Of a stretch of 52,591 nt of DNA, positions 1 to 52,591 are shown piece after piece. The stretch spans positions 1 through 52,591 of the forward strand of contig JAPPHT010000080.1 of NCBI GenBank assembly GCA_028874795.1. Reading direction: 5' to 3'. The position numbers and the translations under genes were made by a program. How positions within the stretch are numbered: position 1 is the first letter of the stretch; each line of letters starts with the position of its first letter. The stretch comes from Chloroflexota bacterium (lineage in GTDB: Bacteria > Chloroflexota > Dehalococcoidia > Lucifugimonadales > Australimonadaceae). Below the pieces are notes generated by a model, which made no database searches, had not been told where the DNA came from, and saw nothing but the letters and a program-made list of their open reading frames with translations.

Positions 1-548
1 GCGATGCCCAGCTTGATGACGTACTGCACGTAGATGAGCTCCCAGAGCACGCCGCCCGGCACCGTCCCGGCGAACGCGATGGAGACGAAGACCGCGGAGT
101 CCAGCGCCTGCGAGACCATGGTGGAGCCGTTGTTCCGCAGCCAGAGGTGCCGGTCCTTCGTCACCTTCTTCAGGACGTGGAAGAGGATGACGTCGTTGTT
201 CTGGGAGATGAGGTAGGCGATCATCGACGCCAGCACGATGCGCGGCACCGAGCCAAGGATGTCGTCGTAGGCCCCCTGCCCCTCCCAGAACCCGGCTGCG
301 GGGATGATGCCGCCGACGTAGGTGAGCAGCACGACCAGCAAGCTCAGGGCGAACCCCGTCCAGACGACGATGGCGACGGTGCGCCTGCCGTAGACCTCCG
401 AGATGGTGTCGGTGACGAGGAACGTCAGCGGGTACGCGATGAAGCTGACAGATACCTCCCAACCGCCCAGCGAAACGATCTTGACCGCGATGATGTTGGC
501 CACGACCAGGAACGTCGTGAACGCCATTGCGAGCACTGCCAGCGGCAT
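1..548 (-). CDS. Queuosine-precursor transporter (VUT/YhhQ family), C-terminus cut by window edge
   Basis: Integral membrane protein, of which about 182 residues are visible. It starts at an ATG preceded by GGGAGGACAAG and runs off the left edge without a stop. Hydrophobic segments begin at once (MPLAVLAMAFTTFLVVANII). Family hallmarks follow: a polar turn TDTISEVYGRR near residue 50, and a SQNNDVILFHVLKK stretch near residue 115, as in YhhQ/VUT proteins. Members take up 7-cyano-7-deazaguanine or related queuosine precursors (family knowledge). It has no functional link to the catabolic genes and looks like a housekeeping neighbour. The specific substrate is not decidable here. Confidence 0.85.
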   Translation of the reverse strand, partial: MPLAVLAMAFTTFLVVANIIAVKIVSLGGWEVSVSFIAYPLTFLVTDTISEVYGRRTVAIVVWTGFALSLLVVLLTYVGGIIPAAGFWEGQGAYDDILGSVPRIVLASMIAYLISQNNDVILFHVLKKVTKDRHLWLRNNGSTMVSQALDSAVFVSIAFAGTVPGGVLWELIYVQYVIKLGI

Positions 549-588
549 CTTGTCCTCCCGTCGAGACGTCGTTCGTCCAGATGGGGGG

Positions 589-617
589 AGTATATTCGTC
601 CAGCGGGCAACGATGCG
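589..617 (-). promoter_or_regulatory. Possible promoter of the queuosine-precursor transporter
   Basis: On the minus strand a good -10 hexamer TATACT (594-589) lies about 40 bases upstream of the transporter ATG. The matching -35 region (CGCATC, 617-612) is poor, so the call rests on the -10 alone. Confidence 0.3.
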
Positions 618-635
618 TTGGAGTTTCAGCCGATC

Positions 636-1418
636 TCACGCGAAGGGGCTGGGACCTGGAAAGACCCACCGCGACAGCGCGGGCTCGACCCCGGAGCAGG
701 GCTGCAGGAGCAGGTCGCGCCGGACGTGGCTGCGACCGCCCGCCGGCTCGCCGCTGCCGCTCGCGGCGGCCATGCACAGCGCACCCTCGTCGACGCTCAG
801 CGTGCCGTCGCCGCCGTACGCGAACCGCTGGAGCGGCGACTCGGAGCATGGCCTCACGTAGAGGCTCGTCCCGTCCGCTTCCACGCAGCGGTCGTGCTCG
901 ACGAGATAGAGCTGCCCCTCGGCGGGACGGTCGAACGCGAACAGCTCGTCGTCCGCACCCGGCTTGCAGGTGTGCGCCTGCAGGGGAGCGTTCACGTTCA
1001 GGTTCGCGCCGAAGCCCGCCACGTCGACGCAGTAGAACTCAGGCTCGTCGAGCGGGTCCGCCAGCATCACGAGCGTGGCGGGCGGCGCGCCCGCGGGAGC
1101 GGTCGCGGTGGGCGCGGGCTGTGACGTCGGCGTGGCGACCGCTCGCGGTCCAGGCCTAGGCGTCGGCGCCGGCGCGGCGGTGACGGCCTCCGGTGTTGCC
1201 GTCGGCGCGGCTGAAGGAGTGGGCGCAGCGGGTTCCCGCGTCGGAGCAGGCGCGGCCGTTGCGGTCGCGGGGGGCGGCGTCGTTGGGGTGGGTTGAGCCG
1301 CCGGTGTGGGTTGCGTCGTTGGCGTAGGGGTGGGCTCGCTCGAACATGCGGCCAGCGCAGCGGTCGTTCCCAGGCAGGCCGCAAGGGCCACCAACCCGGT
1401 CAACCGCGCACGTCTCAC
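636..1418 (-). CDS. Lipoprotein with Thr/Pro/Ala linker and ricin-like beta-trefoil domain
   Basis: A 260-residue secreted protein. A short basic N-terminus and hydrophobic stretch end in a lipobox LAAC with the lipidated Cys at residue 25. About 95 residues of Thr/Pro/Ala-rich linker follow. The C-terminal ~130 residues show three subrepeats with paired cysteines and aromatic ends (YCVDVAG..., RCVEADG...VRPCSE..LQRF, LCMAAAS...LLQPCSG...SRWVF). This resembles a ricin-type carbohydrate-binding trefoil, though the QxW motifs are imperfect. It would sit on the outer membrane face, possibly binding glycans. Its start overlaps the GNAT stop by 4 bases (ATGA), so the two are translationally coupled. 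Confidence 0.75.
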   Translation of the reverse strand: MRRARLTGLVALAACLGTTAALAACSSEPTPTPTTQPTPAAQPTPTTPPPATATAAPAPTREPAAPTPSAAPTATPEAVTAAPAPTPRPGPRAVATPTSQPAPTATAPAGAPPATLVMLADPLDEPEFYCVDVAGFGANLNVNAPLQAHTCKPGADDELFAFDRPAEGQLYLVEHDRCVEADGTSLYVRPCSESPLQRFAYGGDGTLSVDEGALCMAAASGSGEPAGGRSHVRRDLLLQPCSGVEPALSRWVFPGPSPFA

Positions 1419-1951
1419 TCCGGCTCCTCGCCGGGGGCGAACTGGTCGAACTCAGGCGCGAAGCGCACGGCGCCTGCGACCCGTTCCAGCGCGCCCTGCC
1501 GGAGCTCGATCGCCTGGAACGCGGGCCCGCCTCCGTACGGGTCCGTCAGACCGTGGTCGCCGGCAGGAACGAACCCGAACCGCCCGTAGTAGCCCGGATC
1601 GCCGAGCAGCACGACCCCGTCCCATCCCCGCGACCGGCAGAGGTCCAGTCCCTCCCGCACGAGGCGCGACCCGATGCCTCCGCCCTGCCGGTCCGGCAAC
1701 ACTCCGATCGGCCCGAGGGCTGCCCAACGCGCGTCCTCAGGCGACGACTCGACGGTTACCGGCGAGAAGAGCACATGCCCAACGACCTCGCCTCCGTCGA
1801 CAGCGACCAGCGACAGCACGACGCTGTCCGAGGCGCGAAGCATGTCGACGATCTTCGCTTCGTCCTCTTCGCCGAACGCGCGCTGTTCCACGTTGCGGAT
1901 GCCCGGAGCGTCGCCCTCGCGCTCCTCCCTGATCTCGACGTTCAACGGCAT
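1415..1951 (-). CDS. GNAT-family N-acetyltransferase
   Basis: A 178-residue protein with the GNAT fold. The acetyl-CoA-binding motif A is visible as LPDRQGGGIGSRLV around residues 85-98. It is preceded by the beta-4 strand (ALGPIGV) and followed by a YYGRFGF stretch typical of YhbS-like members. Such enzymes transfer acetyl from acetyl-CoA to an amine; the acceptor cannot be predicted. The gene is the first of a two-gene unit with the ricin-like lipoprotein, sharing an ATGA overlap. The ribosome site before the ATG is modest (AGAGGGC). Confidence 0.85.
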   Translation of the reverse strand: MPLNVEIREEREGDAPGIRNVEQRAFGEEDEAKIVDMLRASDSVVLSLVAVDGGEVVGHVLFSPVTVESSPEDARWAALGPIGVLPDRQGGGIGSRLVREGLDLCRSRGWDGVVLLGDPGYYGRFGFVPAGDHGLTDPYGGGPAFQAIELRQGALERVAGAVRFAPEFDQFAPGEEPE

Positions 1952-2019
1952 GCCCTCTTGCCCTCAACCCGGAGCGGGCGCGCCGTCAGACCCGGCACGG
2001 CTCCGTGGTCCAGCGCCCA

Positions 2020-2562
2020 TCAGAAGAAGTTGGTCAGGTTCTTGGAGAGCAGCACGTTCTGGTCGAGGTAGATCTCCCTGCGGGCTATCTTCCACTGCCC
2101 ATCGACCCTGCGCAGGGTGTCGATGCGGTTGCCTATCCAGGTGTTGTCCTCGTCCTCCAGGCGGTTGCGGTGCACGAGGAAGCGGGACTTGACCCGGATC
2201 TCCCCCGCGCCGACCTTGTCCGAGCCGGAGTCCAGGAGACGAACGTTGGAGACGAAGTGCGTGACGCGGGAGAGCGGCTCCTCGGCCCAGTGCACGCCCG
2301 TGCGGATCTGCGCGACGCGCTTCTCCAGCGTGTCCTTGCCCTCGTCGAACCAGGACATCTCGATCGACTCGCGCGTCAACTCCTTGTCCATCTCCTTCGA
2401 CGAGACGTTCCGTTTCATCGGCGCGTGGTAGCGGGCATCCTCCGTGAAGAGGTCCAGCCACTCCTCGTAGCGGTGCTCGTCCAGCAGGTCAGCCTCCATG
2501 TAGAGGAAGTCCTCTATCTCGAGGCGGAGCAGCAGCTCCTCGTTGGAAAGCAGGTCAGCCAC
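2020..2562 (-). CDS. Rieske ring-hydroxylating dioxygenase, small (beta) subunit
   Basis: A 180-residue protein of the NTF2-like beta-subunit family, which stabilises the alpha3beta3 hexamer and carries no metal. Recognisable are EIEDFLYMEADLLDEHRYEEWLDLF at the N-terminus, a central MKRNVSS...RVTHFVSNV stretch, and the C-terminal WKIARREIYLDQNVL strand. I chose the GTG at 2562 because the alpha gene ends 8 bases upstream and its stop codon overlaps an AGGGGG ribosome site. A longer reading upstream in this frame would only run through the alpha gene out of frame. It forms an operon with the alpha subunit and should be co-translated with it. Confidence 0.9.
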   Translation of the reverse strand: MADLLSNEELLLRLEIEDFLYMEADLLDEHRYEEWLDLFTEDARYHAPMKRNVSSKEMDKELTRESIEMSWFDEGKDTLEKRVAQIRTGVHWAEEPLSRVTHFVSNVRLLDSGSDKVGAGEIRVKSRFLVHRNRLEDEDNTWIGNRIDTLRRVDGQWKIARREIYLDQNVLLSKNLTNFF

Positions 2563-2570
2563 GGCGCCCC

Positions 2571-3956
2571 CTATCTCCCGTTCCTGTTGGTCATCCAGTC
2601 GCCACGTGCAGCGGCAGCCTGGGTGGGCGCCATCTCGCCCCAGTCCTTCGCCTGCATCACCTCCGCCCATCGCTGGTAGTAGCGCCGGTGGTTCTCGTCG
2701 CTGTAGTTGTGCGCGAACAGGCCGGGCATGTCGAACTCCGTCGGGCCGTGGAGCGGCGGCTCGGAGAGCCGCATCTGGTAGTTGAGGTCGAGTTTCTGGG
2801 CGACCGGTCCCTTGCTGGCGATCGTGAGCGCGTACCAGTTTTCCATGTCGTCCTGCTGCGTGACGCCGCCCGGCCCGTAGTAGAGCTCGTAGTAGTTGGC
2901 GAGCTCGGTCTTGACCTCCTGCGGCGCGTCCTTGTCCACGAAGAAGTACGTCCATATCTCGGTCATCGCCGGGCCCTGCGGGTGCATGATGCGGACGACG
3001 CGCCCGAGCCAGCCCTCGTTCGGAAAGATCGCGGGGCCGACAGAGAGGTGCGCCATCACCCCCAGGCGCTTCCTGCGAAGCTCGAACTTCTCCCGCAGGT
3101 ACTCGCGGACGGCGGGGCGTTCGTTCCAGGTGCCGGACTCGCCCCATCCGGGGTCGGCCTCCTCGGGTATCGTCACGCCCATCGTGTGGCCCTCCGGGAA
3201 GGAGACGGTGTAGCGGCTCCGCACCTGCCCCACGGCGAGTGAGCGGTCCCCCTGTGGACGCACCGGGTTGCCCGTGGCGCCGACGCCCAGCGCGAGCGCG
3301 GTGGAGCGGTGCGTGATCCAACCGTGCGTGATGTCCGTGTCCGGGCACGGCACCTTCCAGTTGCAACCCAGCCGCCACTTGACCACGCCGCCCAGGACCT
3401 CGGCGCCGTTGTCCGAGCCGTCCGTGTGCAACAGCCCGGTGGCGAGGTACATGTCCGCGCCGCCGAGGTATTCGTGGAAGCTGGGGGCGCTCTTGTCCCA
3501 CGTCGCCCAGATGGAGCCCTGGAACACTTCCACCCTTGCCTGCATCAGCCCCCACTTCGACTTGTCCATCTGGTCGTAGCCGTTCTCGTGGTACGGCAGC
3601 GCGACGAGAGCGCCCGTGGCGTCGTACGTCCAGCCGTGGAACGAGCAGACGTGGGTGAACGAGTTGCCGTGGTCGTAGCGGCAGACGCGGTTGCCCCGGT
3701 GCCGGCACGAGTTCAGGAAGACGTAGATCCCGCCGTCCCGCGCCCGGCTGACGACGACAGCCTCCTCGCCCATGCGCCCCAGGAAGTAGTCGCCGGGGTT
3801 CGGTATCTGGGACTCGTGGCCGACGAACAGCCACGAGCGGGCGAACACCTGCTCCATCTCCTGGTCGTAGATGTCCTGGTTCCAGAATATCTCCCTGCTG
3901 ACGGTGCCATTCTCCGAGTCAACGAGCCTCTTCATCTCCCGCGTGAGCTGGACCAT
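2571..3956 (-). CDS. Rieske ring-hydroxylating dioxygenase, large (alpha) subunit
   Basis: A 461-residue catalytic subunit that inserts O2 into an aromatic ring using electrons from a ferredoxin. The Rieske 2Fe-2S ligands are C84-x-H86 and C104-x2-H107 (CRHRG ... CSFHGWTYD). The mononuclear iron site is D208-x2-H211-x4-H216. The usual Glu-Asn before the bridging Asp is replaced by Pro-Asp (PCPDTDITH), which is slightly atypical. Length fits the alpha3beta3 class. The beta gene follows 8 bases downstream. The ribosome site is CAGGAGGGATC before ATG. Substrate is unknown, and no ferredoxin or reductase gene lies near. Confidence 0.93.
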   Translation of the reverse strand: MVQLTREMKRLVDSENGTVSREIFWNQDIYDQEMEQVFARSWLFVGHESQIPNPGDYFLGRMGEEAVVVSRARDGGIYVFLNSCRHRGNRVCRYDHGNSFTHVCSFHGWTYDATGALVALPYHENGYDQMDKSKWGLMQARVEVFQGSIWATWDKSAPSFHEYLGGADMYLATGLLHTDGSDNGAEVLGGVVKWRLGCNWKVPCPDTDITHGWITHRSTALALGVGATGNPVRPQGDRSLAVGQVRSRYTVSFPEGHTMGVTIPEEADPGWGESGTWNERPAVREYLREKFELRRKRLGVMAHLSVGPAIFPNEGWLGRVVRIMHPQGPAMTEIWTYFFVDKDAPQEVKTELANYYELYYGPGGVTQQDDMENWYALTIASKGPVAQKLDLNYQMRLSEPPLHGPTEFDMPGLFAHNYSDENHRRYYQRWAEVMQAKDWGEMAPTQAAAARGDWMTNRNGR

Positions 3957-4082
3957 GATCCCTCCTGGCAGGCCGAGCGCGGCCCGCGCTATTCAACCAC
4001 ACGCCCGGAGAGATTGGGAAGCAACGACGGCGCTCAGCGTGCGGGCGCGGCGGGGAACGCCGGACAACCCTTCCCTCCACCC

Positions 4083-4241
4083 CACCGAGGGCCCTCACCC
4101 CAACCCTCTCCCTCAGGAGAGGGGGTCAGGCAAGGCGCCCACGAGGGACGCCCCTGCACCAGGCGCCGCCCGGCCCCACCGAAGGCCCTCACCCTAGCCC
4201 TCTCCCTCAGGAGAGGGGACATGCCGGGCGCCTACGAGGGA
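4083..4241. repeat. Two direct copies of a ~65-bp hairpin repeat
   Basis: Copy A (about 4083-4147) and copy B (about 4177-4241) are roughly 80% identical by eye. Each contains a perfect 8-bp stem CCCTCTCC-CTCA-GGAGAGGG (arms 4104-4111/4116-4123 and 4198-4205/4210-4217) and ends in a shared GCGCC(C/T)ACGAGGG tail. It resembles REP/BIME-type intergenic elements. It occupies the 295-base gap between the reductase and the Rieske operon; I see no gene in that gap. Confidence 0.75.
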
Positions 4242-4251
4242 ATGACGAGTA

Positions 4252-5154
4252 TCAGCTCTCTTTGGCGACGGCAGCCGTGACGCGTTCGCGGATCAGGGCG
4301 TGGAGGTCGGCGTCCAGCGGGCCGGCTTCGGCCGCCGCGATGTTCGCCTTCAAGTGGTCCAGGTCCTTGGTGCCGTTGATGAAGGTGTGCGCCGATGGAT
4401 GTGCGAGGGCGTACCGGAACATCGTGGACACGAGGTCCATGCCTTCGAGCACGTCGGCGAGGCCGGACTCCACCCAGCGCAGCCGCACGGTGGGGAACTC
4501 GCCCCCGCGCCCCTGCTCGCGCAGGGGAGCGCCCTTGACCGAACCGCCGCGGATGATGGTGCCCGCGCCGGCGGCATCCGCGGCAGCGATGGCCTCCTCG
4601 TGCTCCGGTTCCAGTGCGGAGTAGACGATCTGGAAAGCGTCGAACACGCCCCAATCGATGAAGGTAGCGATATCCGGGAGGGTGGCGGAGACGCCGATGA
4701 AGCGCGCCTTGCCGGAGGCGCGCACCTCCTCGAGCGTCCCGATGCAGTCGTGCATCTCGATGTCCCCGACGTGCGGGCCGTGGAGCTGGAGGAGGTCGAC
4801 GTGGTCCGTGTTCAAGCGGGCGAGGCTCTCGTCGATGGTGCGCAGGATGTCCTTGCGCGACCACTCGGACTCGGCGTGCGGGACGCCCGTCTGCGGGCGC
4901 CCGCATTTCGTGGCGAGGTAGTACTCGCCGCGCCGTTGCGAGATGAAGCGCCCGATGAACTCCTCGCTGCGCCCGTAGCCCGGAGCGGTGTCGATGAAGT
5001 TGATACCTGCGTCCAGCACCGCGTTCAGCACCACACCGGCGTGCTCCTCGCTCGGGAGCCGCCCGCCGTTCTCCACGACGTCGCGCATCTCCAGCGCTCC
5101 GAAGCCGAGCTTCGTGACCTCCAGGCCGGTCCGTCCGAGTACGACCTTCTCCAT
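4252..5154 (-). CDS. Aldo/keto reductase
   Basis: A 300-residue NAD(P)H-dependent oxidoreductase of the TIM-barrel AKR superfamily, reducing aldehydes or ketones. The catalytic tetrad is intact: D55 and Y60 (FIDTAPGYGRSE), K83 (ATKCG) and H125 (DLLQLHG). The start ATG follows GGGAGGGGGCTC. Plausible substrates are aldehyde products of ring cleavage, but the gene is flanked by repeats on both sides and may be expressed alone. The L-galactose-dehydrogenase-like subgroup is a possible placement. Function beyond the family is not decidable. Confidence 0.9.
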   Translation of the reverse strand: MEKVVLGRTGLEVTKLGFGALEMRDVVENGGRLPSEEHAGVVLNAVLDAGINFIDTAPGYGRSEEFIGRFISQRRGEYYLATKCGRPQTGVPHAESEWSRKDILRTIDESLARLNTDHVDLLQLHGPHVGDIEMHDCIGTLEEVRASGKARFIGVSATLPDIATFIDWGVFDAFQIVYSALEPEHEEAIAAADAAGAGTIIRGGSVKGAPLREQGRGGEFPTVRLRWVESGLADVLEGMDLVSTMFRYALAHPSAHTFINGTKDLDHLKANIAAAEAGPLDADLHALIRERVTAAVAKES

Positions 5155-5203
5155 GAGCCCCCTCCCTCAGCGAGACGCTTGCGTAACCTACCCCACCGCC
5201 GGT

Positions 5204-5330
5204 TCACTCTCACCCCAGCCCTATCCCCTCAAGAGACCTTTGCGTAACTGTCCGATGTCCAAGGCCGCCCTCACCCGCCGCTGTGCGGCGACCTCTCCCC
5301 AGGAGAGGTGGGATACGAGGTTCCTGCCTG
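5204..5330. repeat. Degenerate relatives of the hairpin repeat
   Basis: Between the amidohydrolase and reductase genes lie diverged copies of the 4.1-kb element. CTCACCCCAGCCCTATCCCCTC is at about 5209-5230, and a second copy has an ACCTCTCC-CCA-GGAGAGGT hairpin near 5291-5309. An additional palindrome GTTCCTGCC-TGC-GCAGGAAC follows at about 5320. No coding potential is convincing in 5155-5373. Confidence 0.55.
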
Positions 5331-5373
5331 CGCAGGAACGACGAGCTTGCCTCACCGAAGTTGTGCAAAGGTC

Positions 5374-6417
5374 CTAGATACCATAGAAGCGGCGCGGGTT
5401 CTCCTCGACGATCTTTCTCGCGACGCCGACGGGTATCTCCCCCTCAGCCTCCCGCCGCTCGATCACGTCGAGCGCATGCAGCTCGGCGGACTGGTCGGCG
5501 TGGGTGTAGTCGGTGCCGATCATCAGGCTGTCCTCAGTGCCGTAGGTGAGGATGTAGGGGATGTCGTCGGTGGTGTCGCACGCGACGTAGAAGCGGCAGC
5601 GCCGGAAGAGATCCGAGCGATAGTCGAAGGGACGAAAGGTGAGCTTCTGCGCCTTGGCCTCCAGGTCGGCCATGAGGAACGGGACCCACGACGCGCCCGT
5701 CTCGATCCAGCCGACCCGGAGTTCGGGGAACCTGTCGGGGACGTCGCTCATCGCCAGGTCGGTGAATGCGGCGATGGCGTTGAACCTGCCGCCGATGTCG
5801 GCACTGGACGTGGGCGGGTTGCCGGTGCCGGTGTGGATGCAGACCGGCATGTCCAAACGGCTCGCCTCCTCGTACAGCGGGTAGAAGTAGGAGTCGCTGG
5901 CGTTCCTTCCGCAGTCGATACCCTTCTTCATGACGCCGCAGGCGCCGTTCTCCTTCGCCCATCGCAGCTGGTCCACCGCCTCACCGATATCCAGTGTGGG
6001 CGCCAGCGCCACCCAGCGGAGACGTCCCCCGGAAGTCTGCGTAGCGTCGGCCATCCAGCGGTTGTAGGCGCCGGTGAGGGCGGTGTCCACCTCCGCACGG
6101 GCGGTGAACCCGCCGAGGAAGAGCGTGGGATAGAGCACCTGGACGTCGACGTTCAGCTCGTCCATGTGGGCAAGCCGCGCGGGGACGTCGGTCAGTTCGC
6201 GCGTCGCCTGCACGGTGCCGGTCCGCACGTCGTCGCGCCAGCGGCGCAGCCGCGCGCCGCCGTCTATGAGCCAGAGGCGGTGCGGCCTTCGGTCGCCCGG
6301 CACGGTTGGCACGCCAGGGTCGGTGGAGATGGGCCGGTACTGCCGGTCCGCTTCAGTGAGGAAGTCCCAGGTTGCATCCGTCTCGTCCACGTGCGCGTCA
6401 ACGTCGATGCGGACCAT
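5374..6417 (-). CDS. Amidohydrolase (ACMSD / resorcylate-decarboxylase-like family)
   Basis: A 347-residue TIM-barrel metalloenzyme of the amidohydrolase-2 family, which includes 2-amino-3-carboxymuconate semialdehyde decarboxylase, gamma-resorcylate decarboxylase and related hydrolases. Metal-site landmarks are the N-terminal IDVDAHVDE motif, the mid-protein VCIHTG histidine and the C-terminal GTDYTHAD aspartate. The start ATG has a strong GGAGGT site. It is more distant from the four other amidohydrolases in this window than three of those are from each other. Decarboxylation or C-C hydrolysis of an aromatic acid or ring-fission product is likely; the substrate is unknown. Confidence 0.85.
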   Translation of the reverse strand: MVRIDVDAHVDETDATWDFLTEADRQYRPISTDPGVPTVPGDRRPHRLWLIDGGARLRRWRDDVRTGTVQATRELTDVPARLAHMDELNVDVQVLYPTLFLGGFTARAEVDTALTGAYNRWMADATQTSGGRLRWVALAPTLDIGEAVDQLRWAKENGACGVMKKGIDCGRNASDSYFYPLYEEASRLDMPVCIHTGTGNPPTSSADIGGRFNAIAAFTDLAMSDVPDRFPELRVGWIETGASWVPFLMADLEAKAQKLTFRPFDYRSDLFRRCRFYVACDTTDDIPYILTYGTEDSLMIGTDYTHADQSAELHALDVIERREAEGEIPVGVARKIVEENPRRFYGI

Positions 6418-6492
6418 CTGCCACCTCCGAGGGGTCGCGTGTCATGCAGCGGGGAGTATAGCCCCATCGCAGCAGGAGGGGGCCGGGAGGGA

Positions 6493-6858
6493 TCAGGCGG
6501 GCCGGAAGCGCGAGCGGGTCAGAGCGAAGACGATGCCGATGGCGGGGACGACGGCGAAGACCACCGCCAGCTCCCAGTCCCCCTTCACCGAGCCCCGGGC
6601 GATCAGGACGGCGAGGACGAGGTCAGCCGCCACGTTCAGAACGAGCAGCGTGACGGCGGCGCGGAGGGCGGCGACCGGGAGGCGGGGCGCCAGCAGGAGC
6701 GCCAGCAATCCGGCGGCGGCAAGGGGATGCACCACGACCACGAGCAACCACTCCCCGAGGCTTCCTGCGTCCGCGAATGCGCCGGCCATGGCCGTGAGGA
6801 GCACGAAGAGCGCGTGGAGCACTGCCAGGACGAGCATGGATGTCCGGATGGCCACCAT
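6493..6858 (-). CDS. Small four-helix membrane protein of unknown function
   Basis: About 121 residues with four predicted membrane segments: an N-terminal TSMLVLAVLHALFVLLTA helix, then EWLLVVVVHPLAAAGLLALLL, a third around TLLVLNVAADLVLAVLI, and a last WELAVVFAVVPAIGIVFAL, ending in a basic tail. I start at the ATG (6858). A TTG 36 bases upstream is in frame but has no ribosome site, and the ATG's own site is also weak. I recognise no family. It lies downstream of nothing obvious on its strand and is probably monocistronic. Confidence 0.6.
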   Translation of the reverse strand: MVAIRTSMLVLAVLHALFVLLTAMAGAFADAGSLGEWLLVVVVHPLAAAGLLALLLAPRLPVAALRAAVTLLVLNVAADLVLAVLIARGSVKGDWELAVVFAVVPAIGIVFALTRSRFRPA

Positions 6859-7037
6859 GAAGTGACCGTAAGCAAGGGGAGGCCGTGTCGTCAAGGGAGG
6901 GAACGGCGTGAGCGCCGGTTATCGCCGAACGTGTGCGCACGGCAACGGCGCGAGCGGAGAGGCCCGTCGTCAGGATGCCTTGCTTTGCGCGATGCGCTAT
7001 GCTCCGTGAGTCTCTATCCTCCTCAAGGAGTTGGATC

Positions 7038-8102
7038 ATGGGCGAGATTCTGGGCGTGGGGATGAGTCACTATCCGGGGTTCGCCGCCGAACCCCTCACC
7101 ATGAGCAGACAGATCACCGGCAATATCGCGCGGTCCGTGGAGCGCGGGTGGGCCGACCCCGGTTGGAATGAACCCGCGAACTGGCCCGTCGCAGTCCTCG
7201 AAGAGTACGGAGAGGACGAGGGGATCAGCGCCGCCATCAGGCACCGCGCCTCGCACCTGGATGCCGTCGTCAAGGCGCGGGACGCGATCGACGAGTTCAA
7301 CCCTGACGTCGTGCTGATATGGGGCGACGATCAGTGGGAGAACTACCGGGACGACATCGTCCCGCCCTTCGCGGTCTACGGCTGGGACGAGGTGCAGAAC
7401 CCCCACCGGCGCCATCGCTTCGGGGGCACCAATGCATGGAACGAGCCGGACGACCTCGTGTTCACCTACCAGGGCGACCGCTCGAAGGCGAAGTACCTCG
7501 TCAACAGTCTCATGGACCAGGGCTTCGACATCGCCTATTCGTACCGGCCACTCCACCAGGACAGGCTCTCACACGCGTTCTTCAATACGCTGCTGTACCT
7601 GGACGACGACCGCCGCGGTTGGCCGTATCCGCTCATCCCGTTCCACATCAACTGCTACGGCGACCGGTTCGTCGTGAGCCACGGCGCCGGTGGGCCGATC
7701 CCGGAGGGATTCGAGCCCGACCCCAAGGCGCCGTCACCGAAGAGGTGCTTCGAGATGGGACAGGCGGTGGCGCGCGCGTTCAAGGACAGCCCCTGGCGCG
7801 TCGTACTCGTCGGGTCGTCCAGTTGGTCGCACGGCGGCCTCACCGAGCGGCACGACTACATCCACCCCGACGTCGAGGCGGACCGGCGACTCTACGAGCA
7901 CCTGAACGCGAACGACCTGACGTACTTCCGCGACATCACCACAGCGGAACTGATCGAGGCGGGACAGGTTGAGGTCCCCAACTGGTGCGCGGTTATCGGC
8001 GCAGCGTACGAACTGGGCCAGCCGGCGGAGGTGCTCTCCTTCTCGCCGTCGCACATCTTCAACTCTTCCAAGTGCGTGGCATTGTTCCGGCCGGGCGCCT
8101 AG
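7038..8102 (+). CDS. LigB-type (class III) extradiol ring-cleavage dioxygenase homolog
   Basis: A 354-residue member of the protocatechuate 4,5-dioxygenase beta-subunit (LigB) superfamily, which opens catecholic rings next to the hydroxyls using Fe(II). Visible landmarks are H11 (GMSHYP, aligning with LigB His12), the catalytic His H265 (GSSSWSHGG, aligning with His195), the IPFHINCYG strand, and the GQVEVPNW segment holding the Glu ligand. The second His ligand of LigB (NDH motif) is replaced by G96-D-D-Q99. No separate LigA subunit gene is present. The start ATG follows AAGGAG at 7025-7030; an upstream in-frame extension lacks a ribosome site. It is probably monocistronic. Confidence 0.82.
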   Translation: MGEILGVGMSHYPGFAAEPLTMSRQITGNIARSVERGWADPGWNEPANWPVAVLEEYGEDEGISAAIRHRASHLDAVVKARDAIDEFNPDVVLIWGDDQWENYRDDIVPPFAVYGWDEVQNPHRRHRFGGTNAWNEPDDLVFTYQGDRSKAKYLVNSLMDQGFDIAYSYRPLHQDRLSHAFFNTLLYLDDDRRGWPYPLIPFHINCYGDRFVVSHGAGGPIPEGFEPDPKAPSPKRCFEMGQAVARAFKDSPWRVVLVGSSSWSHGGLTERHDYIHPDVEADRRLYEHLNANDLTYFRDITTAELIEAGQVEVPNWCAVIGAAYELGQPAEVLSFSPSHIFNSSKCVALFRPGA

Positions 8103-8152
8103 GGTCCTCCGGATAAGCCCGCCTGCCGCAGCCTGTTCGCCCCCATCCTGAC

Positions 8153-8173
8153 CTTCCCCCATCAAGGGGGAAG
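8153..8173. repeat. Intergenic hairpin between convergent LigB-type genes
   Basis: A perfect 8-bp stem CTTCCCCC / GGGGGAAG (8153-8160, 8166-8173) with a 5-base loop lies in the 168-base gap between two convergent LigB-type genes. It resembles the hairpin repeats at 4.1 and 5.2 kb and could act as a bidirectional terminator. No T-tract follows on either strand. Confidence 0.5.
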
Positions 8174-8270
8174 GGACAGGGCCGCATGCGGGGTCAGCGC
8201 AAGACTCGCAGTCCGCACAGACCGGCGTCGGTCGGCTTCAGCGCACCAGCATCGGGGCTGTCTGTAACGC

Positions 8271-9314
8271 CTAGGCAGCCGCGAACAGCCCCACGGTCTT
8301 CGACGAGTTGAAGAGCCAGGACTCGATGAACTCGGTGAACACCGGCTGGTGGCCGAGGGCGTCCATGGCTCCGGCTAGACACATCCAGTTCAACAGCTCG
8401 AACTGTCCGGCGTCCTCGATCTGCGAGAGCGGTATGTCGCGCCACGCCTTGTAGTTCCCCTCCGCGAGCTCCGCATAGCGGGCCCGGTCCGAAACCACGT
8501 CCGGCCACATGCCCTCGTGCTTGTCCGTCAGGAACGCATGCGACCAGCTGGACGAGCCGATGAGGGCCACGCGGTACGGGCTGTCGCGGAAGAACTCGGC
8601 CGTGGCGGCGCCGATGTCGAAGCAGCGTCGCGGGCTGGGGCCGGGCGGGTCCGGCTGGTCCCCGAAGCGGCCGCGCGTGAAGCGGCTCCCATAGCAGTTG
8701 ACATGGAAGGGGATGACCGGGAAGGAGAACCCTTCGCGGTCGTAGTCGAGGTAGGCAACCGTTCGCCAGTAGGCGTGGCCCATGGCGTGGTGGAGCTGCT
8801 TGTAGGCGTAGGAGACGTCGAAGTCATGCTGGAGCAGGTACGTCGCCAGCTCCTTCGCTGGCTGGTGCGCGCCCTTGATGACGAGCTCAAACTCCTCGCC
8901 CTCGCCCCAGATATTGTCAGCAGGGTTGAGCGAGCTGCCGCGGGGGCCGCCGCCCCAGGGGTGCGTCCGGAACTCATCCTCCGCGAAGACGCAGAACGCG
9001 GGGACGATGTCCTCGTGGAAGTTCTCGAACTGATCGTCGCCCCAGACGAGCACAAGGTCCGGGTTGAACTCGTTCAGCGCCTGCCGGAGTTTCCGATAGC
9101 CGTTGGCCAGCCTCGTCCGGTGCCTGTTGGCGGCGGCGCGCCCTTCATCGTCGCCCCACTCCGCCTGCATCTCGGGCGGCCAGTTCTTCGGGTCCTTCAG
9201 GTGCTCGGGAGTCCTGGGGTTGGCCATCAGCCTCTTGACCAGGTTGGCCATCGTATGGTCCTGGTGAGCGCCGTGAGGCCCGTGTGAGAGTCCCAGTCCA
9301 ATGATCTCGGCCAT
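8271..9314 (-). CDS. LigB-type extradiol dioxygenase homolog
   Basis: A 347-residue paralog of the gene at 7038. It has GLSHGPHG with H11, the GDDQFENF replacement of the NDH motif, VIPFHVNCYGSRF, IGSSSWSHAFLT with the catalytic His, and GQFELLNW with the conserved Glu. It starts at the ATG at 9314, preceded by GGAGGTTGAG; an in-frame TTG 12 bases upstream overlaps that ribosome site. It follows the SDR gene by 50 bases on the same strand, so both are probably expressed from the promoter at 10.36 kb. Ring cleavage after SDR re-aromatisation of a cis-dihydrodiol would be the classical order, but this is inference. Confidence 0.83.
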   Translation of the reverse strand: MAEIIGLGLSHGPHGAHQDHTMANLVKRLMANPRTPEHLKDPKNWPPEMQAEWGDDEGRAAANRHRTRLANGYRKLRQALNEFNPDLVLVWGDDQFENFHEDIVPAFCVFAEDEFRTHPWGGGPRGSSLNPADNIWGEGEEFELVIKGAHQPAKELATYLLQHDFDVSYAYKQLHHAMGHAYWRTVAYLDYDREGFSFPVIPFHVNCYGSRFTRGRFGDQPDPPGPSPRRCFDIGAATAEFFRDSPYRVALIGSSSWSHAFLTDKHEGMWPDVVSDRARYAELAEGNYKAWRDIPLSQIEDAGQFELLNWMCLAGAMDALGHQPVFTEFIESWLFNSSKTVGLFAAA

Positions 9315-9364
9315 CTCAACCTCCAATCACGACTTGTCGGACCGAAGCCGCCTGCCGGTCCGCC

Positions 9365-10270
9365 CTACGCCCTGTCAGGCTGGTAGAAGTCCTCGACCTC
9401 CTCGCCGTAGCGGGTGATCTTGAGGTTGCGGCGGTAGTCGTCGGCGTTGACCTCCGTCCAGTGTCCGGGGACCCACGACGGGTACTTGAACCGGGTGCCG
9501 CCGTCGACCGGTATGTCGACGCCGGTCAGGAACTCGGCCTCGTCGGAAGCCAGGAACAACGCAGCCCACGCGAGGTCGGACGCGCGGGGGAAGCGCTCCA
9601 GCGGAATCATCTTGAGCACGTCGTCGCGCGTCACGGAGTGTTGCGTCCGGGGCGGGTCCTGCGGCATCTCCTTGACGGGGCCTGCCCGCCACAGGTTGTG
9701 CTCCATCGCGTAAGGCGTCACGGTGTTGACGCGGATGCCCTGGTGCGCCAGGTCCATGGCGGCCGCACGCGCGAACATGAGGAGGCCGCCCTTGGCCGCG
9801 GAATAGCCGGAGTTACCGGCCTCGCCGTAATGCCCGGCGGTGGAGATGAGATGGATGATGCAGCCCCTGACGCCACCGTCGATCATGGCGCGCGCGGCGT
9901 GCTTCGTCGTGAGCATGCCCGCCGTGAGGTAGGTGCGGAGCTGGTCGTTCCATTGGTCGATGTCGATGTCGACGACGGGCCATCGCGTCTGCCGTCCGGC
10001 GAGGTTGACCACGGTCGTCAGCGTCCCGTAGTGCTCAACGGTCTTCTTGACCGTGTCCTCCACGACTGCCTCGTCCGAGGCATCGCCGGGGAGGCCGATC
10101 GCCTCGTAGCCACGGCTGGTGAGGAAGTTGACGGTGTCCTCCGCGGCTGCGGGAGCGATGTCCGCAACAGCCACCTTCGCGCCCTCACGAGCCATGAAGT
10201 GTGCGATCGTGCCGCCATTGTTCGGACCTGCTCCGAATACGAGCAGCACCTTTCCATCGAGTCTTCCCAT
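9365..10270 (-). CDS. Short-chain dehydrogenase/reductase (SDR)
   Basis: A 301-residue NAD(P)-dependent oxidoreductase. The nucleotide loop is G13-A-G-P-N-N-G-G20, a variant of TGxxxGxG. NLAG (89-92) and the catalytic S143, Y156 and K160 (ISTAG...GYSAAK) are intact, and the C-terminal PVDGG motif of classical SDRs is present. The strong site GGAGGAGGCCTCAA precedes the ATG. A ~30-residue tail beyond the usual length (FKYPSWVPGHWTEV...) is present. Next to a LigB homolog and opposite bicupins, a dihydrodiol or ring-fission-product dehydrogenase role is plausible; the substrate is unknown. Confidence 0.9.
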   Translation of the reverse strand: MGRLDGKVLLVFGAGPNNGGTIAHFMAREGAKVAVADIAPAAAEDTVNFLTSRGYEAIGLPGDASDEAVVEDTVKKTVEHYGTLTTVVNLAGRQTRWPVVDIDIDQWNDQLRTYLTAGMLTTKHAARAMIDGGVRGCIIHLISTAGHYGEAGNSGYSAAKGGLLMFARAAAMDLAHQGIRVNTVTPYAMEHNLWRAGPVKEMPQDPPRTQHSVTRDDVLKMIPLERFPRASDLAWAALFLASDEAEFLTGVDIPVDGGTRFKYPSWVPGHWTEVNADDYRRNLKITRYGEEVEDFYQPDRA

Positions 10271-10361
10271 TTGAGGCCTCCTCCAGAGGAAATCGAACTA
10301 CGCCAGTGGTACTGAACAGGCGTCCGCGAACGAGCCAGGGCCGGACGCGGGGCTGTTCGGA

Positions 10362-10390
10362 AGCATAGGGAACGCTCCTATGAGTGTCAA
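10362..10390 (-). promoter_or_regulatory. Promoter of the SDR-LigB unit
   Basis: On the minus strand TTGACA (10390-10385), a 17-base spacer and TATGCT (10367-10362) form a near-consensus housekeeping sigma promoter. It predicts a leader of about 85 bases ahead of the SDR start. The 12-mer CGTTTGACACTC spanning its -35 recurs exactly at the third bicupin promoter (13069). Confidence 0.7.
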
Positions 10391-10521
10391 ACGAAGTCGC
10401 GCCGCGGCCAGACCGACCTCGGACCCCGTCTCCTGCCTCACTCGATCTCTGCACCCGCCGTGCCGTTCCACAGCGCAGGCTCCCAGCACGTCCACGCTCC
10501 CAGGACCGGGGCTCGGCGAGT

Positions 10522-10550
10522 TTGACACGTCAGATGCCCCGTACTAGGGT
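10522..10550 (+). promoter_or_regulatory. Promoter of the first bicupin
   Basis: TTGACA (10522-10527), a 17-base spacer and TAGGGT (10545-10550) lie 90 bases before the first bicupin. The -35 is perfect and the -10 is weak. It is divergent from the SDR promoter. Confidence 0.55.
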
Positions 10551-10639
10551 GTGCGCGTCTGCCAGGCAGGTTATCTTCATCATCGGGGAAGCTCCCGGGC
10601 TGCCGGTGGAGCGACGATCCCCGCGCCATAGGTGAAACG

Positions 10640-11785
10640 ATGACCCAAGATTACGTCGGGACGAAGAACTGGGTTCGACAGCCGACTCCTTACGAACGCT
10701 ACATGGACGACCAGGGGGTCCCCGTACACCGCGGCGAGGTCGGCTACTACGACCTCCGCGACCTGCCGTTAGGACCCTGGAAGCGGATGCAGGCCGAGGG
10801 TGCGTTCTTCGACCTGAGCGGCACCGGCGGCCAGCAGGGCACGTATGTCATCCAGATACCGGGCGCCGGGGCCATCACGCCCGAGAAGCACCTGTACGAA
10901 GAGATCTTCTACGTGCTCGAAGGCCGCGGCACCACGGAGATATGGGCGGAGGACGGGGGTCCCGTTTCGACCTTCGAGTGGCAGGCGGGCAGCCTGTTCG
11001 CTCCCCCGATGAATACATGGCACCGGCTCATCAACGCCTCGGCGAGCCCTGCCCTGCTCCTGGGCGTGACCAACGCGCCTCCCGCTTTCTTCATCTACAG
11101 GTCGCAGGACTTCATATTCAACAACGCGTACCGGTTCACCGACCGGTACGATGGTTCCGCCGACTACTTCAAGGAGCAGGCGCTGGGCACCGACGCGGTG
11201 ACCGGTAGGGCCCGCAACTTCGGTAACATCATCCCGGATGCCATCCACACGGCGATACCGCTGGACGGTCAGCGCGGGGCGGGGCATCGTTCCTTCTTCT
11301 GGAGCCTCTCAGGCAACACGTTCAATGGTTTCATCGCCGAGTATCCCTCCGGCCGGTACTCCAAGACGCACGCGCACGACTCCGGGCCGATCATCGTCTG
11401 CCTCAGCGGCAAGGGCTACAGCATCACGTGGCCCCGAGAGGCGGGCACGCAGCCGTGGAAGAACGGCAAGGGCGACCTCGTCAAGCGCCAGGACTACATC
11501 CCCGGCGGCATCGTCAGCGCAGCGCCGGGCGACGCCAACTGGTTCCACGGACACTTCGGGGCCTCTGCCGAGCCCCTGCGTGTTCTGGCCTTCCTCGGGG
11601 GCTTCCCCCGGCGGACTTCAGGCGCGCCGGGCGTGGAAACGATGTTGCTGAACGTGGACGTGAAGGAAGGCGGGAACACGATCGAGTACGAAGACGAGGA
11701 CCCCTACGTGAGGCAGATGTTCGAGGAGCAGCTCACGAAGGTGGGTGCGAAGTTCGATATGCCGGAAGAGGTCTACGCCCGCTAG
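10640..11785 (+). CDS. Bicupin protein, copy 1 of a tandem triplet
   Basis: A 381-residue protein with two cupin domains. Cupin 1 spans about 65-155: PEKHLYEEIFYVLEGRG with H84 and E88, then NTWHRL. Cupin 2 spans about 230-345: YSKTHAHDSG, LSGKGYSITW, then ANWFHGHFG. The architecture recalls gentisate 1,2-dioxygenase and related bicupin ring-cleavage enzymes, so an Fe(II)-dependent dioxygenase is my leading guess; substrate and activity are unproven. It starts at ATG after AGGTGAAACG. Two close copies follow (11867, 13205) and a distant one lies at 32712, next to a Rieske oxygenase. Confidence 0.8.
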   Translation: MTQDYVGTKNWVRQPTPYERYMDDQGVPVHRGEVGYYDLRDLPLGPWKRMQAEGAFFDLSGTGGQQGTYVIQIPGAGAITPEKHLYEEIFYVLEGRGTTEIWAEDGGPVSTFEWQAGSLFAPPMNTWHRLINASASPALLLGVTNAPPAFFIYRSQDFIFNNAYRFTDRYDGSADYFKEQALGTDAVTGRARNFGNIIPDAIHTAIPLDGQRGAGHRSFFWSLSGNTFNGFIAEYPSGRYSKTHAHDSGPIIVCLSGKGYSITWPREAGTQPWKNGKGDLVKRQDYIPGGIVSAAPGDANWFHGHFGASAEPLRVLAFLGGFPRRTSGAPGVETMLLNVDVKEGGNTIEYEDEDPYVRQMFEEQLTKVGAKFDMPEEVYAR

Positions 11786-11830
11786 GCATCTGTTCCCTTC
11801 ACCCGGTGACGTCGGCGTCGATAGCGGTGG

Positions 11831-11862
11831 CTTGTCACGCAGGTTACTTGTCGCGCAGGTGA
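11831..11862 (+). repeat. Two tandem 16-bp units upstream of bicupin copy 2
   Basis: CTTGTCACGCAGGTTA (11831-11846) is directly repeated as CTTGTCGCGCAGGTGA (11847-11862). The second unit supplies the AGGTGA ribosome site of the next gene. It could be a small regulatory duplication or slippage. Confidence 0.6.
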
Positions 11863-11866
11863 GCCA

Positions 11867-13012
11867 ATGACACAAGACTACGTGGGCACGAAGTCCTTCG
11901 CACGACGGTCAACGCCGTACGAGCTCTACATGGAGGAGCAGGGCGTTCCCATCCACTACGGCCAGGTCGGGTACTACGACCTGCGCGACCTGCCGCTCGG
12001 CCCATGGAGGCGGATGCAGGCGGAGGGTGCGTTCTTCGACCTGAGCGGCACCGGCGGCCAGCAGGGCACCTACCTCATCCAGGTCCCCGGCGCCGGTGCG
12101 ATAGCACCCGAGAAGCACATGTATGAAGAGGTCTTCTACGTGCTCGAAGGCCGCGGCACTACGGAGATTTGGACCGACGGAGGAGGCCAGCCTTCCACCT
12201 TCGAATGGCAGGCGGGCAGCCTGTTCTCGCCTCCCATGAATACGTGGCACCGCCTCGTCAACGCGTCCGCAAGCCCGGCGTTGCTCCTCGGCGTCACTAA
12301 CGCTCCTCCCGCTTTCTTCATCTACCGCACGCAGGACTTCATGTTCAACAACCCGTACCAGTTCACCGACCGGTACGACGGTTCCGCCGACTACTTCAAG
12401 GAGCAGCCGTTCGGCAGAGACGAACTCTCAGGACGGGCACGCAACTTCGGCAACATCATCCCGGACGCCATCCACACGGAGTTGCCGTTGGACGGCCAGC
12501 GCGGCGCCGGACACCGCCATTTCTCCTGGAACCTCTCCGGCAACACCTTCCAGGGGTTCATCGCCGAGTACCCCTCCGGCCGCTACTCCAAGACGCACGC
12601 CCACGACGCCGGACCGATCCTCATCTGCCTCAGCGGCAAGGGATACAGCATCACGTGGCCCCGCGAGGCAGGGACGCAGCCATGGAAGAACGGCAAAGGC
12701 GACCTCGTCAAGCGCCAAGACTACATCCCCGGCGGCATCGTGAGCGCGGCCCCGGGCAACGCCAACTGGTTCCACGGACACTTCGGCGCCTCTGCCGAGC
12801 CTCTGCGCGTGCTCGCCTTCCTCGGCGGGTTCCCCCGCCGGACCGCGGGCGCGCCGGGCGTGGAGATGCACGCGCTCAACCTGGACGTGAAAGAAGGCGG
12901 GAACACGATAGAGTACGAAGATGAGGACCCTTACGTCCGGCAGATGTTCGAGGAAGAGCTGAACAAAGCAGGCGCCAGGTTCGACATGCCGGAAGAGGTC
13001 TATGCCCGTTAG
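11867..13012 (+). CDS. Bicupin protein, copy 2
   Basis: 381 residues, collinear with copy 1 from the shared MTQDYVGTK start to the shared MPEEVYAR end. Both cupin metal-binding sets are retained (PEKHMYEEVFYVLEGRG...TWHRL and YSKTHAHDAG...NWFHGHFG). The main differences are in the mid-region (FGRDELSGR, TELPLDGQ, HFSWNLSGN), which could shift the pocket. It starts at ATG after AGGTGAGCCA, 81 bases downstream of copy 1, so co-transcription is likely. The likely role is the same as copy 1: bicupin dioxygenase or isomerase, substrate unknown. Confidence 0.8.
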   Translation: MTQDYVGTKSFARRSTPYELYMEEQGVPIHYGQVGYYDLRDLPLGPWRRMQAEGAFFDLSGTGGQQGTYLIQVPGAGAIAPEKHMYEEVFYVLEGRGTTEIWTDGGGQPSTFEWQAGSLFSPPMNTWHRLVNASASPALLLGVTNAPPAFFIYRTQDFMFNNPYQFTDRYDGSADYFKEQPFGRDELSGRARNFGNIIPDAIHTELPLDGQRGAGHRHFSWNLSGNTFQGFIAEYPSGRYSKTHAHDAGPILICLSGKGYSITWPREAGTQPWKNGKGDLVKRQDYIPGGIVSAAPGNANWFHGHFGASAEPLRVLAFLGGFPRRTAGAPGVEMHALNLDVKEGGNTIEYEDEDPYVRQMFEEELNKAGARFDMPEEVYAR

Positions 13013-13070
13013 TTCGCCGTCTCCTTTCACGCAGGGGCGTCTGGGAGAGAACGACGCTTTTCCGCCGCGT

Positions 13071-13100
13071 TTGACACTCCACGCCGGGCGACACTATAGT
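13071..13100 (+). promoter_or_regulatory. Promoter of bicupin copy 3
   Basis: TTGACA (13071-13076), an 18-base spacer and TATAGT (13095-13100) sit about 105 bases before copy 3. This is one of the best promoter matches in the window. It can drive copy 3 and the transporter genes behind it independently of copies 1 and 2. Confidence 0.72.
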
Positions 13101-13204
13101 TCGCCCAATGTTGTACGGAGAGTCCCGCCCGGCTCTCCGGTCCACCGGCGCTTCCCGTGCAACCAACCCGGCATCGAGGACAAGACCCGTAACGCGGGGA
13201 AACG

Positions 13205-14362
13205 ATGACACAAGACTACGTGGGAACCAAGTTCTGGGCGCGACGGTCGACGCCTTACGAGCACTACATGGAGGAGCAGGGCGTTCCCGTCCATTACGAC
13301 GAGGTCGGTTACTACGACCTGCGCGACCTGCCGCTCGGCCCATGGAAGCGGATGCAGGCAGAGGGGGCATTCTTCGACCTGAGCGGCACCGGCGGCCAGC
13401 AGGGCACGTACGTCATCCAGATACCGGGCGCCGGGGCCATCACGCCCGAGAAGCACATGTATGAAGAGATCTTCTACGTGCTCGAAGGCCGCGGCACCAC
13501 GGAGATATGGACCGACGGAGGAGGCCAGCCTTCCACCTTCGAATGGCAGGCGGGCAGCCTGTTCTCGCCTCCCATGAATACGTGGCACCGGATCATCAAT
13601 GCGTCCGCAAGCCCTGCATTGCTTCTGGGCGTGACCAACGCGCCTCCCGCTTTCTTCATCTACCGCACGCAGGATTTCATGTTCAACAACCCGTACCAGT
13701 TCGCCGACCGGTACGACGGTTCCGCCGACTACTTCAAGGAACAGGGGCTGGGCACCGACGAGGTCTCCGGCCGGGCACGCAACTTCGGCAACATCATCCC
13801 GGACGCCGTGCACACGACGATACCGCTGGACGGTCAGCGCGGAGCAGGACACAGGGCCTTCTTCTGGAGCCTCTCAGGCAACACCTTCCGCGGGTTCGTC
13901 GCCGAGTATCCCTCAGGGCGCTACTCGAAGACGCACGCGCACGACTCCGGGCCGATCATCGTCTGCCTCAGCGGCAAGGGCTACAGCATCACGTGGCCCC
14001 GCGAGACGGGCACGCAGCCGTGGAAGAACGGCAAGGGCGACCTGGTGAAGCGCCAAGACTACGGACCCGGCGGCATCGTCAGCGCGGCCCCGGGCAACGC
14101 CAACTGGTTCCACGGCCACTTCGGCGCTTCCGCCGAACCCCTGCGCGTTCTGGCTTTCCTCGGGGGGTTCCCCCGGCGGACCGCAGGCGCGCCGGGCGTG
14201 GAGATGCACGTGCACAACGTGGACGTGAAGGAAGGCGGGAACACGATAGAGTACGAAGACGAGGACCCCTACGTGAGGCAGATGTTCAAGGAGCAACTGG
14301 CCAAGGTGGGAGCCACGTTCGACATGCCGGAGGAACTGTACGCGCCCCAGCCGGTCTCGTGA
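13205..14362 (+). CDS. Bicupin protein, copy 3 (mosaic of copies 1 and 2)
   Basis: 385 residues, with the same two cupin domains as the preceding copies and a slightly different C-terminus (ELYAPQPVS). At the DNA level, runs that match copy 1 alternate with runs that match copy 2. About 13510-13590 is essentially identical to copy 2, while 13400-13445 and 13470-13508 follow copy 1. This indicates recombination between copies. It has its own promoter at 13.07 kb, and the solute-binding lipoprotein starts 46 bases downstream. The function guess is as for copy 1. Confidence 0.8.
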   Translation: MTQDYVGTKFWARRSTPYEHYMEEQGVPVHYDEVGYYDLRDLPLGPWKRMQAEGAFFDLSGTGGQQGTYVIQIPGAGAITPEKHMYEEIFYVLEGRGTTEIWTDGGGQPSTFEWQAGSLFSPPMNTWHRIINASASPALLLGVTNAPPAFFIYRTQDFMFNNPYQFADRYDGSADYFKEQGLGTDEVSGRARNFGNIIPDAVHTTIPLDGQRGAGHRAFFWSLSGNTFRGFVAEYPSGRYSKTHAHDSGPIIVCLSGKGYSITWPRETGTQPWKNGKGDLVKRQDYGPGGIVSAAPGNANWFHGHFGASAEPLRVLAFLGGFPRRTAGAPGVEMHVHNVDVKEGGNTIEYEDEDPYVRQMFKEQLAKVGATFDMPEELYAPQPVS

Positions 14363-14408
14363 GACGTGCCGGCGGGGCGAAACGCTCGATTTCAACAGGG
14401 AGGAACCC

Positions 14409-15737
14409 ATGCGCACACCAGGCTCTATCAGATCGACCGTAAAGAGAGGCAGACTGCACGGCATGACACTCCTCGCGTCAGCCCTGCTGGTGCCTCTCGC
14501 CGTCTTTCTCATGACGGCTTGCGGGGCGGACCCGACGGCTACGCCGGTCCCCACCGCGACGCCCGTCCCGCCCACCGCGACCCCGGTGCCGGAGCAGCCG
14601 GCGCAACCGGAGCCGGCAGCGCCAACCGCCACGCCGACGGTCGACGCCATGGCGGAGTTCCAAGCCGAGTGGGACGCACTCGTTGCCGCTGCACAGGAAG
14701 AGGGTGAGCTCGTCGTCATCCTGGGCGGCTCGGCATCCCGTGCCTTCCGACCGGTGGTCGAGGAGTTCGGCAGGCGTTTCGACATCAATGCGATCCCGGC
14801 GGCAGGGCGTGACGGCGAACACGTGGACCGCATCCTCGCCGAGCGCGCGGGAGGCAGGTACCTCGTCGACGCCACGCACCTCGGCCCGACAACCAGCCGG
14901 ACGCGCGCCATCCCGGCGGGCCTCTTCGACGACATCCACCAACACCTCTTCCATCCTGAAGTCATCAATCTGGACAACTGGTTCAAGGGACGCCTCTGGT
15001 TCGCGGATGAGACGGAGAAGTACCTGCTGACGCACTCGGCGGGCATCAGCTCCGTAGTCACCGGCTACTACAACACGGACCTCGTCTCACAGGAAGACGT
15101 CGACGCGATCCAGTCGGTCTACGACTACCTCGACCCCAAGTGGAAGGGCCAGATCGTCAGCGTTCCGCTCGACACTGCGGGGGCCGGAGGCACCTGGTAC
15201 GGGCTCTACGTCCACCCGGAGGTAGGCACGGACTGGATCGAGCGCTTCGTGCGAGAGATGGACGTTGAGTACACGGACGAGGCGCGCGTCATCGCCGACG
15301 GCGTGGCGACGGGCAAGTGGGCCTGGGGCATCGCCATCGGCGCGGCAGGACGCGACATCCGCGGCCTGGCAGCCGAGGGCCTCCCGGTCGCGGAGCTCAG
15401 CAAGCTGCTGAGTGAGGCGCCAACGCTGAGCGGCTCCGGCTCCAGCAACAACACGGCGATCTTCACGCAGCCCGCGCACCCCAATGCGGCGAAGCTGTAC
15501 ATCAACTGGTTCCTCTCCAAGGAAGGCCAGACCGTGATGCACGAGATGTCCGACATATCGCCGGCCCCGACCCTGCGCGTCGACGGCGTGCCCTGGGGCA
15601 AGACGCTGGAAGAAGAACGGCGCGTGGAAGGCCAGGACTACTACTTCCTGAGCGCAGACCCTGAGTACCTGAAGCTCCACGAGGAGGCCATCGCCTTCTC
15701 GAGGGGGGTCTACGCGGAAGCCACGGGGCAGAATTAG
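14409..15737 (+). CDS. ABC transporter substrate-binding lipoprotein (Fe3+/AfuA-type fold)
   Basis: 442 residues. The signal peptide ends in a lipobox MTAC with lipidated C38, then about 40 residues of TATPVP-type linker, then a periplasmic-binding-protein fold starting near EGELVVILGGSASRAFRPV. Later landmarks are the hinge region GYYNTDLVSQEDV, DYLDPKWKGQI, and HPNAAKLYINWFLSKEGQ, all typical of AfuA/FbpA-like binding proteins. The start ATG follows AGGGAGGAACCC. It is anchored outside the membrane and should deliver substrate to the permease at 17115. Given the bicupins upstream, an organic acid is as likely as iron. A 16-bp hairpin follows the stop. Confidence 0.88.
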   Translation: MRTPGSIRSTVKRGRLHGMTLLASALLVPLAVFLMTACGADPTATPVPTATPVPPTATPVPEQPAQPEPAAPTATPTVDAMAEFQAEWDALVAAAQEEGELVVILGGSASRAFRPVVEEFGRRFDINAIPAAGRDGEHVDRILAERAGGRYLVDATHLGPTTSRTRAIPAGLFDDIHQHLFHPEVINLDNWFKGRLWFADETEKYLLTHSAGISSVVTGYYNTDLVSQEDVDAIQSVYDYLDPKWKGQIVSVPLDTAGAGGTWYGLYVHPEVGTDWIERFVREMDVEYTDEARVIADGVATGKWAWGIAIGAAGRDIRGLAAEGLPVAELSKLLSEAPTLSGSGSSNNTAIFTQPAHPNAAKLYINWFLSKEGQTVMHEMSDISPAPTLRVDGVPWGKTLEEERRVEGQDYYFLSADPEYLKLHEEAIAFSRGVYAEATGQN

Positions 15738-15757
15738 ACGGCAACAAGGCCTGACAG

Positions 15758-15794
15758 GAGGGTGTGTGCCGGCGGCTTGCCGGCACACACCCTC
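15758..15794 (+). terminator. Strong intercistronic hairpin after the binding-protein gene
   Basis: A perfect 16-bp stem (15758-15773 / 15779-15794, core GTGTGTGCCGGC) closes a 5-base loop 20 bases after the stop. No T-tract follows, so it is more likely an mRNA-stability or attenuating element than a full terminator. It would keep the binding protein in excess over the permease. Confidence 0.65.
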
Positions 15795-15825
15795 GCTTAC
15801 AACACTCTGGTCCGGGGAGTAGGAG

Positions 15826-17091
15826 ATGCCAGAGCGCGCCCTGACCCTCGAATGGAACCCTGCAGGCGCAGACGTCGACCCCCGAAGCACGTGGGACCCG
15901 ACCTGGAGCACACCGGTCTTTTCCCTGGCTGAGCGTGACCGGCGCTGGGGCCGCGTGCGCGAGCTGATGGCGCGGGACGGCCTGGACGCGATCGTCTGCC
16001 TCCCGGACACCGGGCGCTTCAACCGCGGCAACGCCGACGCGATGTACCTGACCCAGCTCGGCGAGAACCAGGAACTCGTGACGGCCGTCTTCCCCATGGA
16101 CGGCGACGTGGTGGCGTGGCAGTCCCGCCCCGGCATGTGGCCGACGTCCAACTGGGGGATCGACATCCGCCGCGCCGAGGGCCGGGGGATGGGCGCCGCC
16201 ATGATCATCGGCCGGCTCAAGGAGTTGGGCTTCACGTCCGGCACGATCGGCGTCGCGGGGCTCACGTCGACGATGCTCGCCTACGTGCGCCAGGCGGAAG
16301 GGCTCGCCAACTGGCAGTCGGTGGAAGAGATAAAACGGGCATTCCCCGAGGCCAGGGTCGTGTCCGCGACACCGGCGCTGGGCGAGGCGCGCTACCAGAA
16401 GAGCGAGGAAGAGATCGAGTTCATCCGCAAGGGCGTCCAGGTGAGCGAGATGCTCATCCAGGCGGTGCGCGAGCACGGCGGTCCGGGCGTGCCGGAGCGA
16501 TTGCTGTACGCGAACATGCAGTTCACCGCGGCGGCGGCTGGCGGGTCCTTCCCGGTGATGCTTGGATGGACGAGCGGCCCGCTGGGCAACATCTATCACC
16601 GGCTGGAGCAACCGTCGTTCCGCACGCAGCAGCCGGGCGACGTCCTCTCGATCGAGATCGAGGGACGCTGGGGCGGCTACGTGGGGCGAACCGACCAGTC
16701 GTTCACCGTGGGCGACGCCCACTCCGACTACGTCGACAGCATGCATCTCACGTTCGAGTCGTTCAACCGCGTCGCCGCGGCCATGCGTCCCGGCGTCCGC
16801 GTGGCCGAGCTCATCGAAGCAGGCCACGTGGAGGGCATGGGCGGCCGCGGCGTGGCGAACCTGACCATGCACGGCTACGGCACAGGAGACGAGGGCCCAC
16901 TGGTGACCGGCTCGCGGGACCCTGAGCTCCTGAACACGGAGATCAGGGAAGGCTGTACGCTGCTCATCAAGCCGGGCAACCAGATAGACGGGAAGCCGGG
17001 GTCCGGCAACTGGGGCGATACCGTCGTGGTGCGGGCGAACGGCGCTGAGCGGCTGGGGACACGTCCCCAGGAAGTGCTCGAACTCCACTAG
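15826..17091 (+). CDS. M24-fold (creatinase/aminopeptidase P-like) protein lacking most metal ligands
   Basis: 421 residues with an N-terminal creatinase-like domain (about 35-190) and a C-terminal pita-bread domain. By alignment from memory with M24 peptidases, four of the five metal ligands are replaced: first Asp by E277, second Asp by R288, and the two Glu by K382 (IKPG) and G397 (NWGD). Only H349 (MHGYGTG) is kept. It should therefore not be a metallopeptidase. Creatinase, a metal-free amidinohydrolase of this fold, shows that non-peptidase chemistry is possible. It lies between a binding-protein and a permease gene, and may act on the imported compound. Confidence 0.8.
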   Translation: MPERALTLEWNPAGADVDPRSTWDPTWSTPVFSLAERDRRWGRVRELMARDGLDAIVCLPDTGRFNRGNADAMYLTQLGENQELVTAVFPMDGDVVAWQSRPGMWPTSNWGIDIRRAEGRGMGAAMIIGRLKELGFTSGTIGVAGLTSTMLAYVRQAEGLANWQSVEEIKRAFPEARVVSATPALGEARYQKSEEEIEFIRKGVQVSEMLIQAVREHGGPGVPERLLYANMQFTAAAAGGSFPVMLGWTSGPLGNIYHRLEQPSFRTQQPGDVLSIEIEGRWGGYVGRTDQSFTVGDAHSDYVDSMHLTFESFNRVAAAMRPGVRVAELIEAGHVEGMGGRGVANLTMHGYGTGDEGPLVTGSRDPELLNTEIREGCTLLIKPGNQIDGKPGSGNWGDTVVVRANGAERLGTRPQEVLELH

Positions 17092-17114
17092 GGGCCTCGA
17101 GGCAAAGAGAGTCC

Positions 17115-18914
17115 ATGGCTGTAACGACCAGAAACAGAACGATCCCCGGCACGAGACTCCGGCTCGAATTGAGCTACGTCATCATGGCGGGCATCATCGG
17201 GTTCCTCGGGCTGTTTCTGATCTACCCGATCATCCTGCTGCTCATCAACTCGTTCAACACGGCCCCCGAGTTCTTCGTTCCCCCTCGCCAGTGGGGGCTC
17301 GACAACTGGCGCGTCGCACTCGATACCCCGGGTCTCGTACAGTCCTTCTTCAACACGATCATGATCTGGGGCCTGGTGCTGATGGTCAGCTTCCCAACAG
17401 CTGTTCTCATCGCGTGGACGCTGGCGCGCACCAACGTGCCCATGACCCACCTGCTCGAGTTCATGTTCTGGGTCTCGTTCATGATGCCGGGGATCGCAAC
17501 GACCATCGGCTGGATCATGCTGGCCGACCCGGACATCGGCATCGTCAACACGCTGCTGGAGAAGCTTCCGTTCATCGACGAGGGGCCATTGAACATCTTC
17601 AGCGTGCCCGGGCTCGTGTTCGCGCACCTGATGGCGAACGGCATATCCGTCAAGGTGATGCTGCTCACGCCCACGTTCCGCAACATGGACTCCGCCCTGG
17701 AAGAAGCCGGGCGCGTCTCAGGCGCCGGCACGATCCGGACGATGTTCCGCGTGACCCTGCCGCTCATGGCGGCCCCGATGACGCTCGTGCTGGCGCTCCA
17801 GTTGCTGCGCATCTTCCAGTCGTTCGAGATCGAACAACTGCTCGGCGTCCCGTTCAAGTTCTTCGTGTACTCCACCAAGATATTCCAGCTCGCCAGGGAC
17901 GAACCGCCGCTCTACGGAGAAGCCACGGTCCTGGCGTCGCTGACGCTCGTAACGCTGGCTTTCATCATCCCGATCCAGCGATGGATCCTGCACCGGCAGC
18001 GATACACCACCATCAGCGGCAGCTTCAGGCCGGGGCTCATCAACCTGGGCCCGTGGCGGTGGGTGGTATTCGGCGCTATCGCCGCCCTCATACTCGCGCT
18101 CACCGTCGTTCCCGCGTTCATCCTCGGCCTGGGCAGCTTCATGACCCGGGTGGGATTCTTCAACCTGAACAACGTCTACACGCTCAGGCACTGGGACCTC
18201 GTCCTCACCGACCCCATCTTCATCAAGGCGCTCAGGACGACCTTCACCATCGCCATAGTTGCAGCATTCCTGAGCCCGCTGGTCTTCTCCGTGGTCGCGT
18301 ACGTCCTCGTGCGCACACGATGGTTCGGGCGAGGGATACTGGACCTCATCATCTGGGGCTCGGGCGCCGTCCCGGGGATCCTGACCGGGCTCGGGCTCCT
18401 GCAGGTGTTCCTGGGTACGCCGGTGCTGACGTTCCTGTTCGGGACCATCTGGGCGCTCCTCATCGTGGTCGTGCTGCAGGGCAACACGCTGACGACGAAC
18501 ATCTCCAAGGCCGCCTTTGTGCAGATAGGCCAGGACATGGAAGAGGCTGCACGCGTCAGTGGAGCGGGGTGGATCAGAACGTACTTCAGGGTCTGGATCC
18601 CGTTGCTCATGCCCACACTCGTGCTGCTGGGAACGTTCAACTTCGTCCTGGCGGCAGGCGCAACCAGCCAGATCATCCTGCTTGCCTCACGCGATACGAT
18701 GACGCTGTCCATCATGGCGCTGGAGCTGGTGAACCCGCTCTCCGGCGAGCGGGAGGCCGCCGGCATCGTGGCGATCTTCATGATCGGGATGACCGTGGGC
18801 GTTGCAAGCGTCGCCCGGTACTTCGGTAACCGCATGAGCGTGAGCCACCACCGCCAGGCGACGGCACAGACGCAGAGCATCCCGCAGGCCCAGACCGGAG
18901 GCATGCGGATCTAG
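17115..18914 (+). CDS. ABC transporter permease, two fused membrane domains (FbpB/AfuB type)
   Basis: 599 residues with about twelve membrane helices in two homologous halves, as in ferric-iron and related organic-anion permeases. Each half carries the ATPase-docking EAA loop: EEAGRVSGAGTIRTMFRVTLPLM near residue 196 and EEAARVSGAGWIRTYFRVWIPLL near 477. The start ATG is 23 bases after the M24-type gene. It partners the lipoprotein at 14409. No ATP-binding subunit gene is adjacent or anywhere in the window. Paralogs lie at 28696 and 48643. Confidence 0.9.
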   Translation: MAVTTRNRTIPGTRLRLELSYVIMAGIIGFLGLFLIYPIILLLINSFNTAPEFFVPPRQWGLDNWRVALDTPGLVQSFFNTIMIWGLVLMVSFPTAVLIAWTLARTNVPMTHLLEFMFWVSFMMPGIATTIGWIMLADPDIGIVNTLLEKLPFIDEGPLNIFSVPGLVFAHLMANGISVKVMLLTPTFRNMDSALEEAGRVSGAGTIRTMFRVTLPLMAAPMTLVLALQLLRIFQSFEIEQLLGVPFKFFVYSTKIFQLARDEPPLYGEATVLASLTLVTLAFIIPIQRWILHRQRYTTISGSFRPGLINLGPWRWVVFGAIAALILALTVVPAFILGLGSFMTRVGFFNLNNVYTLRHWDLVLTDPIFIKALRTTFTIAIVAAFLSPLVFSVVAYVLVRTRWFGRGILDLIIWGSGAVPGILTGLGLLQVFLGTPVLTFLFGTIWALLIVVVLQGNTLTTNISKAAFVQIGQDMEEAARVSGAGWIRTYFRVWIPLLMPTLVLLGTFNFVLAAGATSQIILLASRDTMTLSIMALELVNPLSGEREAAGIVAIFMIGMTVGVASVARYFGNRMSVSHHRQATAQTQSIPQAQTGGMRI

Positions 18915-19036
18915 GCCGCGAAGAAGGGACTTCGTCGACAAGGGCAGGTGCGTTTCCGCAATCCGCGCTCGGTGTGGTACATTGATACGAGGAGCGTCGA
19001 AGCAGGTCCTCGGACCAGAGGACAGAAGGAGGGGCC

Positions 19037-20371
19037 ATGGTTGACCTGGTGGAACCCACGACGACCGAGAAGACTATCGAGCGCGAACGACCCACGCGCC
19101 GGGCGCGCGAGACGAGAGACGTACGGTCGCTGATCCCCAAGCTGGGACTCAGGGAGTACTGGTACCCCGCCCTGGAGGACAAGAAGGTCAAGAACAAGCC
19201 GGTCGGCTTGAAGATGCTCGGTACGGACATCGTCTTCTTCAGGGACGCGAACGACGAGGTGGCGGCCCTGTGGAACGTGTGCCCGCACCGCGGCGGAAGC
19301 CTCATGCATGGCGACTGCCACTACAAGGGCACCATCTCCTGCCCGTACCACGGCTGGACGTACGACGGGGACGGCAATGTCCTCGCGGTGCTGCCGGAGG
19401 GCCCCGACTCGCAGGTGCCCGGCAAGGTCACGGCGCGGAAGTACCCCACCCGGACCCTCAAGGGCATGGTCTTCATCTGGATGGGCGAGCAGGAGCCCGC
19501 CCCGATCGAGGAGGACGTGCCGCCCGAGTTCTTCGACGACATCTCCCACATCCTCTACTTCACCGAGATGTGGAACGCAAACTGGAACGTTGCGCTGGAG
19601 AACGGCAGCGACGCCCACGTGCCCTACGTCCACCGGGACTCCTGGCGCAACCTGCTGATGCCGATGTCGCCCTTCACGGGGCCTCACGGCGGCAGGCAGA
19701 AGATCGTGAACGGCCGAGCGGTCGTCACGGGGTCCTACACCGGGCGGCAGGTTACCGGCCAGAACGGCACGGAGCCGAGGTCGCAGACCCGCCAGCGGCC
19801 GATCACCGGTTGGAAGAAGCAGGCCTTCCCCGGTCTGGGAGGCCAGACCTGGCCCAAGCACACGTACCGGAACTGGTTCAACTGGTTCATGAAACCGGGT
19901 TCCTGGCGCAAGCCGCCCGTCGTCTTCAAGGCCGGGGAGTTCCCGGAGGAGTGGGGCAGCGGCCACCACCTGCCGATGATGTACCGCGGCAACCGGGGCA
20001 ACGTCTTCTACTCCAGAGCCTGCATCGCGGTAACTGAGGACACCTCACGCCAGATCTACTATAAGGCGGCCCGCCCCAGTAACTGGATCGGCCTCGTCTA
20101 TGAGAAGGTCCACTGGAGGCTCTGGGGGCAGCGTCAGCAGGCGAACTTCTCGCACCAGGACATCTCAGCCGTGGAGCCGCAACGCTACGACACGCTGGAG
20201 CACCTGTCGGCCACGGACATCCACCAGGTCTTCTGGCGCAGGCTCGTGCTCCAGGCGCGGGGCATGGAAGACGTGGGCAAGGAGATCGAGGTCACCAGTG
20301 CCGAGAAATCCTCCTACGAGAGCATCCGCAAGCAGGGCATCGACCAGGAGGACGCGGTAGTCGAGAGATAG
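19037..20371 (+). CDS. Rieske oxygenase alpha subunit, single-component (KshA/CarAa-like) type
   Basis: 444 residues. The Rieske ligands are C82-x-H84 and C102-x2-H105 (CPHRGGS ... CPYHGWTYD). The catalytic domain carries E188-N-G-S-D192-A-H194-V-P-Y-V-H199. Here Asp and the first His are separated by one residue, not the usual two. No beta subunit follows, consistent with alpha-only oxygenases. A disordered charged N-terminus precedes the conserved EYWYPALEDKK block shared with the paralog at 33907. It sits 122 bases behind the permease and ends at a terminator, so it is the last gene of module A or has its own promoter. Confidence 0.88.
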   Translation: MVDLVEPTTTEKTIERERPTRRARETRDVRSLIPKLGLREYWYPALEDKKVKNKPVGLKMLGTDIVFFRDANDEVAALWNVCPHRGGSLMHGDCHYKGTISCPYHGWTYDGDGNVLAVLPEGPDSQVPGKVTARKYPTRTLKGMVFIWMGEQEPAPIEEDVPPEFFDDISHILYFTEMWNANWNVALENGSDAHVPYVHRDSWRNLLMPMSPFTGPHGGRQKIVNGRAVVTGSYTGRQVTGQNGTEPRSQTRQRPITGWKKQAFPGLGGQTWPKHTYRNWFNWFMKPGSWRKPPVVFKAGEFPEEWGSGHHLPMMYRGNRGNVFYSRACIAVTEDTSRQIYYKAARPSNWIGLVYEKVHWRLWGQRQQANFSHQDISAVEPQRYDTLEHLSATDIHQVFWRRLVLQARGMEDVGKEIEVTSAEKSSYESIRKQGIDQEDAVVER

Positions 20372-20398
20372 TCGCGGGAGCGGCAATCGACAAGAGAG

Positions 20399-20430
20399 AG
20401 AGCCCTGGCTGATGCCAGGGCTCTTCCTTT
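20399..20430 (+). terminator. Intrinsic terminator
   Basis: An 11-bp perfect stem AGAGCCCTGGC / GCCAGGGCTCT (20399-20409, 20414-20424) with loop TGAT is followed by TCCTTT, just after the Rieske oxygenase stop. It closes module A; the facing RidA gene ends 26 bases further on. Confidence 0.8.
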
Positions 20431-20455
20431 CGGCTCAACGCTGCTACGAGCAGTC

Positions 20456-20854
20456 TTATGCGTTGGGGTCGGCCGCGATCACTTCCATGGTGAACCTGCT
20501 GAGGTCGCCCGGTCCGCCGCCAACGCCCGTGGTGCCGACCGCGAACCGCACGGGGAAGTTACCCTCGGTGAAGTACTCGTTGTATACCTTCCCGAGCTCT
20601 CTCCTGTCGTTCATGTCCAGCATGAACAGGCCAACGCGAACGATGTCGTCCATCGTGGCGCCCGCGGCTGCGAGCGCGGTTTTGATGTTCTCCATCGCGT
20701 AGCGCGTCTGCTGCCCGACGTCCTCGGTGTCGCACGCACCGGTGGCCGGGTTGACGCCACGGATCGCCGCAAGATAGATGAAGCCGTTCGCCTTGACTGC
20801 GTCCGGCCCGGTTGCGTGAGACTGTCCGTTCTCGACGTAGACTACTTCTTTCAT
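20456..20854 (-). CDS. RidA-family (YjgF/YER057c/UK114) protein
   Basis: 132 residues, the usual RidA length. Visible are GFIYLAAIRG, the helix QTRYAMENIKTALAAAGATMDDIVRV, and PVRFAVGTTGV with the conserved Arg that binds substrate carboxylate. RidA hydrolyses enamine/imine intermediates. One branch is 2-aminomuconate deaminase of aminophenol and hydroxyanthranilate catabolism (established for AmnD-type enzymes). It starts 22 bases after the LigB-type gene at 20877 with a GGGAGGCGACC site, so the two are co-expressed. A second RidA-LigB pair lies at 50.4 kb. Confidence 0.88.
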   Translation of the reverse strand: MKEVVYVENGQSHATGPDAVKANGFIYLAAIRGVNPATGACDTEDVGQQTRYAMENIKTALAAAGATMDDIVRVGLFMLDMNDRRELGKVYNEYFTEGNFPVRFAVGTTGVGGGPGDLSRFTMEVIAADPNA

Positions 20855-20876
20855 GGTCGCCTCCCGTTGGGTGTCT

Positions 20877-21926
20877 TCATGCCACTTCGAACGCGCAGTT
20901 CACCCACACTGAGTTGAAGATGTAGTGGGCCTCGAAGTCGCTCCACTTGACCTTTGCCCCGAGCTCCGTCATCGCGCCCGCAAGCGCTATCCAGCACAGC
21001 AGCTCCCACTGGCCATGCTCCTCGAACTCTTCGTGCGTAAAGTTGTTCCACGTGTCCAGCTTGTTCGCCACGAGTTCATCGTAGCGGCGACGGTCGGCGG
21101 GGATGTCGGGGTGGACCCAGCCGCGTTCCCAGCTCGTGTTGTTCGCGTGAGACCAACCCACTCCTGCGACGAGGGCCACCCGCCAAGGGCTGTCCTTGAG
21201 GATGCGCGCGGTGCTCCGTCCCATGTCGAACGCGCGCTGCGCCGTCATCGGGGGGAGGGTCTTCTCAGTCAGCGGCTCGCAGCCATCCGGGCCGCGCTGC
21301 CTCAGACCGAATGGGTCGATCCCGACGGGGACCACGGGCCTCTGGAACTCCCAACTCCCCCAGTCGATGTGGGTGAGGACGCCGCAGAAGGTGTGCGCCA
21401 GGCCCGTGGGGTGCATGATCTCAGTCGAGTAAGCAGGGTCGAACCCGGCGTCCTGGAGCCCTCTCATCAGGTGCCGCGCTCCCTCGGGATGGCCGGGAAT
21501 GTCAACCTCGCGGTCGAAGTCCTGACCGAAGAACGTCTCTCCGGATTCGCGGCCGCCCGGGCCCTGGAATACCTTGGCGTGCGTGACGTCCTGCGCCTGA
21601 ATCCAGAACTGCGGCACGCAGAAGTTGCGCAGGCTCTCCCGGCTGTCCTTCGACCACACGAGTATGAAGTCCGGGTTGAAGGCGTCCAGTTCCGCGCGCA
21701 GCTTCGTGAACTGTTCTATCTGGTTCGCGCGCGCCTGCTGGCCGCATGCCAGCCCCTCGTCGTCGCCCCACTCGGCCTGCATCTCGGCGGGCCAGTTCTT
21801 GGGGTCCTTCCTCTCCTCCGGCAGATGCGAACCGTTCAGGTTCCCCCTGAAGGGCCCCGTCATTGCCGGGTCAGGTGAGCGGAGCCTAGGGTAGTCGGTG
21901 GTCCCCAGTCCCAGTATCTCTGCCAT
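20877..21926 (-). CDS. LigB-fold protein with altered metal site
   Basis: 349 residues, clearly of the same family as the other LigB homologs here (IDPFGLRQRG strand, GVGWSHANNTSW with the catalytic His, GQWELLCW with the conserved Glu). The N-terminal iron-binding His is an Asp (D11, GTTDYPRL), and the GDDQ.ENF motif of its paralogs is changed to SKDSRESL. It may be inactive, use another metal geometry, or be a structural partner, as AmnA-type subunits are for aminophenol dioxygenase. It starts after AGGAGGAGGCGT. It leads a two-gene unit with RidA. Confidence 0.8.
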   Translation of the reverse strand: MAEILGLGTTDYPRLRSPDPAMTGPFRGNLNGSHLPEERKDPKNWPAEMQAEWGDDEGLACGQQARANQIEQFTKLRAELDAFNPDFILVWSKDSRESLRNFCVPQFWIQAQDVTHAKVFQGPGGRESGETFFGQDFDREVDIPGHPEGARHLMRGLQDAGFDPAYSTEIMHPTGLAHTFCGVLTHIDWGSWEFQRPVVPVGIDPFGLRQRGPDGCEPLTEKTLPPMTAQRAFDMGRSTARILKDSPWRVALVAGVGWSHANNTSWERGWVHPDIPADRRRYDELVANKLDTWNNFTHEEFEEHGQWELLCWIALAGAMTELGAKVKWSDFEAHYIFNSVWVNCAFEVA

Positions 21927-22182
21927 ACGCCTCCTCCTTCAGTTCATCTGCAGGACGCAAAGCCCGATGCCCATGGCTCGTCCCGTCTGTGTCCAAAGGG
22001 GGGAACCGATACTGAGCAACGCACCCGGCCTGCTGAGGATCAGCGCGAGTGTACATGCCGGTACAGAGTGAGGCAACTTGCCTCCCTCAGCCCACGCCGA
22101 GGCGCTCCGCGCCGCCGTCAAGTGGCGCGGCAACCTCCATTTGGGTTACGCTCACGCCACACGAGCAGAGGAGGAAAATGCC

Positions 22183-23220
22183 ATGGGAACGGTCCTCTAC
22201 CTGGGAACACGGAACGGAGTGCTGACGGTCGCTGAAGACGGCGGAGGATGGAGCATCGCCAGCCACGACCTCAAGGGCTGGGAGGTGACGGAAGTTGCGC
22301 CCGCGCCGGACGACCCCCGGCGGGTCCTGGCGGGGACGCGGGGTGACGGCGTCTGGCGCAGCGAGGACGCGGGCGCCCACTGGTCCAAGCCCTCATACGG
22401 CAGGGTCGCCCCAGGCAAGGTCCGCTGCGTCACGGTGGACCCCCACGACCCGCAGACCATCTACGCGGGCTGCGAGCCCATCAGCATGTGGAAGAGCGTC
22501 GACGGCGGGGCATCGTGGACGGAGATCGAGTCCGTGCGCAACTTCCCCAGCGTCGCCGGCATCGGTTATCCCGTGCCCATCGTCGAACCGCACGTGCGGG
22601 ACATCACCATAGCTCCGGACGACCCAAGCACGATGTATGCAGCCCTTCAGGTGGGGTACATGCTCAAGACGACGGACGGAGGCGAAACGTGGCGCCTGCT
22701 CGACAACGGCCTCGACGAGGACGTGCACGCCATCATCACCGACCCACGTGACACCAGCCACATCTACATCTCGAGCGGCGGCGAGGGGATGCGGGCCGGC
22801 AAGGCGTCAGGCCGCAGCCTCTACCGGAGTCTCGACGGTGGTGAGAACTGGCTGCCCATCGCCATGGAATTCCAGAACGAGTACTCCGTCGCCTTCGCCT
22901 ACGACCCGGCCGACCCGTCCGTCATGTACTCGGCCGTGGCGAACGGCAACCCCGGACAGTGGCGTAACCGCGACTCAGGCGCCGAAGCGAACCTCATCCG
23001 GTCCCGCGACGCAGGCCAGACCTGGCACGAGCTGAGCGCGAGCGAAGAGGTCGCGCGCGGCTTCCCGGAGGCGATAGCCGTTGACCCGGAGTCCCCCGGC
23101 AGGGTCTTTCTCGCGACGCGCTCCGGCTGCCTCTTCATGAGCGACGACAGCGGCGACTCCTGGACGGACCTCGGCGTGAAGACGCCGGAGGTTGCCAACA
23201 TGAAGATCGCCCACGTCTAG
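22183..23220 (+). CDS. Asp-box (BNR/VPS10-like) beta-propeller protein
   Basis: 345 residues, with at least six Asp-box motifs of the form S-x-D-x-G-x-x-W: SEDAGAHW, SVDGGASW, TTDGGETW, SLDGGENW, SRDAGQTW and SDDSGDSW. These are spaced through the protein as in sialidase-type propellers. No signal peptide is evident, so it is probably cytoplasmic and not a secreted sialidase. I start at the ATG at 22183 behind GAGGAGGAAAATGCC; the longer upstream frame lacks a site. The function is unknown: a binding scaffold or lactonase-like hydrolase is possible. A paralog lies at 26112 on the other strand. Confidence 0.85.
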   Translation: MGTVLYLGTRNGVLTVAEDGGGWSIASHDLKGWEVTEVAPAPDDPRRVLAGTRGDGVWRSEDAGAHWSKPSYGRVAPGKVRCVTVDPHDPQTIYAGCEPISMWKSVDGGASWTEIESVRNFPSVAGIGYPVPIVEPHVRDITIAPDDPSTMYAALQVGYMLKTTDGGETWRLLDNGLDEDVHAIITDPRDTSHIYISSGGEGMRAGKASGRSLYRSLDGGENWLPIAMEFQNEYSVAFAYDPADPSVMYSAVANGNPGQWRNRDSGAEANLIRSRDAGQTWHELSASEEVARGFPEAIAVDPESPGRVFLATRSGCLFMSDDSGDSWTDLGVKTPEVANMKIAHV

Positions 23221-23248
23221 CCGCCGCCATCGCGAGACGGAGAGCCCC

Positions 23249-24367
23249 ATGGGCGCTGACGAACCCGCATACCCGGAGCTCCGCATCTCCGCCGACTCCC
23301 ACATGGGCGAGCCGCCCGACCTGTGGGAGAAGGAACTGCCGGTCAGGTTCCGTTCGCACGCGCTGCAGGTCGAAGAGAGACCATTCGAGACGAACCATCT
23401 CCTCCGTGCGGGCTGCTGGGACCCCTACGAGCGGCTGAAGGACCTCGCGCTCGACGGCGTCAGCGCAGAGGTGCTCTACCCGACGTTCGCCGTCCGCGCG
23501 TGGCTCATCGACGACCACGAACTGCAGGAAGCGCACCTGCGCGTCTACAACGACTGGATGATCGACTTCTGCAGGGTCGCTCCGCACCGCTTCTGGGGGC
23601 TGGGCATGGTCTCCTTGTGGAACGTGGAGCATGCCGTCCAGGAGATGCAGCGGTTCGTCGATGCCGGGCTGCGGGGCGTCGACATCTGGATCGCGCCGCC
23701 GGAAGCGCTGCCCTACAGCTCGGAGCGGTACGAACCGTTCTGGGCCGCCGCCGAGGAGCTGGGGGCCACCGTGAACATGCACATCAACGGACGCGCCGAA
23801 GGCCGCGAGCGCGACCCCGCTGGCATCCCCATCCACTCCATCAACGGGCACAAGGCCGACGCGATGAACTCGCTGCTGCACATCATCGCTTCGGGAGTGC
23901 TCGAGCGTCACCCGCGCCTGAACATGGCTGTGGCGGAGGCCGGCGCCGGGTGGGTCCCCTTCTGGCTCCAGGAGGCCGACCACTACACGATGAGCCGACG
24001 CAGCACCCTGCCGATGCCGCCCAGCGCGTATTTCAAGCGGCAGGTCTTCTGCACGTTCATCAGCGACGCGGTCGGGGCGTACCTCCTGCGGGACTTCGGC
24101 CAGGACAATTTCATGTGGTCCAACGACTACCCACATCCCGCCTGCACCTGGCCGGACTCGCACATCCTCATACCGGATGAGCTCGGGGACCTTTCGAACG
24201 AGGTGCGGGAGAAGGTCGTCTGGCGCACGGCGGCGAAGGTATACAACAACGGCGAGGCCCCCGCCCCGCCCGACCCGCCCGGCGACCGAACGGAGATAGA
24301 ACGCTGGCTGGAAGACCATCGGAACTTCGGGGCAAGCGCGCGTCCGAAGCACCGGACCTCCCTGTGA
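23249..24367 (+). CDS. Amidohydrolase (ACMSD-like family)
   Basis: 372 residues of the amidohydrolase-2 family. Metal-site landmarks are ISADSHMGEP near residue 15, VNMHING in the middle and MWSNDYPHP near 290. A long C-terminal tail rich in Pro and charged residues follows. It starts 28 bases after the propeller gene, so the two probably share a message. The likely chemistry is decarboxylation or hydrolysis of an aromatic or ring-fission product. It is divergent from the three close paralogs of module C, lacking their FDADGH start. Confidence 0.85.
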   Translation: MGADEPAYPELRISADSHMGEPPDLWEKELPVRFRSHALQVEERPFETNHLLRAGCWDPYERLKDLALDGVSAEVLYPTFAVRAWLIDDHELQEAHLRVYNDWMIDFCRVAPHRFWGLGMVSLWNVEHAVQEMQRFVDAGLRGVDIWIAPPEALPYSSERYEPFWAAAEELGATVNMHINGRAEGRERDPAGIPIHSINGHKADAMNSLLHIIASGVLERHPRLNMAVAEAGAGWVPFWLQEADHYTMSRRSTLPMPPSAYFKRQVFCTFISDAVGAYLLRDFGQDNFMWSNDYPHPACTWPDSHILIPDELGDLSNEVREKVVWRTAAKVYNNGEAPAPPDPPGDRTEIERWLEDHRNFGASARPKHRTSL

Positions 24368-24395
24368 CCCCGCCAAGGAGCATCCGGCAAGCAGG

Positions 24396-24424
24396 TTGAG
24401 GAAAAGACGGACCAGGAGTAATCT
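24396..24424 (+). promoter_or_regulatory. Promoter of the PqqC-like pair
   Basis: TTGAGG (24396-24401), a 17-base spacer and TAATCT (24419-24424) precede the first PqqC-like gene by 32 bases, leaving room for its GAAGGAG ribosome site. Confidence 0.6.
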
Positions 24425-24456
24425 CAGGCGAAGCCGCTTGGCGAAGGAGTAGAGAC

Positions 24457-25170
24457 ATGGCAACCACGAAGCGATGGGGCCGCGACAAGCTCTCCCCCGA
24501 CGAACTGATGGACGGACTCGAAGACATCCGGGCGGAATGGAAGCAGGGCCACCCGGCACGGGCAAAGGCCACCACCATCGACGCGATCGCCGAGCGCAAG
24601 CGCCGCGCCCACCAGGGCGGCGACGGCAACCACCGGTTCGAGGGCGAACGCTATATCAACACGACCAACAAGGACGTGCGGCGCTTCCAGCTCCGCAAAC
24701 TCATCGACGAGGGCGGACAGGACACCGTCGGCGGGCCCGTGCCCAGCCACCCGACCCTGAGCCGCTGGCACTCCGAGGAGTTCGGGCTTCCCAAGGAGGA
24801 GATCGACGCCCTGGAGAAGAGCGACTGGAGCCCCGAGGAGCTCGTTTCCAACGGCTGGTACTACTGGATGCACCGCACCGAGCCGTGGCCGGTCCTCCTG
24901 GGCAGCGCCCTCGTGGGTGAGGGAGAGAAGCGGTTGCCCGAGGTCCGCGAGCAGATGATCCAGGACCTCGAGGAGACGAAGCAGCTCTACGAGAAGCTTG
25001 GCATCAAGGACATCGAGCGGGCGATGCTCAACCAGCGGGAGCACTCGCCGATAGGGGCCGACGCAGACCACGTCGTCTTCGGAGAGGACGTCACCAGGGC
25101 CTTCGTGGACACCCCGGAGTTGCAGGAGCGGCTGCGCCGGGTCTTCATCTTCCGTCTGCAGCGCCGCTAG
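24457..25170 (+). CDS. PqqC/TenA-like alpha-helical protein, first of a pair
   Basis: 237 residues, highly charged, no membrane segment. The central block RRFQLRKLIDEGGQDTVGG followed by HPTLSRWHSEEFGLPKEEI aligns with the same block of the next gene and with PqqC. This places it in the heme-oxygenase-like fold (TenA/PqqC/diiron HDO superfamily). The HDG histidine of PqqC is not present (EGG instead). Members include cofactor oxidases, thiaminases and diiron N-oxygenases, so no activity can be assigned. It has a strong GAAGGAG site and its own promoter. It could form a heterodimer with the 25277 product. Confidence 0.6.
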   Translation: MATTKRWGRDKLSPDELMDGLEDIRAEWKQGHPARAKATTIDAIAERKRRAHQGGDGNHRFEGERYINTTNKDVRRFQLRKLIDEGGQDTVGGPVPSHPTLSRWHSEEFGLPKEEIDALEKSDWSPEELVSNGWYYWMHRTEPWPVLLGSALVGEGEKRLPEVREQMIQDLEETKQLYEKLGIKDIERAMLNQREHSPIGADADHVVFGEDVTRAFVDTPELQERLRRVFIFRLQRR

Positions 25171-25276
25171 CAGGGCGGTCCCCCTTCCAGCAGACCCCGA
25201 CATGCCACGCCGCCTGCCTGCGCCCGCGCGCCATGCGGGCTCATCTTGGACTCAGCCCAACGCGAGGGTATAGCGA

Positions 25277-26092
25277 ATGCTGAACCATCCCCCCTACTCC
25301 GCCGACGATCTGAAAGACCCGCCCCTGCCCGGCCCCGAGTTCATCGCGCTGCTCCACCAGCAGAGGGCGGAGCGCTACCCGGAGCCTCCGCCCCTCTACC
25401 AGTTGCTGTACGACGGTTCCCTGACCCGGGACGACCTGCAACTGTGGGCGAAGAACCACTACTACTACCTTGACCACGGTCTCCAGTTCAGCACCGCCGC
25501 CCTCTACATCAAGAACAACGACGAGGCGTCGCGCACCCACGAGCTGAGGAAGCTCATCAAGATCGAGGGACGGGACATCGTGAACGATCTGGTCGGCTGG
25601 ACCACGCCCGCATACGAAGAGCTGTGGATGCGCTTCTGCGAGGGGCTCGGCCTCGAACGCGAGGAGGTCACGGCGTGGCGGAACTTCACCCGCTCCTACT
25701 TCGCCGTCTCCACGCTGTCGCTGTGCACGCGGTGGTGGGAGTGGTCGTGGCTGGACGGCATCGCCGGGCTGTTCGCAAGCGACCTGCTGGCCCGCGATAC
25801 GATGGGCAAGGCGGGCGAGGCCCTGCAGACGCAGTACGGCATCGCGGAGGAGCACCTGGAGTTTTTCCGGCGCTTCGCCGACGATGCGGAAGAGGACCTG
25901 GGATGGGAGGAGGCGACGCTCCTGGAGTGGGCCTGCACAACCGAGCGGCAGCTCACCGCGGCCCGGGCGTTCCGCTACAGACTGGACATCGACTATCAGT
26001 ACGTGCAGCCCGTCCACGCCGCGATCACCACGGGTGAACTGCCCGTCCAGGTGCCGGTCTCGGTCTACGAGGAGGCGCTGCCCTCCCTTTAG
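25277..26092 (+). CDS. PqqC/TenA-like protein, second of a pair
   Basis: 271 residues. LWAKNHYYYLDHGLQFSTAAL resembles the PqqC helix that packs over the cofactor. RTHELRKLIKIEGRD...GWTTPAYEELWMRFCEGLGLEREEV matches the PqqC region around its HDG motif, with Glu in place of the His. The fold is the heme-oxygenase-like helical bundle; reaction and metal content are unknown. No PQQ precursor peptide or other pqq gene is nearby, so true PQQ synthesis is unlikely. It starts 106 bases after its relative, behind GAGGGTATAGCGA, and converges on the second propeller gene with a 19-base gap. Confidence 0.68.
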   Translation: MLNHPPYSADDLKDPPLPGPEFIALLHQQRAERYPEPPPLYQLLYDGSLTRDDLQLWAKNHYYYLDHGLQFSTAALYIKNNDEASRTHELRKLIKIEGRDIVNDLVGWTTPAYEELWMRFCEGLGLEREEVTAWRNFTRSYFAVSTLSLCTRWWEWSWLDGIAGLFASDLLARDTMGKAGEALQTQYGIAEEHLEFFRRFADDAEEDLGWEEATLLEWACTTERQLTAARAFRYRLDIDYQYVQPVHAAITTGELPVQVPVSVYEEALPSL

Positions 26093-26111
26093 CCGCAATC
26101 GGGGGGCGTGG

Positions 26112-27233
26112 CTAGACCGTCTTCTGAACGAGCTCGCCGTCCGCGAATTTCAACGCGTGCGTACGCTCGCCCGTCAGCATCTCGGTGTGCACCGATTTCG
26201 ACACCGGGGCAAGTTGAGCAACCATGCTCCATCTCTCGCCGCCGTCGCCGGTCCACCAGACCTCGCCGTCGGTCATGCCCGCGAACAGCTGAACGCTCGC
26301 ACCCGCCTCTTCGAGGCACATCGCCTCGACATTGCCGTGCAGGCGGTCGGGGAGGCCGCCCGTCAGCACCGTCCAGGAGCGTCCACCGTCGGTGCTCCTG
26401 CCGATCCTGCCGCCGGCGAACCCCTCGACCGACCCATCCTGCACCCAGGAACGCGGGCCCGTTCGCGAAGCCGACACGTACATCGTGTCCGGGTCGCTCG
26501 GCACGTGCACCAGCTGGTCCGGATAGCCGCCGATGTCGTTCTGCTTCCCGAACAGCTCCTGCCACGACCTCCCGCCATCCTCGCTCAGCAGCAGCCCGGC
26601 GCCACCGGTGGTCCGCAGCACGGACAGGTTGCGAGGGTCGATGACGGTGCGATGCACGTCCGGGTTCGGCACCTCGACGTCGGCCCAGGTCTCGCCGCCG
26701 TCCGTGCTCTCCAACAGCCCGCCGACCTCGATGCTCACGTATATGTGTTGACGGTCACGCGGGTGGAAGTTGATGTGCTTCAGGTGCGCCTCGAACGGGT
26801 CGGCGGCGAAGCGCCACCGGGGGACCGACGCGACCGACCGCACCGCGGGCAGTTCGGCCCACGTCATGCCCATGTCGTCGCTGTAGTAGAGGTGCGCCGG
26901 CTCCGTGCCGGCGAAGAGCCGCTTCCCGCCATCCCTATCGACCGCGGCGAGGCTGAACAGGCTGCGGACGTCGATGCCCGCGTCCCGCGCCTCCCACGTC
27001 TCACCGCCGTCCTCGCTGGCGTACACACCATCCCACCAGGCGCCTGCGAAGACCGTACCGTCCACGAACAGCAGCGCATGGATATGCCTGCCCTCCAGAG
27101 AACGGCCGACGACCGGCCAGCGGTCGCCGTCGCGGCGCAGCTTCACCACGCCGTCCATCGTCCCGACGAGCACCTCACCGCTCGGGAGGTCTGATGAATA
27201 TATCGTCGTGCCGCCGTGCGATAGTCCAAGCAT
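26112..27233 (-). CDS. Asp-box (BNR/VPS10-like) beta-propeller protein
   Basis: 373 residues with six Asp-box motifs: SEDGGETW, SDDMGMTW, STDGGETW, SEDGGRSW, STDGGRSW and TGDGGERW. No signal peptide is seen. I take the ATG at 27233, which follows GGAGGGCGGACTG; the frame stays open 54 bases further upstream without a site. It is paralogous to the propeller at 22183. It lies 72 bases behind the MFS gene on the same strand and may be the last gene of the module B run. The biochemical role is unknown. Confidence 0.83.
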   Translation of the reverse strand: MLGLSHGGTTIYSSDLPSGEVLVGTMDGVVKLRRDGDRWPVVGRSLEGRHIHALLFVDGTVFAGAWWDGVYASEDGGETWEARDAGIDVRSLFSLAAVDRDGGKRLFAGTEPAHLYYSDDMGMTWAELPAVRSVASVPRWRFAADPFEAHLKHINFHPRDRQHIYVSIEVGGLLESTDGGETWADVEVPNPDVHRTVIDPRNLSVLRTTGGAGLLLSEDGGRSWQELFGKQNDIGGYPDQLVHVPSDPDTMYVSASRTGPRSWVQDGSVEGFAGGRIGRSTDGGRSWTVLTGGLPDRLHGNVEAMCLEEAGASVQLFAGMTDGEVWWTGDGGERWSMVAQLAPVSKSVHTEMLTGERTHALKFADGELVQKTV

Positions 27234-27305
27234 CAGTCCGCCCTCCGTGTTGTCGTGCGCAAAGCATACAACGCCTGCCACCTCCACACCCGCCTCCGAC
27301 GACCG

Positions 27306-28577
27306 TCAACCCGTGCGCGGAGGGACCTCCCGCGGGCCGGGAGAGGCCCCGTACTGCCAGAGCGTCTTGACCCTGGCGGAGATCACGGCGATGAGCAGGG
27401 CTGATGCGCCCCCTCCCACGACGAGCGCAAGCTGAGGACCCAGCAGTGCGGCGGCCACGCCGATCTCCAGGGAGCCCGTACTGTTGGCCAGCGTCGAGAA
27501 CATCTGCGACGTCGCCGCGGTCCGCCCGCGGAAGTTGTCGGGGGCGACCAGCTGTATCAGCGCCTGGCGCAGCGTGTAGCTCACCATATCGGTCAGCCCC
27601 AGGCCAACAGTGGCCAGCAGGCCCAGCCAGAACCAGGGTGTTGCGCCCAGCAGGGCCACGAATGCGGCATAGCCCAGGCCGGATATCGCCAGGAGCACGC
27701 CCTTGCGGCGCACGTCGCCCATGCCCAGCAGGAGGAGGCTCGCGATCACTGCTCCGATGGCCGGCGCCGCGTTGAGGATGCCCAGTCCCGTTGCCCCCAC
27801 CCCGTAGACGTCCTTGGCCAGCACCGGCAGGAGGATCCTGTAGAAGCCGAAGGCCATCGCCGTCCAGTCGATAAGGAAGCCCGCGAAGATGATCTTCTGC
27901 TGCCACGCGAACTTCAGCCCATCGACGATCGCCGCGATGGAGACCCGCCTGCGGCCCGATTCTCCCTCCGGCACCCCGGACGTAGCGATGAGGACAAGCG
28001 CGCCCAGGCTCGCCACCTGGAGCATCCCGTTCGCCAGGTACGCATACCCGATGCCCGAGATGTCGACGATCGAACCCGCGAGGACGGGGCCGACCAGCAG
28101 TGTTCCCTGCGTCGGGACGCTGAGCAGGGTCACCGCGTTCATCATGTGCGAGCGAGGCACGAGACGCGCCATGAATGCGCGCTGGGCCGGCCCGCCCACG
28201 ACGGCGATGGCCCCCGAAAGGCTCGTCAGTAGCCAGAGGTGCCACACGGCAACAAGGTCGGCGAAGATGAGGAACGCCAGCAGAAAGGGAGCTGTCAGGC
28301 CGACGGTGTGGGTGACGATCAGCAGCTTCTTGCGGTCGAAGTGGTCCGCGATGCTCCCGCTCAGCAGGCCCAGAGTCAGTACCGGGACGGCCTGGAAGAG
28401 CCCCGTCAGCCCGAGCTGCACAGCCGACCCGGACAGCTCGTAGATCAGGTAGAAGTTCAGCATCTCCCGCATATAGCGGGCGAGGCCGCTGAAGATGCCG
28501 CCGATCCACAGGAGGCGGAAGTCGCGGAACGTCAACGACCCCCAGGGACGGATGCGCTCCTCCGGGCCGTCGTCCAT
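27306..28577 (-). CDS. MFS transporter (EntS/MFS_3-like)
   Basis: 423 residues with about twelve membrane helices. The loop 2-3 signature GSIADHFDRKK is the major-facilitator motif A. The overall pattern (RDFRLLWIGGIFSGLARYM at the N-terminus and FRGRTAATSQMFSTLANSTG near 345) matches EntS-type exporters. It would move a small molecule across the membrane by proton exchange, probably outward. The ATG at 28577 has an AAGGAAGA site; in-frame GTG codons 18 and 24 bases upstream are less well placed. It follows the permease by 118 bases. Confidence 0.85.
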   Translation of the reverse strand: MDDGPEERIRPWGSLTFRDFRLLWIGGIFSGLARYMREMLNFYLIYELSGSAVQLGLTGLFQAVPVLTLGLLSGSIADHFDRKKLLIVTHTVGLTAPFLLAFLIFADLVAVWHLWLLTSLSGAIAVVGGPAQRAFMARLVPRSHMMNAVTLLSVPTQGTLLVGPVLAGSIVDISGIGYAYLANGMLQVASLGALVLIATSGVPEGESGRRRVSIAAIVDGLKFAWQQKIIFAGFLIDWTAMAFGFYRILLPVLAKDVYGVGATGLGILNAAPAIGAVIASLLLLGMGDVRRKGVLLAISGLGYAAFVALLGATPWFWLGLLATVGLGLTDMVSYTLRQALIQLVAPDNFRGRTAATSQMFSTLANSTGSLEIGVAAALLGPQLALVVGGGASALLIAVISARVKTLWQYGASPGPREVPPRTG

Positions 28578-28695
28578 GCGGTCTTCTTCCTTCACAGACA
28601 CCCCTGCCTACGCCCGAACACACGACGTTCCGGGGAGCAGTGGAACGGTTGAAGCAAACAGCAGCACAGAGGCGCAACCTGCTGACGTTGGCACG

Positions 28696-30432
28696 TCATT
28701 GGTACTGGCGTACGCCGGCCTTCATGCCGTACTTCCTGGCTACGATGGCTGCGACGGTGGTCATCGCCCCGATGACGAGCGTCAGGATACCGGCGTTCTC
28801 CAGTTGCCGGCCGTAGCCGCCGATCATCCACTCGAGGCTGAGTATCGAAAGGGTGACCGTTCCCCGGCTGGCCAGCAGGATGATGCTGGCCGTCGTATTG
28901 GCCGCAAGGATGAAGTTGAACGTGCCGATCAGGACCATCGTCGGCATGATGAGCGGCACCCAGATGCGCCAGTACGTGCGCCACCATCCCGCCCCGTGTA
29001 CGCGGGCCGCGTCCTCGATCTCCTGTCCGATCTGCAGGAACGCGGTCTTGAACAGCTGCGACCCGGTCAGTTTCCCTTGCAGCACGATGACCAGCACCAG
29101 GATGTAGATGGTCCCGTACAACGGCACGAGGAACGGCGTGCCCAGGAACATCCAGAGCAGGCCGAGGCTGGCTAGCATCCCCGGCACTGCCGCAGACATC
29201 CAGATGATGCTGTCAAGAAAAGTCCTGCCCGGCCAGTTGGTCCGGACGAGGATGTAGGCCAGAATCGAAAAGAGGATGGGGCTGATGACCGCCGTGGACA
29301 TGCTCAACAACAGCGTGTTCTTGAACGCGTTCACGAAGAGGTCGTCGCTCAACACGGCGCTCCAGTGCTTCATCGTCAACAGGGGCGTAGCGCTGAAGAA
29401 GCCGACGCGCGTCATGAAGCTGCCGCCGATCAGTACGAGGATCGGGGCGAGGATGAGCATGATCAGGATGAAGACGATAAAGGCTGTTGCTACGGGCTGC
29501 CACTTGCCGAGCGAGATCAGCCCCGGCCGCATCTGGCCCGTCACCGTCGTGTACCTCTTCCTGGTCAAGAGCCAGCGCTGCAGGGGGACGATGATGGCGA
29601 TGATCCCCAGGGTGATGGATGCCAGGGCCGTCGCCTGGCCGTATTGAGGCGGGTCCTGGAGACGAACGAAGTCGTAGATCAGCGTGGAGTAGACGAAGAA
29701 CCGGATGGGTGTCCCCAACAGCAACTCGGTCTCGAACGAGCTGAACATCCGCACGACGTTCAACATGAAGACGACGACCAGCGCAGGCATCATCACCGGG
29801 AGCGTGACACGGAACAGCGTGCGCGCCGTCGAGGCGCCTGCCACGTGAGCGGCTTCCTCCAAGGCCGTGTCCATGTTTCTGAACGCCGGCGTCAGCAGCA
29901 TCACCTTCGCTGAGATCGCATTGCCCATAAGGTGGACGAATATGATTCCCGGCACGCTGTAGATGTTGAACACGGCCTCGTCGACGAACGGGAGGAACGT
30001 CAGCAACTTGTTCACGATGCCCACGTCCGGATCGAGCATGTAGATCCAGCCAAGCGTGACTGCGAGGCCCGGAATCATGAACGAGACCCAGAACAGGAAC
30101 TCGAAACCGTGCGTGAACGGGATGCGCGTCCTGGCGAGGAGCCACGCGATGAGCACCGCGGTCGGGAAGCTTATCGCGGTGTAGGAGAAGTAGACGAAGA
30201 AGGTGTTGCGGATCGCCGTCCACAACCTGGGCTGGGAGAAGGCGATGCTCCAGTTCTCAAGGGAGAACTCATAGGGCTCCCTGATCGAGGCGACGTTGAA
30301 GCTGTTGACGAGGATGAGGATGACGGGGTAGACGACGTATGCGCCCAGCGTGATGATGAGGGCGACCATGATGAACGTGGCCTTGGGCGGCAGCTGAACG
30401 TTGATCTTCAGTCGCCTTGCCTGAACGAGCAT
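28696..30432 (-). CDS. ABC transporter permease, two fused membrane domains
   Basis: 578 residues in two homologous halves with EAA loops EEAAHVAGASTARTLFRVTLPVM and EDAARVHGAGWWRTYWRIWVPLI. It is closely similar in plan to the permeases at 17115 and 48643 (iron(III)/organic-anion permease class). The start is ATG behind GGGGGAGATCTG. It pairs with the lipoprotein at 30534, separated from it by 101 bases that hold a 13-bp hairpin. No ATPase gene is adjacent, so energising must come from an unlinked ATPase. Confidence 0.9.
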   Translation of the reverse strand: MLVQARRLKINVQLPPKATFIMVALIITLGAYVVYPVILILVNSFNVASIREPYEFSLENWSIAFSQPRLWTAIRNTFFVYFSYTAISFPTAVLIAWLLARTRIPFTHGFEFLFWVSFMIPGLAVTLGWIYMLDPDVGIVNKLLTFLPFVDEAVFNIYSVPGIIFVHLMGNAISAKVMLLTPAFRNMDTALEEAAHVAGASTARTLFRVTLPVMMPALVVVFMLNVVRMFSSFETELLLGTPIRFFVYSTLIYDFVRLQDPPQYGQATALASITLGIIAIIVPLQRWLLTRKRYTTVTGQMRPGLISLGKWQPVATAFIVFILIMLILAPILVLIGGSFMTRVGFFSATPLLTMKHWSAVLSDDLFVNAFKNTLLLSMSTAVISPILFSILAYILVRTNWPGRTFLDSIIWMSAAVPGMLASLGLLWMFLGTPFLVPLYGTIYILVLVIVLQGKLTGSQLFKTAFLQIGQEIEDAARVHGAGWWRTYWRIWVPLIMPTMVLIGTFNFILAANTTASIILLASRGTVTLSILSLEWMIGGYGRQLENAGILTLVIGAMTTVAAIVARKYGMKAGVRQYQ

Positions 30433-30453
30433 CAGATCTCCCCCTGTAGTCCG

Positions 30454-30507
30454 GAACGGGGTGCAGCCTGCCTCTCAACCCTGTTGTGGCGGGACTGCAC
30501 CCCGTTC
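30454..30507 (-). terminator. Intercistronic hairpin after the binding-protein gene
   Basis: A perfect 13-bp inverted repeat GAACGGGGTGCAG / CTGCACCCCGTTC (30454-30466, 30495-30507), with a 28-base loop, lies between the binding-protein stop and the permease start. It lacks a T-tract. It is positioned exactly like the hairpins behind the other two binding-protein genes. Confidence 0.6.
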
Positions 30508-30533
30508 ACGCTATGCCGGAATTCCGCTCTCCC

Positions 30534-31832
30534 CTACGGGTTGCCCTGGAGCCAGTCCTCCCGGAGGACCTGCAGTTCCGCCCATGCAGTGTCGAAGTTC
30601 GTGTAGTACTTCGGGTCGCAGCAGGGGTTCGCGTAGGCGATGTCGTCGTACAGCACGTTCTCTGGCAGCACGCCGGTCTTGGTGGTGTCGATCCGCAGGG
30701 AGTTGTTCCCCGTTGACGTCTCCAGGACCTCCTGTGCCTCCTGTGTGAGGAGCCAGTTGATGAAGAGTTGCATCGCCGCCGGGTTGGGGGGCTGGTCGAC
30801 GGCCATGACGTTGCTGCCGCCGGTGCTGATCGTCAGCCCCTCTTCCATCGCATGGGGGAAGTAACGCTGGATGGGCAACCCCTCTGCGGTGAGGTCGTTG
30901 ACGACGCGGCCGCAGCCCAACAGACATATGTCCTCTTTCCCAAGCGCAACAGCCTCCGCCGCCTGCCGCTGGTCGGAGTAGACGACCAGGTCCTGCTCCC
31001 TGAGGAGCCGGCGCCAGAAGTCCGGCCCGACCTCGATGTGCACCCACGAGGCATTGTTGCCCTGGCCGGTGCCCCACGGCTCGGCGGAAGCCAGCCTGCC
31101 GTGCCATCGCTCGTCTTCGACGAAGTCCCAGTACGACTGCGTAGCCGCCAGGTCCTCCTCGGTCACATTGTCCGTATTCCAGGCGAAGGACGACTGGCGT
31201 CCTCCGTTGGCCGAGTAGCCCAGCGTGTAGGTCAGGTCCGGGTCGCTCAACCACAAGCGCCCCTGGAACCACTTGGAGGTGTCGAGAACGTCAGGGTGGA
31301 TGAGGAACGGTTCGATGGGTACGAGCATGTTGTTGGGGATCAGCAGGCTCCTTGGAGTCGTCGTCCCGGTCACCCACGCGTCCACCGAATAGATGCCCGC
31401 CTCACGCTCCGCCATCATGCGGTTGGCATTCTCGGAACCGGTACCGCCCTGCGAGGTCACCGCGATGCCGAAGTTCTCCTCGAATAGCGGGATAACAGCC
31501 GTCCGCAGCGCGCGCGACGTGTTGCCCGCCAGCACCAGGCTGAGCTCTCCCTCTGCCTGCGCCCTGGCGATCAGATCATCCCATTCGGCCTTGAACTGCT
31601 CCATCGCGTCCGGCGTGGGTGTGTTGGCCGGCGCGGCAGTCACCCCCGGTTCCGGCGCGGTAGTGGCCGCGGGGACAGGAGTTGCGGTCGGGGGTGGCGG
31701 CGGAGGACTGGTCGGCGTGGGCGTCGGGTCCGCCCCACAGGCCGCCAGGACCAGCGGCAACAGGAGAGCCAGGGCTCCTGCTGCGAGCATTCTCTTCACT
31801 CCCCCACCGCGGCTGAAACGTCTGATGAACAT
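30534..31832 (-). CDS. ABC transporter substrate-binding lipoprotein (AfuA-type fold)
   Basis: 432 residues from the ATG at 31832, which follows AGGAGGAGGGCC; 37 further in-frame codons upstream have no signal character. The lipobox is LAAC with C32, then a Thr/Pro linker, then the binding domain beginning EGELSLVLAGNTSRALRTA. Later landmarks are SYWDFVEDERWHGRL and NPAAMQLFINWLLTQEAQEVL. A CCDPKYY segment near the C-terminus is unusual. It delivers its ligand to the 28696 permease. The preceding Rieske oxygenase and bicupin suggest an organic ligand. Confidence 0.87.
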   Translation of the reverse strand: MFIRRFSRGGGVKRMLAAGALALLLPLVLAACGADPTPTPTSPPPPPPTATPVPAATTAPEPGVTAAPANTPTPDAMEQFKAEWDDLIARAQAEGELSLVLAGNTSRALRTAVIPLFEENFGIAVTSQGGTGSENANRMMAEREAGIYSVDAWVTGTTTPRSLLIPNNMLVPIEPFLIHPDVLDTSKWFQGRLWLSDPDLTYTLGYSANGGRQSSFAWNTDNVTEEDLAATQSYWDFVEDERWHGRLASAEPWGTGQGNNASWVHIEVGPDFWRRLLREQDLVVYSDQRQAAEAVALGKEDICLLGCGRVVNDLTAEGLPIQRYFPHAMEEGLTISTGGSNVMAVDQPPNPAAMQLFINWLLTQEAQEVLETSTGNNSLRIDTTKTGVLPENVLYDDIAYANPCCDPKYYTNFDTAWAELQVLREDWLQGNP

Positions 31833-31905
31833 GGCCCTCCTCCTGTGGTTGACTTGGGGTTGCTGCCCTATCGATCTGTCCTCTCGCTCCTCCTCGCGCG
31901 CGCCG

Positions 31906-32685
31906 TCACCGACCCGCACGAACGGGCCTGCCCGAACGGACATCGTCGATGTAGGAAGTGACGCTGTCGAAGATGGTCCTGGCGACAGGGCCGTATCTGG
32001 CCCTCGGTCGCTCCAGCTCGTTCGCGTTCCACCCGAGTACTCCCGGGACGACGGCGATATCCCCGTCGCAGTTGTCGCCCGCGCCTGTGCCGCTGATGGT
32101 CGGGATGCGAAGCGCCTTCGTCATCGAGGCGGCAACCTCGGGCGTCACGCCCGTGAGGATGACGCTGAAAGCACCCGCCTCCTGAAGGGCGAGCGCGTCG
32201 CGCATCAGCTTGTCCTCCGCGGACGAAAGGCCGTCCTGGGCGCCCCCGGTCATGCCGGAGGCCATCGGCGTCAAGCCCATATGCGCCTGCACGGGAATCC
32301 CCACCTCGACGATGCGTTGAACGACAGGCGCGAACTCGGCTCCGCCCTCCAGCTTGATCGCGTCGGCCCTGGTCTCTTTCATGAGCCGACCTGCGTTGCG
32401 GACGCCCTCCTCCACGCTCACCTGGTAGGTCATGAACGGCATGTCCGCTATCACGAACGTGCGGGGGGCCCCGCGGCGGACGCTGCGCGCCATGAGGATC
32501 ATCTCGTCCAGCGTGACGTCGTTGTTCGACTCGTGCCCCAGCAGGAACCGGCCGCCGCTGTCGCCGACGAGCATGAGGTCCGGCTCCGCCTTCGACAGGA
32601 TGCGGGCCATCTCGTAGTAGTACGCGGTGACCTCAACGATCCTGCGCTTCTCGTCCTTCATCCGCTGGATGTCAGCGATGTTCAT
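31906..32685 (-). CDS. PanB-like (ketopantoate hydroxymethyltransferase family) protein lacking the catalytic Glu
   Basis: 259 residues with the PanB/PEP-mutase barrel. The metal ligands D42 (VGDSGG), D81 (ADMPF) and E113 (KLEGG) are kept, with HMGLTP downstream. The position of the E. coli catalytic base Glu181 (LECVP) reads LTGVT, so it is T178. Canonical pantothenate synthesis is therefore doubtful; an aldolase or lyase acting on an alpha-keto acid, for example a ring-fission fragment, would fit the fold. I start at ATG 32685 with a GGAGG site. It lies 26 bases behind the bicupin and 73 ahead of the binding-protein gene. Confidence 0.78.
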   Translation of the reverse strand: MNIADIQRMKDEKRRIVEVTAYYYEMARILSKAEPDLMLVGDSGGRFLLGHESNNDVTLDEMILMARSVRRGAPRTFVIADMPFMTYQVSVEEGVRNAGRLMKETRADAIKLEGGAEFAPVVQRIVEVGIPVQAHMGLTPMASGMTGGAQDGLSSAEDKLMRDALALQEAGAFSVILTGVTPEVAASMTKALRIPTISGTGAGDNCDGDIAVVPGVLGWNANELERPRARYGPVARTIFDSVTSYIDDVRSGRPVRAGR

Positions 32686-32711
32686 GCGGCTGAGCCTCCA
32701 CTTGTCGGGGA

Positions 32712-33833
32712 CTACTGGTCGACGGGTGGCAGGCGGAGGTCGATTCCGCGCCGTTCCAACTCGCCGTAGTACTCCTCCCTGATGTTCGGGTCTTCCAGCG
32801 TGAAGCTCAGCTTGTACTGGAGGTCGTTCGGGTTGTCCCCTCTCGCCGCTCCACGCGGGTCGTACGTCGAGCCCGAGCCGTACTTCGCGGGACCCCCGCG
32901 CACGGCCAGCTGGCGGAACGGTTTCATCGCCACGTTGAAGTGCTGGTGAAACTCTCCGGTCATCGGAGCTATGACCGACCCCGGCTGGACCCACACCTTC
33001 TGGCGGTTCTCCGGGTTCATCTCGTCGCCGGGCATGAAGAGCAGCTCGTAGCCCTCTCCGTCCACGACGATCACGTGCGCGCCGGCGGCGTGCCGGTGGG
33101 CGGTCGTGTAGGTCCCCTCGGAGACCTCCAGGATGTGCAACCCGAGGCTGGTGTTCGCCATGGCGAGGCGCATGATGTACGTCCTCTCAGCGCGCTCGGG
33201 CCACTCGTCCAGATCAAAGTTCCGGATGTCCGGGATGAAGTTGGTCTCGAACAGTCTCAGGTTCCACTTCTTGCCCTCGCCCGAGAAGTAGTTCGGGGAG
33301 GACGAGAACCGGTCCTCGAAGACGTAGGGGCAGTTGAAGACGAAGTCCAGATTGTGGAAGTGCCTGATGATCTCGGGCATGTTGGTCCCGAACATGATGC
33401 GGCACGGCTCGCTCCCTGAGCCGTTGAACTCCTGGTGCCAGGCGTTCAGCGGGATGGCGAGCAGCGACCCCTCATGCCACTCCACGGCGTGCTGCTGTCC
33501 GCCCTCCTGCCACAGCGTGCTCGCCCCGCGGCCCTTCAGCACATACATCACCGCGTCGTACATGTGATGCTCGGGCTTCAGCTGCCCTCCGGGGGGAATC
33601 TCGACTATCTGGAGGTTGTTGACCTCCTGGTTGCCAAGGCGGGTGTAAGCAGCCTTGCCTCCCCGCCGCTCCCAATCGCCGAGCTCCAGTGTGATCAGGT
33701 CCTCCAGATAGCTGCCCTGGTAGAGGGGGACCCCCTCCTGCCGGACGAAGTCCTGGTACGCGCTCGCCACGTACCACTTGTCGAAATCGGGGTCTTTCTG
33801 GCTCTTGCGTTCCGCGCCGGTACTCTGTGTCAT
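32712..33833 (-). CDS. Bicupin protein, divergent paralog
   Basis: 373 residues with two cupin domains: LKPEHHMYDAVMYVLKGRG...AWHQEF (about 85-150) and YTTAHRHAAGAHVIVVDGEGYEL...GEFHQHFN (about 240-315). It resembles the tandem bicupins at 10.6-14.4 kb in layout and in the FVFNCPYVFEDRFSSSPNYF bridge, but is much diverged. Candidate roles are gentisate-1,2-dioxygenase-like ring cleavage or another Fe(II) cupin reaction. It starts at ATG after GGGAGTACCG. It sits between a Rieske oxygenase and a PanB-like gene in module B. Confidence 0.8.
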   Translation of the reverse strand: MTQSTGAERKSQKDPDFDKWYVASAYQDFVRQEGVPLYQGSYLEDLITLELGDWERRGGKAAYTRLGNQEVNNLQIVEIPPGGQLKPEHHMYDAVMYVLKGRGASTLWQEGGQQHAVEWHEGSLLAIPLNAWHQEFNGSGSEPCRIMFGTNMPEIIRHFHNLDFVFNCPYVFEDRFSSSPNYFSGEGKKWNLRLFETNFIPDIRNFDLDEWPERAERTYIMRLAMANTSLGLHILEVSEGTYTTAHRHAAGAHVIVVDGEGYELLFMPGDEMNPENRQKVWVQPGSVIAPMTGEFHQHFNVAMKPFRQLAVRGGPAKYGSGSTYDPRGAARGDNPNDLQYKLSFTLEDPNIREEYYGELERRGIDLRLPPVDQ

Positions 33834-33868
33834 CGGTACTCCCGTGGTATCCGGTATTAGGTTTGCTC

Positions 33869-33896
33869 GACAGGGGCACGAGGACGTGCCCCTGTC
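33869..33896 (-). terminator. Intercistronic hairpin between Rieske oxygenase and bicupin
   Basis: A perfect 12-bp stem GACAGGGGCACG / CGTGCCCCTGTC (33869-33880, 33885-33896) with a 4-base loop directly follows the Rieske oxygenase stop. There is no T-tract downstream, so it may tune or stabilise the message more than end it. Confidence 0.55.
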
Positions 33897-33906
33897 CGGT
33901 CATCGC

Positions 33907-35286
33907 TCAAGAGGTCGCGCTGGGCGTCCTGCTCGTTGCGCCGTTCGTGGCGGCGCCATTCGTGGCAATGCCGTTCGTGGCAGCGCCATTCGTAGCGGCG
34001 CCGTTCTGCTTGCTCTCAGCGTACGCCTCCGCGTCCGCCATGTAGCGGAACGAGAGGTCTTCGGCCTCGGTCCTGGGGATCGCTTCGACCTCCTCGGGAC
34101 GCTTCATGCCGCGGGCCTGGAGCACCAACCGCCTCCAGTACACCTGGTGCAGGTCAGTGGCGGACAGGTGCTCGGGCGTGTCGTAGCGTTGGGGGCTGAC
34201 CGCCTTGAAGTCCTGGCTCGAGAAGTTGATGTACATCGCCCAGCGCCAGTAGACCCTGTGGAAGATCCGCTCGTAGACCCGCCCGATCCAATTCTTCGGA
34301 CGAACGGCCTTGTAGTAGATCTGACGCGAGAGCTTCTCCGTCACCGGGATGCAGTTCCGCGTGTACAGGTCGGTGCGGTGGTCGCCCCGGTACATGCCCG
34401 GCAGGTGATGGCCGCTGGCCCATTCTTCCGGAGCGTCCCACGGCGGCAGCTTCGCCACACGTTTCCTGTTGAGGCTCCATATCCACGTCCACCAGAGGCG
34501 GTAGCTGTGCTTCGGCCATCTGGCGTCCAGGAGCGGGAAGTACTTCTGGTAGTCATTGCCACCGGAGGACCTTCGCCTGTTGGGCGGCCCCCCTATGGCC
34601 ACCACAGCGCGGCCGTTGACGATCTTCTGGCGAGAGCCGGTGGCTGAAGACCACATCATGGGGTTCTGCAACTGACGGAAGGAGTTGCGGTGGACGTACG
34701 GCACGTGTGCGTCTCCGCCGTTCTCCAGCGCCAGGTTCCACTGCACCGGCCAGTACTCCGTGTGGTAGAGAACCGTCGTGATGTCGTCGAAGAACTCCGG
34801 CGGCACGTCTTCCTCTATGGGTGCAGGTTCACCCTCACCCATCCAGACGAAGACCATCCCCTTGTGGGTCTGCGTCGGATAGGCACGGGCCTTGACCTTG
34901 CCGGGCACCTGGGAGTCCGGCCCCTCCGGGAGGACGGCGAGGACGTTGCCGTCCCCATCGTAGGTCCAGCCGTGATAGGGACAGGAGATGGTCCCCTTGT
35001 AGTGGCAGTCCCCGTGCATCAGACTCCCGCCACGGTGCGGACAGACGTTCCAGAGGCACTTCACCTGTCCGTCCCCGCCACGGAAGAAGACAAGGTCAAC
35101 ACCGCAGATCTTGACTCCTACGGGCTTGTTCTTCACCTTCTTGTCTTCCAGGGCCGGGTACCAGTACTCGATCAAGCCGAGGTCAGGGATGAGCGCCCGC
35201 ATGTCGCTTGCCGAGATGGACCTGGGCCTTCGAGTGGCGCCTGACTTATCGGTCGGGTCCGCGGGTCGGTCTACCGTTTCAACCAT
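33907..35286 (-). CDS. Rieske oxygenase alpha subunit with low-complexity C-terminal tail
   Basis: 459 residues, paralogous to the 19037 protein. Rieske ligands are C82-x-H84 and C102-x2-H105. The iron site is ENGGDAHVPYVH, with the same shortened D-x-H spacing as 19037. No beta subunit. After the catalytic domain comes a tail of five-residue repeats (ATNGA type) encoded by a 15-bp tandem repeat, likely disordered. The start ATG follows GGAGGGCAATC. It is 21 bases behind the broken LigB gene, so it is probably the first intact enzyme of the module B message. Confidence 0.88.
   Translation of the reverse strand: MVETVDRPADPTDKSGATRRPRSISASDMRALIPDLGLIEYWYPALEDKKVKNKPVGVKICGVDLVFFRGGDGQVKCLWNVCPHRGGSLMHGDCHYKGTISCPYHGWTYDGDGNVLAVLPEGPDSQVPGKVKARAYPTQTHKGMVFVWMGEGEPAPIEEDVPPEFFDDITTVLYHTEYWPVQWNLALENGGDAHVPYVHRNSFRQLQNPMMWSSATGSRQKIVNGRAVVAIGGPPNRRRSSGGNDYQKYFPLLDARWPKHSYRLWWTWIWSLNRKRVAKLPPWDAPEEWASGHHLPGMYRGDHRTDLYTRNCIPVTEKLSRQIYYKAVRPKNWIGRVYERIFHRVYWRWAMYINFSSQDFKAVSPQRYDTPEHLSATDLHQVYWRRLVLQARGMKRPEEVEAIPRTEAEDLSFRYMADAEAYAESKQNGAATNGAATNGIATNGAATNGATSRTPSATS
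33941..34000 (-). repeat. In-frame 15-bp tandem repeat (4 full units)
   Basis: Units begin at 33941, 33956, 33971 and 33986, of the form CC(G/A)TTCGT(G/A)GC(G/A)(G/A)(C/T)G, with a partial unit on at 34001. They encode the ATNGA-type tail of the Rieske oxygenase. Multiples of 15 bp keep frame, so the tail length can vary by slippage without harming the enzyme. Confidence 0.85.
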
Positions 35287-35307
35287 GATTGCCCTCCACT
35301 CTCTTAC

Positions 35308-36277
35308 TCACCTGAACAGAACCACAGCCTTGCTCGAATTGAAGATGTACGTCTCTGAATATGCAAGTACCTCGGGCACCTGGCCTTCGGTTGCGCCCGC
35401 AAGACAGACCCAGTTGAGCAACTCGTTCTGTCCCGATTCGCGGATCTGCTTGGGGTCCAAGTCCCGCCAGAGTCCCTGCCTGCCTTCACGAAGCTCTTCG
35501 TACCGCTGCCGGTCCTCCTCGACGTCGGGATACATGTAGTCGTTCTTCTTCGTCAGCGAAGCATGCGACCAGCTGGACGAGCCGATAAGGACAACCCTCC
35601 AGGGGCTCTCCTCCACGATGCGCCGGACCGCCTTCCCCACGTCGAAACATCGCCAGGGGCTTGGCGACGGGGGAGGTGTGTTCGGCATGGAAGGGGACGA
35701 TGGGATAGGGGAACCCCACCCGGTCGGCGTCGAGATAGTCCACTGTGCGCAGGAACGCGTGGCCCAGGCGCTTGGCATGGAGCAGCCCCCAGGCGCTCGG
35801 GATGTCGAACCCCCCGGCGATCAACTCCCGGACGATGTGGTTCGCCGCCTGACGATGACCGGTTATCACCCGCTCGTGGTCCGGCCCCTCGTTCCAGATG
35901 TTCGGCAGGCGCATGCCGCCGGCACATACCAACTGGTCCAGCCCGAAGACGCAGAACGGCGGAAGCAGGTCCTCCTTGAAGTTCTCGTACTGGTCGTCCC
36001 CCCAGATGAGTACGAAGTCCGGAGCGAACTCGTCTATCGCAGCACGGGCCGCACGGAAGCCATCCAGGAGTGTCGTGCGATGCCTGTTCGCCGCGGCTGC
36101 TCCCTCATCGTCCGCCCACTCCTCGCGCATCGGGGCTGGCCAGTTTGCCCGGTCCTTCCAGCGGTCGGGTGTTCGAGGGTCTGCGAGATTCCGCCGGAAG
36201 TACACGTCGGCCATGGTCTCATCGGTCATTCCGACGTGCGGACCGTGCGTACAACCGATCGCCAGCACTGCTCCCAT
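35308..36277 (-). pseudogene. LigB-type extradiol dioxygenase gene broken by an internal deletion and frameshift
   Basis: The 5' part (from ATG 36277) reads MGAVLAIGCTHGPH with H11, GDDQYENF, and on to FPYPIVPFHAEH. The 3' part continues in another frame as PSPSPWRCFDVGKAVRR, GSSSWSHASLT, GQNELLNW and FNSSKAVVLF. The switch lies near 35670-35690. Compared with the 8271 paralog, about 47 bases are missing there, covering the NCYGSR strand. The rest is well preserved and the promoter is strong. It is therefore either a recent loss or an assembly error; intact, it would be about 335-350 residues. Confidence 0.8.
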
Positions 36278-36607
36278 GCTCCACACCCTTCCTTCGGCGG
36301 ACGCTCCCCTCCTGCGGCTGACACGACAGCATCCGAACGACTGTCCCTTATGGCACTTATAGCGGATGGGTGTGCCTCGGTCAAGTTGAGTGACTTCCGA
36401 GGTGAGAATCGTTGGCGCCTGTCCGACGTTTGTCGCTAATCGCAAATGAGGGCGATGTTCATCGCACTTCTCGGAAGCGATACTCCCAGCGTTGCTGCGG
36501 CCATGTCGGTCCCCATCCCTGTTCCGGATTCCGGGGGCGCTACTGTCCGGAATAACGTTAGACTCCGCAACGAGGTAGCCGTGCACTTACTCGCGAGGAC
36601 TGCGTTC
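36278..36607. other. Divergent regulatory gap, no gene
   Basis: 330 bases between module B (minus) and the TRAP permease (plus). It contains the minus-strand promoter at 36356-36384. On the plus strand a TAGACT -10-like hexamer near 36560 has no convincing -35. No credible small gene is visible. Confidence 0.6.
36356..36384 (-). promoter_or_regulatory. Promoter of module B
   Basis: On the minus strand TTGACC (36384-36379), a 17-base spacer and TATAAG (36361-36356) form a near-consensus promoter about 80 bases ahead of the LigB pseudogene. It is the obvious start of the module B transcript. Confidence 0.75.
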
Positions 36608-38512
36608 ATGAAGGCCGTCCAGCTCCCGAAACGCGCCGACCCGCTGGACGTTGTCATGGCAGCGGTGCTGGCGGCCTGGCTGTCGTTTCAGGTCCTGCAG
36701 TTCTGGGTCTACTGGGACAGCCGCCTGTTCGTGAACATCCACGTGACTCTCGCGGCGGCGATGACCGCGACGGCGTTCATCCAGTCGAAGCGCGGTCTGC
36801 CCCGGTGGCTCGTCGGCGTGCCCGCCCTTGCGATAGCCCTCTACACAGCGCTGTACTTCTCACCGTACGGTGCGGCAGCGGGCGCGGAACTGACGAGCAG
36901 CAGCGTCCCTTCCATGGTGGTCGGCGGGCTGCTGTTGGTGGTCGTGGTCGTCATGGTCTGGCGCGCCTTCGGGCCCACACTTGCCCTGCTGGCGCCGGCA
37001 TTCACCCTGTACATGTTCCTGGGCAAGTTGGTTCCGGCGCCCCTAACCGTTCCTTCCTACGGCGTAGAACGCATCTTCAGCCGGCTGACGCTGGGGGCTA
37101 TCCACGGAGAGTTGACCTACGAAGTGGCGAACTATCTCTGGCTCCTCATCTTCTGGGGGATACTGATCCAGGTGTCGGGGGCCGGGCGGTTCATACGGCT
37201 GATCGCTCAGCTGCTGTCCCGCAGGCTCGCGACCGGGCCGGCGCTCGCAGCGGTGGCCACGAGCGCGCTCGTTGGGTCGTTCACCGGAACAGGCAGCGCC
37301 AACGTCATGGTTACGGGGTCGGTAACCATCCCGCTCATGCAACGAGCGGGCTACAGACCGGTGCAGGCGGCGGCGATCGAGTCCGCGGCCTCGACCGCTG
37401 CCGCCATCACTCCCCCGGTGATGGGGATAGTGCCCTTCATCATGGCAGCCACGCTTGGCGTGCCGTATACGACCATCCTCGGGATGGTACTGCTCATCGC
37501 GGTCATCTGGTACGTATCGGTCATCATCTACATCCTGGCGGCGAGCGCGCGTCTGGACCTGAGACAGGCGGATGCCGCGGATGAGTCGCCGCTCATATCG
37601 CTGAGCGAAGCCATCCGGTCGGCGGCACTGATGATCGTGCCCGTGGGTACGCTCGTCCTGCTGATCTTCCGAAACTGGCCCCTGGTGGACGCCGTGACCT
37701 GGGCTACCGTAACGCTGGCAGTGCTCGCCATCGCGTTGCGGGTAGAGCGGAGCCCCGGCTTCTGGTGGGAGGGGATTAAGCGCGCTGCGGTCACGGCGAG
37801 CGCGTTCTCGCTGGCGATCGTCGTCGTCCAGTACGTCACCGAGATCCTGTTCTTCAGCACGCTCATCATCCGCGTCGGGGCTGTTGTCGACGTCCTGGGG
37901 ACCGGTAGCCTCATCGTCGCGGGGCTCGTGGTGCTGGTATTCGGGGTACTGATCAGCGGTCCGCTCCCGCCATTGGCCGTGTACTTCGTCATGGTCATCG
38001 CCTTCCAGCCGGTGTTCTACGAGCTGGGCCTGCCCCCATCGATCACCGTCTTCACCGCGTTCTACATCGGGGTGCTCGGCGCGATAACGTTGCCCAAGGC
38101 GCCGAGCACGATGGTTGCGGCAGGCATAGCGAGAGCCCCGTTACTGGAGACGGCGATAGAGACCATGAAGGTCGCCTCAGCAGCGTTCTTCATCCCCTTC
38201 CTCATCCTGCTTGCACCGGAGTTGCTGATCTCGGCGCCAGGGGTCGACCCGAGCTCCCCGGGGCGCATCGCACTGGTATTCGCGACGGCTATCGCGACCC
38301 TCAGCGCGTTGTCCTTCGGGCTCGTCGGGTGGCTGCGAGGCCCGATCAGGATGTGGGTGCGCGTGGTGCTCGGCAGCGTCGCCCTCTTCATGATCGTGGC
38401 GCTGCAGCAGGACTCCGACGCGCTGCTCTGGGCCTGCCTGGCTACGGCGGTAGTCCTGATAGCCGCCAGCGGCGGGCTCTTGCCTCCCTACCGCAGAAGG
38501 GCGTCTCCGTAG
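36608..38512 (+). CDS. TRAP transporter fused permease (TAXI-associated 4TM-12TM type)
   Basis: About 634 residues and some sixteen or more membrane helices: small and large TRAP membrane subunits in one chain. Signatures are GSFTGTGSANVMVTGSVTIPLM from about residue 223 and AAIESAASTAAAITPPVMG after it, as in TAXI-type DctM-like permeases; the repeat-half counterpart GAITLPKAPSTMVAAGI lies near 495. It imports an organic acid by sodium or proton symport with an extracellular TAXI binding protein, whose gene is not in the window. The start is uncertain: ATG 36608 (GAGG 10 bases upstream) or GTG 36581 are both reasonable. Confidence 0.88.
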   Translation: MKAVQLPKRADPLDVVMAAVLAAWLSFQVLQFWVYWDSRLFVNIHVTLAAAMTATAFIQSKRGLPRWLVGVPALAIALYTALYFSPYGAAAGAELTSSSVPSMVVGGLLLVVVVVMVWRAFGPTLALLAPAFTLYMFLGKLVPAPLTVPSYGVERIFSRLTLGAIHGELTYEVANYLWLLIFWGILIQVSGAGRFIRLIAQLLSRRLATGPALAAVATSALVGSFTGTGSANVMVTGSVTIPLMQRAGYRPVQAAAIESAASTAAAITPPVMGIVPFIMAATLGVPYTTILGMVLLIAVIWYVSVIIYILAASARLDLRQADAADESPLISLSEAIRSAALMIVPVGTLVLLIFRNWPLVDAVTWATVTLAVLAIALRVERSPGFWWEGIKRAAVTASAFSLAIVVVQYVTEILFFSTLIIRVGAVVDVLGTGSLIVAGLVVLVFGVLISGPLPPLAVYFVMVIAFQPVFYELGLPPSITVFTAFYIGVLGAITLPKAPSTMVAAGIARAPLLETAIETMKVASAAFFIPFLILLAPELLISAPGVDPSSPGRIALVFATAIATLSALSFGLVGWLRGPIRMWVRVVLGSVALFMIVALQQDSDALLWACLATAVVLIAASGGLLPPYRRRASP

Positions 38513-38664
38513 GAGCAGGGCGCTATACGCTGCGGGGAGATGAGGTGAAGCGGCCTGGCGGCAGCGCGGCAACGATATACACTCGAAGCACACCTGACTC
38601 GACGACGAATAACGTCGCGTTCCCTTGCTTCAAATCTCCGACTTCGACATTCGTCGCCTGCTGT

Positions 38665-38693
38665 TTGACATGTATCCGGCGCAGTCCTAGACT
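38665..38693 (+). promoter_or_regulatory. Promoter of module C
   Basis: TTGACA (38665-38670), a 17-base spacer and TAGACT (38688-38693) lie about 78 bases before the first amidohydrolase of module C. I found no comparably strong promoter downstream, so it may drive some 13 kb of genes. Confidence 0.72.
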
Positions 38694-38771
38694 CGCCTCG
38701 AAGCAGCCACAGACAGAAGGGCTGCAGGTGTCGGTCGACAAGGAACGTGCATCGCAAGGAGGGCGCAACCC

Positions 38772-39824
38772 ATGTTCGACGCCGATGGCCACATCTTCGA
38801 GAAGAGTGCCGAGATCTTCGAGCACCTGGACGGGCCCTACAAGGGCCGTACCAACCTCATGCGAAGTCCCTTCTTCCCCGCAGGCGACGACTGGAACCGC
38901 ACCGCGCTCGCCGTGGCCGGGGACTATAAGGAGGGCTCCAACACCAAGCGGGGAGAGGAAGGCGCTCCGGACCAGTGGATCGAGGTGCTTGATGCCCTCA
39001 ACCTGGAGGGGACCGTCCTCTACCCCACTGCGGGCATGACGCTGGGCATCATCAAGGACAAGCCGTGGGCAACCACGCTGGCGCGCGCATACAACAACTG
39101 GCTCGACCAGAAGTTCCTGCAGGCAAGCCCGCGACTCCGGGGCATGGCCCTGATCCCGACCGTCAGCCCGGATGACGCCGCCGAAGAGATGCGGCGGGTT
39201 GCGGCCGAGATACCCGGCATGGCCGGGTTCTTCATCACCGCCGGAGTGCAGCGGCCACTCGGCGACCCCTTCTATTACCCCATCTACGAGACCGCACAGG
39301 AACTCGACATCATGCTCGCGATCCACGCGGGCGGCCCCGGACACCGGCTGGACATGATGGACCGCGCCATCATGGCGAGGGCGCTTGGCCACCCCACCAG
39401 CCAGATGAACCAGCTCACCCACATGATGTTCAGCGGTGTATTCGACAGGTTCCCCGAGGTGCGCTTCTCCTTCATGGAAGCGGGCATCGCGTGGGCGATC
39501 TTCACCATGGAACGCATGGAGGAGGCGTACGACCAGTGGTCCTACGAAGTGCCGGAGTTGACCCGCCGCCCCGCTGAGCATATGACCGGAGGCCAGCTCT
39601 ACTTCCACTGCGAGACCGACGAGGGGATCCTCCCCTATGCGGTGAGCGTGCTCGGCGACCGGCAACTGCTGTACGCCTCGGACTACCCGCACATCGCCCC
39701 GGGTGAAGTGACCGCGAGGCTGCACGAGATGCGCGAGCGCTCGGACCTTTCGGAGGAGACTAAGTCGCAGATCCTGGGGGAGAACGCGAAGCGCCTTTAC
39801 AAGCTTGGCGACTCCCTCACGTAA
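38772..39824 (+). CDS. Amidohydrolase (ACMSD-like family), module C copy 1
   Basis: 350 residues. The N-terminal metal motif FDADGH, the mid-protein LAIHAGG histidine and LYASDYPH with the catalytic Asp are all present. FSFMEAGIAWAIF is shared with the two paralogs at 44394 and 45455. The first residues are already the metal motif, so this start (ATG after AGGAGGGCGCAACCC) is secure. Probable chemistry is metal-dependent decarboxylation or C-C hydrolysis of a carboxylated ring or ring-fission product. It is the first gene of the module, 48 bases ahead of the binding-protein gene. Confidence 0.86.
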   Translation: MFDADGHIFEKSAEIFEHLDGPYKGRTNLMRSPFFPAGDDWNRTALAVAGDYKEGSNTKRGEEGAPDQWIEVLDALNLEGTVLYPTAGMTLGIIKDKPWATTLARAYNNWLDQKFLQASPRLRGMALIPTVSPDDAAEEMRRVAAEIPGMAGFFITAGVQRPLGDPFYYPIYETAQELDIMLAIHAGGPGHRLDMMDRAIMARALGHPTSQMNQLTHMMFSGVFDRFPEVRFSFMEAGIAWAIFTMERMEEAYDQWSYEVPELTRRPAEHMTGGQLYFHCETDEGILPYAVSVLGDRQLLYASDYPHIAPGEVTARLHEMRERSDLSEETKSQILGENAKRLYKLGDSLT

Positions 39825-39872
39825 ACCACCCCTGGCCTCAGGCCGAAACAATCCATACACGAGGTAAGGACC

Positions 39873-41114
39873 ATGCCCCGCTACACCAACAGATGGAAAG
39901 CACTCCTCTTCAGCACCTTGGTGATGATGCTGGTCGCAGGGGCGGTCGCGTGTGGCAGCGAGGACCCCACGCCGACCAGCCCACCGCCGCCGACTGCCAC
40001 GCCGGTGCCCGTCGCGGCGCCAACGGCAACTCCGGTACCCGCCGCCCCCAGCGAACCGGACCCCACGCCGACACCAGCCCCGCCGGCATGGGAGGCTGAG
40101 TGGGAACAGACCGTGGCCGCTGCCGAGGCGGAGGGCCAGGTGGTCGTGATCGTTCCGCCCTCCGAGGCACGACAGGAATCGGTAGAGCTGTTCCGTGAGA
40201 AGTTCCCGAACATCGAGCTCATCACGGAGCCCGGACACATCCGCAACTTCGGCCAGTCGGTGGCCCAGGAGCAGGATGCAGGCATCTACCAGTACGACGT
40301 CTGCTACGGCTGCGTGGGCACCACCGTGTACAACCAGTGGCTGCCGGTTGGAAGAGTCGTCAACATCCGCGAACAGCTCATCCTTCCTGAGGTTGTCGAC
40401 GAGAGCAAGTGGCTGGGAGGATTTGAACTCGCGTACGCCGACACGAACAACACGCACATGTTCGGGTTCGTCGCTAACCGCGGCCAGCCAACGCTTTATG
40501 TGGACCGCTCGGTCATCCCCGAGTCCGAGCTCCCGGCAGCCGTCAGCCTCGCGGAGCTGGCCAACCCGAAGTGGAAGGGCATGCTCAGCTGGAACGACCC
40601 GAGCCGGCCAGGCGGGGGAAGCACGGTGCCTGCTGCCATGATCGTCTTCGATCTGGAAGCGGAGCTCCGCTCCATCTTCCCGGGCCAGGAGTACCTGATC
40701 ACGGCGAGCAACCAGGAGACGACGGAGTTCCTGGTGCGCGGCAAGACGCCGATGGCGATCGGCATCGACAGGGTCTCGCTCATCGAGTTCCAGCAGCAGG
40801 GCGTGGGCGAGCAGATCGTCGGCGTGCCGTTCACCGAATACGTCCAGGAGTCCTACGGCTTCGGCGTCCTGACGATCCTCAACAACGCTCCCAACCCCAA
40901 CGCGGCCAGAGTGTTCGCCAACTGGTGGCTCACCCAGGAGGCGCAGGCGAACCACACGGAGATCACGCTGGACCAGAGCCGGCGGGTTGACGTCGAGGGG
41001 TCGGCGATATCCAGCGAACTGGCCCCCGGTCAGGAAGTGCTGAACATGCAACTCGAAGTGAACAACGTTCACCGGACAAAGTCGCAGGCGCTGATCGCGG
41101 AGTTGCTCAACTAG
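39873..41114 (+). CDS. ABC transporter substrate-binding lipoprotein (AfuA-type fold)
   Basis: 413 residues. The signal peptide ends in a lipobox-like AVAC with C27, then a Thr/Pro linker, then the binding domain from EGQVVVIVPPSEARQESVELF. Landmarks are ELANPKWKGML, FLVRGKTPMAIGI and NPNAARVFANWWLTQEAQ. A YDVCYGCVGTT segment with two Cys is peculiar to this copy. The cognate permease is presumably the one at 48643 in the same gene run, 7.5 kb further on, separated by the catabolic enzymes. A strong hairpin follows the stop. Confidence 0.87.
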   Translation: MPRYTNRWKALLFSTLVMMLVAGAVACGSEDPTPTSPPPPTATPVPVAAPTATPVPAAPSEPDPTPTPAPPAWEAEWEQTVAAAEAEGQVVVIVPPSEARQESVELFREKFPNIELITEPGHIRNFGQSVAQEQDAGIYQYDVCYGCVGTTVYNQWLPVGRVVNIREQLILPEVVDESKWLGGFELAYADTNNTHMFGFVANRGQPTLYVDRSVIPESELPAAVSLAELANPKWKGMLSWNDPSRPGGGSTVPAAMIVFDLEAELRSIFPGQEYLITASNQETTEFLVRGKTPMAIGIDRVSLIEFQQQGVGEQIVGVPFTEYVQESYGFGVLTILNNAPNPNAARVFANWWLTQEAQANHTEITLDQSRRVDVEGSAISSELAPGQEVLNMQLEVNNVHRTKSQALIAELLN

Positions 41115-41155
41115 ACAAGAGGGGTGCCTCGACGGCATGGACAGGCCAGCGTATG

Positions 41156-41195
41156 CGCGAGCCCGGGAGGGTCTCGAGACCCCCTTGGGCTCGCG
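41156..41195 (+). terminator. Intercistronic hairpin after the binding-protein gene
   Basis: An outer stem CGCGAGCCC / GGGCTCGCG (41156-41164, 41187-41195) encloses an inner palindrome GGGTCTCGAGACCC (41169-41182). No T-tract follows. It is the third binding-protein gene in this window with such an element directly downstream. Confidence 0.6.
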
Positions 41196-41232
41196 TGGCT
41201 CTCGCTGAGGGTTACGGGATAGGAGAACGTCT

Positions 41233-42501
41233 ATGACAGTCTATGCAGGGAGCGCCTATGCAAGCCTGGTCATGGGCGATCAGGTGGACAGCGGCGTCTA
41301 CACCTCGCCCGAGGTCTTCGAACAGGAGATGCGCCGCATCTTCGGCCGTACCTGGATCTTCATCGGGCACGCCAGCGAAGTCCCGAACCCCGGGGACTTC
41401 AAGACCGTCCAGATCGGACAGTGGCCGCTGCTCATGACACGCCATTCAGACGGCCTCGTCCGCGTGCTGTTCAACGTATGCAGGCACCGCGGCTCGAAGG
41501 TCTGCTACGACGCCTTCGGCAACACGAACTCGTTCATGTGCATGTACCACGGCTGGACCTACGATACGGCGGGCGCCCTGAACGCGGTCCCCTTGCTCGA
41601 CCACATGAACGACCTCGACATGAGCTCGCACGGGCTGGTGAAGGTCGCCCGGGTCGAGACGCACAGGGACTTCGTGTTCGCAAGCCTGAGCCCGGAGGGA
41701 CCCACGCTTGCGGAGCACCTGGGAAGGGGCACCTACTACCTTGACGTGATGACGGACCGTGCGCCGGACCGCGAGATCCATGCAACCAGGCCCATCCGCT
41801 ACGAGTACGACGGAAACTGGAAGCTCCAGTTCGAGAACTACTGCGACAACTACCATCCGTGGTACCTGCACAACAGCGCCATCTCGGTGGGCGTGCAGAT
41901 GATGAAGGAGAAGTACGGCGACATCTTCGCCAGTTCGCGCCGGTCCGATGCCATCGCCGTCGAGCGCTCCTTCGGCGCGGCGCATTCCATGACGGACTTC
42001 GCGGGCACACGAGGCGCGATGTGGATGGACGCCTACTCCGACCCCGCCTTCCTGGAGGCGCTGGAGCGGCGCGACGGCCCGGAGCGCGCCAAGGAGCTGC
42101 TGGACCTGGACTGGCACATCATGATCTACCCGAACCTCCTGCTGCACACGCGGCTCAACCACTACCGGGTCATCAATCCCGTGGCCGTAGACCACACTGA
42201 GGTGACTGCGTACGCGTGCAAGCTGGGCGGGGCGTCGGACCAGGTGAACGACCGGTTGGTGAAGAACACCGCCCACCACGTCTCGGCACTGGGCGAGATC
42301 CAGGTGGACGACATGCAGGCGTTCAACTGGGTCCAGAAAGGGCTGACGTCCGGCGCCGTGGAGCGGGTCAACTTCAAGCTGCGAGGGGGCAACGAGCACT
42401 GGAACGACGACGGCGAGTATGAGTGGACGGGGGCAAGCGAAACTATGATGCGCTTCCAGTACCAGGAGTGGGCCCGGCTGATGTCGGACGAAGCGCGCTA
42501 A
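41233..42501 (+). CDS. Rieske ring-hydroxylating dioxygenase alpha subunit, module C copy 1
   Basis: 422 residues. Rieske ligands C83-x-H85 and C103-x2-H106 (CRHRGSK ... CMYHGWTYD). The mononuclear iron site E201-N-Y-C-D205-N-Y-H208-x4-H213 keeps classic naphthalene-dioxygenase-like spacing. The matching beta subunit starts 8 bases after the stop, forming an alpha-beta pair. AGGAGAACGTCT precedes the ATG. Two further alpha paralogs follow at 43035 and 46574. Electron donors are not encoded nearby. The substrate is likely a mono- or bicyclic aromatic acid or amine, undetermined. Confidence 0.93.
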   Translation: MTVYAGSAYASLVMGDQVDSGVYTSPEVFEQEMRRIFGRTWIFIGHASEVPNPGDFKTVQIGQWPLLMTRHSDGLVRVLFNVCRHRGSKVCYDAFGNTNSFMCMYHGWTYDTAGALNAVPLLDHMNDLDMSSHGLVKVARVETHRDFVFASLSPEGPTLAEHLGRGTYYLDVMTDRAPDREIHATRPIRYEYDGNWKLQFENYCDNYHPWYLHNSAISVGVQMMKEKYGDIFASSRRSDAIAVERSFGAAHSMTDFAGTRGAMWMDAYSDPAFLEALERRDGPERAKELLDLDWHIMIYPNLLLHTRLNHYRVINPVAVDHTEVTAYACKLGGASDQVNDRLVKNTAHHVSALGEIQVDDMQAFNWVQKGLTSGAVERVNFKLRGGNEHWNDDGEYEWTGASETMMRFQYQEWARLMSDEAR

Positions 42502-42509
42502 GGAACGTC

Positions 42510-42989
42510 ATGGTTGTCAGCCGCGATCTGCAGCACGAGGTGGAGCAGTTCCTCTTCCATGAGGCTGAACTCCTGGAGAACAGGCGGTTCGAAGAGTGGC
42601 TCGAGCTGCTGACCCGGGACGTCATCTACTGGGTTCCGAACATACGTGACGACAGCGACATCAGCGACGAGGCGATGATCTCCTACGAAGGCTACGACGA
42701 GCTCCGCGCCCGCACGGTCAGGCTCCGGCATCCGCTCAACCCGACGCAGAAGCCGCCGCCTCGCACACGTCACTTCATCACCAACGTCTCAGCCGAGGCA
42801 GGCGAAGGAGGCGAATTGCGCGTGCGGTGCAACCTGCTCGTATACGTGTCGAAAGACGGCAAGGTGGTCCACCATCCGGGAACGAGCGAGTACCGGCTCC
42901 GGGAGGAAGACGGCTCCTGGCGCATCGCTTCCAAGAAGGTGTACCTCATCACCAACGACCTGCCATTGACCCCGCTGCCTATCATGTAG
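42510..42989 (+). CDS. Rieske dioxygenase beta subunit, module C copy 1
   Basis: 159 residues with the NTF2-like fold: LQHEVEQFLFHEAELLENRRFEEWLELL at the start, RTRHFITNV in the middle, and WRIASKKVYLITNDLPLTPLPIM at the end. It starts with ATG behind AAGGAACGTC, 8 bases after the alpha stop. It shares its N-terminal helix nearly word for word with the 47876 beta subunit (LQHEVEQFL.HEA.LL), so the two arose by duplication of the alpha-beta pair. It may also serve the solitary alpha subunit that follows. Confidence 0.9.
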   Translation: MVVSRDLQHEVEQFLFHEAELLENRRFEEWLELLTRDVIYWVPNIRDDSDISDEAMISYEGYDELRARTVRLRHPLNPTQKPPPRTRHFITNVSAEAGEGGELRVRCNLLVYVSKDGKVVHHPGTSEYRLREEDGSWRIASKKVYLITNDLPLTPLPIM

Positions 42990-43034
42990 GTCAATCGCCT
43001 GCGCACCTGGAGCGCGGGAGGGAATCGAGGTTTT

Positions 43035-44324
43035 ATGACCACGGAAACCAGGCCAGGACTTCAGGACCTCGTCCAGGGGGACCGCGTACACCGGCGCGTC
43101 TACGTGGACCCGCAGGTCTTCGAGGAGGAGATACGTCGCATCTTCAAGCGCACCTGGCTGTTCGTCGGCCATGACAGTGAGGTGCCGCATCCCGGCGACT
43201 ACAAGACCGACACGCTCCTCGGACAACCCATCGTGATGACGCGCGACGGCAACGGAGCCGTGCACGTTCTGTTCAATCGCTGCCGGCATCGCGGTGCGAA
43301 GGTCTGCAACCAGCCCTACGGCAACTCGAGTTCGTTCAGCTGTCTCTACCACGGCTGGACCTACACCAACGCCGGGGACCTCATCGCGGTGCCTTCCCGA
43401 GAGTTGTGCCCCGCTGACTTCGATCCAGGCTCGTTCGGCCTGCTCCCATTGCCACGAGTGGAGAGCTACCGCGGGTTCGTGTTCGCGAGCTTCGCCGCTG
43501 ACGGTCCAACCCTCGAGGAGCACCTGGGACGCGTGACCGTCTACCTCGACCGCCTGATCGACCGCGCGCCCGATGGAGAGGTGGAGGTCGCCAAGCCGGT
43601 CATGTACGAGTACGGCGGCAACTGGAAGTTCCAGTTGGAGAACTTCGTAGACAACATCCACGCCCGGTTCACCCACGAAAGCGCCACTCATGCCCGGAGG
43701 ACGCTCGGGCCGTCGATGGGGCCGCGGTATGCTGACGCCCCCATCACCGACCCGGCGCGAACCCGACCGGGGAACCTGCGCCTGCTCGGCAGGGGCCACG
43801 TCGTCTGCGACTACGGCACGGAGCGCACCAAGATACCGTTCGGCGGATACGGCTTCTCCGGCCGCAATGCCGAGTACGTCCGCCTGCTGGAGGGGCGGCA
43901 TGGCCCGGAGCGCGGCCGGCTCCTGGCTGACGCTGACATCCACATCGTCATCTATCCCAACCTGCTCCTGCACACGCAGTACTCCCACTACAGGGTGCTG
44001 AAGCCCGTGGCGGTCGACCGGACCATCATGCAGGGTTACCCCATCAAGCTGAAGGGCGCACCGCCCGAGTTGAACGACGAGTTGGTCTCGGCGGCGTCCG
44101 ACCACGTCTCGGCCGCCGGTGCGGTCCAGATAGACGACATGGAAGCCTTCAGCCGCTGCCAGGAAGGCCTCGCGATCGAGTCCGACGAATGGGTGCTGTT
44201 CCCCTATGGCTTTGATGGCGAGCGCGTCGTTGACGAGAACGGCGAGGTCGTACTGCCTCAGGCGAGCGAGTTGGTCCAGTTGGCACAGCACGAAGCCTGG
44301 CGCGAGTTCATGGCCAACGAATGA
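43035..44324 (+). CDS. Rieske dioxygenase alpha subunit without its own beta subunit
   Basis: 429 residues. C83, H85, C103 and H106 bind the Rieske cluster; D206, H209 and H214 (ENFVDNIHARFTH) bind the catalytic iron. It is most similar to the 46574 protein, sharing DLIAVPSR.LCPA.FDPG and ENF/Y..DNIHARFTHE. Unlike the copies on either side, it is not followed by a beta gene but by two amidohydrolases. It may assemble with one of the two neighbouring beta subunits. It lies 45 bases after the first beta gene. Confidence 0.92.
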   Translation: MTTETRPGLQDLVQGDRVHRRVYVDPQVFEEEIRRIFKRTWLFVGHDSEVPHPGDYKTDTLLGQPIVMTRDGNGAVHVLFNRCRHRGAKVCNQPYGNSSSFSCLYHGWTYTNAGDLIAVPSRELCPADFDPGSFGLLPLPRVESYRGFVFASFAADGPTLEEHLGRVTVYLDRLIDRAPDGEVEVAKPVMYEYGGNWKFQLENFVDNIHARFTHESATHARRTLGPSMGPRYADAPITDPARTRPGNLRLLGRGHVVCDYGTERTKIPFGGYGFSGRNAEYVRLLEGRHGPERGRLLADADIHIVIYPNLLLHTQYSHYRVLKPVAVDRTIMQGYPIKLKGAPPELNDELVSAASDHVSAAGAVQIDDMEAFSRCQEGLAIESDEWVLFPYGFDGERVVDENGEVVLPQASELVQLAQHEAWREFMANE

Positions 44325-44393
44325 AGGGTTTTGATCGCACGATGACACACGCCCTCGGACTCAGCGGACCGGCGAAGCGAGGAGGTGAGTGAC

Positions 44394-45458
44394 TTGGCAC
44401 CAGCCTATGGAATGTTCGACGCAGACGGGCACATCTTCGAGAAAGAGGCCGAGATATTCGACTTCCTCGACGCACCCTTCGGCGACGTGGAGCGTCTCCG
44501 CGGCGCGCGCCTGTTCCCGTCCGGTGACGTATGGAACAAGACCGTCCTGGACGTCATCGACGGCGTCCATCACGAGAAGGTGCGGGATGTCGGCGCTGAG
44601 CAGTGGACCGACTTCCTCGACGAGATGGAACTGGACGGGACGGTGCTCTATCCGAGTTCGGCCACGCGTATCGGCTTCGTCAAGGAGATCGAGTTCGCCA
44701 TCCCCCTGGCGAAGGCGTACAACAGCTGGTTGCACGCCAGATACCTCTCGCAATCGCCGCGGCTGGGCGGCGTGGCCATCCTGCCGCTGCAGGACCCGGC
44801 CCTGGCCGCCGCGGAGCTGCGCAGGGCCGTGACCGAGCTCGGCTTCGTGGGGGCGCTCCTTCCGGGCGTCGGCCTCGACCGGCTGCACGGGGACCGGGTG
44901 TACGACCAGGTCTTCGAGACGGCGCAGGAGCTGGACGTGCCGCTCGTCGTACATGGCGGCGCAACGATGATGCCGGGCCTGCAGGAGTTCGACCGCGCCG
45001 TCAAGACGCGGACCCTCACCCACCCGTTCGCCCAGCTCATCCAGCTCACGGACATCATGTTCAACGGTGTGTTCGACCGTTTCCCCCGCTTGAGGATGGG
45101 CTTCATGGAAGCGGGCATCGGATGGGCGATCATGCTGTTAGACCGCATGGAGCGGTCGATCGCCATGGGCTGGTCCGTGGAAGCTCCCGACATGAAGCGG
45201 ACCCCCTACGAGACGCTGACGAGCGGGCAACTCTACTTCCACTGCGAGATGGACGAGGAGATCCTTCCATACGCCATCTCCCTCCTGGGCGATGAGAACC
45301 TGCTGTATGCCTCCGACTTCCCTCACCAGCCTCCCAGGTACTGCATGGAGGACATGCGCAAGCTCCAGGAACGTCCCGACCTTTCGGAGGAGACGAAGTC
45401 CCGCATCCTCGGCGAGAACGCGCGCCGGTTCTATCACCTGGAGGGAGAGGCATCGTGA
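44394..45458 (+). CDS. Amidohydrolase (ACMSD-like family), module C copy 2
   Basis: 354 residues from a TTG at 44394, preceded at 8 bases by AGGAGG (44380-44385). An in-frame GTG at 44385 overlaps that ribosome site and is unlikely. The metal motif FDADGH, VVHGGA and LYASDFPHQPP are present, as is the MGFMEAGIGWAI helix. It is close to the next gene, with which it overlaps by 4 bases (GTGA), so both are co-translated and may form a hetero-oligomer. The predicted reaction is decarboxylation or hydrolysis in the aromatic pathway. Confidence 0.86.
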   Translation: MAPAYGMFDADGHIFEKEAEIFDFLDAPFGDVERLRGARLFPSGDVWNKTVLDVIDGVHHEKVRDVGAEQWTDFLDEMELDGTVLYPSSATRIGFVKEIEFAIPLAKAYNSWLHARYLSQSPRLGGVAILPLQDPALAAAELRRAVTELGFVGALLPGVGLDRLHGDRVYDQVFETAQELDVPLVVHGGATMMPGLQEFDRAVKTRTLTHPFAQLIQLTDIMFNGVFDRFPRLRMGFMEAGIGWAIMLLDRMERSIAMGWSVEAPDMKRTPYETLTSGQLYFHCEMDEEILPYAISLLGDENLLYASDFPHQPPRYCMEDMRKLQERPDLSEETKSRILGENARRFYHLEGEAS

Positions 45459-46528
45459 CCGACTTCGCAAAGTTCGACGCCGACGGACACGTGTTCGAGC
45501 GGGACACGGAGATCTTCGAACACCTCGAGGCCCCGTTCTGCTACTACCCGGAACTCGCGGCCTCTGGACTGTTCCCGCGCAGCGACAACTGGAACCGGCA
45601 GGCGAGGAATATCTTCGACGGCCGGGCGAAGCGGGTCGCCCGCAGCGACAGCGACGGCACGCGCTTCGTGGAGCCCCAGCGTTGGATCGACTTCCTTGAC
45701 GAAGGCGATCTGGAGGGCGCCGTCCTCTACCCAACGGCAGGCCTCGCCATGGGCAAGGTCAAGGAGCCGGAGTGGGCTGTGCCGCTCGCCAGGGCCTACA
45801 ACAACTGGCTGAAAGCCCGGTTCCTCGACAGCTCTCCCCGGCTCAAGGGCGTCGCGGTCCTGCCCATGCAGGAGCCGGACGAAGCCGCCAAAGAGTTGCG
45901 CCGCGCGGTTGGCGAACTCGGCATGGTGGCCGCGGTGATCCCCGCCGTCGGGTTGAGGCGCTATCTGGGCGACACCAAGTACGACCCGGTGTACCAGACC
46001 GCACAGGAGCTGGACGTTCCCCTGGCCATACACGGCGGCGCGGCTGAGGGGATGGGTCTCGACGCTTTCGACAAACCGCTCAAGGCGCGAACGCTCTCGC
46101 ACCCCTTCGCCCAGCTGATCCAGCTCACGGACATGATGTACAGCGGCCTGTTCGACCGCTTCCCTGCGCTCCGCATCTCCTTCATGGAAGCCGGCATCGG
46201 CTGGCTGGTGTTTCTCCTGGACCGCATGGTTCGGTCGACGGACCTGGGCTGGATGCCGGAGGCCCCGCTGCTGAAGCGTTCGCCTCGTGAACATCTGACC
46301 AGCGGAAGGATCTTCTTCCACTGCGAGATGGATGAGAAAGTGCTGCCCTATGCAGTGGGCGTCATCGGAGACGATGCCATGCTCTACGCGTCGGACTTCC
46401 CGCACCAACCGCCCGGCGACTGCATAGCAGAACAGCGCGACTTCGTGGAACGCGCAGACCTCGCGGACGAGTCCAAGGCGAAGATCCTGGGAGCCAACGC
46501 CCGCCGTCTCTATAACCTGGCTGCGTGA
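45455..46528 (+). CDS. Amidohydrolase (ACMSD-like family), module C copy 3
   Basis: 357 residues starting at a GTG within the stop of copy 2. FDADGHVFE, LAIHGGA and LYASDFPHQPP mark the metal site, and ISFMEAGIGWLVF is shared with its paralogs. Its insert around NIFDGRAKRVARSDSDG differs from copy 2, suggesting a different substrate or subunit role. The gene ends 45 bases before the third alpha subunit. Product and substrate are unknown. Confidence 0.86.
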   Translation: MTDFAKFDADGHVFERDTEIFEHLEAPFCYYPELAASGLFPRSDNWNRQARNIFDGRAKRVARSDSDGTRFVEPQRWIDFLDEGDLEGAVLYPTAGLAMGKVKEPEWAVPLARAYNNWLKARFLDSSPRLKGVAVLPMQEPDEAAKELRRAVGELGMVAAVIPAVGLRRYLGDTKYDPVYQTAQELDVPLAIHGGAAEGMGLDAFDKPLKARTLSHPFAQLIQLTDMMYSGLFDRFPALRISFMEAGIGWLVFLLDRMVRSTDLGWMPEAPLLKRSPREHLTSGRIFFHCEMDEKVLPYAVGVIGDDAMLYASDFPHQPPGDCIAEQRDFVERADLADESKAKILGANARRLYNLAA

Positions 46529-46573
46529 TGGACGGGTGTTCATAGACACAGTGATGGACAAGGAGTAGAGGCG

Positions 46574-47845
46574 ATGACGACAGACGTACAGACCGGCATT
46601 CCGGACCTCATCGGGGAGAGCCGCGTTCACCGCTCCATCTACACCGACCCCGCGATCTTCGAACTGGAGATGAAGCGCATCTTCAGCCGCACGTGGGTGT
46701 TCATCGGCCATGAGAGCGAGGTCCCGCATGCGGGCGACTACAAGACCGACACGGTTGCCGGGCAACCCATCGTGATGACCCGCGACGAGGAAGGCGCCGT
46801 CCGCGTCCTGTTCAACCGCTGCAGGCACCGCGGCGCGAAGGTCTGCAACCTCCCCTACGGAAACTCCAGCACCTTCAGTTGCCTCTACCACGGGTGGACG
46901 TTCTCCAACAAGGGCGACCTCATCGCGGTGCCGTCCCGCCAGCTCTGTCCCGCCAACTTCGACCCCGGCAACTACCCGCTCGTCGCGCTGCCTCGCGTGG
47001 AGAGCTACCGCGGTTTCGTCTTCGGCAGCCTCAGCGCCGAGGGGACGCCGCTGGAGGAGCATCTGGGCCGCGCCACCCACTACCTGGACTGCCTCATCGA
47101 CCGCTCTCCCGAGGGCGAGATCCAGGTATGCAAGCCGGTCAAGTACTCCTACCCCGCCAACTGGAAACTGCAGATAGAGAACTACTCCGACAACATCCAT
47201 GCACGGTTCACGCATGAGGCAGCCTTCGCGGCAAGGCGGCCCATAGAGTCGGGAGCGGTGGAGCGCTACGGCGCCGGCTCGCAGCAACGGAGTGATCTCC
47301 GGATGGGGATCAACCGGGTCCTCAGCCACGGCGACTCCATGACCGACTATCGCGGAGACCGTCCCCAGATGGCCTTCGCGGGCCGCGACCCGGAGTACGT
47401 GAGCATCATGACGGAGAAGTACGGGGCCGAGCAGGCCCAGGCGATCGCCGACATGGACATCCACGTCATCATCTACCCGAACCTGCTCATGCATTCAGCG
47501 TACTGCCACTACCGCGTCATAAAGCCCGTCTCCGTGGACCAGACCGTTATCGTTGGCTACCCCTTCAAGCTGAAGGGTGCGCCGACAGAACTGAACGAGG
47601 CATTCGTACAGGCATCCTCGGAGCACATCTCGGCCTCCGGCGCCGTACAGGTGGACGACATGGAAGCGTTCGCTCGCGTGCAGGAAGGCCTCGCGGTCGA
47701 ACAGGATGAATGGGTCTCCTACGTCTACGGGATCGAGGAGCCCCAGGTCCCGAACGAGTACGGCGAGATCGAACTTGGAATGATGACGGAAGTGCCTGCC
47801 CTGCACCAGCACAGGGAGTGGCTTCGCCTGATGTCCCGGGACTGA
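46574..47845 (+). CDS. Rieske dioxygenase alpha subunit, module C copy 3
   Basis: 423 residues with an intact Rieske set (C83, H85, C103, H106) and iron triad (D206, H209, H214, from ENYSDNIHARFTH). It is the nearest relative of the 43035 alpha subunit, differing mainly in the substrate-pocket half (around residues 225-260). The beta subunit follows after 30 bases. The pair plus the preceding solitary alpha suggests a family tuned to several related substrates. Confidence 0.93.
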   Translation: MTTDVQTGIPDLIGESRVHRSIYTDPAIFELEMKRIFSRTWVFIGHESEVPHAGDYKTDTVAGQPIVMTRDEEGAVRVLFNRCRHRGAKVCNLPYGNSSTFSCLYHGWTFSNKGDLIAVPSRQLCPANFDPGNYPLVALPRVESYRGFVFGSLSAEGTPLEEHLGRATHYLDCLIDRSPEGEIQVCKPVKYSYPANWKLQIENYSDNIHARFTHEAAFAARRPIESGAVERYGAGSQQRSDLRMGINRVLSHGDSMTDYRGDRPQMAFAGRDPEYVSIMTEKYGAEQAQAIADMDIHVIIYPNLLMHSAYCHYRVIKPVSVDQTVIVGYPFKLKGAPTELNEAFVQASSEHISASGAVQVDDMEAFARVQEGLAVEQDEWVSYVYGIEEPQVPNEYGEIELGMMTEVPALHQHREWLRLMSRD

Positions 47846-47875
47846 CAAGCCCATCGAGCCACGGAGGACCGAACA

Positions 47876-48355
47876 GTGGGAGCCGGAGAGTCCCTGCAAC
47901 ATGAGGTCGAGCAGTTCCTCTACCACGAGGCCCGCTTGCTCGACAGGCGTCAGTTCAACGAGTGGTACGACCTGTTCGCGGAAGATTCCAGGTACTTCGT
48001 GCCCAGCATGAGCGCGGACAGCGACCCCACAGCCGACGCGTATATCGTGCACGAGAACCGGAAGGGGATACAGTACCGCGTCTCCCGGCTGCAGCATGGA
48101 TCGGCCCACACACAGATACCGCCAGCCCGGACCGCGCACATGATCACCAACGTTATCGTCGAGGAGCTTGGGGACGGCGAGGTTCAGACCAGCGCCGGAT
48201 ATGTGGTCTTCTGGTCACGCGGTGCGGTCGAGGCCAGGTACGCGGGCCTCTGTGAGCACCACCTGAGACGCGCGAACGGAGGCTGGGAGATTGTGGAGAA
48301 GAAGGTGAGCCTGCTCAACAACGACCAGCCCACGGACCGGCTGCCGTTACTCTGA
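47876..48355 (+). CDS. Rieske dioxygenase beta subunit, module C copy 2
   Basis: 159 residues, starting at GTG behind CGGAGGACCGAACA. LQHEVEQFLYHEARLLDRRQFNEWYDLF, RTAHMITNV and WEIVEKKVSLLNNDQPTDRLPLL are the family landmarks. It is a paralog of the 42510 beta subunit and pairs with the alpha subunit 30 bases upstream. No odd features. Confidence 0.9.
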   Translation: MGAGESLQHEVEQFLYHEARLLDRRQFNEWYDLFAEDSRYFVPSMSADSDPTADAYIVHENRKGIQYRVSRLQHGSAHTQIPPARTAHMITNVIVEELGDGEVQTSAGYVVFWSRGAVEARYAGLCEHHLRRANGGWEIVEKKVSLLNNDQPTDRLPLL

Positions 48356-48378
48356 CGACGACGAGACAGGAGGGTCCC

Positions 48379-48573
48379 ATGACCCAGGCAGTAGAGCTTT
48401 CGAGCGAGTTTGCGCGAGTGGTCGTTGAGCCTGACTACCAGGCGAACGGGCCGCGACTCAAGGTGCTCGATCTGGAGACCGGGCGCGAGAGGTACCTGGA
48501 CCCGATGGAACTCGCGACGCTAACGCTGCTCTCTCACAGGGACCTGGACCCGTTCATCAGGAACTCACGCTAG
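48379..48573 (+). CDS. Conserved-looking 64-residue protein of unknown function
   Basis: It starts 23 bases after the beta subunit behind a near-perfect ribosome site (ACAGGAGGGTCCC). The sequence is soluble and acidic, with a plausible small beta-alpha pattern: FARVVVEPDYQ, PRLKVLDLETGRERYLDPMELATLTLLS. It shows no metal-binding Cys/His set, so it is not a ferredoxin. I recognise no family. The strong translation signal and tight operon position argue it is real, perhaps an accessory or regulatory subunit for the Rieske enzymes or the permease. Confidence 0.65.
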   Translation: MTQAVELSSEFARVVVEPDYQANGPRLKVLDLETGRERYLDPMELATLTLLSHRDLDPFIRNSR

Positions 48574-48642
48574 GGGACGCGGCAGAGACTGGTCCACGAT
48601 GATGCGCCACATGCAAGGCATAACGAGCAGGGGACGACTCCA

Positions 48643-50367
48643 ATGAGGCTAGCCAAGGCCGGACAATTCCTACACCTCCCGTCCCTGTCGCTTCGGTTGA
48701 ACACCTTCATATTCACCGTCGTATTCATCCTGGTGGCTGTTGCCGTCCTCTATCCCATCCTCATCATGATCGTGCAGAGCTTCCAGTCCAGCCTGCCGGG
48801 GCAGCCCGTGGAGTGGAGCCTCGTAGGCTGGCGCAAGGCGTTAACCGAACCGGGCATGCTGGACTCGGTCGCGAACACGTTCAAGGTCTCCTTCGTCCGG
48901 CAGGGACTCGCCTTCCTGTTCGCCGTGCCCATCGCGTACGTCCTCGCCAGGACGAACCTGCCCGGCAAGCACTGGCTCGAGTTCCTGTTCTGGATCGCAC
49001 TCCTCATTCCCGGACTGGTGGTGACCATAGCCTGGATCCTGCTGCTGGACCCGGACTACGGCCTCGTCAATGAATGGGTCCAGCGATTGCCGTTCATCAA
49101 CGGCCCCATCTTCGACATCTACTCGTACTGGGGCATCATCCTCGTCTTCACCGCGTCAACGGGAGTCGCGTTCAAGGTCGTCCTGCTCACGCCTGCCTTC
49201 ATGAACATGGACGCCGCGCTGGAAGACGCCTCGCGCGTGAGCGGTGCAAGCAACATCGGCACGTTTGCGCGCATCTTCGTGCCGGTGATGGGCCCCTCCA
49301 TACTGGTGCTCATCCTGATGGCATTCATCCATTCGCTCCAGACCTTCGAGATAGAGCTCATCCTCGGCTCCCCCTCGAGGTTCTTCGTGTTCGGCACCAA
49401 GATCTTCGACCTGATACGGGACGACCCGCCGCAGTACCCGGCCGCGACCGCGATCGGCACGATGATCATGATCTCCGTGCTGCCGCTCATCGTTCTGTAC
49501 CGGTGGTACAGCGGCAGGCGGCGCTTCACGACAGTAGGCGGGCAGTACAGGTCCAACGTTGTCGAACTGCGCAGGTGGAAGTGGCCGATCTTCGCAGGGA
49601 TCCTCTCGCTCGGCCTCCTCGCAACCGTAGCTCCCCTGATCCTTCTCGTGGTCGGGAGCTTCATGAACATCTTCGGGTTCTTCAACATCCGGGACACGTG
49701 GACGCTCTCGAACTGGACGGACGTGCTCACCCGCGACGCCTTCATCACTTCGCTGAGAAACACGCTGATCGTCAGCGGCGGCGCCGCACTCGTGGCTTCC
49801 ATCGGCTTCTCCATCATCGCCTACATCACGGTGCGCACGCGGTTCTTCGCCCGTGAGCCGTTGAACCTGATGACCTGGATCCCCCTCGCCCTGCCAGGAA
49901 TCATCCTTGGGCTCGGGGTACTCGCGATGGTGCTGGGCAACCCGTTCCTTCGCCCGATCTACGGAACGCACTACATCCTCATCGGGATCGCCGCGGTGAG
50001 CGGAATGACGCTGAGCGTACAGATGCTCCAGGCCGTCATGCGCCAGATCAGCTTCGAGTTGGAGGAGGCCTCGGTGATCACCGGCGCCTCATGGCTCCAA
50101 ACGTACCGCTGGGTGGTCCTACCCATCATCACGCCCAGCATGATCGCCGTTGGCCTACTGGTGTTCATCCTCACCAGCCGGAACGTGTCGTCCATCGCGC
50201 TGCTCGGCACAAGGAACACGCGGCCGCTATCTCTCCTGCAGATGGACTACCTGCTGGACGGGAAGCTGGCCGAGGGAGCCGTGATCGGCACAGTGATGGT
50301 GGTCATCACGGTCGGCATCGCGATCGCAGCGCGCGCATTCGGGTTCCGCGTCGGGCTGAGATCGTAG
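48643..50367 (+). CDS. ABC transporter permease, two fused membrane domains
   Basis: 574 residues, two homologous membrane halves with EAA loops: EDASRVSGASNIGTFARIFVPVM near 187 and EEASVITGASWLQTYRWVVLPII near 473. It is paralogous to the permeases at 17115 and 28696. It follows the 64-residue protein by 69 bases and is the likely partner of the lipoprotein at 39873. Again no ATPase gene accompanies it. The RidA gene starts 26 bases downstream. Confidence 0.9.
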   Translation: MRLAKAGQFLHLPSLSLRLNTFIFTVVFILVAVAVLYPILIMIVQSFQSSLPGQPVEWSLVGWRKALTEPGMLDSVANTFKVSFVRQGLAFLFAVPIAYVLARTNLPGKHWLEFLFWIALLIPGLVVTIAWILLLDPDYGLVNEWVQRLPFINGPIFDIYSYWGIILVFTASTGVAFKVVLLTPAFMNMDAALEDASRVSGASNIGTFARIFVPVMGPSILVLILMAFIHSLQTFEIELILGSPSRFFVFGTKIFDLIRDDPPQYPAATAIGTMIMISVLPLIVLYRWYSGRRRFTTVGGQYRSNVVELRRWKWPIFAGILSLGLLATVAPLILLVVGSFMNIFGFFNIRDTWTLSNWTDVLTRDAFITSLRNTLIVSGGAALVASIGFSIIAYITVRTRFFAREPLNLMTWIPLALPGIILGLGVLAMVLGNPFLRPIYGTHYILIGIAAVSGMTLSVQMLQAVMRQISFELEEASVITGASWLQTYRWVVLPIITPSMIAVGLLVFILTSRNVSSIALLGTRNTRPLSLLQMDYLLDGKLAEGAVIGTVMVVITVGIAIAARAFGFRVGLRS

Positions 50368-50393
50368 TTCGGTTGCAGCATAAGGAGGAAACG

Positions 50394-50804
50394 ATGGGCA
50401 AGGTAAGGGAGATCATCCGCCCCAAGCCTGGAGGCGCCAGTCACGGCACGGGAATGGTTCCGGGGGTTAAGGCGGGAGGCCTGCTCTTTTTCTCCGCCGT
50501 ACGCGGCAACGGCCCCCGGGGAGAAGGACCGAGTCGCATGAGCGATGACACCCGGGAACAGGCGGAGCAGGCTTTCACGAACCTGCGCCTCATGCTCGAA
50601 GGCGCCGGTGCCACACTGGACCACGTCACCAAGGTAACGGTCTTCTTCCAGGATCTGAGAGACCGGCCGGCCTTCCACGAAGTGTGGATGAAGACGTTCC
50701 CGGAGGACCCACCAGCACGTTCAGCCATGCAAGTGGCGAATGCGAGTGCGTCGCCGGACGGCAACGCACGTTTCGTGATGGACGTTATCGCGGTCGCTCC
50801 GTAG
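50394..50804 (+). CDS. RidA-family protein
   Basis: 136 residues from the ATG behind AAGGAGGAAACG; the reading frame is open further upstream but only within the permease gene. AGGLLFFSAVRGNG, the EQAEQAFTNLRLMLEGAGATLDHVTKVTVF helix and PARSAMQV with the substrate-binding Arg are visible. The family acts as an enamine/imine deaminase, and in aminophenol-type pathways as 2-aminomuconate deaminase. It lies directly ahead of a LigB homolog, mirroring the LigB-RidA pair at 20.5-21.9 kb. Confidence 0.88.
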   Translation: MGKVREIIRPKPGGASHGTGMVPGVKAGGLLFFSAVRGNGPRGEGPSRMSDDTREQAEQAFTNLRLMLEGAGATLDHVTKVTVFFQDLRDRPAFHEVWMKTFPEDPPARSAMQVANASASPDGNARFVMDVIAVAP

Positions 50805-50862
50805 GGAGCCACGCAACGAGGTAGACCGGCTGCGATCAGGCAAGACGAGAGGAGAGCGGCAA

Positions 50863-51804
50863 ATGGGCAAAATCGTCCTCGGCATGGCTTCGTCTCACGC
50901 CTACACGTTCGAGGACCCGGCGGACTGGGACGCGCGGCGTGTTCGAACACAGACCAACTACAAGAACCGCTACGGCACGATGCCAGCAGACGTGCCGCAG
51001 GTCGCTCTGGAGGACCCGCAGGAGAACCAGGTCCGATTCGGCAGCATTCGCAATGGGCTCGAACACCTTCGTGACCACCTGAAAGCGCTCAGGCCGGATG
51101 TGTTAATCATGATCGGCGACGACCAGGACGAGAACTTCCGCGAGGACAACCTGCCCCAGTTCGCCATCTACACCGGAGGCGAGTTCATCCTCTCAGACCG
51201 TGCATCGAAGCGTGAAGTGACGTACCAGTGCGACACCGAACTCGCGGGTCAGATTCTCGAAGGATGCATCGATCGTGATTTCGACCTGGCGTCGTCCAAC
51301 CGGATGCCGGGCGGTTCGCTCACCTCGCACGCCCACACACAGCCACTCGTCTTCCTGGACATCGAGGAGGAGATGGCGGTTATCCCGGTCTTCGTGAACG
51401 CCATCCACATCCCTGCCCCCTCGCCTTCGCGTTGCTACGCGCTCGGCCGGGCCATCGGCGAGGTCATCGCGTTGGTGGGGGACAATAAGCGAGTGGCGTT
51501 GTACGCATCGGGAGGCCTGTCTCATTTCTCAGCGGGTTATCCCTGGCCACACTACGACGGTCCGCACACAGTCGGCAGCATCGCAGTTGACTATGACCGC
51601 GGCCTCGTCGACCTGATGAAAAAGGGCAGCAACCACCGGTTCGCGGAGTTGACGCAGAAGGACCTCATCGACAACGGCGAGATCGAATTACGCCAGTGGA
51701 TCGTCCTACTAGGCGCGCTGGGTGACCAGACCCCGCATCACTTTGCCTACGAGCCCTTCTTCAGAGGCGTGATGGGAATGGCTGTCAGCTGCTGGGAGCC
51801 CTAG
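50863..51804 (+). CDS. LigB-type extradiol dioxygenase homolog, short form
   Basis: 313 residues, closest in length to true LigB. H12 (GMASSHAYTF), GDDQDENF in place of the NDH ligand motif, FVNAIHIPAPSPSRCYALG, ASGGLSHFSAG with the catalytic His, and GEIELRQW with the Glu ligand are present. It is the last gene of module C, 58 bases after RidA. Its stop overlaps, tail to tail, the stop of the minus-strand Rieske gene through the 4 bases CTAG (51801-51804). It presumably cleaves the ring hydroxylated by the module's Rieske enzymes. Confidence 0.82.
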   Translation: MGKIVLGMASSHAYTFEDPADWDARRVRTQTNYKNRYGTMPADVPQVALEDPQENQVRFGSIRNGLEHLRDHLKALRPDVLIMIGDDQDENFREDNLPQFAIYTGGEFILSDRASKREVTYQCDTELAGQILEGCIDRDFDLASSNRMPGGSLTSHAHTQPLVFLDIEEEMAVIPVFVNAIHIPAPSPSRCYALGRAIGEVIALVGDNKRVALYASGGLSHFSAGYPWPHYDGPHTVGSIAVDYDRGLVDLMKKGSNHRFAELTQKDLIDNGEIELRQWIVLLGALGDQTPHHFAYEPFFRGVMGMAVSCWEP

Positions 51805-52591
51805 CCACTCTCCTCGCCAGCCTGGGTTTCCTCCGCCATCAGTTCGCGCCAGTAGCGATAGAACTGCCGCTGGTTCACCTCTGTGATGTGGGGGCCGAGC
51901 AGGCCGGGCAGGCCAGCTACGTCCCATTCCTCGCTGCCGGGATAGCTCTTCTCGTAACCGAGGCTCATGGTGTAGTCGAACGGCACCTTCCGGGCTCGGG
52001 GACTACGCACCATCTCAGCGATGCGCTCGAAGTTCTCTCCGTCATCCATGCCCACCAGACCTGCACCAGCCTGCCCCTGCATGAGCGCCGCGATAGCGGT
52101 CTCCTTGACGATCTTCGGTGCGTCCTTCTCCACGGCACCCCACTGCCAGAGGTTGGTCTGGTGCGGGCCACGCGGGTGCCAGACCAGTAGGCCTATCGCC
52201 TCGAGCGCGCTGGAGATACCGATGACGGAGAAGTTAGGGAACATGTTGCCCCGCACGAAACTGTAGGCATCCTCCTTCACCGCCTGCACCCGCTCACGAA
52301 GCAACTCGTACCGGTAACGGACCCACTCCACCGCTTCCGCACCCAACGACTCAGCAGCATACAGGTCGTTCTCGAAGGTGTGCCGCCCCACGCGGAAACT
52401 GCCCAGACCATGTGGCGCGCCGCGAAGGTAGCCTGCGGTCACCTCGTAAGTGGGGTCATCAGGGCTGCGGCGCCGGAGGCGTGCTCGACGACCGGTGCCG
52501 CCGCCATTGGCGGCCTGCGCTTCCATCTGGTACAGCTTGATGACTGATGCATGCGTCGATGCGAAGTGGTAGTGGTCCCCCTGAAAGTTCT
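51801..52591 (-). CDS. Rieske dioxygenase alpha subunit, C-terminal part (N-terminus beyond window)
   Basis: The frame is open to the right edge, giving about 262 residues of the catalytic domain. Close to the edge it reads NFQGDHYHFASTH, the iron-binding D-x2-H-x4-H motif, so the Rieske domain lies outside the window. Downstream are GNMFPNFSVIGISSALEAIGLLVWHPRGPHQTNLWQW and a C-terminal ITEVNQRQFYRYWRELM, typical of alpha3beta3 oxygenases. An internal ATG at 52526 should not be taken as the start. It converges on module C with a 4-base overlap. Confidence 0.88.
   Translation of the reverse strand, partial: NFQGDHYHFASTHASVIKLYQMEAQAANGGGTGRRARLRRRSPDDPTYEVTAGYLRGAPHGLGSFRVGRHTFENDLYAAESLGAEAVEWVRYRYELLRERVQAVKEDAYSFVRGNMFPNFSVIGISSALEAIGLLVWHPRGPHQTNLWQWGAVEKDAPKIVKETAIAALMQGQAGAGLVGMDDGENFERIAEMVRSPRARKVPFDYTMSLGYEKSYPGSEEWDVAGLPGLLGPHITEVNQRQFYRYWRELMAEETQAGEESG

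Follow-up and report, generated by a model that had tools for sequence, protein, structure and literature searches.

A 13-gene run in a Chloroflexota genome groups import genes with three Rieske oxygenases, three amidohydrolases, and a Gln-type LigB protein

The window analyzed here, 52,591 nucleotides in length, is the whole of one contig from a 3.33-Mb draft Chloroflexota genome (97% complete). At 38772-51804, 13 genes lie on the same (+) strand, with successive intergenic gaps of 48, 118, 8, 45, 60, -4, 45, 30, 23, 69, 26, and 58 bases (range -4 to 118) and a Shine-Dalgarno-like sequence at most starts. Their order is amidohydrolase, binding lipoprotein (SBP), Rieske alpha1-beta1, alpha2, two amidohydrolases, alpha3-beta3, a small protein (p64), a fused ABC permease, RidA, and LigB (Table 1). 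Pfam assigned three Amidohydro_2 proteins, three Rieske alphas, two betas, a two-domain permease, RidA, and LigB, which bears out every enzyme family named in a first-pass annotation of the sequence; the tight spacing described there also held, and its count of twelve genes was one short. No ATPase, ferredoxin, reductase, diol dehydrogenase, or regulator was found among the 13 genes. The contig ends at 52591, shortly beyond the run.

Table 1 Features of the 13-gene run and its flanks, in window coordinates
Feature	Coordinates	Strand	Remarks
Promoter-like TTGACA-17-TAGACT, 10/12	38665..38693	+	Matches in the region about as frequent as expected by chance
amd1, Amidohydro_2 (DxH type)	38772..39824	+	Pfam; sister to Dino_bin42 (L084) amidohydrolase
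Solute-binding lipoprotein (SBP)	39873..41114	+	Lipobox-like VACGS; 28-34% to SBPs that adjoin related permeases
Hairpin between SBP and RHO alpha1	41156..41195	+	21-nt arms
RHO alpha1 (Rieske + catalytic domain)	41233..42501	+	Pfam; Rieske motif and DxxHx4H intact
RHO beta1	42510..42989	+	Pfam; start placed at ATG 42510, guided by beta3
RHO alpha2, without own beta, 59% to alpha3	43035..44324	+	Pfam
amd2, Amidohydro_2	44385..45458	+	Pfam
amd3, Amidohydro_2, 58% to amd2	45455..46528	+	Pfam
RHO alpha3	46574..47845	+	Pfam
RHO beta3	47876..48355	+	Pfam
p64, small protein, family adjoining RHO alpha-beta genes in several phyla	48379..48573	+	
Fused (two-domain) ABC permease, nearest model PhnU2	48643..50367	+	Pfam
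RidA-family enamine/imine deaminase	50394..50804	+	Pfam
LigB-family class III extradiol dioxygenase, Gln88 at Fe-ligand His61 position	50863..51804	+	Pfam
Convergent RHO alpha, C-terminal part, truncated by contig end, outside run	51801..52589	-	

The 13 genes are predicted to be co-transcribed. One strong promoter had been proposed ahead of them, and the match is indeed present; because the region holds two matches of this type and 1.8 are expected by chance, it provides no evidence for a promoter. The strongest intergenic inverted repeat of the run is the hairpin after the SBP gene, in a 118-base gap with a folding energy of -57 kcal/mol (z -2.45). In binding-protein operons, graded expression is frequent just after the binding-protein gene. 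Since the hairpin is located between SBP and alpha1, the transcript level may change at this point, and the transcript may be split or graded there.

The SBP had no Pfam match, and its identity was called from paralogs together with a weak PDB match (E 0.014). It is 34% identical to an SBP on contig C20 that adjoins a 45% identical permease, and 28% identical to the SBP of a marine Acidimicrobiaceae locus (L109). Both the SBP and the two-domain permease of an ABC importer are present in the run; an ATPase within the same operon is not. Genome-wide, there are 14 related fused permeases versus 6 TOBE_2 ATPases. In a proximity analysis that took in the 17 listed LigB positions out of 31, 11 of the 14 permeases had a Rieske domain within 5 kb, against a chance share of no more than 21% (p 7e-6); a TOBE_2 ATPase was located within 8 kb of only four. 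Because these ATPases are few and seldom adjoin the permeases, many import modules likely share a small number of them, an estimate sensitive to contig ends and to ATPases lacking TOBE_2. The earlier description of import genes that bracket the enzymes fits loosely: the SBP is gene 2 and the permease gene 11, yet an amidohydrolase precedes the SBP, RidA and LigB lie beyond the permease, and no ATPase accompanies them. The broader proposal, that transport and catabolism are coded as one unit, is supported by the gene spacing, by the same grouping in the Acidimicrobiaceae locus, and by the 11 of 14 permeases found close to a Rieske gene.

All three alphas have an intact CxH...CxxH cluster motif and D-x2-H-x4-H iron site. 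The cluster does not encode a ferredoxin and/or reductase as electron-transfer partners; many genuine RHOs borrow such partners, and missing partners do not exclude RHO membership. A FAD_binding_6 reductase domain was found nowhere in this genome with 85 Rieske matches, so the reductase serving the Rieske enzymes is probably of another type. When alpha3 was compared with the PDB, the nearest solved alphas were 9o71 and 7yls (E about 1e-72), which we take to be of the indole-acetate dioxygenase type. The amidohydrolases amd1-3 carry D14-x-H16 instead of the H-x-H metal motif. In amd2, a Phe aligns to the HMGE His of gamma-resorcylate decarboxylase, the enzyme that served as reference for this comparison. 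The nearest solved relatives of amd2 are Amidohydrolase 2 entries, PtmU3, and 5-carboxyvanillate and resorcylate decarboxylases (E about 1e-18 for the decarboxylases); ACMSD is more distant (E 1e-14), and 4-oxalomesaconate hydratase matched at E 2e-9.

Gene trees of the two families revealed the same pattern of duplication. Among the alphas, alpha1 is sister to the alpha of the Chloroflexi bin Dino_bin42 (L084; 90/87) and alpha2 to alpha3 (100/99), and these four make up a single clade (100/98). The amidohydrolase tree likewise joins amd1 to the Dino_bin42 amidohydrolase (0.98) and amd2 to amd3 (0.96), with a single clade again uniting the four (0.99). Because two unrelated families share one history within one run, the matched trees are the best evidence that oxygenase and amidohydrolase may act on linked substrates. 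The matched duplication allows each amidohydrolase lineage to be assigned to an oxygenase lineage, and it predicts that amd1 works with alpha1-beta1, and amd2 and amd3 with alpha2 and alpha3-beta3.

LigB belongs to PF02900 (E 3e-30). Structural comparison of its model, which is of moderate quality (pLDDT 70), placed the gallate dioxygenase DesB nearest (Z 30.7, 262 aligned, 2.6 A), followed by LigAB (Z 29.0) and, at Z about 24.6, the 2-aminophenol dioxygenases. Equivalents of His12, His195, and Glu242 are retained; Gln88, in the motif GDDQxExF, takes the position of the iron ligand His61, leaving the 2-His-1-carboxylate iron site (His12, His61, Glu242) incomplete. Residues 1-24 of the reference were entered by hand in one alignment, and the His61-Gln88 match rests independently on another. 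That LigB lacks one of the two family His ligands counts against reading the run as a catabolic unit. Across 53 related reading frames, the His61 position is occupied by Gln in 33 and by His in 12; the GDDQ form predominates among the LigB paralogs, and the motif is also found in proteins of Mycolicibacterium rufum (41% identical), Novosphingobium, Bradyrhizobium, and Rhodococcus. This wide distribution, often beside catabolic genes, argues that GDDQ LigB is a widespread subfamily that would be active rather than decayed. In the library searched, no paper on a Gln-liganded LigB was found. The adjacent RidA matches canonical enamine/imine deaminases in the PDB at E 4e-13 and 2-aminomuconate deaminase (AmnD) at E 4e-5; it is not nearer to AmnD than to canonical RidA, and its nearest NCBIfam entry is a Rid subfamily model, below cut-off. 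RidA, amidohydrolase, and LigB (GDDQ) genes are adjacent on a Bradyrhizobium plasmid.

The 64-residue p64 is encoded by a real gene and is a member of a conserved family, although it had no match in Pfam or NCBIfam. A profile search covering loci fetched by the RHO query, and biased accordingly, placed relatives beside RHO genes in Nitriliruptorales, Actinophytocola, Acidimicrobiaceae, G018, and G007, and as a tandem repeat in Armatimonadota and ANGP1. A tblastn search of plasmids, which carries no such bias, located p64 relatives directly after beta in Rhodococcus p52, Pseudonocardia, and Mycobacterium avium, and three genes before alpha in Rhodococcus DK17 and GD02; all five are annotated as 'hypothetical protein'. 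The AF2 model (pLDDT 86) features four strands and two helices, and Foldseek returned nothing for it at E below 0.1. A PUR-alpha/PC4-like fold was considered for p64, and the resemblance (Z about 6, 61 aligned, 3.7 A) was too weak for naming a function. A bolder reading, less likely than not, is that the run joins two hitherto unrecognized elements of aromatic breakdown: p64 as a conserved third component for one branch of alpha-beta Rieske oxygenases in at least three phyla, and the large, widespread GDDQ subfamily, in which Gln takes the place of an iron-ligand His and the ring chemistry may differ.

In total, the genome holds 88 Amidohydro_2, 85 Rieske, 31 LigB, and 12 RHO beta matches; the run is one of many such in it, made by copying oxygenase-hydrolase gene pairs. 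No 16S was found in the MAG. Its rpoB is 65.6% identical to that of a named Chloroflexi genome, as high as the identity within its own order, and about 65% identical also to those of HR32, ANGP1, and Armatimonadota; this places the genome loosely near the Chloroflexi one, and the label SAR202 (Chloroflexota) is inferred. In five congeners, LigB had no close counterpart (best match 39%, covering part of the protein; its closest paralog, at 44%, is within the same genome) and alpha3 had none at E 1e-60; the full order is therefore not conserved among them. Related loci were fetched with the Rieske alignment as query, LigB as query having given no relative. The full 13-gene order was not found in the genomes searched, whereas parts of it were. 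Dino_bin42 has amidohydrolase-alpha-beta (identities 54, 49, and 45%), and a Nitriliruptorales locus (L091) has amidohydrolase-alpha-beta-p64 in the order of amd3-alpha3-beta3-p64. The marine Acidimicrobiaceae locus reads alpha-beta-p64-BphC-like extradiol-SBP-permease-ATPase-hydrolase-ADH-IclR, and G018, of the same taxonomic order, has an amidohydrolase after alpha-beta-p64. Conservation of the order in relatives had been set beforehand as a test, and it was observed for sub-blocks and not for the whole. The genes have thus not long been kept together as a complete run; sub-blocks of it recur.

Gene groupings of this kind have been described before. In the portions consulted, Saw et al. report SAR202 group VII genomes with up to 62 RHO alphas and 1-3 betas, the largest being that of a 3.22-Mb sponge symbiont (PMC6946804), and Colatriano et al. 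count 25 ring-cleaving dioxygenases in SAR202-VII-2; the latter also describe metal-dependent hydrolases that cluster with ring-modifying oxygenases and note that no reference pathway is complete (PMC6123686). The present genome resembles these in its tens of Rieske alphas, few betas, many ring-cleaving dioxygenases, hydrolases grouped with oxygenases, lack of a complete reference pathway, and size of about 3 Mb, whereas the 13-gene order, the import genes, p64, and GDDQ LigB are absent from those portions of the two descriptions (PMC6123686, PMC6946804). The Variovorax iad (auxin degradation) operon likewise joins an ABC SBP to a Rieske alpha-beta dioxygenase, but it has its own FMN-type reductase, IadC, and the consulted part of its description does not include LigB, RidA, an amidohydrolase triplet, or p64 (PMC10374108). 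The first-pass remark that the arrangement was not recognized from described aromatic pathways consequently stands for the full order, which is new, and not for its elements: hydrolase-oxygenase clustering (PMC6123686) and an operon of SBP and Rieske dioxygenase (PMC10374108) both appear in those excerpts, and Rieske/hydrolase clusters of SAR202-like Chloroflexota are a kind already described.

Closer comparison with individual systems separated shared from differing parts. A meta-cleavage cluster on a Mycolicibacterium rufum plasmid shares RHO alpha-beta and the 41% identical GDDQ LigB; its alphas, however, are only about 31% identical, no amidohydrolase, SBP, or permease is nearby, and it has its own Gfo/Idh dehydrogenase, class II aldolase, hydrolases, DmpG, and acetaldehyde dehydrogenase. 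The Acidimicrobiaceae locus shares alpha-beta-p64, one extradiol gene, and then SBP and fused permease (28-33% identity), but its extradiol enzyme is of type I (BphC-like), it has its own ATPase, hydrolase, ADH, and IclR, and no amidohydrolase or LigB was seen there. LigAB and DesB share the fold of the run's LigB (Z 29-31) and its His12, His195, and Glu242 equivalents, and differ from it at Gln88 and in that the run has no LigA partner.

Marine Chloroflexota of this type are thought to oxidize recalcitrant dissolved organic matter, and the substrates of their Rieske enzymes are guesses. We consider it moderately probable that the run is one catabolic transcription unit in which uptake of an aromatic and probably acidic compound is linked to its oxidation. 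The substrate would be imported by the lipoprotein SBP and the fused permease, with the ATPase encoded elsewhere. The related Rieske oxygenases alpha1-beta1, alpha3-beta3, and alpha2, the last of which would borrow a beta or do without one, would hydroxylate it or strip substituents, served by a reductase encoded elsewhere. The products of oxygenation or ring cleavage would be hydrolyzed, hydrated, or decarboxylated by the three metal-dependent amidohydrolases, which match the oxygenases lineage by lineage. The Gln-type LigB would open the ring, and RidA would clear enamine/imine by-products. Duplication of the amidohydrolase-alpha(-beta) module about twice would have given a wider range of related substrates. 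In favor of this reading are the close spacing on one strand, the intact motifs of the alphas, the matched trees, the recurring block orders, the permeases close to Rieske genes, and the GDDQ LigB beside RHO alpha-beta in Mycolicibacterium rufum; against it are the lack of an ATPase, electron-transfer partners, a diol dehydrogenase, and a regulator in the run, the LigB iron site, the hairpin after the SBP, and the missing close counterparts of LigB and alpha3 in five congeners. The genes, their order and spacing, the motifs, the matched gene trees, and the recurrence of sub-blocks are direct observations; each reaction and substrate, and the sharing of ATPase and reductase, we infer.

The proximity of the LigB model to DesB (Z 30.7) and LigAB (Z 29.0) would also suit a protocatechuate/gallate-type 4,5-cleavage unit, in which a benzoate is demethylated or hydroxylated by the Rieske enzymes before LigB opens its ring, and an amidohydrolase serves as a benzoate decarboxylase or in a role like that of 4-oxalomesaconate hydratase or PDC hydrolase. 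The amd2 matches to carboxyvanillate/resorcylate decarboxylases and 4-oxalomesaconate hydratase point the same way, as does an Azospirillum amidohydrolase that adjoins LigA-LigB. Such a unit is nonetheless unlikely: LigA is missing from the run, as are a dehydrogenase, an aldolase, and a tautomerase, Gln replaces His61 in LigB, and the amidohydrolases carry a DxH metal motif. An N-heteroaromatic (indole- or pyridine-like) pathway, with RidA removing the enamine/imine from a collapsing N-containing ring or cleavage product, appears decidedly unlikely. It would explain RidA within the run and the RidA-amidohydrolase-LigB(GDDQ) neighborhood in Bradyrhizobium, and it agrees with the nearest solved alphas being, presumably, of the indole-acetate dioxygenase type. 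An SBP and a Rieske dioxygenase also stand together in the iad operon, in the part of its report consulted (PMC10374108), and the LigB-family PydA is annotated as opening 3,4-dihydroxypyridine (PMC7356986). However, the similarity to 9o71 and 7yls is distant, RidA is a general housekeeping scavenger, and no N-specific enzyme (e.g. an amidase) is present.

The first-pass annotation had leaned toward 2-aminophenol/3-hydroxyanthranilate degradation; in such a pathway, LigB would be the aminophenol dioxygenase, RidA the aminomuconate deaminase, and an ACMSD-type enzyme the decarboxylase. The three superfamilies do co-occur, and ACMSD and 2-aminomuconate deaminase are distant PDB relatives of amd2 (E 1e-14) and RidA (E 4e-5). 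This suggestion is not supported: the amidohydrolases have DxH for HxH, amd2 has Phe at the HMGE-type catalytic His of gamma-resorcylate decarboxylase, and RidA is nearest to canonical RidA (E 4e-13). The LigB model is nearer to DesB (Z 30.7), a gallate enzyme, and to protocatechuate dioxygenase than to the 2-aminophenol dioxygenases (Z about 24.6). Among the 13 genes there is neither a semialdehyde dehydrogenase nor a hydratase or aldolase, and the suggested pathway includes no Rieske step; we regard it as highly improbable. The substrate may nevertheless be nitrogenous, in keeping with the RidA-amidohydrolase-LigB(GDDQ) group on the Bradyrhizobium plasmid. That the genes are chance neighbors forming no functional unit is also very unlikely. 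With about 88 amidohydrolase and 85 Rieske matches, these families are very dense in the genome, and the order is not conserved in congeners, but the matched alpha-amidohydrolase duplication, the overlapping or near-overlapping genes, and the sub-blocks recurring in other phyla argue against it.

If the run is a catabolic unit coupled to import, the SBP offers a direct handle on the substrate: because the binding protein is encoded beside the enzymes, its ligand should equal the oxygenase substrate. The matched duplication would likewise tell which amidohydrolase lineage belongs with which oxygenase lineage, and the Gln-type LigB and p64 can each be tested as single purified proteins.

The whole-genome domain search of the source draft genome returned 85 Rieske matches and no FAD_binding_6 reductase domain. 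Across the same genome, fused ABC permeases outnumbered TOBE_2 ATPases (14 versus 6), and Rieske genes were located close to most of these permeases. In the window, three tandem cupin genes are followed downstream by a second solute-binding protein, an M24 peptidase, a fused permease, and a Rieske protein.

Two further LigB-type genes were found in the window. One has lost the equivalents of His12 and His61 and, judged from its sequence, is therefore probably not a normal dioxygenase. The other is split by a frameshift and represents a pseudogene or an assembly error; the ORF on its opposite strand, which lacks a family match, is probably spurious. Sortilin/BNR-repeat proteins are also encoded on this catabolic contig. 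On the Bradyrhizobium CB82 plasmid (loci L226/L231), adjoining genes encode RraA, a hypothetical protein, RidA, an amidohydrolase, and a GDDQ-type LigB, forming an independent set of the RidA-amidohydrolase-LigB combination.

Within the main run, a strong hairpin separates the binding-protein gene from RHO alpha1 and possibly grades the transcript.

Window positions of the features discussed.
Feature	Position	Strand	Detail
Tandem cupin genes	10640-14362	+	three, 381-385 aa each
LigB paralog	20877-21926	-	His12 equivalent Asp, His61 equivalent Ser
Sortilin/BNR-repeat	22078-23220	+	
Sortilin/BNR-repeat	26112-27287	-	
LigB-type, frameshifted	35308-36586	-	GDDQYENF form, two overlapping frames
ORF	35618-36439	+	
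Hairpin	41156-41195
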